From positions 1-64,000 of the forward strand of contig JAGAQG010000053.1 in assembly GCA_017622875.1 (NCBI GenBank): a stretch of DNA of 64,000 bases, read 5' to 3'. The notes beneath the pieces were generated by a model. That model saw only the letters and a program-made list of their open reading frames with translations. It searched no databases and was not told the origin of the DNA. The position numbers and the translations under genes are program-made. This DNA comes from Lachnospiraceae bacterium (GTDB taxonomy: Bacteria > Bacillota > Clostridia > Lachnospirales > Lachnospiraceae). Positions 1 to 64,000 of the stretch are shown here, piece by piece. The first letter of the stretch is position 1, and each line of letters starts with the position of its first letter.

Positions 1-1
1 A

Positions 2-490
2 ACAGAATACGATCCATACACAAACACAGTTAAAGAAGTTTACAGAAAATCTTACTCTGAAGGACTTCGTGCAAAAGTTAACTGCTACGGTGCAAACGAC
101 GTTTGTGAAGGCGTTGCTATCATGCACAAAGAAGGCGTAGATGTATCTATCACAGGTAACTCTACAAACCCAACAAGATTCCAGCATCCAGTTGCAGGTA
201 CATACAAGAAAGAATGTATCGAACAGGGCAAGAAATACTTCTCAGTTGCTTCAGGTGGTGGTACAGGACGTACACTTCACCCAGACAACATGGCAGCAGG
301 TCCAGCTTCTTATGGTATGACAGATACTATGGGACGTATGCACTCTGATGCACAGTTCGCAGGTTCTTCATCTGTACCAGCTCACGTAGAAATGATGGGT
401 CTGATCGGTGCAGGTAACAACCCAATGGTTGGTATGACAGTTGCAGTTGCTGTATCTATCCAGGAAGCAGCAGACGCTGGTAAATTCTAA
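2..490 (+). CDS. GGGtGRT family protein, C-terminal part (5' end outside window)
   Basis: The frame is open from the first bases of the window and gives the last 162 residues of a protein. It carries the signature GGGTGRTLHPDNMAAG that names the GGGtGRT family, followed by Gly/Met/Ala-rich sequence ending AADAGKF. The family is conserved in anaerobic Firmicutes and has no established biochemical role; I do not assign one. Codon choice is strongly biased towards a few codons, like the CODH/ACS genes further on, which suggests high expression. The gene ends about 120 bases before a strong hairpin, so it is probably the last gene of its transcript. The family call is confident, the function is unknown. 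Confidence 0.85.
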   Translation, partial: TEYDPYTNTVKEVYRKSYSEGLRAKVNCYGANDVCEGVAIMHKEGVDVSITGNSTNPTRFQHPVAGTYKKECIEQGKKYFSVASGGGTGRTLHPDNMAAGPASYGMTDTMGRMHSDAQFAGSSSVPAHVEMMGLIGAGNNPMVGMTVAVAVSIQEAADAGKF

Positions 491-610
491 GAAACCGCGG
501 AAAATCAAGGTTTTTAGATGATTAAAAAAGGTCTAAAATGAGCTAAAATGGTCTTAAATTGTTGATTAATTGTTTATTACTTGTTAAGTACCATTTGTTA
601 ATCAAAATAT

Positions 611-640
611 AAAGGGTGGGATTTTTCCCACCCTTTCTGT
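611..640. terminator. Bidirectional intrinsic terminator hairpin
   Basis: A perfect 11-bp stem (611-621 with 626-636) with a TTTT loop separates the rightward GGGtGRT gene from the leftward small-protein group that ends at 641. T-rich sequence follows on both strands but neither side has a long uninterrupted T-run. Confidence 0.75.
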
Positions 641-814
641 CTATTCGTCCTGTTTCATTTTCTCGCAGATTTCACGTCTGGTGGCGAGCACAGTGAGCAT
701 ATCACCTAGTGCTGTAAGATTGACTCCAAGCATTGTCAGTTCATCTTCAGTCAGGCACTTGGAAAGTTCGCAGGCAATCGTTGAAAGCAAATACAGATCT
801 GTACATCCCTTCAT
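641..814 (-). CDS. Small DUF6774-like protein (57 aa)
   Basis: A 57-residue reading frame begins three bases after the stop of the YmaF-like gene, with GAG and AAGG just upstream inside the end of that gene, so translation is probably coupled. The sequence (starts MKGCTDLYLL, contains CELSKCLTEDELTMLG and ALGDMLTVLATRRE) resembles the short DUF6774 proteins of Lachnospiraceae, which share a 'DEL..LG..L..LGD.L' pattern. It has three cysteines and is predicted helical. No function is known. It runs up to the terminator at 611-636. I recognise the family from the pattern only, so the name is tentative; that it is a real gene is more secure. Confidence 0.65.
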   Translation of the reverse strand: MKGCTDLYLLSTIACELSKCLTEDELTMLGVNLTALGDMLTVLATRREICEKMKQDE

Positions 815-817
815 ACC

Positions 818-1429
818 TTATTTCTCACATTCAAAATCTGTAGGACTGTCAATGGATGAAGCTGCCTGGAATCTGTGAACGTGTTCATCAGAAGATTCTG
901 TGCAGGCGCTTGCGAAATGCACGTGTTTTCCATCGCCAACGTAAATTGCAGTGGAAGTGCGTCCGCAGAAGTCATGACAATGTCCGTCAGCAAAATCTGT
1001 GTGGAAATTTACTTCATGCACATGACTGTCACCAACACGGATCGGCTTGCTGGAAACAGTACAGAAACGATGATTATGGCAATCCTGACACTGTCCCATA
1101 ACCTCTGTGGAACCGCTGATTTCATGAACATGGTCACATTCGTCATATCGTCTTTCCTCGCGACGTTCCATATTTTCCCGGTTTTCCCGTACTTCACGTC
1201 TGATTTCACGATTAACTTCTCTGGCTTCCTGTCTGATCTCGCGATTAGCTTCTCGTACTTCGCGTCTGACTTCACGGTTGGATTCGCAACTTTCACAACC
1301 TCTGTCTCTGTTCATTTCGCGATTTTCACGGTTCATTTCCCGTGCCTCGCGATTCATTTCACGGTTCATATTATTGTTAAAATTACGGTTACGATTGTAA
1401 TTGTTATTGCTGTAATTTCGATTATTCAT
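818..1429 (-). CDS. YmaF-like protein with Asn/Arg/Glu-rich repeat N-terminus
   Basis: 203 residues in two very different halves. Residues 1 to about 95 are low complexity: Asn-rich at the start, then many imperfect copies of units such as MNRE, REVRRE and REVNRE, interrupted by a CESCES pair of cysteines. Residues about 99-195 hold six HxH motifs (HVH, HNH, HVH, HCH, HVH, HVH), each starting a strand-like segment, which is the pattern of the YmaF family (Bacillus subtilis ymaF, function unknown). The HxH and Cys content suggests metal binding, but this is inference. A good ribosome binding site (AAAGGAGC) precedes the ATG. It is followed at once by the 57-residue gene and preceded by the Bfd-like gene on the same strand. 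Confidence 0.8.
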   Translation of the reverse strand: MNNRNYSNNNYNRNRNFNNNMNREMNREAREMNRENREMNRDRGCESCESNREVRREVREANREIRQEAREVNREIRREVRENRENMERREERRYDECDHVHEISGSTEVMGQCQDCHNHRFCTVSSKPIRVGDSHVHEVNFHTDFADGHCHDFCGRTSTAIYVGDGKHVHFASACTESSDEHVHRFQAASSIDSPTDFECEK

Positions 1430-1520
1430 AGAAAGCTCCTTTCTTGTCGCTTTACTCTAGAATATGTCGAAATTACTTTTTGGTTACAAATTTATGAAAA
1501 ATGTTTGCGACATAATACTT

Positions 1521-1709
1521 CTAGGAGTCGCGTTCTGTTGTAAAGAAATCTACGAGTCGCTGCAGATCATCATTACATGCGCCGCATCCTGTACCTGCTC
1601 CTGTAGCTTCAGTGACTTCTTCTAAGGTAGTAGCACCATTGTCAACTGCTTCTTTGACTTGTCCGTTTGTCACACCAAAACATTCACATACAACTTTATC
1701 CATATTCAT
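1521..1709 (-). CDS. Bfd-like [2Fe-2S]-binding protein
   Basis: 62 residues, essentially one BFD-type [2Fe-2S] domain. Four cysteines are in the family arrangement: C8-x-C10 near the start and C42-x-x-C45 in the GTGCGACNDD segment. Such domains occur as bacterioferritin-associated ferredoxin (iron release) and as electron-transfer modules of NifU, nitrite reductase and other enzymes; as a free-standing clostridial protein its partner is unknown. The start at 1709 is chosen because AAGGAAGG lies 10 bases upstream; a second ATG two codons in would lie 16 bases away. It is upstream, on the same strand, of the YmaF-like gene, with 92 bases between them. Confidence 0.85.
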   Translation of the reverse strand: MNMDKVVCECFGVTNGQVKEAVDNGATTLEEVTEATGAGTGCGACNDDLQRLVDFFTTERDS

Positions 1710-1869
1710 ATAATAATTACCTTCCTTTCTGTTTCAGCATTCATCTGGTTGAAGAAATACCAGATTGATTTCATGCTTCTTGAAGTTATCATGCACAAAA
1801 TGAAAGGAAATATTTATGAAAATAATAAATAATAAGAAGAAAAACGAGATAGTAAATTTTAACCAGACA

Positions 1870-1899
1870 TTGACTCTTAAAACAATCTTGCAGTAATAT
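1870..1899 (+). promoter_or_regulatory. Candidate promoter of the SAM hydrolase/ECF operon
   Basis: TTGACT, 18 bases, TAATAT, placed about 70 bases upstream of the first SAM hydrolase start. The 260-base gap here holds no other convincing gene; a short inverted repeat (ATTTGC/GCAAAT, 1921-1936) lies in the leader. Confidence 0.45.
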
Positions 1900-1969
1900 A
1901 ATATATGGCAAGCCCTGAGTATTTGCAGCAGCAAATGCGCTTGGTTTAGCAGGAAAAGGAAAATAGAAT

Positions 1970-2827
1970 ATGTTAAAACCACTCATTTTACAGACAGACT
2001 TTGGCACAGCCGACGGTGCAGTCAGTGCAATGTACGGTGTAGCCTACAGCGTATGTCCGGAACTTCGCATTTCGGACCTGACTCATGACATCCCGCAGTA
2101 TAACATTTGGGAAGCATCCTATCGCCTGATCCAGACCGTAAATTACTGGCCGGCAGGAAGCGTATTTGTCAGTGTCGTAGACCCGGGCGTAGGTTCTACA
2201 AGAAGAAGTATTGCAGTAAAAACAGTAGAGGGACAGTACATTATCACACCGGATAATGGTACCCTGACACATGTAAAGAGAATGTGCGGAATCGCAGAAG
2301 CGAGAGAAATCGATGAAACAGTGAACAGACTCCCAAACTCCGGTGAAAGCTACACCTTCCACGGAAGAGACATTTATGCTTACACAGGTGCAAGACTTGC
2401 AGCAGGCGTGATCGATTTTGAACAGATCGGACCTGAAATCGAAGTTTCAAGCGTCATTGAACTTCCAGTCGTAGATGCTGTATTAAAAGAAGAAAAAGTA
2501 TCCGGAACCATCGATGTACTTGATGTACGTTTCGGAAGCTTATGGACAAATATTCCTCGTGAACTGTTCTTGAAAACAGGTGTAAAACACGGAGGAAGAG
2601 TGGAAATTACAATTGAAAACAGTACAAGAACGCTTTATAAGAACATTCTTGTATATGCAAAAAGCTTTGCCGATGTTTACGTTGGGGAACCACTTGTATA
2701 TGTAAACTCACTGGACAATATGGCTGTTGCTATTAACCAGGGTAGCTTTGCAAGAGCTTACAATATCGGAACAGGTACAAGCTGGAAGATTACAATGCGT
2801 AAAGCACCTCGCGTAATTTACGAATAA
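1970..2827 (+). CDS. S-adenosyl-L-methionine hydrolase (SAM hydroxide adenosyltransferase, DUF62)
   Basis: 285 residues, the usual length for the family. Members use water (as hydroxide) to split SAM to adenosine and methionine. The proposed catalytic triad is visible as Asp71 and Arg78 in VVDPGVGSTRR and His131 in FHGRD, matching the Asp/Arg/His triad described for characterised DUF62 enzymes. The N-terminal QTDFG motif and TPDNG segment are also typical. It heads an operon with an ECF transporter and lies 11 bases upstream of the fused ATPase; a second copy lies three genes on. AAAAGGA 9 bases before the ATG supports the start. The enzyme class is confident; why SAM hydrolysis is tied to this transporter is not known. 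Confidence 0.88.
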   Translation: MLKPLILQTDFGTADGAVSAMYGVAYSVCPELRISDLTHDIPQYNIWEASYRLIQTVNYWPAGSVFVSVVDPGVGSTRRSIAVKTVEGQYIITPDNGTLTHVKRMCGIAEAREIDETVNRLPNSGESYTFHGRDIYAYTGARLAAGVIDFEQIGPEIEVSSVIELPVVDAVLKEEKVSGTIDVLDVRFGSLWTNIPRELFLKTGVKHGGRVEITIENSTRTLYKNILVYAKSFADVYVGEPLVYVNSLDNMAVAINQGSFARAYNIGTGTSWKITMRKAPRVIYE

Positions 2828-2838
2828 AAGGAGAAAAC

Positions 2839-4548
2839 ATGATAGGGGAACCAATCATACAATTTAAAGATTTTGGGTTTCAGTATTACAGTCAGGCAGA
2901 ACCGACTCTTTATGATATCAATTTAACGATTCACAAAGGAGAAAAGGTACTGATCGTAGGACCGAGCGGCAGCGGAAAAAGTACTCTGGGACATTGTCTG
3001 AATGGTCTTATTCCGTTTGCATACAATGGGGAAATGACCGGCAGTTTAACAATTGGCGGGAAAGAAACAAAAACAAGCAATATTTTCGAGCTTTCCAAGA
3101 CAGTAGGTACGGTATTGCAGGATTCTGATGGACAGTTCGTAGGACTGACAGTTGGAGAGGATATTGCATTCGCATTGGAAAATGACTGTGCAGAGCAGGG
3201 AATGATGAAAGAAACTGTGCAGAAGGTTGCAGATATGGTAGACATGGGCAAACTTCTCAATTCTTCACCATTTGAACTCTCCGGTGGACAGAAACAGCGT
3301 GTAGCATTTGCGGGCGTTATGGTAAATGAAGCAGAAGTGCTTTTGTTTGATGAGCCTCTTGCGAATCTGGACCCTGCGACGGGAAAGACAGCCATTGATC
3401 TGATTGACCGTATTCAAAGAGAATATAACAAAACTGTTGTCATTATCGAACATCGTCTGGAGGATGTACTTTATCGTCACGTGGATCGAATCATTGTTGT
3501 AAGTGAAGGACGAATCGTGGCAGATCAGACACCGGATGAACTGATGTCTTCCTATATTTTAAAAGGTCTTGGCATCCGAGAACCGCTCTATGTGACTGCC
3601 TTGAAATATGCCGGCGTAAATATCACACCGGAAATGAAAGCCGGACGCATGGACACATTAAATGTCGATATGATAAAGGATGATTTGCAGAAATGGCATC
3701 AGTCCAGAAAACCGGCAGTTGTAGAGGTATCTAAAGAAAATATTCTGGAAGCAAAGAATCTGCATTTCCAGTATACAAAGAGACGTAAGATCTTACAGGA
3801 TATTAATTTTGAAATCAAAAAAGGGGAAATGGTCAGCATTGTTGGAACAAATGGTGCGGGAAAAAGTACCCTTGCAAAGGTAATCTGTGGTTTTGTGAAA
3901 GAAGATCAGGGCGGACTGTATTATGAAGGCGAATCCATGAAAGACTGGACAATCAAGGAACGCTCTCATAAGATTGGTTACTGCATGCAGAACCCAAATC
4001 AGATGATCTGTAAGACGATGATCTATGACGAAGTTGCACTGGGACTTCGTATCCGTGGCGTTTCCGAAGAGGAGATTCAGCCAAAGGTTGAAAAAGCATT
4101 GGAAATCTGCGGTCTGTTACCATTTAGAAAATGGCCGATTTCAGCATTAAGCTTCGGACAGAAAAAGCGTGTGACCATTGCATCCATCCTTGCATTAGAT
4201 CCAAAGCTTCTTATTTTAGATGAGCCGACAGCAGGTCAGGATTATAAACATTATACCGAGATCATGGAATTTTTAAAAAGCTTAAATGATCAGGGCGTAA
4301 CAATCATCATGATCACACATGATATGCATCTGATGCTGGAATATACACCACATGCCATCGTTATCTCCGATGGTAAAAAAATCGGTGATGCGACAGCGGT
4401 TGATATTTTGACAGATGAAAAGATTGCTGATGCAGCAAACTTAAAGATTACCTCTCTCTATGAGCTTGCAGTAAAAGCAGGTATTGAAGATGCAAGAGGA
4501 TTTGTAAGAAACTTCATTGAATATGAAAGAGAGGTGGAAAGAGCATGA
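2839..4548 (+). CDS. ECF transporter ATPase, two ABC domains fused (EcfA1-EcfA2 type)
   Basis: 569 residues with two complete ABC ATPase domains. Domain 1 (about 5-245) has Walker A GPSGSGKST at 41-49, signature LSGGQ at about 147 and Walker B VLLFDEP. Domain 2 (about 305-540) has Walker A GTNGAGKST at 336-344, a variant signature LSFGQ and Walker B LLILDEP. In most ECF systems these are two genes; here they are fused as in the YkoD type. The protein would energise the EcfT encoded directly downstream, whose ATG overlaps this stop by four bases. With the S component at the end of the operon this makes a complete, dedicated (group I-like) importer. Confidence 0.9.
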   Translation: MIGEPIIQFKDFGFQYYSQAEPTLYDINLTIHKGEKVLIVGPSGSGKSTLGHCLNGLIPFAYNGEMTGSLTIGGKETKTSNIFELSKTVGTVLQDSDGQFVGLTVGEDIAFALENDCAEQGMMKETVQKVADMVDMGKLLNSSPFELSGGQKQRVAFAGVMVNEAEVLLFDEPLANLDPATGKTAIDLIDRIQREYNKTVVIIEHRLEDVLYRHVDRIIVVSEGRIVADQTPDELMSSYILKGLGIREPLYVTALKYAGVNITPEMKAGRMDTLNVDMIKDDLQKWHQSRKPAVVEVSKENILEAKNLHFQYTKRRKILQDINFEIKKGEMVSIVGTNGAGKSTLAKVICGFVKEDQGGLYYEGESMKDWTIKERSHKIGYCMQNPNQMICKTMIYDEVALGLRIRGVSEEEIQPKVEKALEICGLLPFRKWPISALSFGQKKRVTIASILALDPKLLILDEPTAGQDYKHYTEIMEFLKSLNDQGVTIIMITHDMHLMLEYTPHAIVISDGKKIGDATAVDILTDEKIADAANLKITSLYELAVKAGIEDARGFVRNFIEYEREVERA

Positions 4549-5378
4549 AAGCCAAATTATTCGACTATGTAGAACGCGACAATTTCGTTTTTAATCTTTC
4601 CGGCCTTACAAAGATCGTCAGCTTTTTTTGCCTGACATTCGCAGTAATGTTCAGCTATGATATCAGAGTGATTCTGGCGATCATGGTGTTTTCTTTCGTG
4701 GTTCTTCATGTTTCTGAAATTAAGTTTTCGCAGATTAAACTGATGTTATATTATGCATTAATTTTCCTTGTGATGAACTTTGCATTGACCTTTATTTTCA
4801 ACCCGCAGTATGGTGTTGAGATTTATGGAACTTACCACGAAATTTTTCGTTTCACTGAAAGATATGTGGTAACACAGGAACAGCTTCTGTACCAGATTAC
4901 AAAGCTTTTTAAATATGCTTCCGTAATCCCGCTGGGTATGATGTTCCTGTTAACGACCAATCCAAGTGAATTTGCAGCCAGTTTAAACAGCATTGGCGTC
5001 AGCTATAAAGCGACGTATGCATTGGCGCTGACGCTTCGTTATTTCCCGGATATGATCCGCGACTATAATGATATTGCCCTTGCACAACAGAGCCGAGGTC
5101 TGGATCTTTCGAAGAAGGAAAAACTCGGTACCCGTGTGAAAAATATCATGAATATCTGTGTACCATTGATCTTTTCTACAATGGACCGTATTGAACTGAT
5201 CAGTAATGCAATGGATTTGCGTGGATTTGGAAAAATGAAAAAACGTACATGGTATTCCAGAAAACCACTGACAAAAAACGATTATATTTCCATGGTATTT
5301 TGTGTTTTGGTATTCATTGGAACAATTTGTGTTTCTACTTTTATTAATCATGGACGATTCTGGAATCCATTTATTTAA
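4545..5378 (+). CDS. ECF transporter transmembrane component (EcfT)
   Basis: 277 residues with several hydrophobic segments (notably in residues 20-100, 120-145 and 245-265). The long cytoplasmic stretch carries the two EcfT coupling motifs: QSRGLDL and AMDLRGFG, which correspond to the Ala-Arg-Gly helices that contact the ATPase. It overlaps the ATPase gene by four bases, so the two are translationally coupled. It would anchor the ATPases and the S component in the membrane. Downstream comes the second SAM hydrolase. Confidence 0.88.
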   Translation: MKAKLFDYVERDNFVFNLSGLTKIVSFFCLTFAVMFSYDIRVILAIMVFSFVVLHVSEIKFSQIKLMLYYALIFLVMNFALTFIFNPQYGVEIYGTYHEIFRFTERYVVTQEQLLYQITKLFKYASVIPLGMMFLLTTNPSEFAASLNSIGVSYKATYALALTLRYFPDMIRDYNDIALAQQSRGLDLSKKEKLGTRVKNIMNICVPLIFSTMDRIELISNAMDLRGFGKMKKRTWYSRKPLTKNDYISMVFCVLVFIGTICVSTFINHGRFWNPFI

Positions 5379-5403
5379 AAATAAGTAACAAAGGAGAATG
5401 ATT

Positions 5404-6252
5404 ATGGGAATGTTTGATAAACCAATTTTAGTTTTTCAGACTGACTTTACTTATGCAGAAGGTGCAGTCAGTTCTATGTATGGAGTTGTAAAGACAGTTG
5501 ACAGAGAACTTGAAATTTTTGATGGAACACATCAGATTCCACAGTATGATACATGGAGTGCAAGTTACAGACTTTATCAGAGCTTACAGTTTTGGCCAAA
5601 GGGGACCATTTACGTATCCGTTGTTGACCCGGGCGTAGGGACTGCAAGAAAAGCCTGTGTAGCAAAAACTGTGGATGGATATTATATTGTAACACCGGAT
5701 AATGGTGCATTGACACATGTGAAAAAATACATTGGTATCGAAGCTGTTCGCGAAATTGATGAAACAGTGAACCGCCTTCAGAGTACCAGAGGAACAGCAA
5801 TCTTCCATGGAAGAGATCTGTTTGGTTATACAGCAGCCAGACTTGCAAGCGGCATCATCGATTTTGAAGGTGTTGGACCGGAATATTCCGTAGATGAAAT
5901 CGTAGAACATGAAATTCTGGAACCGACAGTGGAACCAAAACATGTCAAAGGTATTTTTGAAATCAATGACCCGAACTTCGGAAATCTCTGGACAAATATT
6001 CCGCTGGAAAAATTTGAAGAAGCAGGATTTCAGTATGGCGATATGGTCAATGTAAAGATCACTTATGAAGGTGAAACAGCATTTGAAGATACTGTACTTT
6101 TCCACAAATCCTTCGGATTTGCCAAGAAGGGTGATCCGATGGTATACAACAATGAGCTGATGAAGGTTGCCATGGCAGTCAGCCAGGGAAGCTTCTGCAA
6201 AAAATACAACCTTTCCTATGGACCGGAATGGGAAGTAGAATTTACTATTTAA
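5404..6252 (+). CDS. S-adenosyl-L-methionine hydrolase (DUF62), second copy
   Basis: 282 residues, clearly paralogous to the copy upstream of the ATPase (shared QTDF, VVDPGVG, TPDNG, EIDETVNRL, HGRD and NLWTNIP segments). The triad residues are kept: Asp75 and Arg82 in VVDPGVGTAR and the His of FHGRD. The QTDFG motif of the first copy reads QTDFT here. An in-frame ATG at 5398 lies only one base after AAGGAG, so the ATG at 5404 (7-base spacing) is preferred. The two copies differ throughout, so this is not a recent duplication; they may act as a mixed oligomer or on different substrates. Both are inside the same ECF operon. Confidence 0.87.
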   Translation: MGMFDKPILVFQTDFTYAEGAVSSMYGVVKTVDRELEIFDGTHQIPQYDTWSASYRLYQSLQFWPKGTIYVSVVDPGVGTARKACVAKTVDGYYIVTPDNGALTHVKKYIGIEAVREIDETVNRLQSTRGTAIFHGRDLFGYTAARLASGIIDFEGVGPEYSVDEIVEHEILEPTVEPKHVKGIFEINDPNFGNLWTNIPLEKFEEAGFQYGDMVNVKITYEGETAFEDTVLFHKSFGFAKKGDPMVYNNELMKVAMAVSQGSFCKKYNLSYGPEWEVEFTI

Positions 6253-6349
6253 TAAGGTAAAGATACTCGCATTTATTGACAGAAAGAGTTGATAAGAGTA
6301 TATTTATAACGAAAATCGCCGAAATATGGCGGAAAAGGAGAGACTTAAG

Positions 6350-6910
6350 ATGAACAAGAAATTATTTGATTTCAAAACAAAAACAATCGTAGCTACAGGT
6401 CTTGGTGCAGCTTTATTCATGTTATTATTCATGTACGTAAAGGTGCCAACAGGGATCCCTGAAACACAGATCCAGACAGCTTATGGTGTAGGCGGATTCT
6501 TCGCTGCATTATTCGGACCAATCGCTGGTGGTCTTATCGCATTCATTGGACATTTCCTTTCTGACTCTGTTCAGTATGGATCTGCATGGATGAGCTGGGT
6601 TATCGCTTCTGGCGTAACATGCTTTATCATCGGTATGGTATATCCAAAGCTTGCTGTTGAAGAAGGTAGATTCGATAAAAAAGACATGATCCTTTACAAT
6701 GTATACCAGATCGTTGGTAATATCATTGGATGGGTGATCGTAGCTCCTGTTCTTGATATCGTGATCTATGCTGAACCAGTAAACCTTGTATTTACACAGG
6801 GTGTTGTAGCTGCTATCTGTAACGCAGTATCTGCTGGTGTGATTGGTACAATCTTGCTAAAACTTTACAGCAAAGCACATGCTTCCAAAGGTAGTCTTAC
6901 AAAAGAATAA
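6350..6910 (+). CDS. ECF transporter S component, UPF0397 family
   Basis: 186 residues with five or six membrane segments. It resembles UPF0397 proteins: GLGAALFMLLFM near the start, AALFGPIAGGLIAFIGHFLSDS, WMSWVIASG and a final SKGSLTKE. Databases often label this family a riboflavin-type substrate-binding component, but the substrate is not established, and association with SAM hydrolases argues for something related to SAM, adenosine or methionine instead. The start at 6350 is chosen because AAGGAG ends 9 bases upstream; an in-frame ATG at 6326 has no such site. It is the last gene of the operon and is followed by a strong terminator. Confidence 0.85.
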   Translation: MNKKLFDFKTKTIVATGLGAALFMLLFMYVKVPTGIPETQIQTAYGVGGFFAALFGPIAGGLIAFIGHFLSDSVQYGSAWMSWVIASGVTCFIIGMVYPKLAVEEGRFDKKDMILYNVYQIVGNIIGWVIVAPVLDIVIYAEPVNLVFTQGVVAAICNAVSAGVIGTILLKLYSKAHASKGSLTKE

Positions 6911-6925
6911 TTCTTTGAAGGTTCA

Positions 6926-6957
6926 AAGGACTGTCATTTTTGGCAGTCCTTAATTTT
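6926..6957 (+). terminator. Intrinsic terminator of the ECF/SAM hydrolase operon
   Basis: 11-bp stem (6926-6936 with 6941-6951, one G-T pair), TTTT loop, followed by TAATTTTT. Confidence 0.85.
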
Positions 6958-7031
6958 TGCGGTTTTTACAATAAACAGGGGAACTTTAGCACAATATTAG
7001 TAAAAACCTATCGATATTATAGAAAAATTTA

Positions 7032-7060
7032 TTGCGAAATATCCCCTCATGGGGTATAAT
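7032..7060 (+). promoter_or_regulatory. Promoter of the CODH/ACS cluster
   Basis: TTGCGA, exactly 17 bases, TATAAT. The spacer contains CCCC-TCAT-GGGG (7043-7054) ending directly at the -10, a good position for a repressor or activator site. About 100 bases of leader follow before the His/Cys-rich gene. The rest of the 256-base gap holds the upstream terminator and no other gene. Confidence 0.7.
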
Positions 7061-7165
7061 GTAGAAAATGTGAAAATATTAACAAGATAATGGCAGCACT
7101 GGGATAACTATGCTGTATTTTGTGTTTGTTAGAAACATTTTCACAATATATAAGGAGGTAGAAAG

Positions 7166-7513
7166 ATGCACGGAACACATGACGAACATTGTACTTGCGG
7201 ATGTGGCGGACATGATCACGAACATCATCATCACGATCATGACTGTGGATGTGGACATGACCACGGACACGAACACCATCATCATGAAGGCTGTGACTGC
7301 GGATGCGGCGAACATGAGCAGCAGGATGAAAATGTAGCTGTGCTGGCATATATGCTGGATCACAATAAACATCATGCGTTAGAACTGAAAGAAATCGCAA
7401 AACACTTAAGAGAAGTGGGCAAGGATGAGGCTGCTGCACAGATTGAAAAAGGTGTGGAAGATTTCGAAAAGGGGAACATGAGATTAAGCATTGCTCTGTC
7501 TCTTGTAAAATAA
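7166..7513 (+). CDS. His/Cys-rich putative nickel-binding protein at head of CODH cluster
   Basis: 115 residues. The first 50 contain 18 histidines and 8 cysteines, arranged as three Cys-rich modules (CTCGC, CGCG, CDCGC) alternating with His clusters (HDHEHHHHDHD, HDHGHEHHHH). Residues about 57-115 are a His-poor, charged helical domain (contains HALELKEIAKHLREVGKDEA). A strong AAGGAGG precedes the ATG by 7 bases. Directly downstream are cooT and cooC, both linked to nickel insertion into CODH. By position and composition it looks like a functional counterpart of CooJ or of His-rich HypB/SlyD tails, that is, a nickel store or carrier; CooJ itself has its His-rich part at the C-terminus and I see no clear sequence relation. 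Function is inferred, not known. Confidence 0.8.
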   Translation: MHGTHDEHCTCGCGGHDHEHHHHDHDCGCGHDHGHEHHHHEGCDCGCGEHEQQDENVAVLAYMLDHNKHHALELKEIAKHLREVGKDEAAAQIEKGVEDFEKGNMRLSIALSLVK

Positions 7514-7541
7514 ATCATTTTAATATACGGAGGTGATATCC

Positions 7542-7736
7542 ATGTGCTTAGCAACCGTATATGGAAAAAAGGATGATACAGAAAGTATTATTCTGAAAAA
7601 TGCCACACTCATTGAAGTGGAAGGCAAAAAAATCGTCATTCGTGACATTATCGGCATGGAAACTGTCGTTGAAGGAGAAATCCAGATGGTAGACCTTGCC
7701 AATGCAGTGGTAAAGATTAAAGTCACTGCAGATTAA
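7542..7736 (+). CDS. cooT: CooT family nickel-binding protein
   Basis: 64 residues starting MCLATVYG, the hallmark of CooT, whose Cys2 forms the Ni(II) site at the dimer interface in the Rhodospirillum rubrum protein. The rest (LIEVEGKKIVIRDIIG, VEGEIQMVDL) matches the small beta-barrel fold of the family. An in-frame GTG at 7533 would overlap the ribosome binding site; GGAGG at 7529-7533 places the start at the ATG at 7542, which also puts the required Cys at position 2. It sits between the His/Cys-rich gene and cooC, and together they look like a nickel-delivery unit for CODH/ACS. Confidence 0.9.
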   Translation: MCLATVYGKKDDTESIILKNATLIEVEGKKIVIRDIIGMETVVEGEIQMVDLANAVVKIKVTAD

Positions 7737-7825
7737 GGTGAAGCCTGAAAAATAATTTCATTATAAATACAGGTGACACTTATGAAATTCTCAGAACTCA
7801 CGTAGGAAATAAAGGAGGGTGCCAA

Positions 7826-8596
7826 ATGGCGCATGTTATAGCAATCGCAGGTAAAGGCGGCGTAGGAAAGACAACATTATGCGGTATGTTGATTCAGTAC
7901 CTTGCTGATCGTAAGAAAGGACCGGTACTGGCTGTCGATGCAGATGCCAATTCCAACTTGAATGAAGTTTTAGGGGTGGAAGTGGACATGACTTTAGGTG
8001 ATATCCGTGAGGAAATCGCCAGAGCTGAAATCAGTACTACATCACCAATACCAAGCGGTATGACAAAGGCAGATTATGCAGAGTTTAAATTTGCTTCAGC
8101 AATTGTTGAAGAAGATGACTACGACCTTCTCGTGATGGGACGTACACAGGGGAAAGGTTGTTACTGCTATGTAAACGGTCTTCTCCAGGCACAGTTAGCA
8201 AAATTTCAGAAATCCTATCCATATATCGTCGTAGATAACGAGGCTGGTATGGAACATATCAGCAGGGGAGTCCTTCCGAGTATGGAAACAGCGATTTTGG
8301 TGAGCGACTGTTCAAGAAGAGGTATACAGGCAGTAGGCAGAATCGCAAAACTGATCGAAGAATGCGAACTGCATCCAAAGACAGTTGGCCTGATCGTAAA
8401 TCGCGCGCCAAAAGGCGAGTTGAACGACGGTATCAAAGAAGAAATCGAGCTTCAGGGCTTGAACTTGCTTGGTGTTGTTCCACAGGATGATGAAGTTTAT
8501 GAATGTGACTGCGCTGGAAAACCTACCAGCCAGCTTCCGGCGGATTCACCAGTGAAAAAGGCCTTATATCAGATTTTAGATAATCTGAATCTTTAA
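7826..8596 (+). CDS. cooC: CooC-type nickel-insertion ATPase, first copy
   Basis: 256 residues, MinD/Mrp-type P-loop ATPase with the deviant Walker A GKGGVGKTT at residues 9-17. The metal-binding pair Cys112-x-Cys114 in KGCYCYVNG is at the same residue numbers as in the characterised Carboxydothermus CooC1. CooC dimers bind nickel through these cysteines and support ATP-dependent activation of the CODH C-cluster. AAAGGAGGG precedes the ATG. It lies directly upstream of cooS, separated by a leader with two palindromes. A second, divergent CooC follows cooS; this first one is more likely the CODH maturase by its position and Cys motif, but that is inference. Confidence 0.92.
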   Translation: MAHVIAIAGKGGVGKTTLCGMLIQYLADRKKGPVLAVDADANSNLNEVLGVEVDMTLGDIREEIARAEISTTSPIPSGMTKADYAEFKFASAIVEEDDYDLLVMGRTQGKGCYCYVNGLLQAQLAKFQKSYPYIVVDNEAGMEHISRGVLPSMETAILVSDCSRRGIQAVGRIAKLIEECELHPKTVGLIVNRAPKGELNDGIKEEIELQGLNLLGVVPQDDEVYECDCAGKPTSQLPADSPVKKALYQILDNLNL

Positions 8597-8604
8597 TGCT
8601 CGCT

Positions 8605-8634
8605 TATTGAACGTCTGTTCAATAGGAATCCTAT
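8605..8634. promoter_or_regulatory. Two adjacent palindromes between cooC and cooS
   Basis: TATTGAAC and GTTCAATA form a perfect 8-bp inverted repeat with a 4-base centre (8605-8624), in the style of a TetR-family operator. It overlaps a second palindrome, ATAGGA-A-TCCTAT (8622-8634). A CCCCTGGGG palindrome follows at 8644-8652. No clear promoter is visible here, so these could equally act in the RNA. Confidence 0.4.
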
Positions 8635-8701
8635 GTAAAGTAACCCCTGGGGAGTGGGTCAAACTTCCTGAAATGCTCAATATTATTATAAGGAGGTTAA
8701 T

Positions 8702-10594
8702 ATGGGCGAATTTAGAATGACTACAGTTGAAGAATTTGAAGCGGCTACAGCCAGATTGCTTGAAACAGCTGAAAAAGTTGGTGCTGATACATGGCAGCTT
8801 CGTGTTAAACAGCAGACTCCACACTGTAAATTTGGTGAAACAGGTGTTTGCTGTCGTCTCTGTTCTATGGGACCATGTCGTGTTACTCCAAAAGCTCCTC
8901 GCGGAATCTGTGGATGTGATGCGGCTGGTATCGTAGCAAGAAACTACCTTACATTTACAGCAGGTGGTGCAGCTACTCACTCTGACCATGGACGTGAAAT
9001 CTGTCACACATTACATGAAACATCAGCAGATGGTGATTACAAAGTAAAAGACCCTGCAAAACTGATTCGTATCGCAAAAGAATGGGGTGTTGAAACAGAA
9101 GGCAAAGACATTTATGACTTGGCTCATGAAATGGCAGAACTTGCTCTTCTTGAATATGGTAAACCATTCGGAACACAGAGATTCTTAAAGAGAGCTCCAG
9201 AACATACACAGGAAATCTGGGCTCGTGAAGGTATCGAACCACGTGCAATCGACCGTGAAGTTTCACAGTCTATGCATATGACACATATGGGATGTTCTTC
9301 AGACCATAAAGCACTCATCCGTCACGCACTTCGTGCAGGTCTTTCCGATGGTTGGGGCGGTTCCATGATGGGTACAGAGTTCTCAGACGTTATGTTCGGA
9401 ACTCCTCATGAAATCGATACAGAAGCAAACCTTGGTGTTATGGAAGTTGAAAACGTAAACATCGTTGTTCACGGACATGACCCATCACTTTCCGAAATGA
9501 TCTGTGAAGTTGCAGATTCTAAGGAAATGATTGAAAAAGCAAAAGCAGTTGGTGCAAAGGGAATCACAATTTCTGGTGTATGCTGTACTTCAAACGAAGT
9601 AACAATGCGTCGTGGTATCCCAATGGCAGGTAACTTCTTACAGCAGGAAAACGTAGTTCTTACAGGTGCTTGTGAAGCTATCATTGTTGACGTACAGTGT
9701 ATCTTCCCAGCTTTAGGACCTTTAAGCAAATGTTTCCATACAAAATTTATCACAACATCTCCAATCGCTCAGATCCCAGGTTCTGAATTCATTCCATTCA
9801 GCCCTGAAACAGCAGGCAGAGATGCTAAGAAGATCGTAGAAATGGCTATCGAAAACTTCAAGAATCGTAAGCCAGAATTAGTACATATTCCAGATCAGAA
9901 ACAGAAAGCAACTGTTGGTTTCTCATTTGAAGAAATCATTCACAAACTTGATGGCGTAACAAACTCTTTCGTTGACAAGACAGGTACAACATTACCATTA
10001 GTTGACTGTGTGAAATCTGGTGTTCTCCGTGGTGCAGTAGCTATGGTTGGATGTAACAACCCTAAAGTACGTCCAGACGTTGCTCACATCGGACTTATGA
10101 AGAAATTCCTTGAAAACGATATTATCGTTATCACAACAGGATGTTCAGCACAGGCTGCAGCAAAAGCTGGTCTTATGGACAAACGTGCAAAAGATCTTTG
10201 CGGCGCTGGTCTGAAACGTGTTTGTGAATTAGCAGATATCCCACCAGTACTTCACATGGGATCTTGTGTAGATATTTCCCGTATGATGATTCTTGCATCT
10301 GAAATCGCTAAAGATTCAGGCTGGAAGATTTCTGAAATCCCAGTTCTTGGATGTGCTCCGGAATGGATGTCAGAAAAAGCTGTTTCTATCGGTAACTACG
10401 TAGTAGCTACAGGTATTGATACATACCTTGGTGTTGAACCATACGCTACAGGTTCCAAAGAAGTAGATGAATTATTAAAAGGCGGCCTTCGTGATTGGGT
10501 TGAAGCTTGCTTTACTGTTGAAACAGACATTGATAAACTGGGCGATATGATGGTCGAAGCAATCGAAAAGAAACGAGAAGCACTTGGTATCTAA
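8702..10594 (+). CDS. cooS: Carbon monoxide dehydrogenase catalytic subunit (beta subunit of CODH/ACS)
   Basis: 630 residues, usual length. It reduces CO2 to CO (or oxidises CO) at the Ni-Fe-S C-cluster and passes CO to ACS through an internal tunnel. D- and B-cluster cysteines are at 42, 50 (D) and 51, 54, 59, 70 (B) in the segment CKFGETGVCCRLCSMGPC and GICGC. C-cluster ligands are visible in order: His in VVHGHDP, then Cys in VCCTSNE, GACEA/VQCIF, GCNNPK, TTGCSAQ and MGSCVD. AAGGAGG precedes the start. Downstream are the second cooC and two acsB genes, so this is the bifunctional acetogenic CODH (AcsA) rather than a stand-alone CooS. Codon use is strongly biased, indicating high expression. 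Confidence 0.96.
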   Translation: MGEFRMTTVEEFEAATARLLETAEKVGADTWQLRVKQQTPHCKFGETGVCCRLCSMGPCRVTPKAPRGICGCDAAGIVARNYLTFTAGGAATHSDHGREICHTLHETSADGDYKVKDPAKLIRIAKEWGVETEGKDIYDLAHEMAELALLEYGKPFGTQRFLKRAPEHTQEIWAREGIEPRAIDREVSQSMHMTHMGCSSDHKALIRHALRAGLSDGWGGSMMGTEFSDVMFGTPHEIDTEANLGVMEVENVNIVVHGHDPSLSEMICEVADSKEMIEKAKAVGAKGITISGVCCTSNEVTMRRGIPMAGNFLQQENVVLTGACEAIIVDVQCIFPALGPLSKCFHTKFITTSPIAQIPGSEFIPFSPETAGRDAKKIVEMAIENFKNRKPELVHIPDQKQKATVGFSFEEIIHKLDGVTNSFVDKTGTTLPLVDCVKSGVLRGAVAMVGCNNPKVRPDVAHIGLMKKFLENDIIVITTGCSAQAAAKAGLMDKRAKDLCGAGLKRVCELADIPPVLHMGSCVDISRMMILASEIAKDSGWKISEIPVLGCAPEWMSEKAVSIGNYVVATGIDTYLGVEPYATGSKEVDELLKGGLRDWVEACFTVETDIDKLGDMMVEAIEKKREALGI

Positions 10595-10624
10595 TAAAAG
10601 TGCAGGGAAGGATGAATAAGCAAT

Positions 10625-11395
10625 ATGAAAATTGCAGTAACCGGTAAAGGCGGCGTAGGTAAAACAACTTTTGCGGCAACTTTAGCGAGACTTTACGCAG
10701 ACGAGGGAAGAAGTGTATTGGCAGCGGATGTGGATCCGGACGCAAACCTTGGCTTAGCACTTGGGTTTGACGAGGAGGTTCTGGATTCTATCACACCAAT
10801 CTCCAAAATGAGAAAACTGGTACAGGAAAGAACTGGTGCCAGCGGTGATGGTAAATTCTTTAAGATCAATCCGAAGGTCGATGATATTCCTGATACATAT
10901 GCAAAATCCTGTAACGGAGTAAAATTACTTGTTATGGGTACGGTGGAAACTGGCGGAGGCGGATGCGTTTGTCCAGAACATGTAATGTTAAAACGCGTTA
11001 TCAGCCATCTGGTTTTGAGAAGTGATGATGTGGTCATTCTTGATATGGAAGCAGGCCTTGAACATTTAGGACGAGGTACCACAGAAGGAATGGACAGATT
11101 TATCGTAGTCATTGAACCAGGCGCAAGAAGTGTTCAGACTTACAAGAATGTAAAACGTCTTGCAGAAGATCTTGGAGTCCATCAGGTGAGTGTTGTAGCG
11201 AATAAAGTTCGCAGCGCAGAAGATGAAGAATATATTCGAAGCAAAATACCGGCAGAAGATTTGTTAGGGTTTATTCATTACAACGAAGAAGTGATTGACG
11301 CCGATCGTCAGGGTAAATCCCCATACGATTTCAGTGAGATTGCAACGAATGAAATAAAGCAAATCAAAGAAAAAATAGATCGCTCAATGATCTGA
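10625..11395 (+). CDS. cooC: CooC/AcsF-type maturation ATPase, second copy
   Basis: 256 residues with the deviant Walker A GKGGVGKTT at 7-15 and a metal-binding Cys114-x-Cys116 in GGGGCVCPEH. Sequence is well diverged from the first copy. In Moorella, AcsF encoded next to acsB is the maturation factor for the ACS A-cluster; the position here, between cooS and acsB with 14 bases to the acsB start region, suggests the same role. CooC and AcsF are hard to tell apart by sequence, so which cluster each copy serves is inference. It ends in GATCGCTCAATGATCTGA. Confidence 0.9.
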   Translation: MKIAVTGKGGVGKTTFAATLARLYADEGRSVLAADVDPDANLGLALGFDEEVLDSITPISKMRKLVQERTGASGDGKFFKINPKVDDIPDTYAKSCNGVKLLVMGTVETGGGGCVCPEHVMLKRVISHLVLRSDDVVILDMEAGLEHLGRGTTEGMDRFIVVIEPGARSVQTYKNVKRLAEDLGVHQVSVVANKVRSAEDEEYIRSKIPAEDLLGFIHYNEEVIDADRQGKSPYDFSEIATNEIKQIKEKIDRSMI

Positions 11396-11409
11396 ACGGA
11401 GGTATGACA

Positions 11410-13539
11410 GTGTTATTATTTGATATAGTTTTCAATGGTAATGATAAAATGTATGACAGAGCAGTCGCTGATCTGGAAGCAGCTATCGCGAAATACGGCG
11501 AAGACAAAGCAGTAGGATTCCCAGAAACAGCTTACAGTCTGCCATGTTATTATTCAGAAACAGGTGAAAAGATCGCAACTCTTGGCGAAATGAAAAACGC
11601 TATGGGTTACATCAAGAGCCTTATGACAAGAGAAAGAAGACTTGACTCAGGATTCAAGTCAGGCGTTGCTACAGCTCTTTGTGCAGAGTTCATCGAAGTT
11701 CTCAAATACATCGACGGAGCACAGCCATATGAACTTCCATTAGAAGGACATTTCTCAGATGCTAAGATCCGTGAACTTGGTGTTCCATTGGTAACAGGTG
11801 ACATTCCAGGTGTTGCTGTAATCATCGGTAAAGCTCCAAGCACACAGGAAGCAGTAGATTTAGTTAAGAGCTACCAGTCTCAGGGTATCTTCGTTGCCCT
11901 CGTTGGTGAATGCTGTGATCAGCTTGCAGAAGCTGGATATAAGACAGGTTTCGCAGTACGTGTAGTACCACTCGGAAAAGAAATCAACTCTGTAATCCAT
12001 ATTGTATCTGTAGCTTTAAGAGCAGCTCTCATCTTCGGTAACGTAACACCAGGTGACAAAGCAGCCCTTCAGAAATACACATTTGAAAGAATTAACGCAT
12101 TTGTTAACGCATTTGGTCCATTAGATGAAATGACAGTTGCTTGTGGTGCTGGCGCTATCTGGTATGGTTTCCCAGTAGTTACAAACGATATGGAATACAC
12201 ACCATCTGTACCAAAGAGCTTAATCAAATTCGAAGATGTTTCACAGTGGAATCCAATTTCCCTTGAAGCTCGTGGAATTAAACTTAAAATTACAAATATT
12301 GATATCCCAGTTGCATTCGCATCTGCATTCGAAGGTGAAATTATCCGTCGTGGCGATATGCAGGTTGAATTCGATGGTTCTCGTGTAGACTGCTTCGAAT
12401 TAGTTCAGACAAAAGAACTTACAGAAGTAGAAGATCACAAGATTGAAGTAATCGGACCAGACATCGACGAATGGGGCGTTGGCGAAAAACACAGCATCGG
12501 TTATGTTGTTGAAGTTGCTGGTAAGAACATGCAGCCTGATTTTGAATCAGTTATTGAACGTAAGTTCCACAGCTACATCAACTGTATCGAAGGTGTAATG
12601 CATACAGGTCAGCGTGATATGATCCGTGTTCGTATCAGCAAAGATGCTTATGAAGCTGGATTTAGATTAAAACACATTGGTGAAGTTCTTTACGCTAAGA
12701 TTAAGAACGATTACGAAGCAATCGTTGATAAACTTCAGGTTAAGATTTACACAAACCCAGAAGAATGTACGAAACTTCGCCATGAACTTGCAATCGAAAC
12801 ATTCGACAAACGTGATGCTCGTCTTGAAAGCTTAACAGACGAATCTGTAGACGTATACTACAGCTGTATTCTTTGCCAGGCATTCTCTCCATCACACGTA
12901 TGTGTTGTTACACCAGAACGTCTTGGTCTCTGTGGTGCAGTTTCATGGTTAGATGCTAAGGCTACAAACGAACTGGATCCAAATGGTCCATGTCAGATCA
13001 TCACAAAAGAACGTATCATCGACGAAAGAACAGGTGCTTATGAAGACGTTAATGAAGCAGTTAAGAAGTTCTCTCAGGGTGCTGTAGAGCAGGTAACACT
13101 TTACTCTATCATGGAAGATCCAATGACTTCCTGTGGATGTTTCGAATGTATCTGTGGTATTGAACCATTCTCAAATGGTGTAATCATTGCAAACCGTGAA
13201 TACGCTGGCATGACACCACTTGGTATGACATTCCCAGAACTTGCTTCTATGACAGGTGGTGGTGTTCAGACTCCAGGTTTCATGGGTCATGGTAAACACT
13301 TCATCGCTTCTAAGAAGTTCATGAAGGCAGAAGGCGGTATCGAACGTATCGTTTGGATGCCAAAAGAATTAAAAGAAACTGTTGCTGAAAGATTAAACAA
13401 GACAGCTTTTGAACTTTACGGCATTGAAAACTTCACAGATATGATCGGTGACGAAACAATCGCTGAAGATCCAGAAACATTACTTGGATTCTTAACAGAA
13501 AAAGGACATCCAGCACTTGGAATGGATCCTATGATGTAA
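11410..13539 (+). CDS. acsB: Acetyl-CoA synthase (ACS, alpha subunit of CODH/ACS), first tandem copy
   Basis: 709 residues. ACS joins CO, a methyl group from the corrinoid protein, and CoA to make acetyl-CoA at the Ni-Ni-[4Fe-4S] A-cluster. All A-cluster ligands are present: Cys486, Cys489, Cys498, Cys508 (SCILCQAF, SHVC, GLCG) for the iron-sulfur part and Cys575-Gly-Cys577 (TSCGCFEC) for the nickels, each 20 less than the Moorella numbers. GGAGG lies one base before the ATG at 11404 but 7 bases before the GTG at 11410; the GTG start also aligns with the second copy. Residues 1 to about 310 form the CODH-contacting, CO-channel domain. The paralogue 3' to it is nearly identical from about residue 290 on but diverges before that. 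Confidence 0.95.
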   Translation: MLLFDIVFNGNDKMYDRAVADLEAAIAKYGEDKAVGFPETAYSLPCYYSETGEKIATLGEMKNAMGYIKSLMTRERRLDSGFKSGVATALCAEFIEVLKYIDGAQPYELPLEGHFSDAKIRELGVPLVTGDIPGVAVIIGKAPSTQEAVDLVKSYQSQGIFVALVGECCDQLAEAGYKTGFAVRVVPLGKEINSVIHIVSVALRAALIFGNVTPGDKAALQKYTFERINAFVNAFGPLDEMTVACGAGAIWYGFPVVTNDMEYTPSVPKSLIKFEDVSQWNPISLEARGIKLKITNIDIPVAFASAFEGEIIRRGDMQVEFDGSRVDCFELVQTKELTEVEDHKIEVIGPDIDEWGVGEKHSIGYVVEVAGKNMQPDFESVIERKFHSYINCIEGVMHTGQRDMIRVRISKDAYEAGFRLKHIGEVLYAKIKNDYEAIVDKLQVKIYTNPEECTKLRHELAIETFDKRDARLESLTDESVDVYYSCILCQAFSPSHVCVVTPERLGLCGAVSWLDAKATNELDPNGPCQIITKERIIDERTGAYEDVNEAVKKFSQGAVEQVTLYSIMEDPMTSCGCFECICGIEPFSNGVIIANREYAGMTPLGMTFPELASMTGGGVQTPGFMGHGKHFIASKKFMKAEGGIERIVWMPKELKETVAERLNKTAFELYGIENFTDMIGDETIAEDPETLLGFLTEKGHPALGMDPMM

Positions 13540-13560
13540 AAAATTAAATGCTAAATAAAT

Positions 13561-13594
13561 AAGCGAGAGAAAATCGAGGGATTTTCTCTTGCTT
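13561..13594 (+). other. Strong hairpin between the two acsB genes
   Basis: 14-bp stem (13561-13574 with 13581-13594, one G-T pair) and a 6-base loop. No T-run follows, so it is unlikely to be a full terminator; an RNA-stabilising or processing element that sets the ratio of the two ACS proteins is possible. Confidence 0.6.
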
Positions 13595-13627
13595 ATAACC
13601 ATGTCATTAGAACGAGGATTAAAAGCT

Positions 13628-15754
13628 ATGTTAATTAACAGAATTTTTAATGGTAATGACGCAGTATATGGTCTGACAGTAGGTGCCATCGATGCAGCAA
13701 TCGCTGAACATGGTGCAGACAAAGCTGTCGGATTTCCAGATACAGCATACTGTCTTCCATGTTACTATGCAGTAACAGGTGTGAAGGTAAAAACACTTGG
13801 CGACTTAAAAGAAGCGGTAGGAGTTGTAAAAACTCTGATGACAAGAAATCATGAACTTGATGATGCTTTAATGTCAGGTGTTGCAACTGCACTTTGTGCA
13901 GAATTTATTGAAGCATTAAAATATATCGATGGTGCAGCTCCATATGCAGAACCATGCTATGGACATCTCTCAGATGCGATTATCCGTACTCTTGGTGTAC
14001 CATTGGTAACAGGAGATATCCCTGGTGTAGCTGTTATCTTAGGAAGCGCTCCAACCGCACAGGAAGGTGTTGACTTAATTAAGAGCTATCAGGCACAGGG
14101 TATCTTAGTAGCATTAGTTGGTGGAATCATTGATCAGTGTGAAGAATTAGGATACAAAACAGGCGCAGGCTTACGTGTTGTTCCATTAGGAAAAGACGTA
14201 ACAAGTGTTATTCATATTGTATCTGTTGCAATTCGTGCAGCGCTTATCTTTGGTAATGTAACACCAGGCGATGCAGGTGCGCTCCTTGCTTACACAGCAC
14301 AGCGTGTACCAGCATTTGTAAATGCATTTAAACCAATTGATGACGTTATCTTAGCAGCAGGTGCAGGTGCTATTAAACTTGGTTTCCCTGTAATTTCTAA
14401 CGAAACAGAAAACATTGCAGAAGTACCAGGTGCATTGATCCAGCAGCTCGACACAGCGGCTATGAACGCTACATCTTTAGAAGCAAGAGGAATTAAGATT
14501 AAAGTTACAAACATTGACATTCCTGTTGCATTTGCCTCTGCATTCGAAGGCGAAATCATTCGTCGCGGTGATATGCAGGTTGAATTCGACGGTTCTCGTG
14601 TAGACTGTTTCGAATTAGTTCAGTCTAAAGAGCTTTCAGAGATTGAAGATCATAAGATTGAAGTAATCGGACCGGAAATCGATGAATTTGAAGTTGGAAG
14701 CAAACACAGTATTGGTTATGTTGTTGAAGTTGCAGGAAAGAACATGCAGGCTGATTTCGAGTCAGTTATTGAACGTAAATTCCACAGCTACATCAACTGT
14801 ATCGAAGGTGTAATGCATACAGGTCAGCGTGATATGATCCGTGTTCGTATCAGCAAAGATGCTTATGCAGCAGGCTTCCGTGCAAAACACATCGGTGAAG
14901 TTCTTTATGCTAAAATTAAGAACGAATATGATGCGATCGTTGATAAATGTCAGGTGAAAATTTATACAAATCCGGAAGATTGTACAAAACTTCGTCATGA
15001 ACTGGCAGTTGAAACATTCAACAAACGTGATGAACGTTTGAACAGCTTAACAGACGAAGCAGTAGACGTATATTACAGCTGTATTCTTTGTCAGGCATTC
15101 TCCCCATCACACGTATGTGTAGTTACACCAGAAAGACTTGGTCTCTGCGGTGCGGTTTCATGGTTAGACGCAAAAGCTACGAATGAACTGGATCCAAATG
15201 GTCCATGTCAGGTAATTACAAAAGAACGTGTTATTGATGAAAGAACAGGTGCTTACGAAGATGTTAATGAAGCAGTTAAAAAATTCTCTCAGGGTGCTGT
15301 AGAGCAGGTAACACTGTACTCTATTATGGAAGATCCAATGACATCCTGTGGATGCTTCGAATGTATCTGTGGTATCGAACCATTCTCTAATGGTGTCATT
15401 ATTGCAAACCGTGAATATGCCGGTGTTACACCACTTGGTATGACATTCCCGGAACTTGCTTCCATGACAGGCGGCGGTGTTCAGACTCCAGGTTTCATGG
15501 GTCATGGTAAACACTTCATCGCTTCCAAGAAATTCATGAAAGCAGAAGGCGGTATTGAACGTATCGTATGGATGCCAAAAGAATTAAAAGAAACTGTTGC
15601 AGACAGATTAAACAAGACAGCTTTCGAATTATATGGAATCGAAAACTTCACAGATATGATCGGTGATGAAACAATTGCTGAAGATCCGGAAACATTACTT
15701 GCGTTCTTAACAGAAAAGGGACATCCAGCACTTGGTATGGATCCTATGATGTAA
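13628..15754 (+). CDS. acsB: Acetyl-CoA synthase, second tandem copy
   Basis: 708 residues. A-cluster ligands are complete: Cys485, 488, 497, 507 and Cys574-Gly-Cys576. The start at 13628 gives MLINRIFNGND, which lines up with the first copy; an upstream in-frame extension to 13589 would run through the intergenic hairpin, and CGAGGA sits 10 bases before 13628. Against the first copy the part after about residue 290 differs at few positions, whereas the N-terminal domain has many substitutions, including VALVGGIIDQCEEL against VALVGECCDQLAEA. Both copies therefore look functional. The N-terminal domain meets CODH, so the copies could differ in partner, CO channel or regulation. Confidence 0.94.
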   Translation: MLINRIFNGNDAVYGLTVGAIDAAIAEHGADKAVGFPDTAYCLPCYYAVTGVKVKTLGDLKEAVGVVKTLMTRNHELDDALMSGVATALCAEFIEALKYIDGAAPYAEPCYGHLSDAIIRTLGVPLVTGDIPGVAVILGSAPTAQEGVDLIKSYQAQGILVALVGGIIDQCEELGYKTGAGLRVVPLGKDVTSVIHIVSVAIRAALIFGNVTPGDAGALLAYTAQRVPAFVNAFKPIDDVILAAGAGAIKLGFPVISNETENIAEVPGALIQQLDTAAMNATSLEARGIKIKVTNIDIPVAFASAFEGEIIRRGDMQVEFDGSRVDCFELVQSKELSEIEDHKIEVIGPEIDEFEVGSKHSIGYVVEVAGKNMQADFESVIERKFHSYINCIEGVMHTGQRDMIRVRISKDAYAAGFRAKHIGEVLYAKIKNEYDAIVDKCQVKIYTNPEDCTKLRHELAVETFNKRDERLNSLTDEAVDVYYSCILCQAFSPSHVCVVTPERLGLCGAVSWLDAKATNELDPNGPCQVITKERVIDERTGAYEDVNEAVKKFSQGAVEQVTLYSIMEDPMTSCGCFECICGIEPFSNGVIIANREYAGVTPLGMTFPELASMTGGGVQTPGFMGHGKHFIASKKFMKAEGGIERIVWMPKELKETVADRLNKTAFELYGIENFTDMIGDETIAEDPETLLAFLTEKGHPALGMDPMM

Positions 15755-15787
15755 AGATATACAACCCTATAGAGGAGGAAAATTACA

Positions 15788-16729
15788 ATGCCATTTAATG
15801 GAAAATCAGGAAAATTTAATGCTGCAATTCGTACAGTTGAAATCGGTACTGGCGACAAAGCAGTAAAACTTGGCGGCGAATGCGTAGCTCCATTATACTC
15901 ATTCGATGCTCCAATTGAAAATGCACCAAAGGTTGGTGTACTTATTACAGACCACGGTTTTGAAAACGAATCCGAAGGTATCAAAGCTTACTACGAAGGA
16001 TGCTCTAACTGGGGAGAAATCGCTCAGAGAGCAGCAGCAATGGAAGGTGCAGACTTCCTTGTATTAAAATTCGACAAAGCTGATCCAAATGGTGAAAATG
16101 CACCTGTAGAAGACTGCCTTGCAATCATCAATGAAGTTGCAGCAGCTACAGATATGCCATTAGTAATCGCTGGATGTAAAAATGCTGAAAAAGATGCTGA
16201 AATCTTCAACAAAGCAGCAGAAGCACTTCAGGGCAAAAACGTTCTGATCTTCTCCGCTAAAGAAGAAAACTACAAAGGTGTTGCAGCATCTGCAGTATTA
16301 GCATATGGCCAGAAGGTTGGTGCTGAATCTTCAGTAGATATCAACCTTGCAAAACAGTTAAACGTTGTTATCTCTCAGGTAGGCGTTGACATGGGCAACA
16401 TCGTTATGAACGTTGGTACAGCTACAGCAGGTTACGGTTTTGAATATGTAGTTTCTACATTAGACCGTGTAAAAGCAGCTGCTTTAGGACAGGACGATGC
16501 TCAGTTACAGATGCCAATCATGACAAATGTTGGTGATGAAACATGGGCTGTTAAGGAATCTACAGCTTCTGAAGCTGATATTCCAGCATGGGGTCCTGTA
16601 GACGCTCGTGGTGTGAACATGGAAGTTGCAACAGCTATGGCTGTATTAGCATCCGGTTCCAATGCAGTAATTTTGAAACATCCTACTTCTGTAGCAACTG
16701 TTTCTAAATTAATCAAGGAATTAATGTAG
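15788..16729 (+). CDS. acsD: Corrinoid/iron-sulfur protein small subunit
   Basis: 313 residues, expected length. With AcsC it forms the CFeSP heterodimer that carries the methyl group on cobalt from methyl-THF to ACS. The fold is a TIM barrel; recognisable segments include VEIGTGDKAVKLGG at the start, VGVLITDHG, VVISQVGVDMGNIVMNVGTATAGYGFEY and AWGPVDARG. No iron-sulfur Cys motif is expected in this subunit and none is seen. AGAGGAGG precedes the ATG. It is 33 bases after the second acsB and 22 bases before acsC, in one operon. Confidence 0.95.
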   Translation: MPFNGKSGKFNAAIRTVEIGTGDKAVKLGGECVAPLYSFDAPIENAPKVGVLITDHGFENESEGIKAYYEGCSNWGEIAQRAAAMEGADFLVLKFDKADPNGENAPVEDCLAIINEVAAATDMPLVIAGCKNAEKDAEIFNKAAEALQGKNVLIFSAKEENYKGVAASAVLAYGQKVGAESSVDINLAKQLNVVISQVGVDMGNIVMNVGTATAGYGFEYVVSTLDRVKAAALGQDDAQLQMPIMTNVGDETWAVKESTASEADIPAWGPVDARGVNMEVATAMAVLASGSNAVILKHPTSVATVSKLIKELM

Positions 16730-16751
16730 GAAGAGAAGGAGGAAAATCAAG

Positions 16752-18089
16752 ATGGCATTAAAAGGTTTAGACATTTTTAAATTAACACCAAAAACAAACT
16801 GTAAAGAATGTGGAAGCCCAACATGTATGGCTTTCTCCATGAAAGTTGCTCAGGGTGCAGTAGACATCTCTAAATGTCCACATATGTCAAGCGATGCTAT
16901 GGCAGCATTATCAGAAGCTACAGCACCACCAATGAAAACTATCAAAGTTGGTACAGGCGATGCTGAATACTCATTAGGCGGAGAAACAGTTCTCTACAGA
17001 CATGAAAAAACATTCGTTAGCAAAACACGTTATGCAGTTCGCGTAAACGCAGCTGATGTTGATGCTAAAATGGCAGTAATCGACAACGTAGACTACGATC
17101 GTATCAGTGAAAGAATGCACGTAGAAATGGTATACGTTGATTACACAGGTGAAGCAGACTACGCTGAAACAGTTAAAAAAGTTGCTGGTAAAGGCAAAAC
17201 TATCATCCTCGGATGTACAGATGTTGCAGCAGCAAAAGCAGCTTTAGATGTTTGCGCAGCTGAAAAACCAATCTTAAACGGTGCTACAGCAGCTAACTAC
17301 GCTGAAATGGTAGAAGTTGCAAAAGCAGCTGGCGTTGTTCTCGGTGTTTGCGCAGCTAACATTGATGAATTATACGACACAACAAAAGCAATCGAAGGAC
17401 TTGGATACAAAGAATTAGTTCTTGACTGTACAGAAGGTACAATCAAAGATACATTCGCTACAGCTGTAAAAGTTCGTCGTGCTGCATTAGCTAAAAACCC
17501 AGACAGAACATGCGGTTACCCATCTATCGTTAACGTTGCAGCTTTAACAGCTGATACAACAGAACAGTGCGGTTTAGCATCTCTGTTTACAATGAAATAC
17601 GGTTCAATCGTAGTAATGGATCAGATGACATATGCAGAAGCTCTTCCATTATTCGGACTTCGTCAGAACGTATTCACAGACCCACAGAAACCAATGAAAG
17701 TTGAAACAGGTATCTACCCAATCAACGGTGCAGATGAAAACAGCGTATGTGTAACAACAGTAGACTTCGCTCTTACATACTTCTTAGTATCAGGCGAACT
17801 TGAAAGATCAGGAGTACCTGTAAACCTTGTTATCTCTGATGCAGGCGGATTATCTGTATTAACATCTTGGGCAGCTGGTAAATTCTCTGGTAACACAATT
17901 TCTAAGTTCTTCCAGGAAAACGTAGAAGATAAGGTTAAGAGCAGAAAAGTTATCATCCCAGGTAAGGTTGCTGTATTAAAGGGTGACATCGAAGCAAAAC
18001 TTCCAGGTTGGGAAGTAATCATTGCTCCAAACGAAGCTGCACAGCTCGTTAAATTCCTGAAAGATATGCAGGAAAACGGAGAAATCTAA
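16752..18089 (+). CDS. acsC: Corrinoid/iron-sulfur protein large subunit
   Basis: 445 residues. The N-terminal [4Fe-4S] domain has Cys17, Cys20, Cys25 and Cys42 (NCKECGSPTC and SKCPHM), the same positions as in Moorella AcsC. This cluster reduces cobalt to Co(I). A TIM barrel follows, then the C-terminal corrinoid-binding domain (about 330-445; contains VISDAGGLSVLTSWAAGKF). The protein carries methyl-cobalamin to ACS. It is read with acsD and is followed by acsE after 51 AT-rich bases with their own strong ribosome binding site. Confidence 0.95.
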   Translation: MALKGLDIFKLTPKTNCKECGSPTCMAFSMKVAQGAVDISKCPHMSSDAMAALSEATAPPMKTIKVGTGDAEYSLGGETVLYRHEKTFVSKTRYAVRVNAADVDAKMAVIDNVDYDRISERMHVEMVYVDYTGEADYAETVKKVAGKGKTIILGCTDVAAAKAALDVCAAEKPILNGATAANYAEMVEVAKAAGVVLGVCAANIDELYDTTKAIEGLGYKELVLDCTEGTIKDTFATAVKVRRAALAKNPDRTCGYPSIVNVAALTADTTEQCGLASLFTMKYGSIVVMDQMTYAEALPLFGLRQNVFTDPQKPMKVETGIYPINGADENSVCVTTVDFALTYFLVSGELERSGVPVNLVISDAGGLSVLTSWAAGKFSGNTISKFFQENVEDKVKSRKVIIPGKVAVLKGDIEAKLPGWEVIIAPNEAAQLVKFLKDMQENGEI

Positions 18090-18140
18090 GAGTAGGTTTT
18101 TCTTAAAATAAAAAAATAACCCATAAAAGGAGAAAAAACG

Positions 18141-18926
18141 ATGGCAAAATTTGTTACTATCGGTGAAAGAATTCACTGCATTTCCCCAGTTATTCGTAAA
18201 GCTATGGAAGAAATGAATCCAGAACCAATCTTAAAGAGAGCGAAAGAACAGCTTGACGCTGGCGCTACATATCTGGACGTTAATATCGGACCTGCTGAAA
18301 ACAACGGTGAAGAATTAATGAAATGGGCTGTAACAACAATCCAGGATGCATTTGACAATGTTCCTTTAGCACTTGATACAGCAAACAAGAAGGCTATCGA
18401 AGCTGGTATTTCTGTATACAACAGAAGCAAAGGTAAACCAATCGTTAACTCTGCAGACGCAGGCGGACGTATCGAAAACATCGACCTTGCAGCTGCAAAC
18501 GATGCAATCGTTATCGCTCTTTGTTCAGCAGAAGGTATTGCAGCAGACAACGACGAACGTATGATGCACTGCCAGAACATGCTTGAAAGAGGTATGATGC
18601 AGGGTATGGATCCTTCAGATCTCTGGTTCGATCCATTATTCCTCGTTGTTAAAGGTATGCAGGACAAACAGATGGAAGTATTAGAAGCAATCAAGATGTT
18701 CAGCGATATGGAACTGAACTCTACAGGTGGTCTTTCTAACAACTCCAACGGTATGCCAAAACACATCAGACCAATTATGGACTCTGCATTAGTAGCTATG
18801 GCTATGATGAACGGTTTAACATCCGCTATCGTAAATCCATGTGATTTAAGATTAATGGAAACAATTAAATCTTGTGATATTTTCAAGAACAACACACTTT
18901 ACGCAGATTCCTACTTAGAAATCTAA
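18141..18926 (+). CDS. acsE: Methyltetrahydrofolate:corrinoid/iron-sulfur protein methyltransferase
   Basis: 261 residues, the usual size. It moves the methyl group of methyl-THF to Co(I) of the CFeSP, joining the folate and carbonyl branches. Pterin-binding-type TIM-barrel motifs are visible: YLDVNIGP, LALDTANK, IVNSADAGG, and GLSNNSNG, whose Asn after Ser corresponds to the Asn that activates the pterin in the Moorella enzyme. AAAAGGAG precedes the start. A strong hairpin with T-rich tail follows, so transcripts may partly stop here before acsV. Confidence 0.95.
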   Translation: MAKFVTIGERIHCISPVIRKAMEEMNPEPILKRAKEQLDAGATYLDVNIGPAENNGEELMKWAVTTIQDAFDNVPLALDTANKKAIEAGISVYNRSKGKPIVNSADAGGRIENIDLAAANDAIVIALCSAEGIAADNDERMMHCQNMLERGMMQGMDPSDLWFDPLFLVVKGMQDKQMEVLEAIKMFSDMELNSTGGLSNNSNGMPKHIRPIMDSALVAMAMMNGLTSAIVNPCDLRLMETIKSCDIFKNNTLYADSYLEI

Positions 18927-18943
18927 TTTCAAATGCCGTAATA

Positions 18944-18995
18944 GGTTGGTGAAGGGCTTTGGCCTTTCACCAGCCATGTTATGGCTTTCTTTTTC
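18944..18995 (+). terminator. Terminator or attenuator between acsE and acsV
   Basis: 14-bp stem (18944-18957 with 18962-18975, two G-T pairs), 4-base loop, then after a short gap TTTCTTTTTC. It would lower expression of acsV and the DUF3786 gene relative to the structural genes. Confidence 0.6.
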
Positions 18996-19028
18996 ATTAA
19001 CCATCATTCGATAAGTAGGGAGAACGTA

Positions 19029-20963
19029 ATGGCTAAGGTATTATTTAAATTTGAGGACGGATCGCAGGTAGAAGCAAGCGCAGCACTTGGCGAAAATCTT
19101 CTGGAGGTTGCCAGAAAAGTCAATGTAGCCATCGATGCTCCGTGTTCAGGAAACGCATCCTGCGGTAAATGTAAAGTAAAGTTTTTAAGCGGGGAATTGG
19201 ATTCAAAGAAAACCCGTCATATTAGTGAGGCAGAATATTCAGAAGGATGGAGACTCTCTTGTGTCAGTACGATTACGGGAGATGTAGAGGTGATGGTGCC
19301 GGACATTGCATCTGCTTATAAAAGCAGAATGAAAGTGGCGGATTTAAGCTCACCGGAAGAAATCCAGATTTTTAATAAAGCAACAGAAGAAATTAAAGCG
19401 GCAGGCGTAGAATTTAAAAACAGTTTTGAGGTCATCGAACTGCAGATGGATGAACCGACACTGGACGATACGATGCCGGATAATGAACGTCTTGTGTGGG
19501 CGCTAGAGGCACAGACTGGCAAAGAAAACATTAAATTATCTTTCACCGTACTTCGAAAAATGGCAAAAGTACTGCGTGCGGCTGCATTTCATGTAAAAGC
19601 AGTTGTAACAGTAAAAGATGAGGAAGTATTTGTATACGACCTTGTTCCTGCTGACAAAGAAGCATATGTTACAGGACTTGCGATTGATATCGGTACAACA
19701 ACGGTATCAGGAGTGATCTTAGATTTACTGACCGGAAAGATTCTTGCAAAAGCATCTTCAGGCAATGGACAGATTCGCTACGGTGCAGACGTTATCAATC
19801 GTATTATTGAACAGCAGAAACCGGGCGGAGTTGCAAAACTTCAGAAGGCAATCATTGATGAGACTATTAATCCAATGATCATAAATATGTGCCGGGCAGC
19901 CAAAGTTGCACCAAACTGTATTTACAGTATGTGTATTGGTGCAAATACGACTATGAACCATCTTTTTGTAGGTGTTGATGGTGATCCAATTCGTATGGAG
20001 CCATTTATTCCAACATTTTTTGGTACAGACAGCATCCACGGAAGAGATTTAGATATTAAGATTCATCCAGATGCAAGAATTATCATTGCTCCAAATATTG
20101 GAAGCTATGTAGGCGGCGATATTACAGCTGGTACATTAGTCAGCATGGTGTGGGCGCAGGAGTCATTCAGCCTTTTTGTAGATCTTGGTACAAATGGAGA
20201 ACTTGTATTTGGAAATTCAGACTTTATGATGAGCTGTGCATGTTCGGCAGGTCCAGCATTTGAAGGTGGAGATATTTCCTGTGGTATGAGAGCGACAGAT
20301 GGAGCCATTGAAGCATGTGTCATTGATCCTGTGACAATGGAACCGACATTTACAATCGTTGGTGACGAAGGAACAAAACCGGTGGGATTATGTGGCTCCG
20401 GCATCATTGATGTGATTGCTGAACTCTTTAGATGTAAGATTATCGGACCAAACGGAAAATTTATTCGTGAAGGTGCGAGAGTGCGTCATGATAAATATGG
20501 CATCGGAAGTTATCTGCTGGCAACAAAAGAAGAGGCTGGCAGCGTAAAAGACATTGAAATCAATGAAGTTGATATTGATAACTTTATCCGTGCAAAAGGC
20601 GCAATCTTCTCAGCAATCTACACAATGCTGGTGTCCTTAGATTTCGACGTATCCATGATTGAAAATGTATACGTTGCAGGTGGTATCGGAAGCGGTATCA
20701 ATATGGAAAATGCAGTCAATATTGGGATGTTCCCGGATATTGGTGTAGAAAAATATCATTACATTGGTAACTCCTCACTGGCAGGTGCTTACGCAATGGT
20801 ATTATCAGAGCCTGCAGAAGAAAAGGTGTACGAGCTTTCAAAGAACATGACTTACATGGAGCTTAGCACAACACCAGGTTATATGGATGAATTTGTGGCA
20901 GCATGCTTTATTCCGCATACAAATTCTTCTCTTTTTCCAAATGTAAAACAGGCGGATATATAA
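19029..20963 (+). CDS. acsV: Reductive activator of the corrinoid/iron-sulfur protein (RACo)
   Basis: 644 residues. The N-terminal [2Fe-2S] ferredoxin domain has Cys39, Cys45, Cys48 and Cys78 (PCSGNASCGKC and RLSC). A linker leads to an ASKHA-type ATPase domain with AIDIGTTTVSGVILD near residue 217 and further motifs DLGTNGELVFG and AGGIGSG. RACo uses ATP to return oxidised Co(II) of the CFeSP to Co(I). GGGAGA 7 bases before the ATG at 19029 decides the start; an in-frame ATG at 18981 lies in the terminator tail with no such site. It is the sub-stoichiometric repair protein of the pathway, which fits its place after an attenuator-like hairpin. Confidence 0.93.
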   Translation: MAKVLFKFEDGSQVEASAALGENLLEVARKVNVAIDAPCSGNASCGKCKVKFLSGELDSKKTRHISEAEYSEGWRLSCVSTITGDVEVMVPDIASAYKSRMKVADLSSPEEIQIFNKATEEIKAAGVEFKNSFEVIELQMDEPTLDDTMPDNERLVWALEAQTGKENIKLSFTVLRKMAKVLRAAAFHVKAVVTVKDEEVFVYDLVPADKEAYVTGLAIDIGTTTVSGVILDLLTGKILAKASSGNGQIRYGADVINRIIEQQKPGGVAKLQKAIIDETINPMIINMCRAAKVAPNCIYSMCIGANTTMNHLFVGVDGDPIRMEPFIPTFFGTDSIHGRDLDIKIHPDARIIIAPNIGSYVGGDITAGTLVSMVWAQESFSLFVDLGTNGELVFGNSDFMMSCACSAGPAFEGGDISCGMRATDGAIEACVIDPVTMEPTFTIVGDEGTKPVGLCGSGIIDVIAELFRCKIIGPNGKFIREGARVRHDKYGIGSYLLATKEEAGSVKDIEINEVDIDNFIRAKGAIFSAIYTMLVSLDFDVSMIENVYVAGGIGSGINMENAVNIGMFPDIGVEKYHYIGNSSLAGAYAMVLSEPAEEKVYELSKNMTYMELSTTPGYMDEFVAACFIPHTNSSLFPNVKQADI

Positions 20964-21011
20964 GAAGCAGGGAATCATCTCTGACAAAATGACAGAAGGG
21001 ACGTGTTTCCA

Positions 21012-21665
21012 ATGCAGACAGAACCAAAACAGATTGATAATAATAAAGAAGAAAAGCCTTTTGAGTACTATCTCGAGAAATATGAAAAGCTGGATCCAAA
21101 AGAAGTATCGACGAGATGTGGCATTCCATATGACGAAGAAAAATGCGAGTTTCTCGTTCGTTTGATGGGATATGAATATGGAATCAGTTTTCCAGAATTT
21201 GAGATTGCTCCAAAGACAGATGATCCTGATGCATATCTCATTATGATGGATAATATTCCATCCAGAACCTTTGTTATGAGATATTTAATTGAGGGAAAAA
21301 ATGTGATGAGCAGCGGAAAGTATATTACTTTCCGTGAAGTACCAACCTATGGAGAGTTATATTTACAGCCATTTACCGGAAGATGCATTTCCAGACTGAC
21401 CTATGGGTTTGGCTATAAGCTGGACAAGTTTAAAGAGGCCATGAGAAAGCTTGGTGCGACACCGATTAAAATGGGAGATGTGGCATACGAGTTTGAGGTA
21501 ATCAACAATTATCATATGAGATTCATTTTCTGGGAAGCAGATGATGAGTTTCCACCATCAGCGCAGATTCTTTATGAAGACAATTTTCTGAATGGATTTT
21601 ATGCGGAAGACATGGTAGTGGCAGGAGATATTTCTATCACCACACTGAAAGGTTTGACAAAGTAA
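21012..21665 (+). CDS. DUF3786 domain protein associated with CODH/ACS genes
   Basis: 217 residues, no membrane segment. Typical DUF3786 features are an N-terminal segment with Cys pairs in a CGIPYDEEKCEF setting, a central YGELYLQPFTGRCI stretch, and a C-terminal EADDEFPPSAQILYEDNF. Members are often found near acs and other corrinoid genes, which suggests a role in the corrinoid/ACS system, but no function is established. The ATG at 21012 is preferred because GAAGGGA lies about 10 bases upstream; a GTG at 21003 would be too close to it. It ends the first transcription unit of the cluster; fhs has its own promoter downstream. Confidence 0.82.
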   Translation: MQTEPKQIDNNKEEKPFEYYLEKYEKLDPKEVSTRCGIPYDEEKCEFLVRLMGYEYGISFPEFEIAPKTDDPDAYLIMMDNIPSRTFVMRYLIEGKNVMSSGKYITFREVPTYGELYLQPFTGRCISRLTYGFGYKLDKFKEAMRKLGATPIKMGDVAYEFEVINNYHMRFIFWEADDEFPPSAQILYEDNFLNGFYAEDMVVAGDISITTLKGLTK

Positions 21666-21693
21666 GAATTGATAAAAAAATAACAAAACACTC

Positions 21694-21722
21694 TTTACAA
21701 GAAATTCCAATGGGTGTATTAT
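21694..21722 (+). promoter_or_regulatory. Promoter of fhs-fchA-folD
   Basis: TTTACA, exactly 17 bases, TATTAT. The leader to fhs is about 140 bases long and contains a small inverted repeat TAGTGC-AAA-GCACTA (21816-21830). No terminator is evident between the DUF3786 gene and this promoter, so read-through is possible. Confidence 0.65.
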
Positions 21723-21867
21723 TGAACCATGAGATATACTATATAAGGTATGCGGGGTATATAAAAAACCATATATCTGGCGCAGTCATTTAATTTAGTA
21801 TATACAAAGAATCTATAGTGCAAAGCACTAAAAATAAAATTTAAGAGGCAAGAAAGGGGATTTTACA

Positions 21868-23553
21868 ATGGGATACAAATCTGACATTGAAATCGCACAG
21901 GAAGTAACAATGCAGCCAATTACAGAAATCGCTGCAAAAGCTGGTATTGATCCAAAATATCTGGAACAGTATGGAAATTACAAGGCAAAAATCGACTATA
22001 ACTTATTAAGAGAGTCTGATGCAGAAAACGGAAAATTAATCCTTGTAACAGCTATTAACCCAACTCCAGCCGGAGAAGGAAAAACTACTACAACAGTAGG
22101 TCTTGCTGATGGCATGCAGAAACTCGGCAAGAAAGTTATGGTTGCACTTCGTGAACCGTCTCTTGGACCAGTTTTCGGTGTTAAAGGTGGTGCTGCAGGT
22201 GGTGGATACGCTCAGGTAGTTCCAATGGAAGATATCAACCTTCACTTCACAGGCGACTTCCACGCTATCGGTGCTGCAAACAACTTACTTGCTGCTATGA
22301 TCGATAACCATATTTTCCAGGGTAACGCATTAAACATCGACCCAAGAAAGATCACATGGAGAAGATGTGTAGATATGAACGACCGTCAGTTACGTAACGT
22401 AGTAGATGGTCTTGGCGGAAGAACAGATGGAACACCAAGAGAAGATGGATACGATATCACAGTAGCATCAGAAATCATGGCAGTTCTTTGTCTTGCAAGC
22501 GATATCAATGACTTAAAAGCTAGATTATCAAGAATCGTTATCGGTTATACATATGGAAAACCATCAGAACAGAAACCTGTGACTGCTGGTGACTTAAACG
22601 CTCAGGGTGCTATGGCAGCTCTCTTAAAAGACGCTTTAAAACCAAACTTAGTACAGACTCTTGAACATGTACCAGCAATCGTTCACGGTGGACCATTCGC
22701 TAACATCGCTCATGGATGTAACTCTGTAACAGCTACAAAGATGGCTCTTAAATTAGCTGATTACACAATCACAGAAGCTGGTTTCGGTGCTGACCTTGGT
22801 GCTGAAAAATTCCTCGACATTAAATGTCGTATGGCTGGCTTAAAACCAAACGCAGTTGTTATCGTTGCTACAGTACGTGCTCTGAAATACAATGGCGGTG
22901 TTGCAAAAGCTGACCTTAACAATGAAAACCTTGAAGCTCTTGAAAAAGGTCTTCCAAACCTTTTACAGCACGTTGGAAATATTAAAAATGTTTATGGCTT
23001 ACCATGTGTAGTTGCTATCAACGCATTCCCAACAGATACAAAAGCTGAACTTGATCTTGTTGAAGCTAAATGTAAAGAACTCGGTGTTAACGTTGCTCTT
23101 TCTGAAGTATGGGCAAAAGGCGGCGAAGGCGGTATCAAATTAGCTGAAGAAGTATTAAGATTAGTTGAAGAACCAAGTGACTTCCACTACTCATACGAAT
23201 TAGAAGGTACTATCGAAGATAAACTTAACGCAATCGTTACAAAGATTTATCATGGTAAAGGAGTTGTTCTTACAGCTAACGCTCAGAAACAGGCTAAACA
23301 GCTTACAGATATGGGTTATGGTAACCTTCCAATCTGCGTAGCTAAGACACAGTACAGCTTCACAGACGATCAGACAAAACTTGGTGCTCCTAAGGATTTC
23401 GAAGTTACAGTACGTAACTTAAAAGTATCTGCAGGTGCAGGTTTCATCGTTGCATTAACAGGTGAAATCATGACAATGCCAGGCTTACCAAAAGTTCCAG
23501 CTGCTGAAAAGATCGATGTAGATGAAACAGGTAAGATCACAGGATTATTCTAG
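21868..23553 (+). CDS. fhs: Formate-tetrahydrofolate ligase
   Basis: 561 residues, full length for the family. It makes 10-formyl-THF from formate, ATP and THF, the first folate step of the methyl branch. The P-loop-like [12 protein letters not shown] motif is at about residues 66-77, followed by the second signature [24 protein letters not shown]-type region and [18 protein letters not shown] precedes the ATG. It starts a three-gene folate unit, with fchA 140 bases downstream and folD after that. Confidence 0.96.
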
Positions 23554-23633
23554 GAATTAGATAATTTTTAAAAGGAATCTTATTGAACATCAGAAGTTTA
23601 ATAAGCAAGAATATTTAATACAAAGACATACCG

Positions 23634-23658
23634 CTTCCCTTTGAAAAACAAAGGGGAG
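23634..23658 (+). other. Hairpin in the fhs-fchA gap
   Basis: 9-bp stem (23634-23642 with 23650-23658, one G-T pair) with a GAAAAAC loop and no T-run after it. It lies 35 bases before the fchA start and could serve as an RNA processing or stability element. Confidence 0.35.
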
Positions 23659-23693
23659 TAGTGTGTTCTTTGCGTATAAAGGAGAATATCATC

Positions 23694-24326
23694 ATGGGAT
23701 TTACTCAGAACACATGCGAAGAATTCGTAGAAGTACTTGCTTCTAAAGCTCCTGTTCCAGGCGGCGGCGGTGCATCTGCTTTAGTTGGTGCTGTTGGTAT
23801 GGCACTTGGTAACATGGTAGGAAGCTTAACAGTTGGAAAGAAAAAATATGCCGATGTAGAAGCTGATATCATTGCATTAAAAGAAAAAGCAACAGCTCTT
23901 CAGGCTGATTTCTTAAGATTAGTTGAAAGAGATGCAGAAGTTTTCGAACCACTTGCAAAAGCATATGGTCTTCCAAAAGAAACAGAAGAAGAAAAAGCTG
24001 AAAAGGCTCGTGTAATGGCAATCGTATTAAAAGATGCCTGCTCAGTTCCAATGGAAATCATGGAAAAATGCTGTGAAGCAATCGATGTAATCGAAGAATT
24101 TGCTGCAAAGGGCTCTGCATTTGCAATCTCTGATGCTGGTGTAGGTGTTGCATTCTGTAAAGGTGCTTTGCTTGGCGCTTCCTTAAACGTATTTATCAAC
24201 ACAAAATCCATGGCTGATAAAGAATACGCTGCAGAATTAAATGCAAAAGCTGACAAGATGATCGAAGAATATGGCAAAAAAGCTGATGAAATCTTTGAAA
24301 AAGTAAATGCGAGACTTCGCGGATAA
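23694..24326 (+). CDS. fchA: Methenyltetrahydrofolate cyclohydrolase (FchA, cyclodeaminase/cyclohydrolase family)
   Basis: 210 residues, all-helical cyclodeaminase/cyclohydrolase fold, with the family motif APVPGGGGASALVGAVG near residues 19-35 and KKKYADVE after it. It interconverts 10-formyl-THF and methenyl-THF. AAAGGAG at 23678-23684 fixes the ATG at 23694; an in-frame upstream start at 23661 would put the ribosome binding site inside the gene. It is between fhs and folD. Because the FolD encoded next lacks the cyclohydrolase lysine, this enzyme probably carries the whole cyclohydrolase step. Confidence 0.93.
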   Translation: MGFTQNTCEEFVEVLASKAPVPGGGGASALVGAVGMALGNMVGSLTVGKKKYADVEADIIALKEKATALQADFLRLVERDAEVFEPLAKAYGLPKETEEEKAEKARVMAIVLKDACSVPMEIMEKCCEAIDVIEEFAAKGSAFAISDAGVGVAFCKGALLGASLNVFINTKSMADKEYAAELNAKADKMIEEYGKKADEIFEKVNARLRG

Positions 24327-24340
24327 TATAGGAGACCAAT

Positions 24341-25192
24341 ATGGCAAAACAGTTATTAGGCAAAGAAGTTACAGCTGCTTTAAACGAAAGAATTAAAGCT
24401 GATGTTGCAACATTAAATGAAAAAGGAATCAAACCTACTTTAGGAATTATTCGTGTAGGAGAAAGACCAGACGATTTATCTTACGAAAGAGGAGCAACAA
24501 AACGTTGTGAAACTCTTGGCGTAGAATATAAAAAATATTTACTTCCTGCAGATGTTTCTCAGGAAGAACTCTTAAAAGTAATCGACGAAGTTAATAACGA
24601 TGATAACATTCATGGTGTATTAATGTTCCGTCCACTTCCAAAACACATCAACCAGAAAGTTGTAGAAAATGCTCTGGCTGCTGAAAAAGACGTTGACTGT
24701 CAGACAGATGCATCTCTTGGCGGTGTATTTACAGGACAGAAGGTTGGTTTCCCTCCATGTACACCACAGGCATGTATGGAAATCTTAGATCACTACGGAA
24801 TCGATTGTACAGGTAAAAAAGCAGTTGTTATCGGACGTTCTTTAGTAGTTGGTAAACCAGCTGCTATGATGCTTGTTCAGAAAAACGCAACAGTGACTAT
24901 CTGTCATACAAAGACTGTTGATATGCCATCTGTAACAAGAGAAGCTGATATCGTAATCGTAGCTGCAGGCCGTGCAGGTGTTGTAGGTGCTGAATACGTT
25001 TCAGAAGGACAGACAGTAATTGATGTTGGTATTAACGTAAATGCTGAAGGCAAACTTTGTGGAGACTGCGATTACGCAGCAGTTGAACCTATCGTTGATG
25101 CAATCACACCAGTTCCAGGCGGTGTAGGAAGTGTTACAACTTCTGTACTCGTTGGACATGTTGTAGAAGCTGCAATGAGAAAGTACGCATAA
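24341..25192 (+). CDS. folD: Methylenetetrahydrofolate dehydrogenase (FolD family), probably dehydrogenase only
   Basis: 283 residues, FolD fold and length. NAD(P)-binding motif GRSLVVGKPAAMM, the PPCTPQ segment and the C-terminal PVPGGVGSVTT are all typical. The usual catalytic pair is Tyr-x-x-x-Lys; here the segment reads SYERGATKRCE, so Tyr48 is kept but the Lys four residues on is Ala52. In human and E. coli FolD this Lys is needed for the cyclohydrolase reaction and less so for the dehydrogenase. The DVDGF motif is also changed, to DVDCQ. With fchA 14 bases upstream, the simplest reading is a monofunctional dehydrogenase. Generic annotation as bifunctional would be misleading. Confidence 0.9.
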   Translation: MAKQLLGKEVTAALNERIKADVATLNEKGIKPTLGIIRVGERPDDLSYERGATKRCETLGVEYKKYLLPADVSQEELLKVIDEVNNDDNIHGVLMFRPLPKHINQKVVENALAAEKDVDCQTDASLGGVFTGQKVGFPPCTPQACMEILDHYGIDCTGKKAVVIGRSLVVGKPAAMMLVQKNATVTICHTKTVDMPSVTREADIVIVAAGRAGVVGAEYVSEGQTVIDVGINVNAEGKLCGDCDYAAVEPIVDAITPVPGGVGSVTTSVLVGHVVEAAMRKYA

Positions 25193-25227
25193 TATTTTAG
25201 TTGATAAAAATTGAATTGAATTATTTT

Positions 25228-25275
25228 ATAGCGGATGTTATACTTAAGAAGTAATCTTGAGATAGCGTCCGCTAT
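25228..25275 (+). terminator. Terminator-like hairpin after folD
   Basis: Outer stem ATAGCGGA/TCCGCTAT (8 bp) enclosing a 32-base loop with a small inner stem, followed by TTTCATTT. Weak by composition but well placed. Confidence 0.4.
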
Positions 25276-25341
25276 TTCATTTCCGCCTCGGCATTTCGCC
25301 GGATTACCCAGCAAAGCTACACATTTATAATGAAATAAGAC

Positions 25342-25371
25342 TTTACACTGCACAAAAATTCCCCTTATAAT
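25342..25371 (+). promoter_or_regulatory. Promoter of the 64-residue gene
   Basis: TTTACA, 18 bases, TATAAT, 34 bases upstream of the start codon. Confidence 0.6.
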
Positions 25372-25404
25372 AATTATATGAAAATAACGAAAGGGGTTGA
25401 AAGA

Positions 25405-25599
25405 ATGTTTGAACCTATGACAGATAAACAGTACGAAGGAATGTTAAAAGATAATATTGCATGTCTTGACAGAATTGCAAAGTGTACAAATGATACAGAT
25501 GTATTAAAGCAGATTCTTTATGAAAGAAAATTACTTGAATCCAAACTCGGATACGAAATCCCAGATAATCGTTTATATGACAGCGTAAAAGCAGAGTAA
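25405..25599 (+). CDS. Small hypothetical protein (64 aa)
   Basis: Starts MFEPMTDKQYEGML and is acidic and helical throughout, with two cysteines (NIACLDR, AKCTND) and a charged C-terminus. No membrane segment or known domain is seen. The start at 25405 follows AAGGGG by 8 bases; an in-frame ATG at 25378 lies at the promoter and has no binding site. It has its own consensus-like promoter, so it is a single-gene unit, between folD and a convergent membrane-protein gene. I do not recognise the family. Confidence 0.65.
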   Translation: MFEPMTDKQYEGMLKDNIACLDRIAKCTNDTDVLKQILYERKLLESKLGYEIPDNRLYDSVKAE

Positions 25600-25633
25600 C
25601 ATTGAAACCTGGTGAAAAGCCTTGTTGAGTTAT

Positions 25634-25678
25634 ATAATAAAAAAATCCCCCTTTACTGGTTTTGTCCAGTAAAGGGGG
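25634..25678 (-). terminator. Intrinsic terminator for the leftward membrane-protein gene
   Basis: Perfect 13-bp stem (25647-25659 with 25666-25678), 6-base loop. Read on the minus strand the stem is followed by GATTTTTTTATT, so it terminates the gene at 25734-26189; there is no T-run on the plus side. Confidence 0.88.
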
Positions 25679-25733
25679 TACATATCAATGCTTGAGACAT
25701 CTTTTTTATTTTATAATTATTGATTTCAGATAA

Positions 25734-26189
25734 TTACATTTGTTCGAAAAGTGCCTGATAGGTTTCCTCTACTAAAATGTCCAACAGGCTTTCGTCGATT
25801 TCCGGATACTGTGCGATAATTGCATCATGAATATCCTGTTCGCGCTGAAAAAAGATTTCGCTTCCGGAAAGTCCGGATGTATCGGAAACGCAGAATCCAT
25901 CACGATTTTCAGAAATCCATTTGCGCATATTTGCTACATGATCATTTTCAGAAGCGATAGTTTTTGCGACTTCGGATGCACGTTTGAATGACCAGAGCCC
26001 AAATGCGATAAAAGCAATAAACATTGCTAATAAAATGCCTAACTGAAATCCGTTCAATGGGAATTTAAAAACACCTGTCCAGCAAAGAATGACTGCAGCA
26101 GCTCCAATGATACCGATAATCAGAAACAGGAATCCTGTAGAGCGGTGATCTTCATAACGTTTTTGTGGTTCAATATATTGTTTTGCCAT
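25734..26189 (-). CDS. Hypothetical membrane protein (two TM segments)
   Basis: 151 residues. Two hydrophobic segments (about 19-41 and 50-68: FLFLIIGIIGAAAVILCW and GILLAMFIAFIAFGLWSF) form a hairpin, followed by a soluble, acidic C-terminal half with the segment YPEIDESLLDILVEETYQAL. CTAAGGAGAACATT precedes the ATG. It is a single-gene unit read towards a strong terminator and divergent from rlmH. I do not recognise a family or function. Confidence 0.72.
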   Translation of the reverse strand: MAKQYIEPQKRYEDHRSTGFLFLIIGIIGAAAVILCWTGVFKFPLNGFQLGILLAMFIAFIAFGLWSFKRASEVAKTIASENDHVANMRKWISENRDGFCVSDTSGLSGSEIFFQREQDIHDAIIAQYPEIDESLLDILVEETYQALFEQM

Positions 26190-26281
26190 AATGTTCTCCT
26201 TAGTGTATACTAAAATTTAAGAATGATAATGAACAAAAGAGGTTCATTAAGCAAGTATATCAAAACCTGAGAGGACTTACA

Positions 26282-26761
26282 ATGAAAATCACTTTAATTA
26301 CTGTAGGAAAAATCAAAGAGAAGTATTTTACAGATGCCATTGCAGAGTATGCAAAGCGTCTTTCAAGATATTGCAAATTGGAAATCGTAGAGGTGGCAGA
26401 TGAAAAGACACCGGATGGTGCGTCAGAAGCGATTGAAAACCAGATTAAAGAAAAAGAGGGCGATAGAATTCTTGTAAAAGTACCTGATGGAGCTTATGTG
26501 GTTGCTCTGGCAATTGAAGGAAAACAGCTGGATTCAGAGGAACTGGCAGATAAAATGGAAAAATGGAATGTAAACGGTGTCAGCCATCTGGTATTTATCA
26601 TCGGAGGCTCTTTGGGTTTAACACCAAAAGTGTTGAATCGGGCTGATTTTAAATTAAGTTTTTCAAAAATGACATTTCCGCATCAGCTTATGCGAGTCAT
26701 TTTATTAGAACAGATTTATCGCAGTTTCCGCATTAGAAATAACGAACCATATCATAAATAG
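26282..26761 (+). CDS. rlmH: 23S rRNA (pseudouridine1915-N3)-methyltransferase
   Basis: 159 residues, expected length. SPOUT-fold enzyme that methylates N3 of pseudouridine 1915 in helix 69 of 23S rRNA in the assembled ribosome. Diagnostic features are the start MKITLITVGKIKEKY, the SAM-binding knot segment FIIGGSLGLTPKVL and the C-terminal FPHQLMRVILLEQIYRS with a final EPYHK. GAGAGGA precedes the ATG. It stands alone, with a terminator at its 3' end and a convergent gene beyond. Confidence 0.96.
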   Translation: MKITLITVGKIKEKYFTDAIAEYAKRLSRYCKLEIVEVADEKTPDGASEAIENQIKEKEGDRILVKVPDGAYVVALAIEGKQLDSEELADKMEKWNVNGVSHLVFIIGGSLGLTPKVLNRADFKLSFSKMTFPHQLMRVILLEQIYRSFRIRNNEPYHK

Positions 26762-26769
26762 CGTTAAAG

Positions 26770-26821
26770 AAAGTCTGTCCGAAAATTGGTATATTCCAAA
26801 TTATTCAGACAGACTTTTTTT
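26770..26821. terminator. Terminator between rlmH and the convergent exporter gene
   Basis: 9-bp outer stem AAGTCTGTC/GACAGACTT continuing after one mismatch, with a 7-base T-run (26815-26821) on the plus side. Its T-run touches the stop codon of the leftward gene. Confidence 0.85.
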
Positions 26822-27404
26822 ATTTTAATTTTGGAGATTTTTTTTGTTCTAACCAATAACTGAGAGTTCCCGGCTTTGGTGGATAGGGCAGCAGTTTTAC
26901 ATTTATGAACCATGCAATGGTAACACCGATAATAGTCTGAAATGCACGCATGATAGAATAAAGATACATACTGCTTTCAAAATGGCTGATCATAAGAATC
27001 ATATAGATTGCAGCAGCAAGACCACAGTAAACTTTGCATTTTACCCATTCTGCGACACAAAGGACTATTAAAGCGCCAAGTATCAGAACTGTGATTTCGA
27101 AAATGGTACTTCGTCCTTTAGCATCAAGAATAATCGGACGAAGCCAGTCGGATAAAAGCATGATTGGCAGGCCGATGAGGATTGCAGTAAAAGTTGCTTT
27201 GATACGCATTTTTCCATAATCCTTTGTTTTATCAGAGGTTTCCCGAATCTCGATCATTCCATAAATATAAATGAAAATGGGATGTACTTCCAGTCCTGGT
27301 ATAAAGATTCGAAGAATCTGCCAAAGGCAGAAACCAACGAAGATTGCCAGAATACTTTTGATTTTTCGCATTCCAATATGCGGTGCATGGAGCAGGTGTT
27401 CCAT
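26820..27404 (-). CDS. Aromatic acid exporter family (FUSC-like) membrane protein
   Basis: 194 residues with an N-terminal basic stretch and five or six hydrophobic segments: ILAIFVGFCLWQILRIF, FTAILIGLPIMLLSD, TVLILGALIVLCVAEWV, LAAAIYMILMISHF and IIGVTIAWFINVKLLP. The pattern of pairs of helices and the closing TIIGVTIAWFIN resembles the membrane part of the aromatic acid exporter / fusaric acid resistance family, in the short form found in Firmicutes. Substrate is unknown. AAAGGAGG lies 6 bases before the ATG. It is 15 bases downstream of the SLC13-type remnant on the same strand. Confidence 0.75.
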   Translation of the reverse strand: MEHLLHAPHIGMRKIKSILAIFVGFCLWQILRIFIPGLEVHPIFIYIYGMIEIRETSDKTKDYGKMRIKATFTAILIGLPIMLLSDWLRPIILDAKGRSTIFEITVLILGALIVLCVAEWVKCKVYCGLAAAIYMILMISHFESSMYLYSIMRAFQTIIGVTIAWFINVKLLPYPPKPGTLSYWLEQKKSPKLK

Positions 27405-27419
27405 AAATACCTCCTTTTA

Positions 27420-28013
27420 TTAAATAAGACCGTATACCAGAATAAGACTTGCCCAGACAGTTATAAGAGAAATCAGACCGACCAGACCACCAATACGGAA
27501 ATAATCTTTGAATCTATAGCCCGCTACCTGTACCATAGTAATGGTAGTAGTGGCAACTGGTGTAGCCATAGCTAAGCTGCATCCAAAGACACATGCCATC
27601 GCGACTGGCATAGGATTACATCCGATTTCGATTGCCATAGGAATGCCGATAGCTGCAAGCATGGAAACCAGAGAACCATTGGACAAAAACTGGGAAAGTA
27701 AAAATCCGGTTACAAGGAATACAGTAACTAAAACAACAGGATTTGCAACCCAGCTTCCTAATGTTAGCATCAGCCAATCCATAACAACTTCACCAACACC
27801 TGATTTTACAAATCCTTTGGCGATTGCCAGTGCGGCACCTAAAGTAACAAGTGCTGACCACTGCATATTGCTCATGGCATGCTGACCATCAACACAGCCG
27901 GTAATAATGAGAACCATCGCACCTGCTACGGTAATTAGGCCAAGTTCCCAATCAAAAGGCTGAATAATAAATAAAATAATACATATTAAAAACGTTCCTA
28001 AAGAAACAATCTT
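27420..28013 (-). pseudogene. SLC13/DASS-type transporter remnant (C-terminal part only)
   Basis: An open frame of 197 residues ends at a normal stop but has no start with a binding site at the point where family similarity begins. Reading upstream of the first internal ATG (27917) the frame continues sensibly (KIVSLGTFLI, then PFDWELGLITVAGA) to an in-frame TAG at 28014-28016. Full-length members have about 450-500 residues; the first half, including the first sodium/substrate motif, is missing. The retained part has the second-half motif region (SNGSLVSMLAAIG and ATPVATTTITMV). AT-rich non-coding sequence lies beyond the break, with no insertion sequence. The whole N-terminal half must have been deleted. 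Confidence 0.75.
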
Positions 28014-28079
28014 CTAAATCGAATTTCCATAAAAATAACACAATATTTACGGCAATTATGGGATTTTTCTTTTTACTAT

Positions 28080-28108
28080 TTGACGATACAGCTTTAAAGT
28101 GATAAATT
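28080..28108 (+). promoter_or_regulatory. Promoter upstream of the 93-residue gene
   Basis: TTGACG, 17 bases, TAAATT, about 50 bases before the start codon at 28159. Confidence 0.5.
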
Positions 28109-28158
28109 TATAGAATAATTAACAGAGATAATCTGAACTGCCATCAGGAGGAGACTTT

Positions 28159-28440
28159 ATGAATACTTTTGAAATGTTACAGGAATTGCAGAACAAAGCA
28201 TTAAAGGATGAAGCACTTCGGGCAAAGATCCTTGCTACAGAAAAAGCAGCTGATCCATTAGATGAATTCTGTGTCATCTGTCGTGAAATGGGTTATGAAA
28301 TCTATCCAATTGACGTAATCGTTGCAGGTGAAGAATCCTACGCAGCCATGAGAAGAAGCACCAACGGCGGTGGCGAAAATGCGCCTCTTCTGGATGGAGA
28401 AGACGACTTCTATGAGCTGTTTTTAGCAGTATTAAAATAG
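28159..28440 (+). CDS. Hypothetical protein (93 aa), Nif11-like in outline
   Basis: Helical N-terminal region (FEMLQELQNKALKDEALRAK, then a DPLDEFCVICREMGYEI segment) resembles the pattern of Nif11-type leader regions, in which a short helical repeat is followed by 'F..la.e.Gyei'. The C-terminal part has a Gly-rich stretch (RRSTNGGGENAPLLDGEDDF) and ends in a helix. No RiPP-modifying enzyme is encoded nearby, so a leader role is unlikely here and the match is only a resemblance. A good AGGAGGAG precedes the ATG. The DUF2284 gene follows after 7 bases, so the two form one unit. Confidence 0.7.
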   Translation: MNTFEMLQELQNKALKDEALRAKILATEKAADPLDEFCVICREMGYEIYPIDVIVAGEESYAAMRRSTNGGGENAPLLDGEDDFYELFLAVLK

Positions 28441-28447
28441 GAAATCT

Positions 28448-28996
28448 ATGAATAATCATAATTTTAAAGAACAAATTGAATCTAAAATTTTAGAACTGCC
28501 GCTGATGCAGTATGAGTGGATTTCTCCAGAAGAGCTTACTTTTAAGGAAGAAGTACGCCAGATTTGTAAGCAGGAGTGTCCGATGTACGGGAAATCCTGG
28601 TCTTGTCCTCCAGCAGTTGGAACAGTAGAAGAATGCAGATTACGTTGTCTGAATTATAGTGGAGCATTTCTGTTTACAACAATTGCGGAAGTTACGGATA
28701 TCGCTAATATGGAAGAAACACTGCAGACCCGATTTGATCATGAAGAAATCACCCGCTCATTAGGAAAAATCTTTCAGGAAGAGGGTGCAGAAGTAAAATT
28801 GTTGTCTTCTGAAAGCTGCGCCATCTGTGAGTCCTGTGCCTATTGCGAGGGAAAAAATTGCCGTCATCCGGAATATATGATTCCATGCATTGAAAGTCAT
28901 GGAATTCTGGTGACGGAACTGGCAGAAAAATATGACATTCCTTTTTTGGACAGTATGACTACGGTTCAATGGTTCGGACTCATCTTATATCGATAA
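28448..28996 (+). CDS. DUF2284 predicted metal-binding protein
   Basis: 182 residues rich in cysteine. Cys groups lie in CKQECPMYGKSWSCPP, RLRCLN and in SCAICESCAYCEGKNCRHP, the pattern of DUF2284, whose members are thought to bind metal or an iron-sulfur cluster. No reaction is known. The ribosome binding site is weak and the gene starts 7 bases after the 93-residue gene, which suggests coupling. A hairpin plus T-run follows, into which the start of yqfC is built. Confidence 0.85.
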   Translation: MNNHNFKEQIESKILELPLMQYEWISPEELTFKEEVRQICKQECPMYGKSWSCPPAVGTVEECRLRCLNYSGAFLFTTIAEVTDIANMEETLQTRFDHEEITRSLGKIFQEEGAEVKLLSSESCAICESCAYCEGKNCRHPEYMIPCIESHGILVTELAEKYDIPFLDSMTTVQWFGLILYR

Positions 28997-29018
28997 AAAT
29001 TGCATAGTACATCCTGGC

Positions 29019-29055
29019 CGCCTCATATCTTTAATAAGAGTGAGGCGATTTTTTT
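29019..29055 (+). terminator. Terminator overlapping the yqfC ribosome binding site and start
   Basis: Stem CGCCTCA/TGAGGCG (29019-29025 with 29041-29047) with a further inner stem, followed by ATTTTTTTG. The 3' arm contains GAGG, the likely ribosome binding site of yqfC, and the T-run runs into its TTG start codon. Confidence 0.7.
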
Positions 29056-29317
29056 GTTTGCAGTAAAGTCAAAAATAGCACAAAAACTGAATATTCCGGA
29101 AGACATCTCGGAAGGGCTTCCTATTGTGACAGTGACAGGAAAGTGTGAGGTCTATGTGGAAAATTATAAAGGAATCATTGAATATGGTAAAAACTGTATC
29201 AAACTCCAGACAAAAGGATGCAGGATTACCTTTACCGGAAAAAATCTGGAAATCGTATATTATACCAATGTGGATATGAAAATCACAGGAGTACTGGAAT
29301 CTATTTGTTATTCTTAG
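29054..29317 (+). CDS. yqfC: Sporulation protein YqfC
   Basis: 87 residues of the YabP/YqfC family: KIAQKLNIPEDISEGLPIVTVTGKCEVYVENYKGIIEY-like opening followed by KLQTKGCRITFTGKNLEI and a closing ITGVLESI. In Bacillus it is made in the mother cell under SigE and partners YqfD. The start is a TTG at 29054, with GAGG 8 bases upstream; an in-frame ATG at 29000 would read through the hairpin and gives a non-family N-terminus. It is 18 bases upstream of yqfD. Confidence 0.85.
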   Translation: MFAVKSKIAQKLNIPEDISEGLPIVTVTGKCEVYVENYKGIIEYGKNCIKLQTKGCRITFTGKNLEIVYYTNVDMKITGVLESICYS

Positions 29318-29335
29318 CAGAAAGGAGCAGACGGC

Positions 29336-30577
29336 TTGTTTCTAAGATTGCTGAAATATTTGCGTGGCTATGTAAAAATCAGAGTAGAAGGTTATTCACC
29401 AGAACGTCTGCTGAATCTTTGTAATGTGAACCAGATTCTTCTATGGAGTGTAGAGATTCATGAACTGACCTATGAAATGTATGTTAGCGTAAGAGATTAT
29501 AGAAAGCTGCGCCCTTTTGCAAGAAAAACGAGTACGAAGATCACACTTTTAGAAAAGCATGGTCTTCCTTTTTTTCTCCATCAGTTCAGAAAGAGAAAAA
29601 TGTTCTTTGCCGGAATTGTTTTATGTACTGTATTTGTTTACAGCTTATCACTGTTCGTCTGGAATATACATTTTGAAGGCAATGTGACACAAACAAACGA
29701 AGAGTTACTAGAATATCTGGAAACGCTGGGAGTAGAGCATGGTACATTGAAATCAAAGGTTGTCTGTGAAACCATTGAAACAAAGCTTCGGAGCCAATAT
29801 CCCAATATGCTCTGGGTCTCTGCAGAAATGAGGGGTACCAGAATCATGATCCAGGTGAAAGAAAATACGGATGCAGACATTGTGTCGAAAATTGAAATTA
29901 AAAATACAGACCCTGTCAGAATCGTCAGCGAAAACACAGGAATCGTGGAATCCATCATTGTGCGTCAGGGGACACCGCTTGTTTCAGTGGGCGATGAAGT
30001 AACCGAAGGACAGATATTGGTAGAGGGTTATTATGAGATCAAAAATGATGCAGGAGAGATTGTACGATACGAAGGAGTTCCGGCAGACGCGGATATTTTC
30101 CTTGTTTCTACAGAAAATTATTCGGACAGTTTTTCTTTAGAATATGAGACAAAGCAGTATACTCAGAAGAAACGTTTGGGACTCAGATTTACAATTTTCG
30201 ACAGAATCTATGAATGGATGCCCCCAATTAAGTATCAGACATACGATAAAGTGTCAAAAATACAGGAAATACATGTGACAGAAAACTTTTATCTGCCCTT
30301 TGAACTTGAAACAGTCTGGTTTCTGGAATATACAGCAGGGACAGAAAACTATACAAAAGAAGAGGTAAGAGCGCTGGCAAATCAAAGGTTCTTAAATAAA
30401 TACAAAAATATTTTGCAAAAAGGGGTTCAAATTATAGAAAAAGATGTTAAAATAGACACTAATGGTAAACTGTGCATAGTGGGTGGAACTGTCACTTTAC
30501 GCATTCCGGTCACTGCAAAAGAACCAGCGGTCATACCCGAAGTGTTTACGGATGTTTCGGGGGAAGGAGAACATTAA
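29336..30577 (+). CDS. yqfD: Sporulation protein YqfD
   Basis: 413 residues, close to the Bacillus length. A cytoplasmic N-terminal part (about 1-83) is followed by one membrane segment (MFFAGIVLCTVFVYSLSLFVW, about 85-105) and an external domain with POTRA-like and Ig-like character (FEGNVTQTNEELLEYL). The role in sporulation is known from genetics, not biochemistry. The start is TTG with AAGGAG 9 bases before it. It is in the classic order yqfC-yqfD-phoH-ybeY; the HD phosphohydrolase usually found between phoH and ybeY is absent here. Confidence 0.9.
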   Translation: MFLRLLKYLRGYVKIRVEGYSPERLLNLCNVNQILLWSVEIHELTYEMYVSVRDYRKLRPFARKTSTKITLLEKHGLPFFLHQFRKRKMFFAGIVLCTVFVYSLSLFVWNIHFEGNVTQTNEELLEYLETLGVEHGTLKSKVVCETIETKLRSQYPNMLWVSAEMRGTRIMIQVKENTDADIVSKIEIKNTDPVRIVSENTGIVESIIVRQGTPLVSVGDEVTEGQILVEGYYEIKNDAGEIVRYEGVPADADIFLVSTENYSDSFSLEYETKQYTQKKRLGLRFTIFDRIYEWMPPIKYQTYDKVSKIQEIHVTENFYLPFELETVWFLEYTAGTENYTKEEVRALANQRFLNKYKNILQKGVQIIEKDVKIDTNGKLCIVGGTVTLRIPVTAKEPAVIPEVFTDVSGEGEH

Positions 30578-30579
30578 TT

Positions 30580-31542
30580 TTGAGCATTATTGAAACTACA
30601 ATGGAAATTCCAGCATCACATGCGGGCAATATTTTCGGGAAACTGGATGCCCATGTAAAGATTCTGGAAAAACATTTAGGTGTGACGCTTGTATTTCGTG
30701 ACGGAACCTTAAAAATTGTAGGAAACGGAAGCCACGTAAAGAAGGCGCAGAAAATCATGGAAAATCTGTTGGCGCTGTCCATGAGAGGAAATCAGATTAC
30801 AGAGCAGGAAGTCAATTATGCGCTTGCCCTTTCTTATGAAGACAAAGATGATGCCATGGTAGAGATTGATAAGGATCTGATCTGCCATACGATTTTCGGA
30901 AAACCGGTCAAACCAAAGACTCTTGGACAGAAGCAGTATGTAGATGCGATCAGAAATAAAATGATTGTATTTGGAACTGGCCCTGCTGGTACCGGAAAAA
31001 CATATCTTGCGATGGCGATGGCCATTGATGCATTTAAAAAAGAAGAGGTCGGCAGAATCATTTTAACTCGTCCAGCCATTGAAGCAGGCGAAAAGTTAGG
31101 TTTCCTGCCGGGAGATTTACAGAGCAAGGTCGATCCTTACCTTCGCCCACTTTACGATGCATTGTACCAGATCATGGGTGCAGACAGCTTTGTAAAAAAT
31201 ATGGAAAAAGGACTCATTGAGGTAGCACCGCTTGCTTATATGCGAGGAAGAACCCTGGATAATGCATTTATCATTCTGGATGAAGCGCAGAATACCACAC
31301 CTGCCCAGATGAAAATGTTCTTAACACGTATCGGTTTTGGTTCCAAGGTAGTCATTACCGGTGATGAAACCCAGAAGGACTTACCAAAGGATACAAAATC
31401 AGGCTTAGATGTAGCATTTAAAGTATTATCGAAAGTAGATGACATTGCCTTCTGCAAGCTTTCAAGCAAGGATGTTGTAAGACATCCGCTTGTTCAGAAA
31501 ATTGTGCAGGCATATGAAGAATACGAAAAGAGAGGAAAATAA
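30580..31542 (+). CDS. phoH: PhoH family ATPase
   Basis: 320 residues. An N-terminal KH-like segment is followed by a P-loop ATPase domain: Walker A FGTGPAGTGKT, Walker B FIILDEAQN and the GDETQKDLP sensor. PhoH proteins are thought to act on RNA with YbeY, whose gene follows. A TTG start at 30580, with GAAGGA 11 bases upstream, gives the usual length; a longer frame to 30472 overlaps yqfD in another frame and is not family-like. The stop overlaps the ybeY ATG by one base (TAATG). Confidence 0.92.
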   Translation: MSIIETTMEIPASHAGNIFGKLDAHVKILEKHLGVTLVFRDGTLKIVGNGSHVKKAQKIMENLLALSMRGNQITEQEVNYALALSYEDKDDAMVEIDKDLICHTIFGKPVKPKTLGQKQYVDAIRNKMIVFGTGPAGTGKTYLAMAMAIDAFKKEEVGRIILTRPAIEAGEKLGFLPGDLQSKVDPYLRPLYDALYQIMGADSFVKNMEKGLIEVAPLAYMRGRTLDNAFIILDEAQNTTPAQMKMFLTRIGFGSKVVITGDETQKDLPKDTKSGLDVAFKVLSKVDDIAFCKLSSKDVVRHPLVQKIVQAYEEYEKRGK

Positions 31543-32039
31543 TGACAGTTACAATAGAACGAGAATCTGAGATTCCATTGCCCTTTAGTGAACAGGAAGT
31601 TGCAGAAGCAGTAATTTCAGAAACCCTGGATTATGAGGACTGCCCTTATGAAGTGCAGGTCAATATCATTTTAACAACTAATGAAGAAATTCATCAGATC
31701 AACTTGGAACAAAGGGGTGTTGATGCACCGACGGATGTATTGTCCTTTCCAATGATCGAATATGCTTACCCTTCAGACTTTACCGTTTTAGAAGCAGACA
31801 GCATGGATAACTTCGATCCGGATACAGGAGAGTTGATTTTAGGAGATATTGTAATCTCAGTAGACAAAGTAATCGAACAGGCTGAGAAATATAATCATGG
31901 TGTAAAACGTGAATATGCCTTTCTGATTGCTCACAGCATGCTCCACCTTTTTGGCTACGATCACATGGATGAAGTAGAAAGAGAAAATATGGAGCTTAGA
32001 CAGGACGAGATCTTAAATCGTCTGAACATTACAAGATAG
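31542..32039 (+). CDS. ybeY: rRNA maturation factor / endoribonuclease YbeY
   Basis: 165 residues. The zinc-binding motif HSMLHLFGYDH supplies the three histidines of the UPF0054 family. YbeY takes part in 16S rRNA 3'-end maturation and ribosome quality control. The opening includes VNIILTTNEEIHQINLEQRG and the segment DVLSFP that is conserved in the family. It overlaps phoH by one base and is followed after 15 bases by the DUF3048 lipoprotein gene. Confidence 0.95.
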   Translation: MTVTIERESEIPLPFSEQEVAEAVISETLDYEDCPYEVQVNIILTTNEEIHQINLEQRGVDAPTDVLSFPMIEYAYPSDFTVLEADSMDNFDPDTGELILGDIVISVDKVIEQAEKYNHGVKREYAFLIAHSMLHLFGYDHMDEVERENMELRQDEILNRLNITR

Positions 32040-32054
32040 GAAGAAGGTACAAAT

Positions 32055-33158
32055 ATGAAAAAGGCAAAATTACTCTTACTTGCGCTGCTTAGTGCTGCAA
32101 TGGTGTTTGGTTGCGGCAAAGAAGCCGAAAGTACTAAGCCGGAAGGTGAGTCGGCAGCAGAGTCGGTAATTATTGAAACAGGAAATATGGTAACGAGCTA
32201 TCTGACAGGAAAACAGGTAGATGAAGCAATCGGACGCCAGAGACCTCTGGCAGTGATGTTCAATAACATTGAAGCTGGATGTCCACAGACTGGTATCAGC
32301 CGTGCGGATGTTGTTTATGAATGTCCGGTAGAAGGAAGAATTACCCGTTTAATGGGGATTATCGAAGACTGGCATGATCTGGAAAAGATTGGTTCAGTTC
32401 GAAGCTGTAGAGATTACTATGTTTCTTTTGCTCTGGAGTTTGATGCAATTTATGTTCATTTTGGACAAGCGACTCCTTATGTTGGAGATATGTTGAACAG
32501 CGATCTTGTAGACAATATCAGTGGTGCGGTTGCAGGTATTGATCGTCCGGCAACAAATGCGTTCTATCGTACAGATGACCGAAAAGCACCTCATAATGTG
32601 TATGCAAGTGCAGAAGGTATCATGGAAGATATTCAGAAATTTGAATATAGTCTTACCTATGATGATGCATTCTATGGTAAGTTCAAATTTGCAAAAGATG
32701 GAGAGGATTTGGATTACTCTGCATATCCGGATGCTACTTTAATTTATCCAGGTGGAAAAGAAAGAGATAAAGCGAACGGATTCTCAAAAGTAGGCGCATA
32801 CTTTGAATATAATGAAAAAGATGGAAAATATTATCGTTACCAGTATGGCGGAGAACACATCGATGATATGACTGGTGAACAGCTTGCATATGATAACGTT
32901 ATTTTCCAGTATTGTTATGGAGAAGTGCGAGACAGCGAAGATTATCTTGCTTTTGAATGTTTCGGAAGCGAAAAGAGTAATAAATCAATTGTATTTACAG
33001 AAGGTAAAATGATTGAAGGTACATGGTGGAGAGACGGTGATAACAGTGCTCCTGCAAAATACCTGGATGAAAACGGAGACCGTATTCTCTTAAATCAGGG
33101 AAAAACATGGATCTGTGTCATCTGGCTTGATTATGAGGATGATGTAGTCATTGAGTAA
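32055..33158 (+). CDS. DUF3048 (YerB-like) lipoprotein
   Basis: 367 residues. A lipoprotein signal (KKAKLLLLALLSAAMVFGC) has its lipobox Cys at residue 20, followed by an acidic Ser-rich linker. The main domain has the DUF3048 landmarks RPLAVMFNN near the start, SRADVVYECPVEGRITR, GSVRSCRDYYV and, near the end, DNVIFQY and KTWICVIWL. Function is unknown. It would be anchored on the outer face of the membrane. The last 8 bases overlap the TTG start of the flippase gene. Confidence 0.9.
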   Translation: MKKAKLLLLALLSAAMVFGCGKEAESTKPEGESAAESVIIETGNMVTSYLTGKQVDEAIGRQRPLAVMFNNIEAGCPQTGISRADVVYECPVEGRITRLMGIIEDWHDLEKIGSVRSCRDYYVSFALEFDAIYVHFGQATPYVGDMLNSDLVDNISGAVAGIDRPATNAFYRTDDRKAPHNVYASAEGIMEDIQKFEYSLTYDDAFYGKFKFAKDGEDLDYSAYPDATLIYPGGKERDKANGFSKVGAYFEYNEKDGKYYRYQYGGEHIDDMTGEQLAYDNVIFQYCYGEVRDSEDYLAFECFGSEKSNKSIVFTEGKMIEGTWWRDGDNSAPAKYLDENGDRILLNQGKTWICVIWLDYEDDVVIE

Positions 33159-34806
33159 GAAAACGAGTAACAATTCAAATTATATACTTCAGGGAGCAAT
33201 CTTAGCGACAGCCTCAATTATCGTAAGAATGATTGGGCTTTTATATCGAATTCCACTGGGAAGAATCATCGGAGACGTAGGGAACAGCTATTATTCCTGC
33301 GCTTTTGAGATTTATTCCTTGATTCTTTTGATTTCTTCCTACAGCTTACCTCTTGCAGTTTCAAAAATCGTTTCTGCAAGACTTGGTACCGGAGATCGCG
33401 CAAATATCAACCGTATTTTAAAATGCGCGCTGGGTTTTGGCTTGACAGTGGGTGTCATCGGTGCACTGGTTGCATATTTTGGCGCTGAGTTTTTAACTGG
33501 AACTGTACTGAATACACCGGAAGGTGCAATCTGTCTTCGTGTCCTTGCCCCATGTATTTTGATCATGGGTGTTTTAGGGGTTATCCGCGGATATTTCCAG
33601 GGACATGGAACGATGATTCCGACTGCGGTTTCTCAGATCATTGAACAGGTGGTAAATGCAGTCGTTGCGGTTGTGGCAGCGATGTATCTGTTCGATTATG
33701 GTAAAAAGATTGATGCAGTGCTTGGCACTGATACAGCAGCTCCTGCTTATGGAGCATCCGGAAGTACTCTTGGTACAACGCTGGGAGCACTTTTCGCACT
33801 GTTGTTTATCGGTTTTTTACTGGTTATTTTCCTGAAAAAAGAGAAAAAGAAAAGCTTTCGAAATACACAGCAGGAGAGCTACAGTTCTATTTTGGCTGTG
33901 CTTATTATGACCATCTTACCGGTTATTTTAAGTACCGCGATTTACAATTTAAACAGTATCATTGACCAGGGAATGTTTAAGGCGCTCATGGAAAAGATAG
34001 GACATGCAAAGGATGACATTGATGTGGCATGGGGAATTTATTCCGGTAAGTACAAGCTTCTTTGCAATGTACCGATTGCTCTCGCATCGGCGATGGCTTC
34101 CTCTACGATCCCGAACATTTCTAAACAGATGGGAGATCGTAAGGCAGTAAGAAGAAGCGTGGGAGACGTTATCCGATTTACAATGGTCATCAGTATTCCA
34201 TGTGCAGTTGGTCTTGGTGTGTTTGGAAAAGAGATTATTGAAGTTCTCTGGCCGGGAACTCCGGATATGGCAGCAACCATGATGATGTATGGATCTACCT
34301 CTGTCATCTTTTACAGTCTGTCAACTTTAACAAATGGTATCTTACAGGGAATCGACAAAATGAGACTGCCGGTCATTCATGCAGCTGTTTCCCTGGCACT
34401 CCATGTAGTTCTTTTATATGTGCTGATTGCAGTTTTTAAAATGGATGGCATGGCAATCGTATGGTCTTACATTTTCTTTGGTGTACTTATGTGCATCTTA
34501 AACAATATGGCTATTCGTAAGCATTTAAGGTATCGTCAGGAATTAAAGAGAACATTTATTATCCCAATCGTTTCCTCAGCAGTCATGGGTGTAGTTTCAA
34601 GATTACTTTATAATGTACTGTTTACCGCAATGGGAGAAACTAAGATTGCAATGCTTGTTAGTCTTGTAGCTGCAGTTATCGTGGCAGTTGTGATTTACTT
34701 TGTGTTATTACTTGCCATGAGAGGATTAAGAGAACGGGAACTTCGCGCCTTTCCGAAAGGATATGTCCTTGTGAAAGTGGCGAAAAAACTTCATTTCAGA
34801 CTATAA
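33151..34806 (+). CDS. SpoVB/MurJ-like polysaccharide flippase (MOP superfamily)
   Basis: 551 residues with about 14 membrane segments, opening with YILQGAILATASIIVRMIGLLYRIPLGRIIG, which is typical of the SpoVB/YtgP group of lipid-linked oligosaccharide flippases. Such proteins move cell-wall precursors across the membrane; SpoVB acts in spore cortex synthesis, and paralogues act in vegetative wall synthesis. Sequence alone does not settle which. The start is TTG, overlapping the lipoprotein stop by 8 bases. A strong terminator follows after 8 bases. Confidence 0.88.
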   Translation: MSKKTSNNSNYILQGAILATASIIVRMIGLLYRIPLGRIIGDVGNSYYSCAFEIYSLILLISSYSLPLAVSKIVSARLGTGDRANINRILKCALGFGLTVGVIGALVAYFGAEFLTGTVLNTPEGAICLRVLAPCILIMGVLGVIRGYFQGHGTMIPTAVSQIIEQVVNAVVAVVAAMYLFDYGKKIDAVLGTDTAAPAYGASGSTLGTTLGALFALLFIGFLLVIFLKKEKKKSFRNTQQESYSSILAVLIMTILPVILSTAIYNLNSIIDQGMFKALMEKIGHAKDDIDVAWGIYSGKYKLLCNVPIALASAMASSTIPNISKQMGDRKAVRRSVGDVIRFTMVISIPCAVGLGVFGKEIIEVLWPGTPDMAATMMMYGSTSVIFYSLSTLTNGILQGIDKMRLPVIHAAVSLALHVVLLYVLIAVFKMDGMAIVWSYIFFGVLMCILNNMAIRKHLRYRQELKRTFIIPIVSSAVMGVVSRLLYNVLFTAMGETKIAMLVSLVAAVIVAVVIYFVLLLAMRGLRERELRAFPKGYVLVKVAKKLHFRL

Positions 34807-34813
34807 ACCGTAT

Positions 34814-34857
34814 AAAACCTCTGATTTTGGGAAAAATTCCCGAAAAGGAGGTTTTTT
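34814..34857 (+). terminator. Terminator overlapping the ribosome binding site of the 118-residue gene
   Basis: AAAACCTC (34814-34821) pairs with GAGGTTTT (34848-34855) around an inner stem (TTTTGGGAA with TTCCCGAAAA, one bulge). The 3' arm is part of AAAAGGAGG, the ribosome binding site of the next gene, and the six-base T-run ends one base before its ATG. Confidence 0.85.
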
Positions 34858-35214
34858 ATGAAACGAAGGATTTTATTGATATTAGGTCTGCTCATTGCAG
34901 GAACCTTTGCGTATTATGGCGGATATTATCTGTACACAGAAAATAATCCGAAAATAGAATTGCTGGATCAGGAGACCTTACAAAAATCGATGCCGGGAGC
35001 AGATTCTAAGGATGCGGTTTCAGAAGAATATTATATTGGAAGAATTGAGCAGGAAATGCTCATGATTTATAAAATGCCGGAGGAAACGCTGTATGATTCC
35101 ATAGAAACCAGCAGTTTGAGTTTTTATGGAGACGAAGAGCATCGCTTGAGTGAGGGAATCGTCTTTCAGAATTTAACGGAAGTGTTTGAATTTCTGGAAA
35201 ATTCCATGAGCTGA
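34858..35214 (+). CDS. Hypothetical membrane-anchored protein (118 aa)
   Basis: A basic start (MKRR) and one hydrophobic segment (ILLILGLLIAGTFAYYGGYYLY) are followed by an acidic extracytoplasmic part with YYIGRIEQEMLMIYKMPEETLYDSIE. Its layout is like small sporulation or signalling regulators such as BofC, but there is no clear match and I do not name it. Its ribosome binding site is inside the terminator hairpin just upstream. It ends 38 bases before the DUF896 gene. Confidence 0.7.
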   Translation: MKRRILLILGLLIAGTFAYYGGYYLYTENNPKIELLDQETLQKSMPGADSKDAVSEEYYIGRIEQEMLMIYKMPEETLYDSIETSSLSFYGDEEHRLSEGIVFQNLTEVFEFLENSMS

Positions 35215-35252
35215 TCTTTGGCAGAAAGATAAAATAATTGGAGTAATACATC

Positions 35253-35480
35253 ATGGATGAAAAGAAAATTGCAAGAATCAATGAATTATATAAAAAATCA
35301 AAAGCAGAAGGGCTGAATGATGCGGAACTTCGTGAACAGGCGCTGCTTCGTAGGGAATATATAGAATCTTTCAAAAGAAACTTACGCAGCCAGCTTGATA
35401 ACATTGACATTAAAGAAGCAGATGGTTCCATTACAAATTTAGGTGAGAAATATGGAAACAAGATCAAAAAAGGAAATTAG
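35253..35480 (+). CDS. DUF896 (YnzC-like) protein
   Basis: 75 residues, helical, with the family pattern KIARINELYKKSKAEGLNDAELREQALLRREYIESFKRNLR: a helix-turn-helix-like pair of helices found in YnzC and YneA-operon proteins. YnzC is uncharacterised; an SOS link is known for its relatives in Bacillus but nothing here shows it. TTGGAG precedes the ATG. The last 29 bases overlap the start of the 5-formyl-THF cyclo-ligase gene. Confidence 0.88.
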   Translation: MDEKKIARINELYKKSKAEGLNDAELREQALLRREYIESFKRNLRSQLDNIDIKEADGSITNLGEKYGNKIKKGN

Positions 35481-36012
35481 ATCAGAAGTTAAAAAACACA
35501 GAAGAGAGGCAACACAGGAACAGATTCGCGCAAACAGCAATGCAATTTGCGAAAAGTTTCTAGAACTTCAGGAATATAAGGAGACTTCCGTTGTTTTCGC
35601 CTATATGGACTGCAAAAATGAAGTAGAGACAAAGGCAGTTATTGAACAGTGTTGGAAAGACAAAAAAACGATTGCAGTACCAAAGGTATTTGGAGAAATC
35701 ATGAAATATTATGTCATAACTTCCTATGATGATCTGGAGGAAGGATATTTTGGAATTCCAGAACCGAAATATGAAAGCCTTCAGGAAATTGTATGCGAAG
35801 ATGGACTGATGATTTTACCGGGTGTTGCATTCGATGTGGAAAGACATCGCGTGGGCTATGGCGGCGGTTTTTACGACCGTTATTTGGAAGCACATCCGAA
35901 TATGAAAAAAATTGCCTTTGCATTTGAATTCCAGATGTTTGAAAAAGTCCCATTTGAGGAGTTTGACAGACAGCCGGAGAAAATAATCACAGAAAAAAGA
36001 ATCATTGTTTGA
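35452..36012 (+). CDS. 5-formyltetrahydrofolate cyclo-ligase
   Basis: 186 residues. It converts 5-formyl-THF to methenyl-THF with ATP, returning the storage form to the folate pool. Motifs: basic N-terminus, VVFAYMDCKNEVET, and the C-terminal signature LPGVAFDVERHRVGYGGGFYDRYL. A GTG at 35443 is possible but the ATG at 35452 has AGGTGA 6 bases before it. It overlaps the DUF896 gene by 29 bases. Its TGA stop lies inside the -35 box of the rsmD promoter. In an acetogen with a heavy folate flux this is a salvage role. Confidence 0.92.
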   Translation: METRSKKEIRSEVKKHRREATQEQIRANSNAICEKFLELQEYKETSVVFAYMDCKNEVETKAVIEQCWKDKKTIAVPKVFGEIMKYYVITSYDDLEEGYFGIPEPKYESLQEIVCEDGLMILPGVAFDVERHRVGYGGGFYDRYLEAHPNMKKIAFAFEFQMFEKVPFEEFDRQPEKIITEKRIIV

Positions 36013-36038
36013 CAAAAAAGTAACGGGAAACGTATAAT
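36009..36038 (+). promoter_or_regulatory. Near-consensus promoter giving a leaderless rsmD transcript
   Basis: TTGACA, 18 bases, TATAAT. The expected transcription start, 6-7 bases after the -10, falls on the ATG of rsmD at 36045. Confidence 0.7.
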
Positions 36039-36044
36039 AAACTT

Positions 36045-36596
36045 ATGAGAGTAATCGCAGGAAAAGCAAGAAGCATTCCACTGAGAACAGTGGAAGGACA
36101 GGAAACAAGACCTACAACAGACCGTATTAAGGAAACTTTATTCAATATGCTGCAGAATGAGCTGGCAGACTGTTTATTTATAGATCTGTTCAGCGGCAGT
36201 GGCGGTATCGGCATAGAAGCCTTAAGCCGTGGCGCAAGAAAAGCTGTTTTCGTAGAAAAAGCACCGAAGGCAGTGGCTTGTATTAAAGATAATCTGGCAA
36301 AAACAAAGCTTGAGGATGATGCTGTAGTGATGGCAACTGATGCAGTCAGTGCAGTTTATCGTTTGGATGGCGGCGAACCGGCAGATTTTATTTTTATGGA
36401 CCCGCCATATAATCAGCAGTTGGAGCAGCAGGTACTCGAGGCACTGAAAAACTCTTCTCTGGTGGACGAATATACGACCATCATTGTGGAAGCTGATCTG
36501 CACACCGATTTTTCTTATGCGGAAGATTTAGGATATGAAATTACAAAACAGAAGAAATATAAAACAAATCAGCATGTTTTCTTAGAGCGTGCATAG
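36045..36596 (+). CDS. rsmD: 16S rRNA (guanine966-N2)-methyltransferase
   Basis: 183 residues, class I SAM methyltransferase. MRVIAGKARSIPL and RPTTDRIKETLFNML are the family N-terminus; the SAM-binding loop is DLFSGSGGIGIEAL and the catalytic motif MDPPY. It methylates N2 of G966 in 16S rRNA. No ribosome binding site precedes the ATG, and the promoter above would start the message at the ATG, so translation may be leaderless. It is followed by coaD after 12 bases, the usual rsmD-coaD pair. Confidence 0.94.
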   Translation: MRVIAGKARSIPLRTVEGQETRPTTDRIKETLFNMLQNELADCLFIDLFSGSGGIGIEALSRGARKAVFVEKAPKAVACIKDNLAKTKLEDDAVVMATDAVSAVYRLDGGEPADFIFMDPPYNQQLEQQVLEALKNSSLVDEYTTIIVEADLHTDFSYAEDLGYEITKQKKYKTNQHVFLERA

Positions 36597-36608
36597 AGGA
36601 GATACGAT

Positions 36609-37109
36609 ATGATCAGAGCAATTTATCCAGGAAGTTTTGACCCTGTTACCTTGGGACATTTAGACATTATCAAACGTTCCGCGGAAAAAGTAGATGAATT
36701 AATCATTGGCGTTTTAAATAATAATACAAAAAGTCCTTTATTTACTGTAGAAGAACGTGTAGAAATGCTGATGGAACTGACAAAAGATTATCCAAACGTA
36801 ACTGTTGAAGCATTTACAGGGCTGTCAGCCGAATTTGTAAAGAAGAAAAATGCAAATGTAATCATTCGTGGATTACGTGCGATTTCAGATTTTGATTACG
36901 AATTACAGATGGCACAGACAAACCGTAAGCTTTATGAGGGCGCAGATACCATGTTCTTAACAACCAGTTTGGAATATGCTTATCTTAGCTCAACTACTGT
37001 AAAAGAAGTAGCATATTTTAACGGTGACATCACCGGATTTGTACCAGCCGCTATTATTGACAGGGTCTATAACAGAGTCTGGGAAAATAAAAATAAGCAG
37101 AAAGGGTAA
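36609..37109 (+). CDS. coaD: Phosphopantetheine adenylyltransferase
   Basis: 166 residues. It transfers AMP to 4'-phosphopantetheine, the next-to-last step of CoA synthesis. The nucleotidyltransferase motif [14 protein letters not shown] (T/HxGH) is at residues 8-21, with [16 protein letters not shown] and the closing [11 protein letters not shown] typical of CoaD. TAGAGGAG precedes the ATG. It lies between rsmD and the coiled-coil protein gene, with 6 bases to the latter. Confidence 0.96.
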
Positions 37110-37115
37110 TTTACC

Positions 37116-37700
37116 ATGACAAGCAGAATTGAACAGATTATTGAAGAAATCGAAGAATACATAGATGGATGCAGCTACCAGCCATTATCCAAAAAGAATA
37201 TCGTCGTAAACAAAGAGGAAATCGAAGAACTTTTAAGAGAGCTTCGTATGAAAACTCCAGACGAGATCAAACGCTATCAGAAAATTCTTGCAAATAAGGA
37301 TGCCATTTTAGCAGATGCACAGGCAAAAGCAGAAGCAATCGTGAACCAGGCAAACATTCAGTTGAATGAACTGATCAGTGAACAGGAAATCATGAAGCAG
37401 GCCTATGCACAGGCAAATGCAGTGGTAGAAGCTGCGACAGCTCAGGCACAGGAAATCTTAAACAGTGCTGCGGCAGACGCAAACGAAATCCGTATGGGTG
37501 CAATGCAGTATACAGACAGCATGCTTGCAAACATGCAGAGCATCATCCAGAATACAATGGAAAGCTACAACGCAAGATATGCTTCCCTGATTAATTCCTT
37601 AAATGGATACTACGAAATGATTGCAGAAAACCGTCAGGAATTAGCTCCAACCATTTATGGAGAAGCTGCTGAAGAAGCTCCACAGGAAGAACAGCAGTAA
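37116..37700 (+). CDS. Coiled-coil protein (DivIVA / V-ATPase subunit H-like annotation)
   Basis: 194 residues. A short N-terminal part resembling GpsB/DivIVA-type starts (IEEYIDGCSYQPLSKKNIVVNKEEIEELL) is followed by a long Ala/Glu/Gln-rich coiled coil (about 60-150: ADAQAKAEAIVNQANIQLNELISEQ). The C-terminus is acidic and Gln-rich. Such proteins in Lachnospiraceae are often labelled subunit H of a V-type ATPase, but no ATPase genes are here; a scaffold role in division or wall synthesis is more likely, by inference. The last 60 bases overlap the 3' end of the convergent ylbJ gene. Confidence 0.7.
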   Translation: MTSRIEQIIEEIEEYIDGCSYQPLSKKNIVVNKEEIEELLRELRMKTPDEIKRYQKILANKDAILADAQAKAEAIVNQANIQLNELISEQEIMKQAYAQANAVVEAATAQAQEILNSAAADANEIRMGAMQYTDSMLANMQSIIQNTMESYNARYASLINSLNGYYEMIAENRQELAPTIYGEAAEEAPQEEQQ

Positions 37701-38585
37701 TGCAATGACTGTTGTCAAAGTTTTGTGAAGGATATATGTTTTTAAAGACAGTCTGGTTTCAGAAATCACACTGTTCGTCTGAAAAATACAGCAAAGTCCT
37801 CCAAAAACAAGGGCTGCCACACCAATTGATGAACGCCAAAGTCCGAGAGGAAGCTTGCTTACGAAGTTCAGTCCACCTGTAATCTCCAAAAACGAAGTGA
37901 GGCTTGGTGCTATGTAAATGGAATACACAGGTATCAGCATTAAAAGTCCCTTACTGATAATGGAGAAAAGGATCAGATATCCGCAGAGCTTAATTAAAAT
38001 TAAAAAACTGTCTATGATGCAGACATCAATTAGCTGAAAGATATTTTCAGCTGATGGTGTCTGTTTTTTTACCCTTTGGTTTTCTTCTGGGAGAGACGAA
38101 GGACGTGTGAGAAATCCAAACAATAATGCACTGCCATAGATGATCAAAAGATATGGCAGAACTTTTTCAGATCCGATGGCCTGCGTGATTCCATAGGAAA
38201 TGCAGAACATTGGAGAAACATTATTGCAAAAAGAAAGTAAATACTGTCCTTCGGCGATACTTAATCTTTCTTCTTTGATCTGGAGTGCAATCAGTCTTGC
38301 TCCCACTGGATAGCCACATAGAAATCCGCAGATCAGGCAAAATGTACCGTCATCAGAGCAGTGAAACAAATGCCGAAAGACAGGCCCCAAAAGTTTCTTA
38401 ATAGAATCTATCAGAGAGGTTTTTAAAATTAACTGTGAAACAATTAAAAATGGCAGCAGAGCTGGAAGCAAAGAATCAAACCATAGGAGAAGTCCGGTTT
38501 TGGAAGCCTCCAGCGTCTGTACTGGAAATACCAGCAAAAAGCAAAATAATACACCAAGAACTATGAAGGGAACTGTTCGTTTCAA
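37641..38585 (-). CDS. ylbJ: Sporulation integral membrane protein YlbJ
   Basis: 314 residues with eight or so membrane segments. Family landmarks are FDSLLPALLPFLIVSQLI, GFLCGYPVGARLIALQI and LSFCNNVSPMFCISYG, of the nucleoside-recognition ('Gate') type domains in YlbJ and SpoIIIA-like proteins. It is needed for sporulation in Bacillus (SigE regulon); the molecular role is not known. The start codon is TTG. Its final codons overlap the coiled-coil gene tail to tail by 60 bases, leaving no room for a terminator between them. Confidence 0.87.
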   Translation of the reverse strand: MKRTVPFIVLGVLFCFLLVFPVQTLEASKTGLLLWFDSLLPALLPFLIVSQLILKTSLIDSIKKLLGPVFRHLFHCSDDGTFCLICGFLCGYPVGARLIALQIKEERLSIAEGQYLLSFCNNVSPMFCISYGITQAIGSEKVLPYLLIIYGSALLFGFLTRPSSLPEENQRVKKQTPSAENIFQLIDVCIIDSFLILIKLCGYLILFSIISKGLLMLIPVYSIYIAPSLTSFLEITGGLNFVSKLPLGLWRSSIGVAALVFGGLCCIFQTNSVISETRLSLKTYILHKTLTTVIALLLFFLWSFFSSFSINGWS

Positions 38586-38701
38586 TCAGGTACCTGCCTT
38601 CGACTTTGTAAAACATATGCAGACAATGAGAAAAATAGAAGAGTTCTAAAATCAAAAAGACAGGCATATATATGAAAGGATTGTACAAATGGGAGGTACG
38701 C

Positions 38702-39343
38702 ATGAAACGAATCTATGAATTAAGATATCTTCTTTTATTTTTGTGTCTGATCATTATCGTAGGGGTTGAACTAAAACATTTGGAAAGCTCTTCCGCAGAA
38801 ACAGTGTCAGAGAGCAGTTCGACCGATGAATTTTCTTATTATATGGACAGGGTAGATGCAGTATTTTCAGATTTGCAATGTTTTCCTGTAGTAAAAGAAG
38901 AAGCGGAAGGTATTTATCCGGTATCCTATGATGACAGTTGGGGAGCAGAGCGTACCTACGGGGGCGAAAGGACTCATGAAGGGTGCGATCTGATGGCCGT
39001 TTCAAACGAACGTGGAAAATATAAGGTCTGCAGCATGACTGACGGAGTCGTAAAAAACATTGGATGGCTTGAACAGGGCGGCTGGAGAATTGGAATAGAA
39101 TCTGATTCCGGTATCTATTATTACTATGCCCATCTGGATTCCTATGAGAAGGCTTTTGAAAAAGGAGAACGAGTGGTGGCAGGACAGATTCTAGGGCGTA
39201 TGGGAGATTCCGGATATGGAAAAGAGCCAGGAACCAAGGGGAATTTTGCAGTGCATTTGCATGTAGGAATTTATATAACAGATTTGACCGGTAAGGAGCG
39301 TGCCATCAACCCCTATTGGTATTTAAAACAACTGGAAATTTAG
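38702..39343 (+). CDS. M23 family metallopeptidase (LytM domain), membrane anchored
   Basis: 213 residues. One N-terminal membrane segment (LRYLLLFLCLIIIVGVEL) anchors an outside domain. The LytM zinc motif is present as HEGCD (first His and Asp) and HLHVG (second His), so the domain may be catalytic rather than a degenerate SpoIIQ-type. It would cut cell-wall peptide bridges. GGAGG at about 38692 fixes the ATG at 38702; an in-frame ATG at 38672 has no site. It is divergent from ylbJ (117 bases), which hints at a sporulation link, but no more. Confidence 0.88.
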   Translation: MKRIYELRYLLLFLCLIIIVGVELKHLESSSAETVSESSSTDEFSYYMDRVDAVFSDLQCFPVVKEEAEGIYPVSYDDSWGAERTYGGERTHEGCDLMAVSNERGKYKVCSMTDGVVKNIGWLEQGGWRIGIESDSGIYYYYAHLDSYEKAFEKGERVVAGQILGRMGDSGYGKEPGTKGNFAVHLHVGIYITDLTGKERAINPYWYLKQLEI

Positions 39344-39403
39344 ATCATTGTGTGATACATTATTATAGGATTATAGCGACTTGAAAGGAAGGACATCGTA
39401 ACT

Positions 39404-40210
39404 ATGGAAATACAGATGTGGAGAGAAATTTTAAATCCCTATGAGCTGGCAGTGGAGGAACTAACCTGCAAATTTAATCATTTAATTAAGGAGCATCATG
39501 ACAGGGGCTTTTACTCGTCCATTGAACGAGTGGAGGGGCGTGTGAAAGCGATTTCCAGCATTCTTGATAAATGTCAGAAAAAGGGCATTTCTTTAGATGA
39601 AGTTACGACAAAAATTGAGGATATTGCGGGGATTCGCATTATTTGTCAGTTCGTTGAAGATATTGAGAGAGTAGTCGAACTGATTCATAAACGTTCTGAC
39701 ATTGAGATCAAGCAGGAAAAGGATTACATCAATGCCCCAAAGAATACCGGTTACCGAAGCTACCATATGATTATCTGGTATACGGTAGAAACCATGGATG
39801 GACCAAAGAGAATCATGGTAGAGATTCAGATTCGTACTATGGCTATGAATTTCTGGGCAACGGTGGAGCATTCTTTGCAATACAAATATAAGATGCACAT
39901 TCCAAAAGAAATTGAGGAACGGCTGTCGAAATCAGCGGAAGCAATCGTGATGCTCGACAAAGAAATGAGTCAGGTACGTTTGGAGATTATGGATGCACAG
40001 AATGCTTTTCAGCATCAGGCAAAGGTCGTGGCAGATATCTTAAATACAATCCAGAATATGTATCGTGTTGCCAGTACCAGAGAAATGGCAAAGATTCAGG
40101 ATGAATTTTATCAGATTTATTCCATGAACAATTTAGAACAGTTAGAGCGTTTCCACAAACAGCTGGATACGATTGCAGAGGGGTATCGAACCCAATCTAT
40201 AGACGAATGA
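39404..40210 (+). CDS. Small alarmone synthetase ((p)ppGpp synthetase domain only)
   Basis: 268 residues with a RelA/SpoT synthetase domain and no HD hydrolase or regulatory domains. Motifs: RVEGRVKAISSIL, DIAGIRIICQF, TGYRSYHMII and VEIQIRTMAMNFWATVEH, whose Glu is the catalytic base. It would make (p)ppGpp or pGpp from GTP/GDP and ATP under stress. The C-terminal helices (DAQNAFQHQAKVVADILN) look like the oligomerising tail of RelQ/RelP-type enzymes. A second, shorter enzyme of the type is at the end of the window. Confidence 0.9.
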   Translation: MEIQMWREILNPYELAVEELTCKFNHLIKEHHDRGFYSSIERVEGRVKAISSILDKCQKKGISLDEVTTKIEDIAGIRIICQFVEDIERVVELIHKRSDIEIKQEKDYINAPKNTGYRSYHMIIWYTVETMDGPKRIMVEIQIRTMAMNFWATVEHSLQYKYKMHIPKEIEERLSKSAEAIVMLDKEMSQVRLEIMDAQNAFQHQAKVVADILNTIQNMYRVASTREMAKIQDEFYQIYSMNNLEQLERFHKQLDTIAEGYRTQSIDE

Positions 40211-40218
40211 GGTGACTT

Positions 40219-41601
40219 ATGGATTTTCCAGTTTCATTTACAGAAAAAATGAAAGCAATCCTTCAGGATGAATATGAAGATTTTCTGAAAGGATATGATA
40301 GAACACGACATTATGGACTTCGTGTGAACCGCACAAAGCTGACAGCTGAGCAGTTTAAAAAAATGAGTATGTATGACTTACAGCCGGTTCCATGGATTGA
40401 TAATGCATTTGAATATGAGGATAATGTATCTCCTGCAAAGCATCCATATTATTTTGCAGGAATGTACTATTTACAGGAGCCAAGTGCGATGACTCCGGCA
40501 AACTTACTCCCAATCGAACCTGGAGACAGAGTATTGGACTTATGTGCTGCGCCAGGCGGAAAAGCAACAGAGCTTGGAGCAAAATTAAATCATACAGGAC
40601 TTCTTGTGGCAAATGATATTAGTAATTCCAGAGCAAAGGCACTACTGAAAAACATTGAGCTTTTCGGGATTCCAAATGTGCTGGTGACAAGTGAGCCGCC
40701 TGAAAAGCTGGCTGAAAAATTTCCAGCGTTTTTCGATAAGATCCTGATCGATGCACCATGTTCCGGGGAAGGAATGTTCCGTAAAAATCCAGGAATGATG
40801 AAGGATTGGGAAACTTACGGACCAAAGCATTACAGCGAATTACAGCGGTCCATCGTACCACATGCGATCCGCATGTTAAAACCGGGCGGAATGCTGCTTT
40901 ATTCTACCTGTACTTTCTCTCCGGAGGAAAACGAAGGTTCTGTAAGATTTATGCTGGATTTAGATCCTGACTTGGAGATTGTAGAGATTCCGAACCGCTA
41001 TGAAGGATTTGCACCGGGCAGACCGGAATTGATTGAAAATGGTACAGAGGATTTAAAGAATTGCGTACGTATCTGGCCTCATAAGATGAATGGAGAGGGT
41101 CATTTCATTGCCCTTCTTCGTAAAAAAGACCGAGGCGATGCTGTACAAAGACAAGTAAGACCGAAAAAGGAAAAGGCATTGCCGCCACTTTTGGAAGAAT
41201 TTATGAAAGACTGCTCTTATCCGGTAAGTGGTAATGATATTGAAATTCAGGAAGACCGCGTTTATTTAATGCCTGAGGGAATCAAAGGAATTAAAGGACT
41301 TCGTTTCCTTCGAAGCGGACTGCTGCTTGGTACACTGACGAAGGACCGTTTTGAACCGAGCCAGGCATTTGCCATGGTTTTAAAAAAAGACCAGTATAAG
41401 GCTGTGATTGATTTATCTAGTCTTGACCATAGAGTGATTCGTTATTTAAAGGGTGAGACGATTGAAGTGGATGATCTGCCATTAAAACGTCAGAAAGGCT
41501 GGCAGTTAGTATGCGTGGATGGATATCCTCTTGGATGGGGCAAACTTGTGAATGGAAGTCTGCGTAATAAATATCTTCCGGGATGGAGATGGCAGTCATG
41601 A
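40219..41601 (+). CDS. RsmB/NOP family 16S or 23S rRNA (cytosine-C5)-methyltransferase, RsmF-like
   Basis: 460 residues. N-terminal RNA-binding part, then a SAM-dependent methyltransferase domain with LDLCAAPGGKATELG for SAM, DAPCSGEGMFRKNPG (motif IV Cys) and STCTFSPEENE (motif VI Cys, the nucleophile). The C-terminal part (about 315-460) is the PUA-like region of the RsmF/YebU group. The target base cannot be told from sequence. The ATG is 8 bases after the alarmone synthetase stop. The RsuA-type pseudouridine synthase gene starts inside its last codon. Confidence 0.9.
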   Translation: MDFPVSFTEKMKAILQDEYEDFLKGYDRTRHYGLRVNRTKLTAEQFKKMSMYDLQPVPWIDNAFEYEDNVSPAKHPYYFAGMYYLQEPSAMTPANLLPIEPGDRVLDLCAAPGGKATELGAKLNHTGLLVANDISNSRAKALLKNIELFGIPNVLVTSEPPEKLAEKFPAFFDKILIDAPCSGEGMFRKNPGMMKDWETYGPKHYSELQRSIVPHAIRMLKPGGMLLYSTCTFSPEENEGSVRFMLDLDPDLEIVEIPNRYEGFAPGRPELIENGTEDLKNCVRIWPHKMNGEGHFIALLRKKDRGDAVQRQVRPKKEKALPPLLEEFMKDCSYPVSGNDIEIQEDRVYLMPEGIKGIKGLRFLRSGLLLGTLTKDRFEPSQAFAMVLKKDQYKAVIDLSSLDHRVIRYLKGETIEVDDLPLKRQKGWQLVCVDGYPLGWGKLVNGSLRNKYLPGWRWQS

Positions 41602-42305
41602 TGAGATTGGACAAGTTTCTCTGTGAGATGGGTGTTGGAACCAGAAGTGAGGTCAAGGCCTATTTAAAAAAGGGAATGGTAACAGTTGATGGTGAAGTCG
41701 TAAAAAAGCCGGAGATGAAGGTCGATGAAAATACAGCGGAAATCTGTTTTCAGGGAAAGAAGCTTGAATTTGAAGCTGTACAGTATTTTCTTCTGAATAA
41801 ACCTGCTGGATGCGTGACTGCTACAAGAGACCGTCTTTCTGAGACTGTCATGAGCTTTCTTCCAGAAAATAGAAGAGATGATCTTTTCCCGGTGGGAAGA
41901 CTGGACAAAGATACAGAAGGACTGCTTTTGATCACCAATGATGGACAGCTGGCACATAAATTGCTGTCACCGAAAAAACACGTTGATAAGACCTATTTTG
42001 CAGTAATTGATGGAAAAGTGGAACAAGCCCATATTGAGCAGTTTTCAGCCGGGATAGACATTGGAGATGAAGATTTGACTATGCCTGCTAAATTGGAAAT
42101 TTTGAGTTCTGGAGATATTTCTGAAATCCAGCTTACCATTCAGGAGGGAAGATTTCATCAGGTAAAGCGTATGTTTGAAGCCATCGGATGCAAGGTTACG
42201 TATTTAAAACGTATTTCTATGGGCCCTTTGACACTGGGCGATCTGCAGCAGGGGGAAGTACGAGTGTTAAGTGAAAATGAAGTTGCGCAGCTGCGCAGCC
42301 GTTAA
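41598..42305 (+). CDS. RsuA-type rRNA pseudouridine synthase
   Basis: 235 residues. An S4 RNA-binding domain (MRLDKFLCEMGVGTRSEVKAYL) is followed by the catalytic domain with VGRLDKDTEGLLLITNDG, whose Asp is the conserved catalytic residue. It probably isomerises a uridine in 16S rRNA (U516 in RsuA), though RluB/E-type specificity cannot be excluded. The start at 41598 overlaps the methyltransferase stop by four bases; GGAG lies about 10 bases before. An in-frame ATG at 41583 is less likely. Confidence 0.9.
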   Translation: MMRLDKFLCEMGVGTRSEVKAYLKKGMVTVDGEVVKKPEMKVDENTAEICFQGKKLEFEAVQYFLLNKPAGCVTATRDRLSETVMSFLPENRRDDLFPVGRLDKDTEGLLLITNDGQLAHKLLSPKKHVDKTYFAVIDGKVEQAHIEQFSAGIDIGDEDLTMPAKLEILSSGDISEIQLTIQEGRFHQVKRMFEAIGCKVTYLKRISMGPLTLGDLQQGEVRVLSENEVAQLRSR

Positions 42306-42359
42306 GTACTATGACGACATTATAAATATTGATGCTACAACTTAGAATGGAGAATACAG

Positions 42360-43049
42360 ATGATTGAACATATTCAGGCGGTAATTTTCGATATCGACGG
42401 AACATTGGTGGATTCTATGGGTGTCTGGTATGACATTGATGTAGAATATTTTAAATTGTTGGGCATTCCGATGCCGCCAACATTACAGAAAGATATCGAA
42501 GGCATGAGCTTTACAGAAACTGCCGTTTATTTTAAAGAGACTTTTCAGTTGACAGAGAAGACCATTGATGACATTAAGTTAGACTGGATTCGTATGGCTC
42601 ATGAGAAATATTTATATGAAATAAAGTCCAAGCCGGGCGCAAAGGAATTTATTAAGTTTTTAAAGGAAAAAGGAATCAAGACCGGATGCGCTACAAGCAA
42701 TGAAAAAAGTCTTGCGATGGCAGCATTACAGCCTCATGGCTGGAGTGACAAAATGAATTCCGTCCGTACAGCCTGCGAAGTATGCAAGGGAAAACCTGCG
42801 CCGGATATTTATTTAAAAGTGGCTGAAGATTTAGGGGTGAAACCTGAAAACTGTTTGGTATTTGAGGACATTCCAAACGGAATGCGCGCTGGAAAGGCTG
42901 CAGGTATGACAGTGATTGGCGTGGAAGATGAAGGCGCTAAAAAATATAGAAGTGAAATTGATGAAATTTGTGATTATTTTATTACAGATTATTACGATAT
43001 GTTAGAAGGAAAGATTGAGGTCGAATATGAGCTTTCTTCCGGTAAGTAG
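42360..43049 (+). CDS. HAD family hydrolase, phosphoglycolate phosphatase / beta-phosphoglucomutase type
   Basis: 229 residues. HAD motif I DIDGTLVDS at 13-21, motif II ATSNEKS, motif III Lys in CKGKPAPD and motif IV FEDIPNGMRAGKAAG. The cap is of the small helical type. Substrate is not predictable; sugar phosphates are typical. It overlaps the YgiQ gene start by 23 bases. Confidence 0.87.
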   Translation: MIEHIQAVIFDIDGTLVDSMGVWYDIDVEYFKLLGIPMPPTLQKDIEGMSFTETAVYFKETFQLTEKTIDDIKLDWIRMAHEKYLYEIKSKPGAKEFIKFLKEKGIKTGCATSNEKSLAMAALQPHGWSDKMNSVRTACEVCKGKPAPDIYLKVAEDLGVKPENCLVFEDIPNGMRAGKAAGMTVIGVEDEGAKKYRSEIDEICDYFITDYYDMLEGKIEVEYELSSGK

Positions 43050-44910
43050 AAAAGAAGTACAGGGACAGGTTGATTTTGTGTATGTGATAGGGGATGCGTA
43101 TGTAGACCATCCTTCCTTTGGTCATGCCATTATCAGCCGTGTTTTAGAGAGTCATGGATATTCTGTGGGAATCATTTCCCAACCGGATTTTCGAAACAGT
43201 GAGAGTATTACGGAGTTTGGAGAACCAAGACTAGCGTTTTTAATTTCCGGTGGAAATATGGACTCTATGGTAAATCACTATTCTGTATCAAAAAAACATC
43301 GAAAAACCGATGCTTATACACCGGGCGGAGAGATGGGAAAACGCCCTGACAGAGCAGTCATTGTTTATGGAAATCTGATTCGCCAACAATATAAAAAGAC
43401 GCCGATTATTATCGGTGGGATTGAAGCATCTTTAAGACGCTTGGCACATTATGACTACTGGTCTGATAAGATGAAACGGTCTATCTTGCTTGATTCAGGA
43501 GCTAATTTAATTTCCTATGGAATGGGAGAACGTTCAATCGTAGAGATTGCGGATGCTTTGAACTCAGGGATTGCCATTGATGATATTACGTTTGTTGATG
43601 GTACGGTATATAAAGCGAAATCATTAGAATCGGTCTATGATTATGAGATGCTGCCGGATTATGATTCGCTTCTGGCAGATAAGAAAAATTATGCGAAGAG
43701 CTTTTTAACACAATATGAAAATACGGATCCATTTGTTGGAAAACGACTGGTAGAGCCATATGGGACCCATTGCTATATTGTACAGAATCCGGCGGCAAAA
43801 CCATTATCCCAGACAGAAATGGACGATATTTATAATCTTCCGTATATGAGAACCTGGCATCCAATGTATGACAAAATGGGGGGAATTCCGGCGTTATCAG
43901 AAGTAAAATTCTCCCTTGTCAGTAATCGAGGGTGCTTTGGAGGCTGTTCTTTCTGTGCGTTGACCTTTCATCAGGGAAGAATTGTACAGACGAGAAGTCA
44001 TGAGTCTATCATTGAAGAAGCGAAGCTCATGACACAGGAAAAGGATTTTAAGGGTTACATCCATGATGTTGGCGGCCCAACAGCAAATTTTAGAGCACCT
44101 GCCTGTGAAAAACAGATGGAAAAGGGTGTCTGCCCGAAAAAGCAGTGTCTTTTTCCAACGCCATGTAAAAATATGAAAGCAGACCACAAGGATTACATAA
44201 CATTGTTACGTAAACTTAGAACCCTGCCGAAGGTAAAAAAGGTATTTGTTCGCTCAGGGATTCGTTTTGATTACCTGCTTGCTGATAGGTCCAGAGACTT
44301 TTTAAAAGAGTTATGTCAGTATCATGTCAGCGGTCAGCTAAAAGTAGCACCGGAACATGTTTCTGATAAGGTTCTAAAGAGGATGGGAAAACCATCTAAT
44401 GATGTTTATCAGAAATTCTCCGCGGAATATAAGCGAATGAATGAAAAACTGGGGTTAAAACAATATCTGGTACCTTATCTAATGTCCAGCCATCCGGGCT
44501 GTGATATGAAGGAAGCAGTGAAACTGGCAGAATTTGTCCGTGATCTGGGATATATGCCGGAGCAGGTACAGGATTTTTATCCGACACCATCGACGATCTC
44601 TACTTGTATGTATTACACAGGAATTGATCCACGAACAGGAGAATCTGTTTATGTGCCGAAGAATCCTCATGAAAAAGAAATGCAGCGTGCTCTGATTCAG
44701 TATCGTGATCCGAAAAATTATGATCTGATCAAAGAGGCACTGGAAACTGCCGGAAGAACGGATTTAATTGGTTTTGAACCAAAATGTCTGATTCGTCCAA
44801 GAAAGTTGAGTAAAGAAAAGAATGAAAAAAATAGCAATCGTAACGGGCGCGTCCTCAGGAATGGGGAAGGACTTCGTAAGGGAAATTCTAAAGGAAAGAA
44901 ACGTCGATGA
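43027..44910 (+). CDS. YgiQ family radical SAM protein
   Basis: 627 residues. An N-terminal Rossmann-like (B12-binding-like) region (AYVDHPSFGHAIISRVLE, a shape shared with UPF0313) is followed by a radical SAM domain with the cluster motif RGCFGGCSFCALTFHQGR. Function is unknown. The start at 43027 gives MSFLPVSRKEV, with a GAGG upstream; the in-frame TTG at 43015 is possible. The last 30 codons (from 44822) are read through the start of the SDR gene in another frame and produce a basic Asn/Lys/Arg/Gly tail unlike the rest. Confidence 0.92.
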   Translation: MSFLPVSRKEVQGQVDFVYVIGDAYVDHPSFGHAIISRVLESHGYSVGIISQPDFRNSESITEFGEPRLAFLISGGNMDSMVNHYSVSKKHRKTDAYTPGGEMGKRPDRAVIVYGNLIRQQYKKTPIIIGGIEASLRRLAHYDYWSDKMKRSILLDSGANLISYGMGERSIVEIADALNSGIAIDDITFVDGTVYKAKSLESVYDYEMLPDYDSLLADKKNYAKSFLTQYENTDPFVGKRLVEPYGTHCYIVQNPAAKPLSQTEMDDIYNLPYMRTWHPMYDKMGGIPALSEVKFSLVSNRGCFGGCSFCALTFHQGRIVQTRSHESIIEEAKLMTQEKDFKGYIHDVGGPTANFRAPACEKQMEKGVCPKKQCLFPTPCKNMKADHKDYITLLRKLRTLPKVKKVFVRSGIRFDYLLADRSRDFLKELCQYHVSGQLKVAPEHVSDKVLKRMGKPSNDVYQKFSAEYKRMNEKLGLKQYLVPYLMSSHPGCDMKEAVKLAEFVRDLGYMPEQVQDFYPTPSTISTCMYYTGIDPRTGESVYVPKNPHEKEMQRALIQYRDPKNYDLIKEALETAGRTDLIGFEPKCLIRPRKLSKEKNEKNSNRNGRVLRNGEGLRKGNSKGKKRR

Positions 44911-45583
44911 AATCTGGATGATTGCAAGACGGGGAGATCGTCTGGATGCAATGGCGGCAAAAGAACCGGGAAGATTGCGTGCATTTACGTTGGACTTGAC
45001 GGAGATGTCTTCTTTTGATGAACTGAAGGCAGTTCTGGCAGAGGAAAAGCCACAGATTCTTTATCTTGTAAACTCTGCTGGGGCTGGTCGCATTGGAAGA
45101 GTCGATGAAATTGATGAAAAAGAGCATGCTTTTGTGGTGGATATTAATGTAAGAGCACTTACCTGCATGAGCCGCATTTGTCTGCCATATCTGAAAAAAG
45201 GCAGTCGAATCATCCAGCTATGCAGTGGTTCTTCCTTTTTACCACAGCCTGAGTTTGCTTCTTATGCAGCAAGTAAAGCATATGTTCGTTCTTTTTCAAG
45301 AGCACTTGGACAGGAATTGAAAAAATACGGAGTTACGGTCACATCCGTATGTCCGGGACCTGTAAAAACTGAGTTTTTTGAAGCCGCAGGTAAAGAAATT
45401 GCGCCAGCAAAGAAGGGGTTCTTGGTGGAATCTAAAGATGTTGTGAAGCAGGCGATGAAGGATGCAAAATCCGGAAAAGCGCTTTCAATTTATGGTACAA
45501 GTATGAAGCTTGTACATCTGGCAGGAAAAATTTTGCCAACGAGGGTTGTATTGTCAGTAATGGATGTGCTGATGACAGACTAA
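44822..45583 (+). CDS. Short-chain dehydrogenase/reductase (SDR)
   Basis: 253 residues, classical SDR. The cofactor motif TGASSGMG is at residues 8-15, NSAGAGR (NAG-type) at about 83 and the active-site pair YAASK, with an upstream Ser in QLCSGSS. The substrate is unknown. The N-terminus MKKIAIVTG is canonical, so the ATG at 44822 is correct although it lies 89 bases inside the YgiQ gene and has only a weak ribosome binding site; expression probably depends on translation through ygiQ. It is followed after 15 bases by the membrane-protein gene. Confidence 0.9.
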   Translation: MKKIAIVTGASSGMGKDFVREILKERNVDEIWMIARRGDRLDAMAAKEPGRLRAFTLDLTEMSSFDELKAVLAEEKPQILYLVNSAGAGRIGRVDEIDEKEHAFVVDINVRALTCMSRICLPYLKKGSRIIQLCSGSSFLPQPEFASYAASKAYVRSFSRALGQELKKYGVTVTSVCPGPVKTEFFEAAGKEIAPAKKGFLVESKDVVKQAMKDAKSGKALSIYGTSMKLVHLAGKILPTRVVLSVMDVLMTD

Positions 45584-45598
45584 GAGGAGTAAAAACAA

Positions 45599-46195
45599 AT
45601 GAAAAGAGTTAGTAAAGGGAAATTTGGTTACACAGTATCTCATAGAAAGTGGCAAATTATGAAAATGCTTTTGTATATAGCATTGGCTTTAGGAATATTT
45701 TTAGCAGGCTATCTTACGACTAAGACCACAAAAAATATATTATCTATTGTTGCTTTGGTGGGTTCTCTGCCTATTTCTAAAGAGATGGTAGGCGTGATCA
45801 TGAGTTACCGCAGAAAGCCGATGGAAAAGAAATTATATGAAGAGATTTCTGCAAAAGCAGGGAATTTAGAGCAGATTTATGAGCTTTTATTTACTACAAA
45901 TGAAAAATCCTATGGAGTAGAAGCTGCTATTATCGAAGGAAAAGATGTCATCTGCTATGCTGTTGATCCGAAATGTGAAGTAAATGTATTGCAGAAACAT
46001 TTGTTAAAAATGTTAGATGCTAATGGCTATAAAGAAAATGTGAAAGTGTTTACGGACTATAAAAAATTCATGGACAGAGTCGGTGATCTTGCAAGAAGAG
46101 AAAAGGAAGAGATTCCATACACTCAGAATCCTACCTATCCTGATTTGAACAGAGATCAGCTGATTAAGCATTTACTGCTTGCACTGTCTATCTAG
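45599..46195 (+). CDS. Conserved hypothetical membrane-associated protein (198 aa)
   Basis: Two hydrophobic segments near the N-terminus (MLLYIALALGIFLAGYL, ILSIVALVGSLPIS) are followed by a soluble domain of about 130 residues with alternating strands and helices (YGVEAAIIEGKDVICYAVDP, NVKVFTDYKKFMDRV). I do not recognise a domain. AAGAGGAG precedes the ATG. It is in an operon-like line with the SDR gene upstream and the RluA gene downstream, which starts 7 bases after its stop. The C-terminal NPTYPDLNRDQLIKHLLLA may be an interaction tail. Confidence 0.7.
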   Translation: MKRVSKGKFGYTVSHRKWQIMKMLLYIALALGIFLAGYLTTKTTKNILSIVALVGSLPISKEMVGVIMSYRRKPMEKKLYEEISAKAGNLEQIYELLFTTNEKSYGVEAAIIEGKDVICYAVDPKCEVNVLQKHLLKMLDANGYKENVKVFTDYKKFMDRVGDLARREKEEIPYTQNPTYPDLNRDQLIKHLLLALSI

Positions 46196-46202
46196 AGGGA
46201 AT

Positions 46203-47165
46203 ATGAGACAACTTACAGTTCATAAAAATGATGAAAACCAGCGTCTGGATAAATACCTAAAAAAATATTTGAAAGAGGCGCCGGGAAGCTTCATCTATAA
46301 AATGCTTCGAAAAAAGAATATTGTTTTAAATGGGAAAAAGGCTGACGGCACAGAAAAATTATGTGCCGGGGATGAAATTAAGCTTTTTTTTGCAGAAGAA
46401 ACCTTACAGAAATTTACGGGTGAGACTGCAAACAGTGATGTGCATAGGTTCCCGACAATGAAAAACCTGGATATTTTGTTCGAGGATGAAGATATCCTGA
46501 TTTTGAACAAACCTGCTGGAGAACTGTCACAAAAAGCAGAGGCAAAAGATGTCTCTATGAATGAATATGCCCTTGGATATTTACAGAAAACAGGGGCGAT
46601 CACAGAGGAATCTTTAAAGGTGTTCAAACCTTCTGTCTGCAATCGTCTGGACCGCAATACATCAGGGATCCTGGTCGTTGCAAAGACCTATCAGGCTGCA
46701 AGAGAGTTTGGAGAGGCACTTCAGAAACGTACTGTCCGTAAATTTTACCGTTGTATCGTAAAGGGTGAAGTAAAAAAATCAGAGACCATTGACGGATATT
46801 TATGGAAAGATGAAAAGACAAATAAGGTGCAGATTTTTAAAGAAAAGCGTGAGGATGCATCTGAAATCCACACCGCTTATCGTCCAATGAAATGCGAAAA
46901 TGGTCTGACTTTATTAGAAGTTCATCTGATTACTGGCCGAACCCACCAGATTCGCGCTCATCTAAGCTCTATCGGTCATCCAATCCTAGGTGATCCGAAA
47001 TATGGGGATAAGAGGCTTTCGGAAAAATATAAGGTAAAATATCAGTTATTACATGCCTGCAGGCTGGAACTGGATGGTTTTACTGGTGATTTTACGAAAT
47101 ATAATGGAAACATAATTTCAGCAAAAGTACCGAAAACTTTTGAGAAGATTATGAAAGAGGATTAA
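46203..47165 (+). CDS. RluA family rRNA/tRNA pseudouridine synthase
   Basis: 320 residues. An S4 domain (QRLDKYLKKYLKEAPGSFIYKMLRKKNI) is followed by a catalytic domain with NRLDRNTSGILVVAKT, whose second Asp is catalytic, and HQIRAHLSSIGHPILGDPKYG. RluC/RluD-type specificity towards 23S rRNA is likely but not certain. The start at 46203 follows AGAGGGA closely. It is preceded by the 198-residue gene and followed after 3 bases by recU. Confidence 0.93.
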   Translation: MRQLTVHKNDENQRLDKYLKKYLKEAPGSFIYKMLRKKNIVLNGKKADGTEKLCAGDEIKLFFAEETLQKFTGETANSDVHRFPTMKNLDILFEDEDILILNKPAGELSQKAEAKDVSMNEYALGYLQKTGAITEESLKVFKPSVCNRLDRNTSGILVVAKTYQAAREFGEALQKRTVRKFYRCIVKGEVKKSETIDGYLWKDEKTNKVQIFKEKREDASEIHTAYRPMKCENGLTLLEVHLITGRTHQIRAHLSSIGHPILGDPKYGDKRLSEKYKVKYQLLHACRLELDGFTGDFTKYNGNIISAKVPKTFEKIMKED

Positions 47166-47168
47166 TAT

Positions 47169-47720
47169 ATGGCAACCTGGAATTCCAGAGGACTTCGTGG
47201 TTCAGGATTAGAGGATCTGATCAACCGAACAAACGAATCCTACAGAGAGAAAGGTCTGGCGCTGATTCAGAAGGTGCCGACACCGATCACACCGATTAAA
47301 ATTGATAAAGAGAACAGACATATTACATTGGCATACTTTGACCAAAAAAGTACTGTCGATTATATCGGTGCAGTGCAGGGAATTCCGGTATGTTTTGATG
47401 CAAAGGAATGTCATACCGACACATTCCCCCTTACAAATATTCATGAGCATCAGGTGCAGTTTATGGAAGATTTTGAGAAACAGGAAGGCTTGTCCTTCCT
47501 GATTATTCATTATACTGCTCGTGATGTTTTGTATTACTTAAACTTTGCCCAAATGAAGAAATTCTGGGACAGAGCAAAGGAGGGCGGAAGAAAGAGTTTC
47601 CGCTTCGAGGAGCTGGATATGGATTATATCCTTCATCCGGCCCATGGATTTTTCGTTCCCTATTTAGATGGAATCAATGTAGAACTGGAAAAGAGAGAAA
47701 GCCCCGATGCAGAATTATAA
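47169..47720 (+). CDS. recU: Holliday junction resolvase RecU
   Basis: 183 residues. RecU cuts four-way DNA junctions in recombination of Firmicutes. The start MATWNSRGLRGSGLEDLINRTN is close to diagnostic. The nuclease core has PITPIKIDKENRHITLAYFDQKSTVDYIG and PVCFDAKEC, with acidic residues and Lys of the PD-(D/E)xK fold. In many Firmicutes recU is beside ponA; here it follows an rluA gene. GAGGATTA precedes the ATG. It ends the unit; the his promoter begins 15 bases after its stop. Confidence 0.95.
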   Translation: MATWNSRGLRGSGLEDLINRTNESYREKGLALIQKVPTPITPIKIDKENRHITLAYFDQKSTVDYIGAVQGIPVCFDAKECHTDTFPLTNIHEHQVQFMEDFEKQEGLSFLIIHYTARDVLYYLNFAQMKKFWDRAKEGGRKSFRFEELDMDYILHPAHGFFVPYLDGINVELEKRESPDAEL

Positions 47721-47735
47721 TTTTAAATTCAGCGG

Positions 47736-47764
47736 TTGACATATCGACAATTGCTTTCTATAAT
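47736..47764 (+). promoter_or_regulatory. Perfect consensus promoter of the his operon
   Basis: TTGACA, exactly 17 bases, TATAAT. The leader to hisZG is only about 45 bases, so there is no room for a T-box or a His leader peptide attenuator. Confidence 0.88.
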
Positions 47765-47817
47765 AGAAATACTTTATTGATTTACTAGACTAAAGCGGAA
47801 TGACGGGAGAAATCATT

Positions 47818-49464
47818 ATGAAAGAACAATTGTTACATACACCGGAGGGTGTTAGAGATATTTATGGATGCGAGTTTGTGAAAAAGTTCGAGTTACAGCA
47901 TATTTTATTCGAGGTGATGAATTCCTATGGCTATCAGGGAATCGAAACACCGACCTTCGAATTCTTCGACGTATTCAGTAAAGAAGTCGGAACTGTTCCA
48001 TCCAATGAATTATATAAATTTTTCGATAAAGAAGGAAATACACTTGTACTCAGACCAGATATGACACCATCTATCGCCAGAGCGGTCTCCAAATATTTCC
48101 ATGGAGACGATCCGATTCGTCTCTGCTATATGGGAAGTACCTTTATCAATCATGATAAATATCAGGGACGTTTAAAAGAATCGACACAGCTGGGAGCTGA
48201 GCTGATGGGAGATTCTTCTGTAAAAGCAGACGTGGAAATGATCTCCATGCTGGTAGCATCCTTACAGAAAGCTGGATTAAAGGAATTTCAGATCAGCATT
48301 GGTCAGGTACAGTTCTTTAGAAGTCTTCTTTTAGAGGCTGATCTGGAACCGGAAGTGGAAGATGCTTTAAGATTCCAGATTTCCAAAAAAAATATTTTTG
48401 CTGTAGAAGAAATCCTTGAAGAATCAGATATGCCGGATAATTTGAAGAAGGCGTTTGCCTCTTTGACAACTTTGGCTGGTTCTGTGGAAGTTCTTGAGAA
48501 AGCAAAGAAACTGACTGATAACGAAAAAGCATTAAAGGCAATTTCGATTTTAGAAGATATTTATGAAGGCTTAAAAGGCTGCGGATGCGAAAAATATGTA
48601 TCTTTTGACCTTGGTATGTTGAGTAAATATAATTATTATACAGGTATCATTTTCCGTGCGTATACCTTTGGCAGCGGTGAAGCAATCGTAAAAGGCGGAC
48701 GCTACGACAAACTTCTCAGTCATTTTGGAAGAAAGCTTCCGGCAGTCGGTTTTGCGATTGTCATCGACCAACTGATGCTTGCTTTAGAACGAAAAGAAGA
48801 GGCTGCTAAGAAACAGCAAGTGAGTGGTGACAGGTATCTGACTTTTGCTCTTGGTAAAGGACGTCTTGCGAAAAAGACCCTGGAATTATTCGAAAAGATT
48901 GGTATCCATATGGAAGAAATGAAAGATCCTGATACAAGAAAGCTGATTTTTGTAAATGAAGATTTAAAACTTCGTTTCTTTCTCGCAAAAGGACCCGATG
49001 TACCGACCTATGTAGAATATGGCGCAGCAGATATCGGTGTAGTTGGAAGTGATACGATCATTGAAGAAAGCCGTAAAATGTATGAAGTTCTTGATCTTGG
49101 CTTCGGCAAATGCAGAATGTGTGTCTGCGGACCTGCAAGTGCAAAGGAAAAACTGGAAAGTCAGGAACTGATTCGTGTAGCGACAAAATATCCAAACATC
49201 GCAAAAGATTATTTTTATAATAAAAAGCACCAGACCGTTGAGATTATCAAGTTAAATGGTTCCATTGAACTGGCACCAATCGTAGGACTTGCAGAAGTGA
49301 TCGTAGATATCGTTGAAACTGGTTCGACCCTTCGCGAAAATGGCCTGGAAGTATTAGAAGAAGTTCGTCCATTATCTGCAAGAATGGTAGTAAACCGTGT
49401 GAGCATGGAAATGGAACGAGAAAGAATCGCAAAATTAATTAATGACATCAAAGCGGTTTTATAA
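47818..49464 (+). CDS. hisZG: HisZ-HisG fusion: ATP phosphoribosyltransferase regulatory and catalytic subunits in one chain
   Basis: 548 residues. Residues about 5-325 are HisZ, a HisRS-like domain (TPEGVRDIYG, RPDMTPSIARAV, FDLGMLSKYNYYTG, ggRYDKLLSHFG). A charged linker (about 326-337) leads to HisG from residue 338 (LTFALGKGRLAKKTLELFEKIG to the end), the short form of about 210 residues without a C-terminal regulatory domain, which needs HisZ for activity. Normally the subunits are separate and form an octamer. Here they are joined. The start at 47818 (GGGAGA 7 bases before) is preferred over the ATG at 47800. First step of histidine synthesis: ATP plus PRPP to phosphoribosyl-ATP. Confidence 0.93.
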   Translation: MKEQLLHTPEGVRDIYGCEFVKKFELQHILFEVMNSYGYQGIETPTFEFFDVFSKEVGTVPSNELYKFFDKEGNTLVLRPDMTPSIARAVSKYFHGDDPIRLCYMGSTFINHDKYQGRLKESTQLGAELMGDSSVKADVEMISMLVASLQKAGLKEFQISIGQVQFFRSLLLEADLEPEVEDALRFQISKKNIFAVEEILEESDMPDNLKKAFASLTTLAGSVEVLEKAKKLTDNEKALKAISILEDIYEGLKGCGCEKYVSFDLGMLSKYNYYTGIIFRAYTFGSGEAIVKGGRYDKLLSHFGRKLPAVGFAIVIDQLMLALERKEEAAKKQQVSGDRYLTFALGKGRLAKKTLELFEKIGIHMEEMKDPDTRKLIFVNEDLKLRFFLAKGPDVPTYVEYGAADIGVVGSDTIIEESRKMYEVLDLGFGKCRMCVCGPASAKEKLESQELIRVATKYPNIAKDYFYNKKHQTVEIIKLNGSIELAPIVGLAEVIVDIVETGSTLRENGLEVLEEVRPLSARMVVNRVSMEMERERIAKLINDIKAVL

Positions 49465-49480
49465 GGAAAGAGGAAATATT

Positions 49481-50773
49481 ATGAAAATTGTAACATTAGA
49501 TGAAAGTTCAAAAAAAAATCTGTTAAATGATCTGTTAAAGCGCAGCCCAAATCACTATGGGGATTTTATCGACAGAGTAAATGACATTATTGATAACGTT
49601 CGCGCGAATGGGGATGCGGCAATCTTTGATTATACAAAACGTTTTGATGGTGCAGAAATCAATGCTTCTAACATCCGTGTGACCAAGGAAGAAATCGAAG
49701 AAGCATATACCTTAGTTGATCCTGAACTGATCGACGTAATCAGAAAAGCTTTGGTAAATATCAGAGAATATCATGAAAAACAGCGTCAGTACAGCTGGTT
49801 TGATTCCAAACCAAACGGTACAATGCTTGGACAGAAAGTGACTCCGCTTGCCACTACAGGTGTTTATGTACCGGGCGGAAAAGCGGTTTATCCTTCCAGT
49901 GTCCTTATGAATGTAGTTCCTGCAAAGGTAGCAGGGGTTGAGAAAATCATTATGACTACACCTCCTGGAAAGGATGGAAAGGTCAATCCAAACACATTGG
50001 TAGCAGCAAACGAGGCTGGTGCAGATGAAATCTACAAAGTAGGCGGTGCTCAGGCTATCGCGGCACTGGCTTTTGGTACAGAAAGCATTCCAAAGGTAGA
50101 TAAGATCGTAGGTCCTGGAAATATTTATGTAGCGCTTGCGAAAAAAGCAGTTTACGGGTATGTAAGCATTGATTCTATCGCTGGACCGAGCGAAATCCTT
50201 GTTCTGGCAGACGAAACTGCAAATCCAAGATTTGTAGCGGCAGATTTACTGTCTCAGGCAGAACACGACGAAATGGCATCTGCAATTTTAGTAACTACAA
50301 GCAGAGAACTTGCGGAAGCAGTGTCTGCGGAAGTTGATAAATTTATCGCAGAACTTTCCAGAAAAGAAATTATGACAAAATCTGTAGAAAATTATGGATA
50401 TATTTTAGTGGCGGAAAGTTTACAGGACGCCATTGATGCGGCAAATGATATTGCATCAGAACATCTTGAAATCGTGACAAAAAATCCATTTGAAGTGATG
50501 ATGAAGATTAAAAATGCAGGAGCAATCTTTATCGGAGAATACAGCTCTGAGCCTTTGGGAGATTATTTTGCAGGACCAAACCATATTTTACCGACCAATG
50601 GTACAGCAAAGTTCTTTGGTCCGTTGTCTGTAGATGACTTTGTAAAGAAATCAAGCATTATTTACTATAGTAAAGAGGCTCTGCAGCCAATTCATAAAGA
50701 CATTATCAAATTTGCAGAAAGCGAACAGCTGACTGCTCACGCAAATTCAATTAAAGTACGTTTTGAAGAATAA
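49481..50773 (+). CDS. hisD: Histidinol dehydrogenase
   Basis: 430 residues. Catalyses the last two oxidations, L-histidinol to histidine, with NAD and zinc. Motifs: VTPLATTGVYVPGGKAVYPSS, SIAGPSEILVLAD, SQAEHDE (His and zinc ligand) and GPNHILPT. The start at 49481 follows GAGG 7 to 8 bases upstream; the in-frame start at 49442 lies within the end of hisZG. It is 16 bases after hisZG and 40 before hisB. Confidence 0.96.
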   Translation: MKIVTLDESSKKNLLNDLLKRSPNHYGDFIDRVNDIIDNVRANGDAAIFDYTKRFDGAEINASNIRVTKEEIEEAYTLVDPELIDVIRKALVNIREYHEKQRQYSWFDSKPNGTMLGQKVTPLATTGVYVPGGKAVYPSSVLMNVVPAKVAGVEKIIMTTPPGKDGKVNPNTLVAANEAGADEIYKVGGAQAIAALAFGTESIPKVDKIVGPGNIYVALAKKAVYGYVSIDSIAGPSEILVLADETANPRFVAADLLSQAEHDEMASAILVTTSRELAEAVSAEVDKFIAELSRKEIMTKSVENYGYILVAESLQDAIDAANDIASEHLEIVTKNPFEVMMKIKNAGAIFIGEYSSEPLGDYFAGPNHILPTNGTAKFFGPLSVDDFVKKSSIIYYSKEALQPIHKDIIKFAESEQLTAHANSIKVRFEE

Positions 50774-50813
50774 AAGCAGTTTGAAGCCAAAACATTTCGA
50801 GGGGGAAGAAGCA

Positions 50814-51401
50814 ATGAACCGTACCGCAGCTGTAGAAAGAAATACAAAAGAAACAAAAATTAAAATGACCTTAAATATTGATGGGACAGGAACCTGCAAA
50901 AGTGAAACTGGTGTGGGATTTTTTGACCATATGCTGGATGGCTTTGCCAGACACGGCCTGTTCGATCTGGATGTAAAAGTTGATGGGGATTTATTTGTAG
51001 ACTGCCATCATACGATTGAAGATACGGGGATTGTGCTTGGGACTGCCATTAAAGAAGCTGTAGGAGATAAAAAAGGAATCAAACGCTATGGAAGCTGTAT
51101 TTTGCCGATGGATGAAGCATTGGTACTTTGTGCCATTGACTTATCAGGCAGACCATATTATGTTTCTGACGCAGAGTTTTCCGCAGACAAGTGCGGAGAC
51201 ATGGATCTGGAAATGGTCAAAGAATTTTTTTATGCAGTATCTTACAGCGCAGGTATGAACTTACATTTTAAGATTTTATCAGGCAGCAACAATCACCATA
51301 TTGTGGAAGCAATGTTTAAAGCATTTGCAAAATCTTTAGATTCTGCTACAATGGTAGACGAGCGCATTGTGGGCGTACTTTCCACAAAAGAAACATTGTA
51401 A
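50814..51401 (+). CDS. hisB: Imidazoleglycerol-phosphate dehydratase
   Basis: 195 residues, monofunctional dehydratase without a phosphatase domain. GVGFFDHMLDGFARHGLFDL, the DCHHTIEDTGIVLG motif (metal-binding HHxxE/D) and the repeated SGSNNHHIVEAMFKAFA near the end are diagnostic for the two-repeat, Mn-binding fold. The start at 50814 follows GGGGGAA by about 8 bases; the upstream in-frame start at 50763 is unlikely. It is between hisD and the HisF-like/HisIE gene. Confidence 0.96.
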   Translation: MNRTAAVERNTKETKIKMTLNIDGTGTCKSETGVGFFDHMLDGFARHGLFDLDVKVDGDLFVDCHHTIEDTGIVLGTAIKEAVGDKKGIKRYGSCILPMDEALVLCAIDLSGRPYYVSDAEFSADKCGDMDLEMVKEFFYAVSYSAGMNLHFKILSGSNNHHIVEAMFKAFAKSLDSATMVDERIVGVLSTKETL

Positions 51402-51415
51402 TTGGAGATATTGAT

Positions 51416-52666
51416 ATGAAAAAGCTTATTGTACCGGAAATCTACTTAAAGAATGGTCTTTGCGACGGGGAGAATCCGGTGGAACTGGCGAAAACTTTCA
51501 GCGAAGCAGGTGCTGACGCCATTATCCTGTATGATTTATCATCGGAAGATGAAGAACATGAAACCAATCTTCATGTGATGAAACAGATTTACCGTGAAGT
51601 GGAAGTGCCAATGTATGGCGGCGGAAACATTAAACGTGTCGAAGACGTAAAGAAAATTCTATATACAGGATGTTCAAAAGTAATTTTGAATTTCTCCAAG
51701 GAAAGCAATCGCGAAATGTTGGAAGAAGTATCCAAACGTTTTGGAAAGGAAAAAATTGCTGCTTCTGTAGATTGTAAGGAACAGCTTCTTGCGAATAACA
51801 GTGCATTGGAAGAATATGCAAGCATGGTAGTAGCAGTCCGTGACCTTCCGGAAAATTCTTATTATAAATATTCTCTTCCGATTCTGGCCGCAACAGTAAA
51901 GGAAGATCATGAAATCTATGACATTCTTGAAAAAAATGCAGTCATGGGCGTTACCGGTGCATTTGTCAGTCAGAAAACGACAAATTTCATGAAATTAAAG
52001 AACCGCGGACATCAGATGGGAATTGAGACCAATGTACTTCGCAGTGAAATCTCATGGGAGGAACTGAAATTAAACTCAGATGGAATGGTTCCTGTTGTTG
52101 TACAGGATTATCGTACAAATGAAGTTTTGATGGTTGCTTATATGACTGAAGATTCTTTTGATAAAACACTGGAAACAGGTCTTATGACTTATTACAGCAG
52201 AAGCAGAAAATGTCTCTGGACAAAAGGACTTACCAGCGGACATATTCAGTATGTAAAATCTTTAACTGCGGACTGCGATTATGATACAATTTTAGCAAAG
52301 GTATCTCAGGTAGGTGTTGCATGCCATACCGGAAAACCGACCTGCTTCTTTAATCATATGATGAAGAAAGACTACAAAGAAAGCAATCCTTTAAAGGTAT
52401 TCGAAAATGTTTATGACACCATCCTGGACAGAAAAGAACATCCAAAGGAAGGTTCTTATACGAATTATCTGTTCGATAAGGGAATCGATAAGATTTTAAA
52501 GAAAGTCGGAGAAGAGGCTACGGAGCTGGTAATTGCTGCGAAGAATCCTGATCCGGAAGAAATTAAGTATGAAATGGCAGATTTCCTCTATCATGCTATG
52601 GTATTGATGGCAGAAAAGGGCATCACATGGGATGAGATCATTGAGGAACTGGATAACCGTCATTAA
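51416..52666 (+). CDS. hisIE: HisF-like domain fused to HisIE (phosphoribosyl-AMP cyclohydrolase / phosphoribosyl-ATP pyrophosphatase)
   Basis: 416 residues in three parts. Residues 1 to about 210 are a TIM-barrel domain resembling HisF (NPVELAKTFSEAGADAIILYDLSS, PMYGGGNIKRVEDVKKIL, GCSKVILNFS). The first HisF catalytic Asp (CLDVKDG) is replaced: IVPEIYLKNG puts Tyr10 there, and loop 1 is short; the second Asp is kept (Asp119 in ASVDCKE). HisI (about 217-320) has SRSRKCLW, TADCDYDTILAKV and ACHTGK. HisE (about 328-416) has KVGEEATE. HisI and HisE look active and do steps 2 and 3. The HisF-like part is probably not a synthase. hisA, hisF, hisH, hisC are not in the window. Confidence 0.92.
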   Translation: MKKLIVPEIYLKNGLCDGENPVELAKTFSEAGADAIILYDLSSEDEEHETNLHVMKQIYREVEVPMYGGGNIKRVEDVKKILYTGCSKVILNFSKESNREMLEEVSKRFGKEKIAASVDCKEQLLANNSALEEYASMVVAVRDLPENSYYKYSLPILAATVKEDHEIYDILEKNAVMGVTGAFVSQKTTNFMKLKNRGHQMGIETNVLRSEISWEELKLNSDGMVPVVVQDYRTNEVLMVAYMTEDSFDKTLETGLMTYYSRSRKCLWTKGLTSGHIQYVKSLTADCDYDTILAKVSQVGVACHTGKPTCFFNHMMKKDYKESNPLKVFENVYDTILDRKEHPKEGSYTNYLFDKGIDKILKKVGEEATELVIAAKNPDPEEIKYEMADFLYHAMVLMAEKGITWDEIIEELDNRH

Positions 52667-52681
52667 AATGTTCTAAAATAG

Positions 52682-52730
52682 CCCTCTGTCTGTATACATT
52701 ATAACAAGTGTACAGACAGGGGGATTTTTT
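52682..52730 (+). terminator. Terminator of the his operon, abutting the next gene start
   Basis: 16-bp stem (52682-52697 with 52708-52723, two G-T pairs), 10-base loop, then A and a six-base T-run ending directly at the ATG at 52731. The 3' arm ends AGGGGG, the only ribosome-binding-like sequence for the next gene. Confidence 0.9.
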
Positions 52731-52988
52731 ATGACCGCAGAAGAGAGGATGGCATATTTTCAAGGAGAAAAGCGTAGAGTTTCTGCCTATGATTCCAGAA
52801 AAAATGAACGAAATCCGGATGCAATCTTTTTTAAGATTAAATTTTTCATTGCAGTAATCTTGTTTATTACATTTTTATCGCTGGATTATACAGGCTATAA
52901 GATTCATGGGATTGGAAGCGAAGAAATTATCCAGAAAGTGACCGAGGATATGAAACTTCCTGAAATATCCAATGTACAGATTTTATAA
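52731..52988 (+). CDS. Hypothetical single-span membrane protein (85 aa)
   Basis: The N-terminal half is highly charged (RMAYFQGEKRRVSAYDSRKN), followed by one hydrophobic segment (IKFFIAVILFITFLSLDY, about 40-57) and an outside tail (GIGSEEIIQKVTEDMKLPEIS). I do not recognise it. Its start codon directly follows the his terminator, so it is expressed only by read-through or from a promoter I cannot see. A terminator follows at 53013. The unit may be regulated by that hairpin. Confidence 0.65.
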   Translation: MTAEERMAYFQGEKRRVSAYDSRKNERNPDAIFFKIKFFIAVILFITFLSLDYTGYKIHGIGSEEIIQKVTEDMKLPEISNVQIL

Positions 52989-53012
52989 AAACTTAATTTG
53001 TATCCAGAACAG

Positions 53013-53052
53013 ACGGATGTTATCATCTATACATTGAGATAACATCCGTTTT
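53013..53052 (+). terminator. Intrinsic terminator after the 85-residue gene
   Basis: Perfect 12-bp stem (53013-53024 with 53038-53049), 13-base loop, then TTTTG. Confidence 0.8.
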
Positions 53053-53062
53053 GTGCGTTGTC

Positions 53063-53091
53063 TTGCAAGAGCATTTCGATTCTGTTATAAT
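53063..53091 (+). promoter_or_regulatory. Promoter upstream of the DUF1189-type gene and radical SAM unit
   Basis: TTGCAA, exactly 17 bases, TATAAT, starting 10 bases after the terminator and 27 bases before the start codon region. Confidence 0.7.
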
Positions 53092-53118
53092 AAATCTGTA
53101 TGTTTGGAGGAAAGCAGC

Positions 53119-53928
53119 TTGATTAGATCAATAAAAGACATTTGGTATGCAATTACCAGTCCTGAACATTATCGGGATTTTATGAATTACAAAAAACGTA
53201 ACCTGTTCTTATATGTATTCATTCTGATATTTGCAGCAGGAATCATTATTTATGGGGTCCCGGCAGCAAAATTTATGGCAGCCGGCGGCTTTGGAACTAT
53301 GTTGGAGGAAGGAATTCCTGATTTTACAGCCAGCTCAGCGGAAGGCTTCTGGATTGAAGAGCCTGTAGAAATCGACGAGTATAATTTCCTGATCAAAGCA
53401 GATTCGGATATTGTCAGAGAAGATATCACAGATCTGGATGGTCAGTATGGTACTTATGATTATGTCATTATGGTGGACAAGGAACAGATTTACTTAAGTA
53501 TTCCGGGAATGCAGGAAATTACTGCACGCTTTGATGAAATGCCTGGATTTTCCTTTACAAAGGATGACATTCTTGCTTATACGCCAGTGATGTACATGGC
53601 AGCACTCTGGGTATTTGTACTGGGAATGTTAATCGACTATGGTTATTATTTCCTGGTTGCAGCAGTGATTTCATGGATGGCAGGAGTAATCGCATCCTTT
53701 ATGAGAGTCCGTCTGGGCAATGCAAAATTATTTAAAATGGCAGTTTACGCCGGAACTTTGTCATATGTTCTGTTATTTGTGCAGAATGTAATTGGGAAAA
53801 CGATTCCCAACTTTTCATTCTTTAGCTACATCATAACATTAGGATATATGTATTTTGCAATCAAGGAATATAAAGAAAACGGAATTGAAGAATTACCGCC
53901 AGAACAGTTTGGCGGCAGGGAGGAATAA
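53119..53928 (+). CDS. DUF1189-type membrane protein
   Basis: 269 residues with an N-terminal amphipathic SIKDIWYAITSPEHYRDF segment, a first membrane helix (LYVFILIFAAGIIIYGV), an external domain of about 110 residues and four more helices near the C-terminus. This layout fits the DUF1189 family of Firmicutes membrane proteins (maltodextrin-like annotation in some, no proven role). The start is TTG at 53119 with GGAGGA 8 bases upstream; the longer frame from 53053 would overlap the promoter. It lies 6 bases before the radical SAM gene. Confidence 0.72.
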   Translation: MIRSIKDIWYAITSPEHYRDFMNYKKRNLFLYVFILIFAAGIIIYGVPAAKFMAAGGFGTMLEEGIPDFTASSAEGFWIEEPVEIDEYNFLIKADSDIVREDITDLDGQYGTYDYVIMVDKEQIYLSIPGMQEITARFDEMPGFSFTKDDILAYTPVMYMAALWVFVLGMLIDYGYYFLVAAVISWMAGVIASFMRVRLGNAKLFKMAVYAGTLSYVLLFVQNVIGKTIPNFSFFSYIITLGYMYFAIKEYKENGIEELPPEQFGGREE

Positions 53929-53934
53929 ATTTTA

Positions 53935-55794
53935 ATGAGAAAACTTGCGTTATCGGATGAAATACTTCTGACCGTAGAAAAGCCGGCGCGCTATATCGGA
54001 AATGAAGTAAACAGCGTCATGAAAAACAAAAAAGACATTGCAGTGCGCTTCGCAATGTGTTTTCCAGACGTATATGAAATCGGCATGTCACACCTTGGCA
54101 TCCAGATTCTGTACGATATGTTCAATAGAAGAGAGGATATCTGGTGTGAGAGAGTTTATTCTCCATGGACAGATTTAGACAAGATCATGAGGGAACAAAA
54201 TATCCCTCTGTTTGCATTGGAAAGTCAGGATCCGATTAAAGATTTTGACTTTTTAGGTATCACGATCCAATATGAAATGTGTTACACAAATATATTGCAG
54301 GTGCTGGAATTATCGCAGATTCCATTGATGGCATCTGAACGAACCATGGAGCACCCATTCGTGATTGGTGGTGGCCCATGTACCTATAATCCGGAACCAC
54401 TGGCAGATTTCTTTGATCTGTTCTATATGGGAGAGGGTGAAACAGTTTATTTCCCACTGATGGATCTTTACAAAGAATGGAAAGCAAGCGGAGCTTCCCG
54501 TGAAGAATTTTTAAGAAAAGCAAGCCATATTCCAGGAATTTATGTACCATCTTTATATGAAGTGACTTATAAAGAAGACGGTACAATTCTGGAAATGAGA
54601 CCAAAATTCGAAGATGTTCCTGCAAAGGTAGATAAACAGATTGTTATGGAAATGTCCGAAGCGACCTATCCTGAAAAGCCAGTCGTACCATTTATTAAGG
54701 CTACTCAGGACCGCGTGGTACTTGAAATCATGCGTGGATGTATCCGCGGATGTCGTTTCTGTCAGGCAGGAATGTTATATCGTCCGACAAGACAAAAAGA
54801 TGTTAAAGTATTAAAAGATTATGCTTATAAGATGTTAAAGAGCACGGGGCATGAAGAAATCTCCTTAAGCTCTTTAAGCTCCAGTGATTATGAACAGTTA
54901 GAAGAACTGGTAACATTCTTAATTGATGAATTTAAAGGCAAAGGAATCAATATTTCGTTACCATCTTTACGTATCGATGCTTTCTCGTTAGATGTTATGA
55001 GCAAGGTACAGGATATCAGAAAGAGTTCTCTCACATTTGCTCCAGAGGCAGGTTCCCAGAGAATGCGAAATGTAATCAACAAAGGACTTACAGAAGATGA
55101 TATCTTACGCGGTGCAGGACTTGCTTTCGAAGGTGGATGGAATAAAGTAAAACTCTATTTTATGCTTGGCCTTCCTACAGAGACAGAGGAAGATATGAAG
55201 GGCATTGCCCATCTGGCAGAAAAGATTGCGAAGAGATATTATGAAATTCCAAAGGATCAGAGAAACGGAAAGTGCCAGATTACTATCAGTACTTCTTTCT
55301 TTGTACCAAAGCCATTTACCCCATTCCAGTGGGCGCCAATGAACACTATGGATGAATTCCTTGGAAAAGCCCGTATCGTAAATGCTGAAGTAAAAGAACA
55401 GTTAAACCGTAAAAGCTTAAAATATAACTGGCATCAGGCAGATGTAACTATTTTAGAAGGTCTTCTTGCAAGAGGTGATCGTAAGGTTGCAAAAGCGATT
55501 TTAGCAGCTTATAAAAAAGGCTGTATCTATGATGCATGGGGCGAACAGTTCCATTATGACAGATGGCTGGAAGCCTTTGACGAGACAGGTCTTGACTTGG
55601 ATTTCTACACAACAAGACCTCGTGAAATGGATGAAGTATTCCCATGGGATTTCATCGACATTGGTGTGACAAAGAAATTCCTCGAAAGAGAATGGAAGCG
55701 CGCTACAGAAGAGACAGTTACTCCAAACTGTCGTATGCAGTGTTCCGGATGCGGAGCAATGAGATACGAAGGAGGTGTCTGCTATGAACATTAG
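53935..55794 (+). CDS. TIGR03960-type B12-binding-domain radical SAM protein
   Basis: 619 residues. An N-terminal B12-binding-like region (RFAMCFPDVYEIGMSHLGIQILYDMFN) is followed by a radical SAM domain with the motif RGCIRGCRFCQAG. The C-terminal segment closes with MQCSGCGAMRYEGGVC. This family is always next to the DUF2344 protein that follows, with RNase E/G and L21/L27 genes close by, as here; a link to ribosome or RNA modification is suspected from context but not shown. It overlaps the next gene by 11 bases. Confidence 0.92.
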   Translation: MRKLALSDEILLTVEKPARYIGNEVNSVMKNKKDIAVRFAMCFPDVYEIGMSHLGIQILYDMFNRREDIWCERVYSPWTDLDKIMREQNIPLFALESQDPIKDFDFLGITIQYEMCYTNILQVLELSQIPLMASERTMEHPFVIGGGPCTYNPEPLADFFDLFYMGEGETVYFPLMDLYKEWKASGASREEFLRKASHIPGIYVPSLYEVTYKEDGTILEMRPKFEDVPAKVDKQIVMEMSEATYPEKPVVPFIKATQDRVVLEIMRGCIRGCRFCQAGMLYRPTRQKDVKVLKDYAYKMLKSTGHEEISLSSLSSSDYEQLEELVTFLIDEFKGKGINISLPSLRIDAFSLDVMSKVQDIRKSSLTFAPEAGSQRMRNVINKGLTEDDILRGAGLAFEGGWNKVKLYFMLGLPTETEEDMKGIAHLAEKIAKRYYEIPKDQRNGKCQITISTSFFVPKPFTPFQWAPMNTMDEFLGKARIVNAEVKEQLNRKSLKYNWHQADVTILEGLLARGDRKVAKAILAAYKKGCIYDAWGEQFHYDRWLEAFDETGLDLDFYTTRPREMDEVFPWDFIDIGVTKKFLEREWKRATEETVTPNCRMQCSGCGAMRYEGGVCYEH

Positions 55795-56488
55795 AATGAA
55801 ATTTAAAAAGCATGGCTGTATGAAATTTATCGGACATCTGGATATCATGAGATATTTCCAGAAGGCAATCCGAAGAGCTGAGATTGATATTGCATATTCT
55901 GAAGGATTCAGCCCGCATATGATCATGTCCTTTGCGGCACCGCTTGGTGTAGGGCTTACTTCCGAAGGAGAATACGTGGATTTACAGGTACATTCCTGTG
56001 AAAGCTCTAAAGCAGCGATAAAAGCCTTAAACAGCGTAATGGTAGAAGGAATGGAAGTAGTATCTTTCAAACTTCTTCCTGAAACAGTCAAAAATGCTAT
56101 GGCAAGCGTTGCAGCAGCAGATTATTTTGTCAATTTCCGTGAGGGTTATGCACCGGAAAACTGGAAAGAAAAATTTGAAAGTTTCCTGCAGAAAGAGGAA
56201 ATGCTCATTGTAAAGAAAACGAAACGTTCTGAAGCAGAGGTTGATTTAAAACCAATGCTTTATAAAGCTGAAATCCGTGACGAAGGCATTTTCATGCAGA
56301 CAGCATGCGGAAGTGTTAATAACTTAAAACCGGAGCTTGTGATGGAAGCATTTGTAAAGGATGCAGGCATCGAACTTGCACCATTTGCATTAGAGGTATG
56401 CAGACTGGAAGTTTATGCGGACCTTGGAGATGAAACATCAAGAAAACTTGTACCATTAGAGGAATTGGGTGAAGACATTGAGCCATAA
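55784..56488 (+). CDS. TIGR03936 / DUF2344 radical SAM-associated protein
   Basis: 234 residues. The start reads MNIRMKFKKHGCMKFIGHLDIMRYFQKAIRRA, then AYSEGFSPHMIMSFAAPLGVGLTSEGEYVD, typical for DUF2344. It is the obligate partner of the radical SAM protein upstream; no reaction is known. GGAGG at 55771-55775 fixes the ATG at 55784 rather than the GTG at 55775. It overlaps the radical SAM gene by 11 bases and the RNase G gene by about 20, so all three are translated in a chain. Confidence 0.92.
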   Translation: MNIRMKFKKHGCMKFIGHLDIMRYFQKAIRRAEIDIAYSEGFSPHMIMSFAAPLGVGLTSEGEYVDLQVHSCESSKAAIKALNSVMVEGMEVVSFKLLPETVKNAMASVAAADYFVNFREGYAPENWKEKFESFLQKEEMLIVKKTKRSEAEVDLKPMLYKAEIRDEGIFMQTACGSVNNLKPELVMEAFVKDAGIELAPFALEVCRLEVYADLGDETSRKLVPLEELGEDIEP

Positions 56489-57710
56489 ATTAATCATTAC
56501 AAAAGTACCATATGTCAGCAGATATGCCGCTGATGATCAGACAAAAACATTGTCCGTTCTGATGAACAATAAAGAATGCATGGAGATTTCCTGTGATATT
56601 GAGGAAGAACGTTCCCTCATTGGAAATATTTATGTTGGAAAAGTAAAGAATATTGTAAAAAATATTGATGCAGCATTTGTAGAGATTAAAAAAGGGGTTC
56701 TTTGCTTCCTGCCATTATCAGAAGCAGAGGGGGCAATTTTTACAACTCCTAAGGACAATGCAAAGATCGTAGTAGGAGATGAGCTCCTTGTACAGGTTTT
56801 AAAAGACGGTGTAAAAACAAAAGCTCCTGTAGTTTCTACGAACTTGAACTTTACAGGAAGATATTTTGTGTTTACGACAAAACGTAAGGATGAACTTGGC
56901 ATTTCAAATAAACTGGGTGAAGAAGACAGAAAGCGCCTGCAGGAATATGCTCAGAAAAAAGCTGATGAATCTTTCGGTATGATCATCCGTACCAATGCGA
57001 AAAATGCTTCAGAAGAAGAGCTGAATAATGAATACGCTTATTTAAAAGAAGTTCATGACAGAGTTGTAAACTATGGCATTCATAAAACTGCATTTTCTCT
57101 TTTGATGCAGGATGAAGCACCATATATCAAACAGCTTCGCAACATGCGTCAGGATGAGCTGGATGAGATCATCACAGATGATAAAGAAATCTATGAACAG
57201 GCTCATGAATTTTTAAAAGCGCATCAGCCGGGAGATTTGGATAAATTAAGATTCTATAGTGATGAGTCCTATTCTCTCTGGAAGCTGTATGGTCTGGAAA
57301 CAATACTCGATGATGCTATCAGAACCCGCGTGTGGCTTAAATCCGGCGGTTATCTTGTAATTGAACCTACAGAAGCTTTAACTGTTGTAGATGTCAATAC
57401 AGGCAAATATGACGGTAATAAAAACGCAGAAGCAACCTTTGTTAAGATCAATCAGGAAGCTGCGGCAGAAACTGCAAAACAGCTTCGTCTGCGTAACATT
57501 TCCGGTATCATTATCATTGACTTTATCGATATGAAAACAGAGGCTGATAAGCTAGATGTACTTTCTACACTCAATAGTGAGCTGAAAAAGGATCCTGTAA
57601 AGGCAACACTGGTAGATATGACGAAGTTAAATCTTGCGGAAGTAACCCGCAAAAAAGTGAAAAAAAGCTTAAGGGAGCAGTTAGGCAGCTATGATTACCA
57701 TAGAAATTAG
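56469..57710 (+). CDS. rng: Ribonuclease E/G family protein, without zinc-link motif
   Basis: About 413 residues. S1 domain (about 38-125, containing IGNIYVGKVKNIVKNIDAAFVEI), RNase H-like part and DNase I-like part with the metal-binding acidic motifs VVDVNTG and IDFIDM. It would cut single-stranded AU-rich RNA and trim rRNA. Usual members go on with a CPxC 'zinc link' that joins dimers; this one ends at SLREQLGSYDYHRN, just before it. The GTG at 56469 (GAGGA 5 bases upstream) or the TTG at 56478 may be the start. It overlaps prp by 20 bases. Confidence 0.9.
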   Translation: MKTLSHKLIITKVPYVSRYAADDQTKTLSVLMNNKECMEISCDIEEERSLIGNIYVGKVKNIVKNIDAAFVEIKKGVLCFLPLSEAEGAIFTTPKDNAKIVVGDELLVQVLKDGVKTKAPVVSTNLNFTGRYFVFTTKRKDELGISNKLGEEDRKRLQEYAQKKADESFGMIIRTNAKNASEEELNNEYAYLKEVHDRVVNYGIHKTAFSLLMQDEAPYIKQLRNMRQDELDEIITDDKEIYEQAHEFLKAHQPGDLDKLRFYSDESYSLWKLYGLETILDDAIRTRVWLKSGGYLVIEPTEALTVVDVNTGKYDGNKNAEATFVKINQEAAAETAKQLRLRNISGIIIIDFIDMKTEADKLDVLSTLNSELKKDPVKATLVDMTKLNLAEVTRKKVKKSLREQLGSYDYHRN

Positions 57711-58020
57711 AACATCCGGAGAGGAATATGTTGGATTTTCCAGTAAAGGTCATGCAGGCTACGCAGAAGAAGGATATGACATTATCTGCGCGGCAGTTTC
57801 CGCGTTGACAGTCAATACAATCAATTCTATTGAAAAATTTACTGAGGATGCATTTAAAGCAGAAGCAGCGGACGGTATGATACGCTGGAAATTTACTGAA
57901 TTTCCTCTTTCAAAAGAGACAAAACTTCTGATGGATTCCCTGGTTTTAGGCCTTGAAGATATTCAGGAAAACTACGGAAAAAAATATATAAAAATTGTTA
58001 AAAAAGACTTGACGAAATAG
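57691..58020 (+). CDS. prp: Ribosomal-processing cysteine protease Prp
   Basis: 109 residues. GHAGYAEEGYDIICAAVS contains the catalytic pair His21 and Cys33, which match His22 and Cys34 of the Staphylococcus aureus enzyme. Prp removes the N-terminal extension of ribosomal protein L27; the L27 encoded downstream has such an extension. The usual order in Firmicutes is rplU-prp-rpmA; here prp precedes rplU and the rplU promoter lies in its last codons. It overlaps rng by 20 bases. Confidence 0.93.
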   Translation: MITIEIRTSGEEYVGFSSKGHAGYAEEGYDIICAAVSALTVNTINSIEKFTEDAFKAEAADGMIRWKFTEFPLSKETKLLMDSLVLGLEDIQENYGKKYIKIVKKDLTK

Positions 58021-58037
58021 GGTCTTGTTGTTATTAT
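58009..58037 (+). promoter_or_regulatory. Promoter of rplU-rpmA
   Basis: TTGACG, exactly 17 bases, TATTAT; the -35 overlaps the last codons of prp. Confidence 0.78.
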
Positions 58038-58041
58038 ATAA

Positions 58042-58115
58042 CAGATGCCGCGTAATGAGGTTTAAGAGTCATGCAAATGACCACCGAAGTTAGCGAGTAA
58101 ATATTATAGGAGGTG
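58042..58115 (+). promoter_or_regulatory. L21-leader-type 5' region of rplU
   Basis: A structured leader of about 75 bases between promoter and the rplU ribosome binding site, with the CCGCGT-containing start and a GAGTCATGCAAATGACC hairpin (GTCAT/ATGAC). Position and appearance fit the ribosomal protein leader of Firmicutes that lets L21 repress its own synthesis. No covariance check could be run. Confidence 0.55.
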
Positions 58116-58119
58116 CCAT

Positions 58120-58428
58120 ATGTACGCAATTATTGCAACAGGTGGTAAACAGTACAAAGTAGCAGAGGGCGATATCATCAAAGTAGAAAAACTTGATGTT
58201 GAAGCAGGTTCCACTTACACATTCAACGAAGTATTAGGTGTATGTGATTCGGAATTAGTAGTTGGTAAACCTTTCGTAGAAGGTGCTACTGTTGAAGCAT
58301 CTGTAATCGGTGACGGAAAAGCTAAAAAAGTTATCGTTTACAAATACAAAAGAAAATCTGGCTATCACAAGAAAAACGGTCACAGACAGCAGTATACTGC
58401 ATTAAAGATCGAAAAGATTAACAAATAA
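58120..58428 (+). CDS. rplU: 50S ribosomal protein L21
   Basis: 102 residues, exact family length. [25 protein letters not shown] at the start and [20 protein letters not shown] near the end are diagnostic. It binds 23S rRNA in the large subunit. ATAGGAGGTG precedes the ATG. The gene has its own promoter and structured leader and is followed after 42 bases by rpmA. Confidence 0.98.
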
Positions 58429-58470
58429 TTTTGAAATTTACTAGACTTTAAATATTAGGAGGTGTAACCT

Positions 58471-58755
58471 ATGTTAAAAATGAACCTTCAAATTTTCGCT
58501 CATAAAAAAGGTGTTGGTTCTACTAAGAACGGTAGAGATTCCGAATCCAAGAGACTGGGCGCTAAAAGAGCTGACGGTCAGTTCGTAAAAGCTGGAAACA
58601 TCCTTTACAGACAGCGTGGAACAAAGATTCTTCCAGGCGTTAACGTTGGTAGAGGCGGCGATGATACATTATTCGCATTAGTTGACGGTGTTTTAAGATT
58701 TGAAAGAAAAGGAAGAGACAAGAAGCAGGCTTCTGTCTATCCAGTAGCAGAGTAA
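58471..58755 (+). CDS. rpmA: 50S ribosomal protein L27, with Prp-cleavable N-terminal extension
   Basis: 94 residues. The N-terminus [21 protein letters not shown] fits the Prp-type extension: cleavage is expected between Phe9 and Ala10, so that the mature protein starts AHKKG and its tail can reach the peptidyl-transferase centre. The rest ([20 protein letters not shown]) is typical L27. TAGGAGGTG precedes the ATG. A strong terminator follows after 5 bases, before obgE. Confidence 0.98.
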
Positions 58756-58760
58756 TGAAC

Positions 58761-58806
58761 AAAGGGCTTCAAGTCAGTAATGATTTGAAGCCTTTTCTAG
58801 TTTTTT
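58761..58806 (+). terminator. Terminator of rplU-rpmA
   Basis: 16-bp stem (58761-58776 with 58781-58796, G-T pairs included), GTAA loop, then CTAGTTTTTT. Confidence 0.9.
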
Positions 58807-58829
58807 GATTCCCCGAAAGGAGAAAAAAT

Positions 58830-60128
58830 ATGTTTGCAGACAGAGCGAAAATTATCATTCGTTCCGGTAAAGGTGGTAACGGTCATGTGTCCTTCAGACG
58901 TGAGCTGTTCGTTCCGGATGGCGGTCCGGACGGCGGTGACGGCGGACGCGGCGGCGATGTCATCTTTGAAGTGGACGATGGTTTAAATACATTATCAGAA
59001 TTCAGACACCGCAGAAAATTCTCTGCCACAGACGGAGAAGAAGGCGGTAAACGTAAATGTCACGGAAAAGACGGTGAAGACATCATTTTAAAAGTTCCGG
59101 AAGGAACTGTCATTAAAGATGCTGCCAGCGGTAAGGTTATCGCGGACATGTCTGGTGACAACAGAAAAGTGACAGTTTTAAAAGGCGGACGCGGTGGTAT
59201 CGGAAACATGCATTTTGCGACAGCGACTATGCAGGCTCCAAAATACGCCAAACCAGGAAAACCGGCACAGGAACTGGAAGTTTTATTAGAGCTGAAGGTT
59301 ATCGCTGATGTTGGTCTTGTAGGATTCCCAAATGTTGGTAAATCCACATTCCTTTCCCGCGTAACAAATGCACGTCCAAAGATTGCAAATTATCACTTTA
59401 CAACACTGACTCCAAACCTTGGAGTTGTAGATTTAGATGGCGGCGGGTTCGTCATCGCAGACGTACCGGGACTCATCGAAGGTGCAGCAGAGGGTGTGGG
59501 ACTTGGACATGATTTCCTTCGCCACATTGAAAGAACACGCTGCATGATTCACATTGTAGATGCGGCTTCCACAGAAGGGAGAGATCCGATTGAAGATATC
59601 TATGCAATCAATAAAGAACTGGCTTCGTATAATGAAGAGATTGCCAGCCGTCCGCAGATCATTGCAGCGAATAAAGTGGATGCAATTTATGACGATGGTG
59701 AAGGTGAAAATCCAATCGACCGCATTCGTGCAGAGTTTGAGCCACAGGGCTACAAAGTCATCCCGATCTCAGCAGTAACAGGTCAGGGCATCAAAGAGCT
59801 TCTCTATGAAGCAAAACGAATGCTGGATGAAAATCCGGTGAAAGAAGTCGTATTCGAACAGGAATTTTTCCCGGAACTGGAAATCGGATTCGATGCAAAT
59901 CTGCCATTTACAGTGGAAAAATCTACAGAAGAAGAAAACACCTACATTGTGGAAGGTCCACGTATCGAAAAAATGCTGGGTTATACAAATCTGGAATCAG
60001 AAAAGGGATTTGCGTTCTTCCAGAAATTCTTAAAAGAAACAGGTATCTTAGAACAGCTTGAAGAAGCTGGTATTCAGGAAGGTGATACAGTTCGTATGTA
60101 CGGACTTGTATTTGACTACTACAAATAA
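58830..60128 (+). CDS. obgE: GTPase ObgE
   Basis: 432 residues. Gly-rich OBG domain (1 to about 158, DGGPDGGDGGRGGDVIF), G domain with GFPNVGKST, DVPGLIEGA and NKVD, and a C-terminal OCT domain (about 350-432) of the Firmicutes type. It acts in late 50S assembly and links growth to sporulation and the stringent response. CGAAAGGAG precedes the ATG. The rplU-rpmA-obgE order is standard. Confidence 0.97.
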   Translation: MFADRAKIIIRSGKGGNGHVSFRRELFVPDGGPDGGDGGRGGDVIFEVDDGLNTLSEFRHRRKFSATDGEEGGKRKCHGKDGEDIILKVPEGTVIKDAASGKVIADMSGDNRKVTVLKGGRGGIGNMHFATATMQAPKYAKPGKPAQELEVLLELKVIADVGLVGFPNVGKSTFLSRVTNARPKIANYHFTTLTPNLGVVDLDGGGFVIADVPGLIEGAAEGVGLGHDFLRHIERTRCMIHIVDAASTEGRDPIEDIYAINKELASYNEEIASRPQIIAANKVDAIYDDGEGENPIDRIRAEFEPQGYKVIPISAVTGQGIKELLYEAKRMLDENPVKEVVFEQEFFPELEIGFDANLPFTVEKSTEEENTYIVEGPRIEKMLGYTNLESEKGFAFFQKFLKETGILEQLEEAGIQEGDTVRMYGLVFDYYK

Positions 60129-60140
60129 ACAGAGGTTATT

Positions 60141-60449
60141 ATGACAAGCAAACAGAGAGCATATTTAAAAGGTCTCGCCATGACAATGGAACCAATTTTT
60201 CAGGTTGGGAAAAACAGTGTTACGACAGAAAACGTAGAAGCAATCAGACAGGCTTTAGATAAAAGAGAATTAATTAAGATCAGTGTTCTCCAGAACTGTG
60301 AAGATGATGCAAGAGAAATCGCAGAAGTCATCGCAGAAAGAACACGTTCTCAGGTCGTTCAGGTCATTGGCAAAAAGATTGTTCTTTATAAAGAGGGAAA
60401 AGATAAGAACAAAAAAATTGAGCTTCCAAAAGCGAAAAAAAATGTGTAA
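60141..60449 (+). CDS. yhbY: YhbY/CRS1-YhbY (CRM domain) RNA-binding protein
   Basis: 102 residues. CRM domain with TSKQRAYLKGLAMTMEPIFQVGKNSVT and the closing VQVIGKKIVLYKEGK. It binds pre-50S ribosomal RNA. AGAGG precedes the ATG after a short spacer. Its end overlaps the nadD start by 8 bases, and it is 12 bases after obgE, so it is in a chain of ribosome assembly genes. Confidence 0.94.
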   Translation: MTSKQRAYLKGLAMTMEPIFQVGKNSVTTENVEAIRQALDKRELIKISVLQNCEDDAREIAEVIAERTRSQVVQVIGKKIVLYKEGKDKNKKIELPKAKKNV

Positions 60450-61053
60450 AAAAATCGGTATTTTAGGCGGAACCTTTGACCCGTTCCATAAGGGGCACTT
60501 CATGCTGGCAAAAACAGCTTACGAGCAGTTTGATCTGGATGAGGTGTGGATCATGCCAAATGGAAATCCGCCCCATAAAAAGAATATAGAACAAACTGAT
60601 TTTGAAATCAGATGCGAAATGATTCGGCTTGCTACGAAAGAAGCTGATTATATGAAGCTTTGTACAGTAGAAGGTTCAGAAGAGAGTTTTCATTATACCT
60701 ATCAGACTTTAGAATATTTCTATGAAAGATACCCGGAAAAGAAGTTTTATTTCATTATCGGCGCGGATTCTCTGAATGACTTTCCTACATGGAGAGAACC
60801 CGGAAAAATTGTCGCATTATGCACGCTTTTGGTAGCATGCAGGGATGAATCCGGTTTCAGGGAATTAGAAGCGAAAATCGCCGAAATGGAGCGTTTATTC
60901 GGTGCAAAATGTCTGATCATGAATTCTCCGAAGGTAGATGCTGCAAGCAGTGAAATCCGGGAAATGGTTTCAAAGGGTCAGGACGTTTCTATCTACGTGG
61001 GACAAGAAGTCGGTGACTATATCAAAAAATTTAATCTTTATTTAAGATTCTGA
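60442..61053 (+). CDS. nadD: Nicotinate-nucleotide adenylyltransferase
   Basis: 203 residues. It makes deamido-NAD from nicotinate mononucleotide and ATP. MCKKIGILGGTFDPFHKGHF holds the HxGH motif; IIGADSLNDFPTW and the final ASSEIREMV are typical. The ATG at 60442 lies inside the end of yhbY and has little ribosome binding site of its own, so translation is probably coupled. It precedes yqeK by 15 bases. Confidence 0.95.
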   Translation: MCKKIGILGGTFDPFHKGHFMLAKTAYEQFDLDEVWIMPNGNPPHKKNIEQTDFEIRCEMIRLATKEADYMKLCTVEGSEESFHYTYQTLEYFYERYPEKKFYFIIGADSLNDFPTWREPGKIVALCTLLVACRDESGFRELEAKIAEMERLFGAKCLIMNSPKVDAASSEIREMVSKGQDVSIYVGQEVGDYIKKFNLYLRF

Positions 61054-61068
61054 TCATGAGGTTCGCAA

Positions 61069-61650
61069 ATGGCTGAATATGATTTAAAATTATTACAGAA
61101 ACAGATGAAGGAAGAGTTAAGCGACGACCGTTATGAACATACCCTTGGGGTAATGTACACAGCAGAAAGTCTTGCCATGCGTTATGGCGTAGATATGACA
61201 AAGGCTGCGGTTGCGGGGCTTCTCCATGATTGTGCAAAATGTATTCCAAACGTACAGAAGATTAAAATATGCAAAAAGCATGATATTGAAATTTCTGAAA
61301 TGGAAGAGAAGAATCCGTCTCTTTTGCATGCAAAATTGGGTGCTTATATGGCAGAAGAGGTTTATGGGATAAATGATCCGGAAATTTTAAGTGCTATTAG
61401 ATGGCATACCACCGGAAAGCCTGATATGTCTATGCTGGATATTATCATTTATATGGCGGATTATATTGAACCAAATCGTGATAAGGCACCGGATTTAAAA
61501 GAGATCCGAAAGCTTTCCTTCGAAAACATTGAGGAAGCATTGTATCGGGTATTAGAGGGGACTTTGAACTATTTAAGTGATCGTCCTGAAACGATTGACC
61601 CGATGACAAAAGTAAGTTATGATTTTTACAAATGGAAATTGAAGAAATAA
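61069..61650 (+). CDS. yqeK: YqeK family HD-domain symmetrical Ap4A hydrolase
   Basis: 193 residues. HD-domain metal ligands are visible as RYEHTLGV, GLLHDCAK and, later, HAKLG and RWHTTGKPDMSMLDIIIYMADYIEP. YqeK members cut Ap4A symmetrically to ADP. GAGG precedes the ATG. The order nadD-yqeK-rsfS is highly conserved in Firmicutes. It ends 11 bases before the rsfS start. Confidence 0.95.
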   Translation: MAEYDLKLLQKQMKEELSDDRYEHTLGVMYTAESLAMRYGVDMTKAAVAGLLHDCAKCIPNVQKIKICKKHDIEISEMEEKNPSLLHAKLGAYMAEEVYGINDPEILSAIRWHTTGKPDMSMLDIIIYMADYIEPNRDKAPDLKEIRKLSFENIEEALYRVLEGTLNYLSDRPETIDPMTKVSYDFYKWKLKK

Positions 61651-61661
61651 GGAGGATTCCT

Positions 61662-62018
61662 ATGGCAGCAACATCAAAAGAAATGGCGAAGATCGCATAT
61701 GCAGCACTGGAAGAAAAGAAAGCAAATGACATTAAGATCATTGATATTTCCGGTGTGTCCGTACTTGCAGACTACTTTATCATTGCCAGCGGTTCCAACA
61801 GAAATCAGGTACAGGCAATGGTAGACAGCGTGCAGGAAGATCTGTACAAAAAAGCCGGTGCAGAAGCAAAACAGATTGAAGGATATCAGAGTGCAACATG
61901 GATTCTGCTCGATTATGCGGATATCATTGTGCATGTATTTGATGAAGAAAACAGATTATTCTATGATCTGGAAAGAATCTGGAGAGATGGTAAAGACATC
62001 GCAATTGAAGAGTTATAA
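61662..62018 (+). CDS. rsfS: Ribosome silencing factor RsfS
   Basis: 118 residues. It binds L14 and blocks subunit joining when nutrients are low. Motifs: IKIIDISGVSVLADYFIIASGSNRNQV and WILLDYADIIVHVFDEENRLFYDLERIW. GGAGG 6 bases before the ATG at 61662 decides the start; an upstream in-frame ATG (61632) lies inside yqeK. A terminator follows its stop by 25 bases. Confidence 0.96.
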   Translation: MAATSKEMAKIAYAALEEKKANDIKIIDISGVSVLADYFIIASGSNRNQVQAMVDSVQEDLYKKAGAEAKQIEGYQSATWILLDYADIIVHVFDEENRLFYDLERIWRDGKDIAIEEL

Positions 62019-62043
62019 TTTGACATATGTCGTCAAATAAATG

Positions 62044-62073
62044 AAGAGGGGCGGTATTTTCCGTCCCTTTTTT
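62044..62073 (+). terminator. Terminator after rsfS
   Basis: 11-bp stem (62044-62054 with 62061-62071, two G-T pairs), 6-base loop, T-run of 6 within and after the 3' arm. Confidence 0.75.
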
Positions 62074-62103
62074 GAAATTTCAGGATATAGAGGAGGAAAT
62101 TTC

Positions 62104-62709
62104 ATGCCAAAGATTTTAAGCATTGTACAGCAGACAAAGCAGAAATTTTTAAATATGTTCCAGTTTACAGTGGAAGACCGGCTTGGTCAGGAACACTTAT
62201 ATTATGTGGCATCCAGAGCGACAGAGCCTTCAAAATTAAAGGTAAATACAAGAGAGAATACCGAAGATGGCGTTATTATCTATGCAGTACATAGAGGTGA
62301 AACAGACCGTATCGTGCTCGTAAAGCAATATCGTTATTCTATTGGTGACTATATCTATGAACTTCCGGCTGGGCTTGTCGATCCGGGCGAATGTTATAAG
62401 GAAACCGCAGTACGAGAGATGAAAGAAGAAACAGGCCTTACTTTTAAACCGATTGAATGTGAGGAATGCTATCACGAACCATTTTTCACTACAATTGGAA
62501 TGACTGACGAATCCTGTCGAACCGTGTATGGAGAAGCTTATGGAGAGCCGTCAAATGAGTATCTGGAAGATACAGAGGACATTGAGGTTGTATTTGCTGA
62601 TAGAGAAATGGCGAAAGAGATTTTAAAGACCCAGAAGGCGTCTTTAATGGCGGGTTATCTTCTGATAAATTTTATTCACAGTGAAGATCCTTTCTGGTTC
62701 ATAAGATAA
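62104..62709 (+). CDS. Nudix hydrolase, ADP-ribose pyrophosphatase-like
   Basis: 201 residues. A complete Nudix box is present, [23 protein letters not shown] (written here only as the pattern G-x5-E-x7-REMKEETGL). It follows ELPA, typical of ADP-ribose pyrophosphatases. The N-terminal part has the dimerising strands seen in that group. AGGAGG 7 bases before the ATG at 62104 fixes the start; the in-frame ATG at 62041 lies upstream of the terminator. The dtd gene follows after 13 bases. Confidence 0.88.
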
Positions 62710-62722
62710 AGGAGCAAAGACT

Positions 62723-63169
62723 ATGAAATTTGTAGTGCAGAGAGTTACAGAAGCATCTGTAACGGTAGATGATAAAATTGTAGGGCAGATTGGAAAGGGA
62801 TTTTTAGTCCTTGTAGGTGTGTCTGAAGAAGATAATAAGTCGGTAGCGGATAAGTTGGTAAAAAAACTTGTGGGTCTTCGTATATTTGAAGATTCCGAAG
62901 GAAAAACAAATCTGTCCCTGGCTGATGTAGGAGGGGAACTTTTGATGATTTCCCAGTTTACTTTATATGCAAACTGTAAAAAGGGATATCGTCCGAGCTT
63001 TATTGAAGCTGGCAAGCCGGAGATGGCAAATGAATTGTATGAATATATCTGCGAAGAATGTAAAAAAAGCGTTCCTGTAGTTGAAAAAGGAATCTTTGGT
63101 GCACATATGCATGTGTCACTTTTAAATGATGGGCCATTTACAATTATCCTGGACAGCAGAGATTTATAA
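62723..63169 (+). CDS. dtd: D-aminoacyl-tRNA deacylase
   Basis: 148 residues, expected length. It removes D-amino acids wrongly attached to tRNA. Motifs: [38 protein letters not shown] (active-site Ser-Gln motif) and the C-terminal [12 protein letters not shown], where the usual GPVT cross-subunit Gly-cisPro motif reads GPFT. AAAGGAG precedes the ATG. It ends the unit; the following alarmone synthetase gene has its own promoter. Confidence 0.95.
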
Positions 63170-63223
63170 TTCTTAAGTAATCCTTATTTTTATTAAAATT
63201 TTGTGATTTTTCTGTCAATGCAG

Positions 63224-63252
63224 TTGAAAATCTATTAGTTCTACGTTAAAAT
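63224..63252 (+). promoter_or_regulatory. Promoter of the second alarmone synthetase gene
   Basis: TTGAAA, exactly 17 bases, TAAAAT, about 47 bases before the start codon. Confidence 0.6.
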
Positions 63253-63298
63253 ATTAATAAGCAATAATTATGATTTAACGGAGAAAGATAAGTAAATC

Positions 63299-63925
63299 AT
63301 GAGTGATGAATTATTACACATTCCTGAGGAAGAGTATCAGGAACTGATCAGACCTTATGCAGATGCCATGAATAATGTGCGTATGCGTCTGGAGGTTCTG
63401 AACAAAGACTATAGAAAAAGAAATAACAATTATCCGATCCATTTTATTCAGACCCGAATCAAAAAAAGAGCCAGTCTGGAGAAAAAACTGTTAAAGAAAG
63501 ACCTTCCGGTGACTGTAGAAGCAGCGGCAGATAATATTCGAGACATTGCAGGGATTCGTGTAATCTGTTATTTTGAAGAGGATGTTTATGCTGTTGCAGA
63601 ACGTTTAAAACAGCAGCAGGATCTTATTTTTATCAGGGAAAGAGATTATATTCAGAATCCAAAAGAAAGCGGCTATACAAGCTATCATGTAATCTATGGG
63701 GTTCCCGTATATCATGTAGATGGGATGGAATATTTTCCGGTAGAAATTCAGATTCGAACCATGTCCATGGACTTCTGGGCAAGTATGGAACATCGTATCT
63801 GTTATAAGAATGAAGAATCGAAAAAAGAAGAGCTCCAAAAGAGTCTGGTTCGATTCTCACAGGAATTAAAAGATATGGAACGAAGTATGCATGAACATTT
63901 GAACGGAAAAACTGAAGAAGAGTAA
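63299..63925 (+). CDS. Small alarmone synthetase ((p)ppGpp synthetase domain only), second copy
   Basis: 208 residues with the RelA/SpoT synthetase domain: TRIKKRASLEKKL, DIAGIRVICYF, SGYTSYHVIYG and VEIQIRTMSMDFWASMEH, including the catalytic Glu. No HD or regulatory domain. It is shorter than the copy at 39.4 kb and the two share domain order but few identical stretches outside the motifs. It is a single-gene unit with its own promoter and terminator, consistent with stress-specific transcription, as known for RelP/RelQ. Confidence 0.9.
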   Translation: MSDELLHIPEEEYQELIRPYADAMNNVRMRLEVLNKDYRKRNNNYPIHFIQTRIKKRASLEKKLLKKDLPVTVEAAADNIRDIAGIRVICYFEEDVYAVAERLKQQQDLIFIRERDYIQNPKESGYTSYHVIYGVPVYHVDGMEYFPVEIQIRTMSMDFWASMEHRICYKNEESKKEELQKSLVRFSQELKDMERSMHEHLNGKTEEE

Positions 63926-63929
63926 AGAT

Positions 63930-63964
63930 AAGGGCTTGCGATTTTCGCAAGCCCTTTAAATTTT
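63930..63964. terminator. Bidirectional terminator at the right end
   Basis: 12-bp perfect stem (63930-63941 with 63945-63956), 3-base loop, followed by AAATTTT on the plus side and preceded by TATCTTT as read on the minus side. It serves the alarmone synthetase gene and the converging partial gene. Confidence 0.85.
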
Positions 63965-64000
63965 CTATGCTTCCATGTCTGCCAGAAGTTTTTCAACACT
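63965..64000 (-). CDS. Partial gene at the right edge (C-terminal 11 residues)
   Basis: On the minus strand the last bases of the window read SVEKLLADMEA followed by TAG, next to the bidirectional terminator. That is what the end of a converging gene would look like, but 11 residues are too few to identify it. Confidence 0.4.
   Translation of the reverse strand, partial: SVEKLLADMEA

What the first reader, a model, noticed from the sequence alone, without database searches (positions are those of the whole stretch)
7166..8596. A candidate nickel-delivery module: His/Cys-rich protein, CooT and CooC at the head of the CODH/ACS operon
The sequence shows an unnamed protein with 18 His and 8 Cys in its first 50 residues, arranged as alternating Cys modules and His clusters, and a separate helical C-terminal domain, directly followed by cooT and cooC. 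Known systems (R. rubrum CooC-CooT-CooJ) use a His-tailed CooJ. Here the metal-rich part is N-terminal and Cys-containing, so it looks like an independent solution to the same task. Both CODH and ACS need nickel, so demand would be high. Role as nickel store or donor is inference.
Basis: partly seen in the sequence, partly recalled or inferred. Interest (0 to 1): 0.82.

Follow-up and report, generated by a model that had tools for sequence, protein, structure and literature searches.

The report
CooJ-like nickel donor for acetyl-CoA synthase
In a Lachnospiraceae bacterium the operon for the nickel enzymes that make acetyl-CoA from carbon monoxide begins with a small protein whose histidine- and cysteine-rich front end would hold nickel and whose predicted helical hairpin is likely related to the known nickel protein CooJ; because its gene nearly always co-occurs with acetyl-CoA synthase, that enzyme is its likely customer.

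Summary
Observation confirmed: 18 His and 8 Cys in the first 50 residues of a 115-aa ORF (7166-7513), followed by cooT, cooC, cooS, a second cooC-type gene and two acsB.

The nickel reading fits; 'independent solution' does not. The C-terminal domain is a predicted helical hairpin. Profiles built through relatives reach R. rubrum CooJ (6hk5), with CooJ's H-F-x2-H-x3-H on the family's H-W-x2-H-x3-H (window: Y-M-x2-H-N-x-H-H). It is likely a CooJ relative whose metal tail moved to the N-terminus.

It tracks acetyl-CoA synthase rather than CODH or CooT: 23 of 23 AcsB+ against 3 of 177 AcsB- Lachnospiraceae genomes; 10 of 12 against 1 of 224 in the class; 0 of 8 genomes with CODH and CooT but no AcsB. 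In one genome it is fused to an intact AcsB.

Prior art: the syntenic His-rich gene hp of Clostridium autoethanogenum was deleted in 2023 (AcsB and CooS1 fell, AcsE and AcsD rose, among 93 changed proteins); a 2026 paper lists 'potential CooJ' in similar operons.

Verdict: a real, conserved new variant of a known kind; nickel binding and transfer untested.

The parts
6926..6951 (+). intrinsic terminator-like hairpin that closes the upstream transporter genes
   Evidence: 11-bp stem plus T-run; 1 found, 1.6 expected in shuffles, so weak alone; its position between two gene groups fits
7032..7060 (+). promoter-like site TTGCGA-17-TATAAT upstream of the operon
   Evidence: 10 of 12 matches; the number of sites in the region (5, expected 4.7) is at chance level, so only a candidate
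7152..7158 (+). ribosome-binding site AAGGAGG
   Evidence: read
7166..7513 (+). CooJ-related His/Cys-tailed protein, 115 aa
   Evidence: the 120 homologues listed (of 1690) carry precomputed PF26551
7166..7315 (+). N-terminal metal tail, residues 1-50: 18 His, 8 Cys, starts Met-His
   Evidence: tail length and His number vary widely among relatives; His2 (89 of 92 long tails) and at least 3 Cys (94 of 95) recur in Lachnospiraceae
7325..7510 (+). C-terminal helical hairpin, residues 54-115, CooJ-like
   Evidence: (AlphaFold2, pLDDT 98.2, helices 2-30 and 34-61 of the 62-residue model)
7349..7375 (+). motif Y62-M63-L-D-H66-N67-K-H69-H70, aligned with H-F-L-D-H-V-E-G-H of CooJ; H66 and H70 each kept in 48 of 49 aligned sequences, window included
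7542..7736 (+). cooT, with Cys2
   Evidence: PF10133 E 2.2e-14; Met-Cys invariant in 22 of 22 aligned CooT
7826..8596 (+). cooC, MinD/CooC-type ATPase
   Evidence: CbiA E 1.1e-19
8702..10594 (+). cooS/acsA, Ni-CODH catalytic subunit
   Evidence: TIGR01702, 618 bits
10625..11395 (+). second CooC-type ATPase between cooS and acsB (position of AcsF; the name AcsF is recalled)
11404..13539 (+). acsB copy 1, A-cluster cysteine motif intact
13589..15754 (+). acsB copy 2 (exact start uncertain), A-cluster cysteine motif intact
15788..20963 (+). genes named here acsD, acsC, acsE, acsV from their sequence and order; not scanned themselves (the counterpart of acsV in L110 matches NF040756)

Best explanation
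The protein at 7166-7513 is likely a CooJ-type nickel carrier with its metal tail moved to the N-terminus, and it would collect nickel and pass it, with CooT and the CooC-type ATPases, to the acetyl-CoA synthase of the operon that it heads. Likely working (inferred): the flexible tail (Met-His start, His runs, Cys pairs) gathers Ni(II); the hairpin, probably dimeric like CooJ, holds one tighter site around H66 and H70 and docks on the partner; CooT (Cys2) and the ATPases complete insertion into the A-cluster and perhaps the C-cluster. Shown here: the anatomy, the operon, a sequence relation to CooJ through intermediates, the co-occurrence with AcsB, and one fusion to AcsB. Not shown: metal binding, dimerisation, docking, transfer.
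For: (1) CooJ: a profile of 19 diverse hairpins ranks CooJ 6hk5_B third of 177635 distinct PDB sequences (E 0.055), behind a designed minibinder and SG135 (taken by me for a designed protein), collinear, motif on motif. The CooJ segment beats 20000 of 20000 shuffles with that profile, 19999 with each of A2 and A7, 19997 with A1, 19990 with A6, 19985 with A3. CooJ was named as the hypothesis before the first PDB search (note). (2) Tracks ACS: Lachnospiraceae 23 of 23 AcsB+ against 3 of 177 AcsB- (Fisher 3e-27); class 10 of 12 against 1 of 224 (6e-15); 0 of 8 genomes with CODH and CooT but no AcsB (against 10 of 12, p 4e-4). (3) Fusion: in G205 tail plus hairpin is fused to a full ACS of three Pfam domains with the A-cluster cysteine motif intact; in G184 and G296 of the same family the hairpin gene stands just upstream of a second acsB. 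(4) CooT within 500 bp of the domain in 44 of 47 loci. (5) In G280 it precedes a peptide/nickel-type binding protein whose best model is NikA (E 3e-42; oligopeptide Opp4A 4e-38; all below their cut-offs). (6) Published: deletion of the syntenic hp lowers AcsB and CooS1 1.5-fold and raises AcsE and AcsD (PMC10230548).
Against: No metal datum. The CooJ match is below database-wide significance. Of seven other queries, two ranked CooJ 12th and 10th and five did not show it (19, 39, 44, 50, 63), and a Lachnospiraceae-only profile does not single it out (937 of 20000 shuffles as good). The window has Tyr and Met where CooJ has His and Phe. Domain genomes without CODH and ACS exist: G223, G399, G468, G582. 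AcsB genomes without the domain exist: G155, and G028 (72% complete). Several members have no His tail (L095, L104, L105, L109, L111, L114). The fusion is seen once and a search for others found none. The C. autoethanogenum hp deletion grew normally on syngas in minimal medium, and 93 proteins changed in it, among them 13 ribosomal proteins, so its effect is not specific to nickel enzymes. Genomes are related, so Fisher values overstate independence.
Confidence: 0.58

Rival explanations
1. It is a CooJ-type nickel donor for the CODH C-cluster, as in R. rubrum; the tie to ACS is indirect because CODH and ACS share one operon.
For: It stands directly before cooT, cooC and cooS. R. rubrum cooJ mutants need added nickel for growth on CO, which depends on CODH (PMC6006190, passages). 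Deletion of hp in C. autoethanogenum lowers the separate CooS1 too.
Against: 0 of 8 genomes with CODH and CooT but no AcsB have it. In L226, L227 and L229 it follows acsB, in L228 and L230 it lies between two acsB, and in L108 it is fused to AcsB.
Confidence: 0.2
2. It is a guard: a zinc or copper sponge that keeps wrong metals out of the A-cluster, whose proximal site is known to take up Cu or Zn (recalled).
For: Cys-rich tails (3 or more Cys in 94 of 95 Lachnospiraceae tails) suit thiophilic metals; it would explain a link to ACS rather than CODH.
Against: Cys is absent or rare in many relatives outside Lachnospiraceae; frequent pairing with CooT, a nickel-binding family; relation to CooJ, which binds nickel (PMC6006190); a NikA-like neighbour in L115.
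Confidence: 0.1
3. It is a general nickel store or detoxifier, co-transcribed with the main nickel consumers but with no client of its own.
For: Tail length is very variable (95 Lachnospiraceae tails: 25-112 residues, 5-41 His), as in storage proteins such as Hpn (recalled); the tail can be missing while the hairpin stays.
Against: The conserved part is the hairpin with its His motif, not the tail; one fusion to ACS; tail-less forms could store little.
Confidence: 0.08

Closest known systems
CooJ of Rhodospirillum rubrum (PDB 6hk5)
   Same: Small protein of a helical domain plus a His-rich segment, encoded with cooT and cooC beside a Ni-CODH; aligned His motif; same likely task
   Different: His-rich segment N-terminal instead of C-terminal (16 His in the C-terminal domain of RrCooJ, PMC6006190), also Cys-rich; Tyr/Met at two motif positions; follows ACS, which I recall R. 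rubrum does not have
hp (LABRINI_07945 / CAETHG_1604) of Clostridium autoethanogenum, PMC10230548
   Same: Described as His-rich, next to CooT (nbp) at the C1-fixing cluster; the order of the genes whose numbers are given (hp, nbp, acsB, acsE, acsD) is that of L232 (hairpin, CooT, AcsV, AcsB, AcsE, AcsC, AcsD, CooC); the deletion shortens the test fragment by 341 bp, about the length of this gene
   Different: Sequence not seen here, so orthology rests on order, size and description; the paper reports the AcsB change but is not listed among papers that hold the word CooJ together with acetyl-CoA synthase
'potential CooJ' set of Bohm and Land 2026, PMC13056359
   Same: 68 potential CooJ found by PSI-BLAST seeded from operons with cooS and cooT; in CODH clade E, CooJ and CooT appear in two parts, all but one tied to one-carbon genes: very probably includes this kind
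HypA/HypB nickel proteins
   Same: HypA binds Ni(II) at residues His2 and Glu3 (PMC10134865, passage) and HypB has a His-rich N-terminal extension (PMC6344411, passage)
   Different: No GTPase or HypA zinc domain; NCBIfam HypB_prefix_1 at E 0.014, 16.7 bits against a cut-off of 30

Membership tests
CooJ | helical domain homologous to that of R. rubrum CooJ | tested here: met
   collinear match over the hairpin, 0 of 20000 shuffles as good with profile A9; only through intermediate sequences (the Lachnospiraceae-only profile fails), one of eight queries tried, and below database-wide significance (E 0.055)
CooJ | complete motif H-(W/F)-x2-H-x3-H (motif recalled; seen as H-F-x2-H-x3-H in the CooJ row) | tested here: not met
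   window has Y-M-x2-H-x3-H; relatives such as L110, L113 and L226-L230 do have H-W-x2-H-x3-H
CooJ | His-rich segment at the C-terminus | tested here: not met
   tail is N-terminal; 6 residues at most follow the matched hairpin in the 80 named loci
CooJ | gene beside cooT, cooC and a Ni-CODH | tested here: met
CooJ | binds nickel as a dimer | not testable with these tools
   needs purified protein
PF26551 (Pfam model not in the local copy; no name given) | match to the Pfam model | not testable with these tools
   the 120 listed homologues carry it as precomputed annotation; the local Pfam scan gave no such hit
HypB N-terminal prefix (NF053667) | score over the curated cut-off | tested here: not met
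   16.7 of 30 bits
CooT (neighbour, 7542-7736) | PF10133 over its cut-off and Cys at position 2 | tested here: met
   53.9 bits against 27; Met-Cys in 22 of 22; profile hits 6fan CooT E 4e-13 and 5n76 CooT E 5e-4

The most novel reading that the evidence does not exclude
Acetyl-CoA synthase has its own dedicated nickel donor: a CooJ hairpin with the metal tail flipped to the N-terminus, which docks on ACS (in one lineage it became part of ACS) and, with CooT, loads the A-cluster apart from CODH maturation. The same donor pair also serves an undescribed nickel-dependent system of Lachnospiraceae that lack CODH and ACS, built of 2-hydroxyacyl-CoA-dehydratase-like proteins, a BadF-type ATPase, a CooC-like ATPase and a 240-residue CdhC-like protein.
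Probability: 0.3. Interest if true: 0.75.

Novelty: new variant of a known kind. Interest (0 to 1): 0.55.

Why it matters
How nickel reaches the A-cluster of acetyl-CoA synthase, the core of acetogenesis, is largely open beyond the ATPase AcsF (recalled). A small protein that follows ACS, is fused to it once, and looks like a permuted CooJ gives a concrete candidate and would join the unnamed hp gene of C. autoethanogenum, a tractable laboratory strain, to a known nickel protein. The 4 of 120 listed homologues that bear a source name are called 'cobalt transporter', which appears wrong for a small soluble protein. The four genomes without CODH and ACS make the same pair a pointer to a possible unknown nickel enzyme.

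Tried and rejected
Rejected: an independent invention (the hairpin likely relates to CooJ). A HypB-type prefix (below cut-off). A riboswitch: Rfam found nothing in the window at gathering scores. A promoter call: sites at chance level. A copper or zinc protein: not tested by a search for such genes; set aside because CooT and AcsB are the usual company.

Dropped before counting: matches that cover only part of the hairpin or have E 2e-4 or worse: 3 of 29 genomes in the family search (G394, G451, G473), 9 of 23 in the phylum search, 5 of 16 in the class search, and second places in G489, G825 and G088. AcsB was counted only over the cut-off or, for G477 and G028, as two contig pieces; 11 family genomes with only a short CdhC-like match were counted as AcsB-negative, as were G223 and G007 in the class draw. 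That the 14 control genomes lie in the 236-genome draw is inferred from their handle numbers; all 14 lacked a hit in the less sensitive single-sequence search of 391 genomes, and their fetched CooT regions show neither AcsB nor the domain. The Met-His counts use starts picked by Shine-Dalgarno score; one search preferred Met-His starts and is circular on that one point.

Full report
What is there. The ORF at 7166-7513 codes for 115 residues behind a good ribosome-binding site; its first 50 residues hold 18 His and 8 Cys, the only such stretch in the window. A terminator-like hairpin at 6926-6951 separates it from the upstream transporter genes. It is followed by cooT (likely start 7542, Met-Cys), cooC, cooS, a second CooC-type ATPase and two acsB, and then by genes that I name acsD, acsC, acsE and acsV from sequence and order. 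No Rfam element was found in the window.

Who has it. The family search used 200 genomes of 200 genera. The hairpin was found strongly in 26 of 200 genomes and true AcsB in 23 of 200. All 23 AcsB genomes have the hairpin; 3 of the 177 others do (Fisher 3e-27). In a draw of 236 genomes of the class the hairpin was in 11, AcsB in 12, both in 10 (Fisher 6e-15). In the phylum draw 14 of 299 genomes had strong hits. Relatedness of genomes makes these p-values too small, but the direction is clear.

ACS, CODH or CooT? CooT alone does not bring the hairpin. A class search of 391 genomes found 48 CooT places. Ten lie in regions already fetched because of the hairpin. Of the other 38, fetched hold AcsB and 7 of these have the hairpin; 29 hold no AcsB in the region and none has it; 25 of the 29 have DUF3842 beside CooT. 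Some of the 29 are short contigs (L248, L257), and in G063, G163 and G226 a second CooT elsewhere does have the hairpin beside it (L111, L109, L114). CODH alone does not bring it either: of 14 genomes with CooT but neither AcsB nor hairpin, 8 have a CODH over the cut-off. ACS is therefore the better predictor. All 12 AcsB genomes of the class draw also have CooT, so the comparison is 10 of 12 against 0 of 8 (p 4e-4).

Neighbours. In 47 regions from 47 other genomes (25 from the family, 13 from the phylum and 9 from the class searches), CooT lies within 500 bp of the hairpin gene in 44, at times with DUF3842 between; the exceptions are L090, L112 and L115. AcsB is in the region in 32, elsewhere in the genome in 11 more, and absent in 4. 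In the 80 named loci, CooT is present in 80, CooC in 77 and CooS in 74, the 6 without CooS being cut off by contig ends. In L115 the gene precedes a peptide/nickel-type binding protein whose best model is NikA, below its cut-off.

Fusion. In L108 (G205) the tail and hairpin are fused in frame to a complete ACS: Pfam CODH_A_N, CdhC and ACS_CODH_B_C, with the A-cluster cysteine motif in place. In two genomes of the same family (L228, L230) the hairpin gene stands just upstream of a second acsB, a likely earlier stage. No further fusion was found, so it rests on one assembly.

Anatomy. The hairpin is predicted with pLDDT 98.2 as two helices. Two His, H66 and H70 of the window, are each present in 48 of 49 aligned sequences. 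In relatives such as L110, L113 and L226-L230 the motif reads H-W-x2-H-x3-H; in the window it reads Y-M-x2-H-N-x-H-H. The tail varies widely in length and His number, and is absent in L095, L104, L105, L109, L111 and L114, so the hairpin is the constant part. In Lachnospiraceae 89 of 92 long tails begin Met-His (background: second residue His in 8 of 499) and 94 of 95 have at least 3 Cys.

Relation to CooJ. CooJ was noted as the hypothesis, before any PDB search. Three profiles found 6hk5 CooJ: E 0.49 (rank 12), 0.91 (rank 10) and, with the set richest in H-W-type members, 0.055 (rank 3). Five other queries did not show it. The alignment covers 52 residues, nearly the whole hairpin, and puts CooJ H-F-L-D-H-V-E-G-H on the family motif. 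Of 20000 shuffles of the CooJ segment, 0 scored as well with A9, 1 with A2, 1 with A7, 3 with A1, 10 with A6, 15 with A3, and 937 with the Lachnospiraceae-only A8. The segment was chosen by the match itself, which favours it a little. The link is likely and runs through the intermediates. Since RrCooJ carries its 16 His in the C-terminal domain (PMC6006190, passages), the domain order is reversed. By the rule on defining features it is not filed as a CooJ, but as a CooJ relative that probably works like one.

Prior art. PMC10230548 (abstract, passages and three of six text parts read) describes hp, a His-rich protein beside the CooT gene nbp at the C1 cluster of C. autoethanogenum, with homologues at the clusters of other acetogens. 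Its place and length match the hairpin gene of L232; I did not see its sequence. Deleting hp slowed growth in rich medium (21% on fructose, 37% on syngas), not on syngas in minimal medium, lowered CO uptake by 8% in chemostats, lowered AcsB and CooS1 1.5-fold, and raised AcsE and AcsD 1.5-fold. In all, 93 proteins changed, with 13 ribosomal proteins down and several alcohol dehydrogenases up, so the effect is broad. A loss of two nickel enzymes with a gain of nickel-free partners fits a nickel-supply fault; that is my reading, not the authors'. In the parts read, added nickel was tested for nbp only. PMC13056359 (abstract, passages, Discussion) reports 'potential CooJ' in clade E operons tied to one-carbon genes. 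PMC6344411 (passages) reports CooC and CooT with the WLP-type CODH group. Searches for CooJ with acetyl-CoA synthase, for histidine-rich with acetogen terms and for PF26551 (no paper) in the held open-access library list no title, and gave no passage among those I read, that describes a reversed CooJ or its tie to ACS. Most subscription papers are not held, including the CooJ structure paper.

Exceptions worth a look. Four Lachnospiraceae genomes (G223, G399, G468, G582) have hairpin and CooT but neither CODH nor ACS. In all four the pair lies in a region with 2-hydroxyacyl-CoA-dehydratase-like (HGD-D) genes, a BadF-type ATPase gene and a gene for a CdhC-like protein of 237-265 residues ending in (D/E)-C-x2-C-x5-C-DEVEG; a CooC-like gene is present in three (the fourth, L092, is a cut contig). 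The names rest on Pfam scans of L089 and L093 proteins and on likeness to them. The same core without the hairpin is found in other genomes.

Mechanism and confidence. Best reading: the tail gathers nickel, the hairpin holds and delivers it, and CooT and ATPases help to load ACS (0.58). Rivals are a CODH-directed CooJ (0.2), a zinc or copper guard (0.1) and a general store (0.08). All metal steps are inferred.

Noticed in passing
window 11404-13539 and 13589-15754: Tandem acsB copies: the first about 300 residues are 54-76% identical per 50-residue bin, the rest 88-100% (DNA 0.59-0.75 against 0.87-0.95), a sharp boundary that suggests gene conversion or strong constraint on the C-terminal part; both keep the A-cluster cysteine motif. 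Tandem acsB also in L073, L075, L085 and L088.
   Followed up: partly
L089, L093, L280, L269, L271-L274, L276-L278; cut by contig ends in L092, L270, L275, L279: Conserved gene set CooC-like - HGD-D - HGD-D - BadF-type ATPase - CdhC-like protein of about 240 residues with a C-terminal C-x2-C-x5-C motif, in genomes without AcsB except G415 (L278). In L089 and L280, where hairpin and CooT are present, there is an extra HGD-D pair; in L093 the one visible pair stands on the hairpin side. Possibly an undescribed one-carbon or redox enzyme.
   Followed up: partly
L226-L263, L096-L106: DUF3842 is encoded next to CooT in 25 of 29 CooT regions without AcsB and in many with it: a two-gene unit of unknown role.
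   Followed up: no
L094:9168-9575: G113 carries three neighbouring His-rich or hairpin genes before CooT; one hairpin copy has lost the motif His (Q and I in place of H66 and H70) and has a Cys-containing, His-poor tail.
   Followed up: no
window 818-1429 (-): YmaF-family protein (PF12788, E 5e-30) with a long Arg/Asn/Glu-rich N-terminal region.
   Followed up: no
window 1970-6910: Two SAM hydroxide adenosyltransferase-like genes (5398-6252 by Pfam; 1970-2827 by eye, from its likeness) flank genes that look like ECF ATPase and T component (by eye), followed by an S component (PF07155, E 7e-47); substrate unknown.
   Followed up: no
homologues P0007, P0082, P0091, P0093: The only 4 of 120 listed homologues with a source name are called 'cobalt transporter', probably a propagated misannotation.
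   Followed up: no
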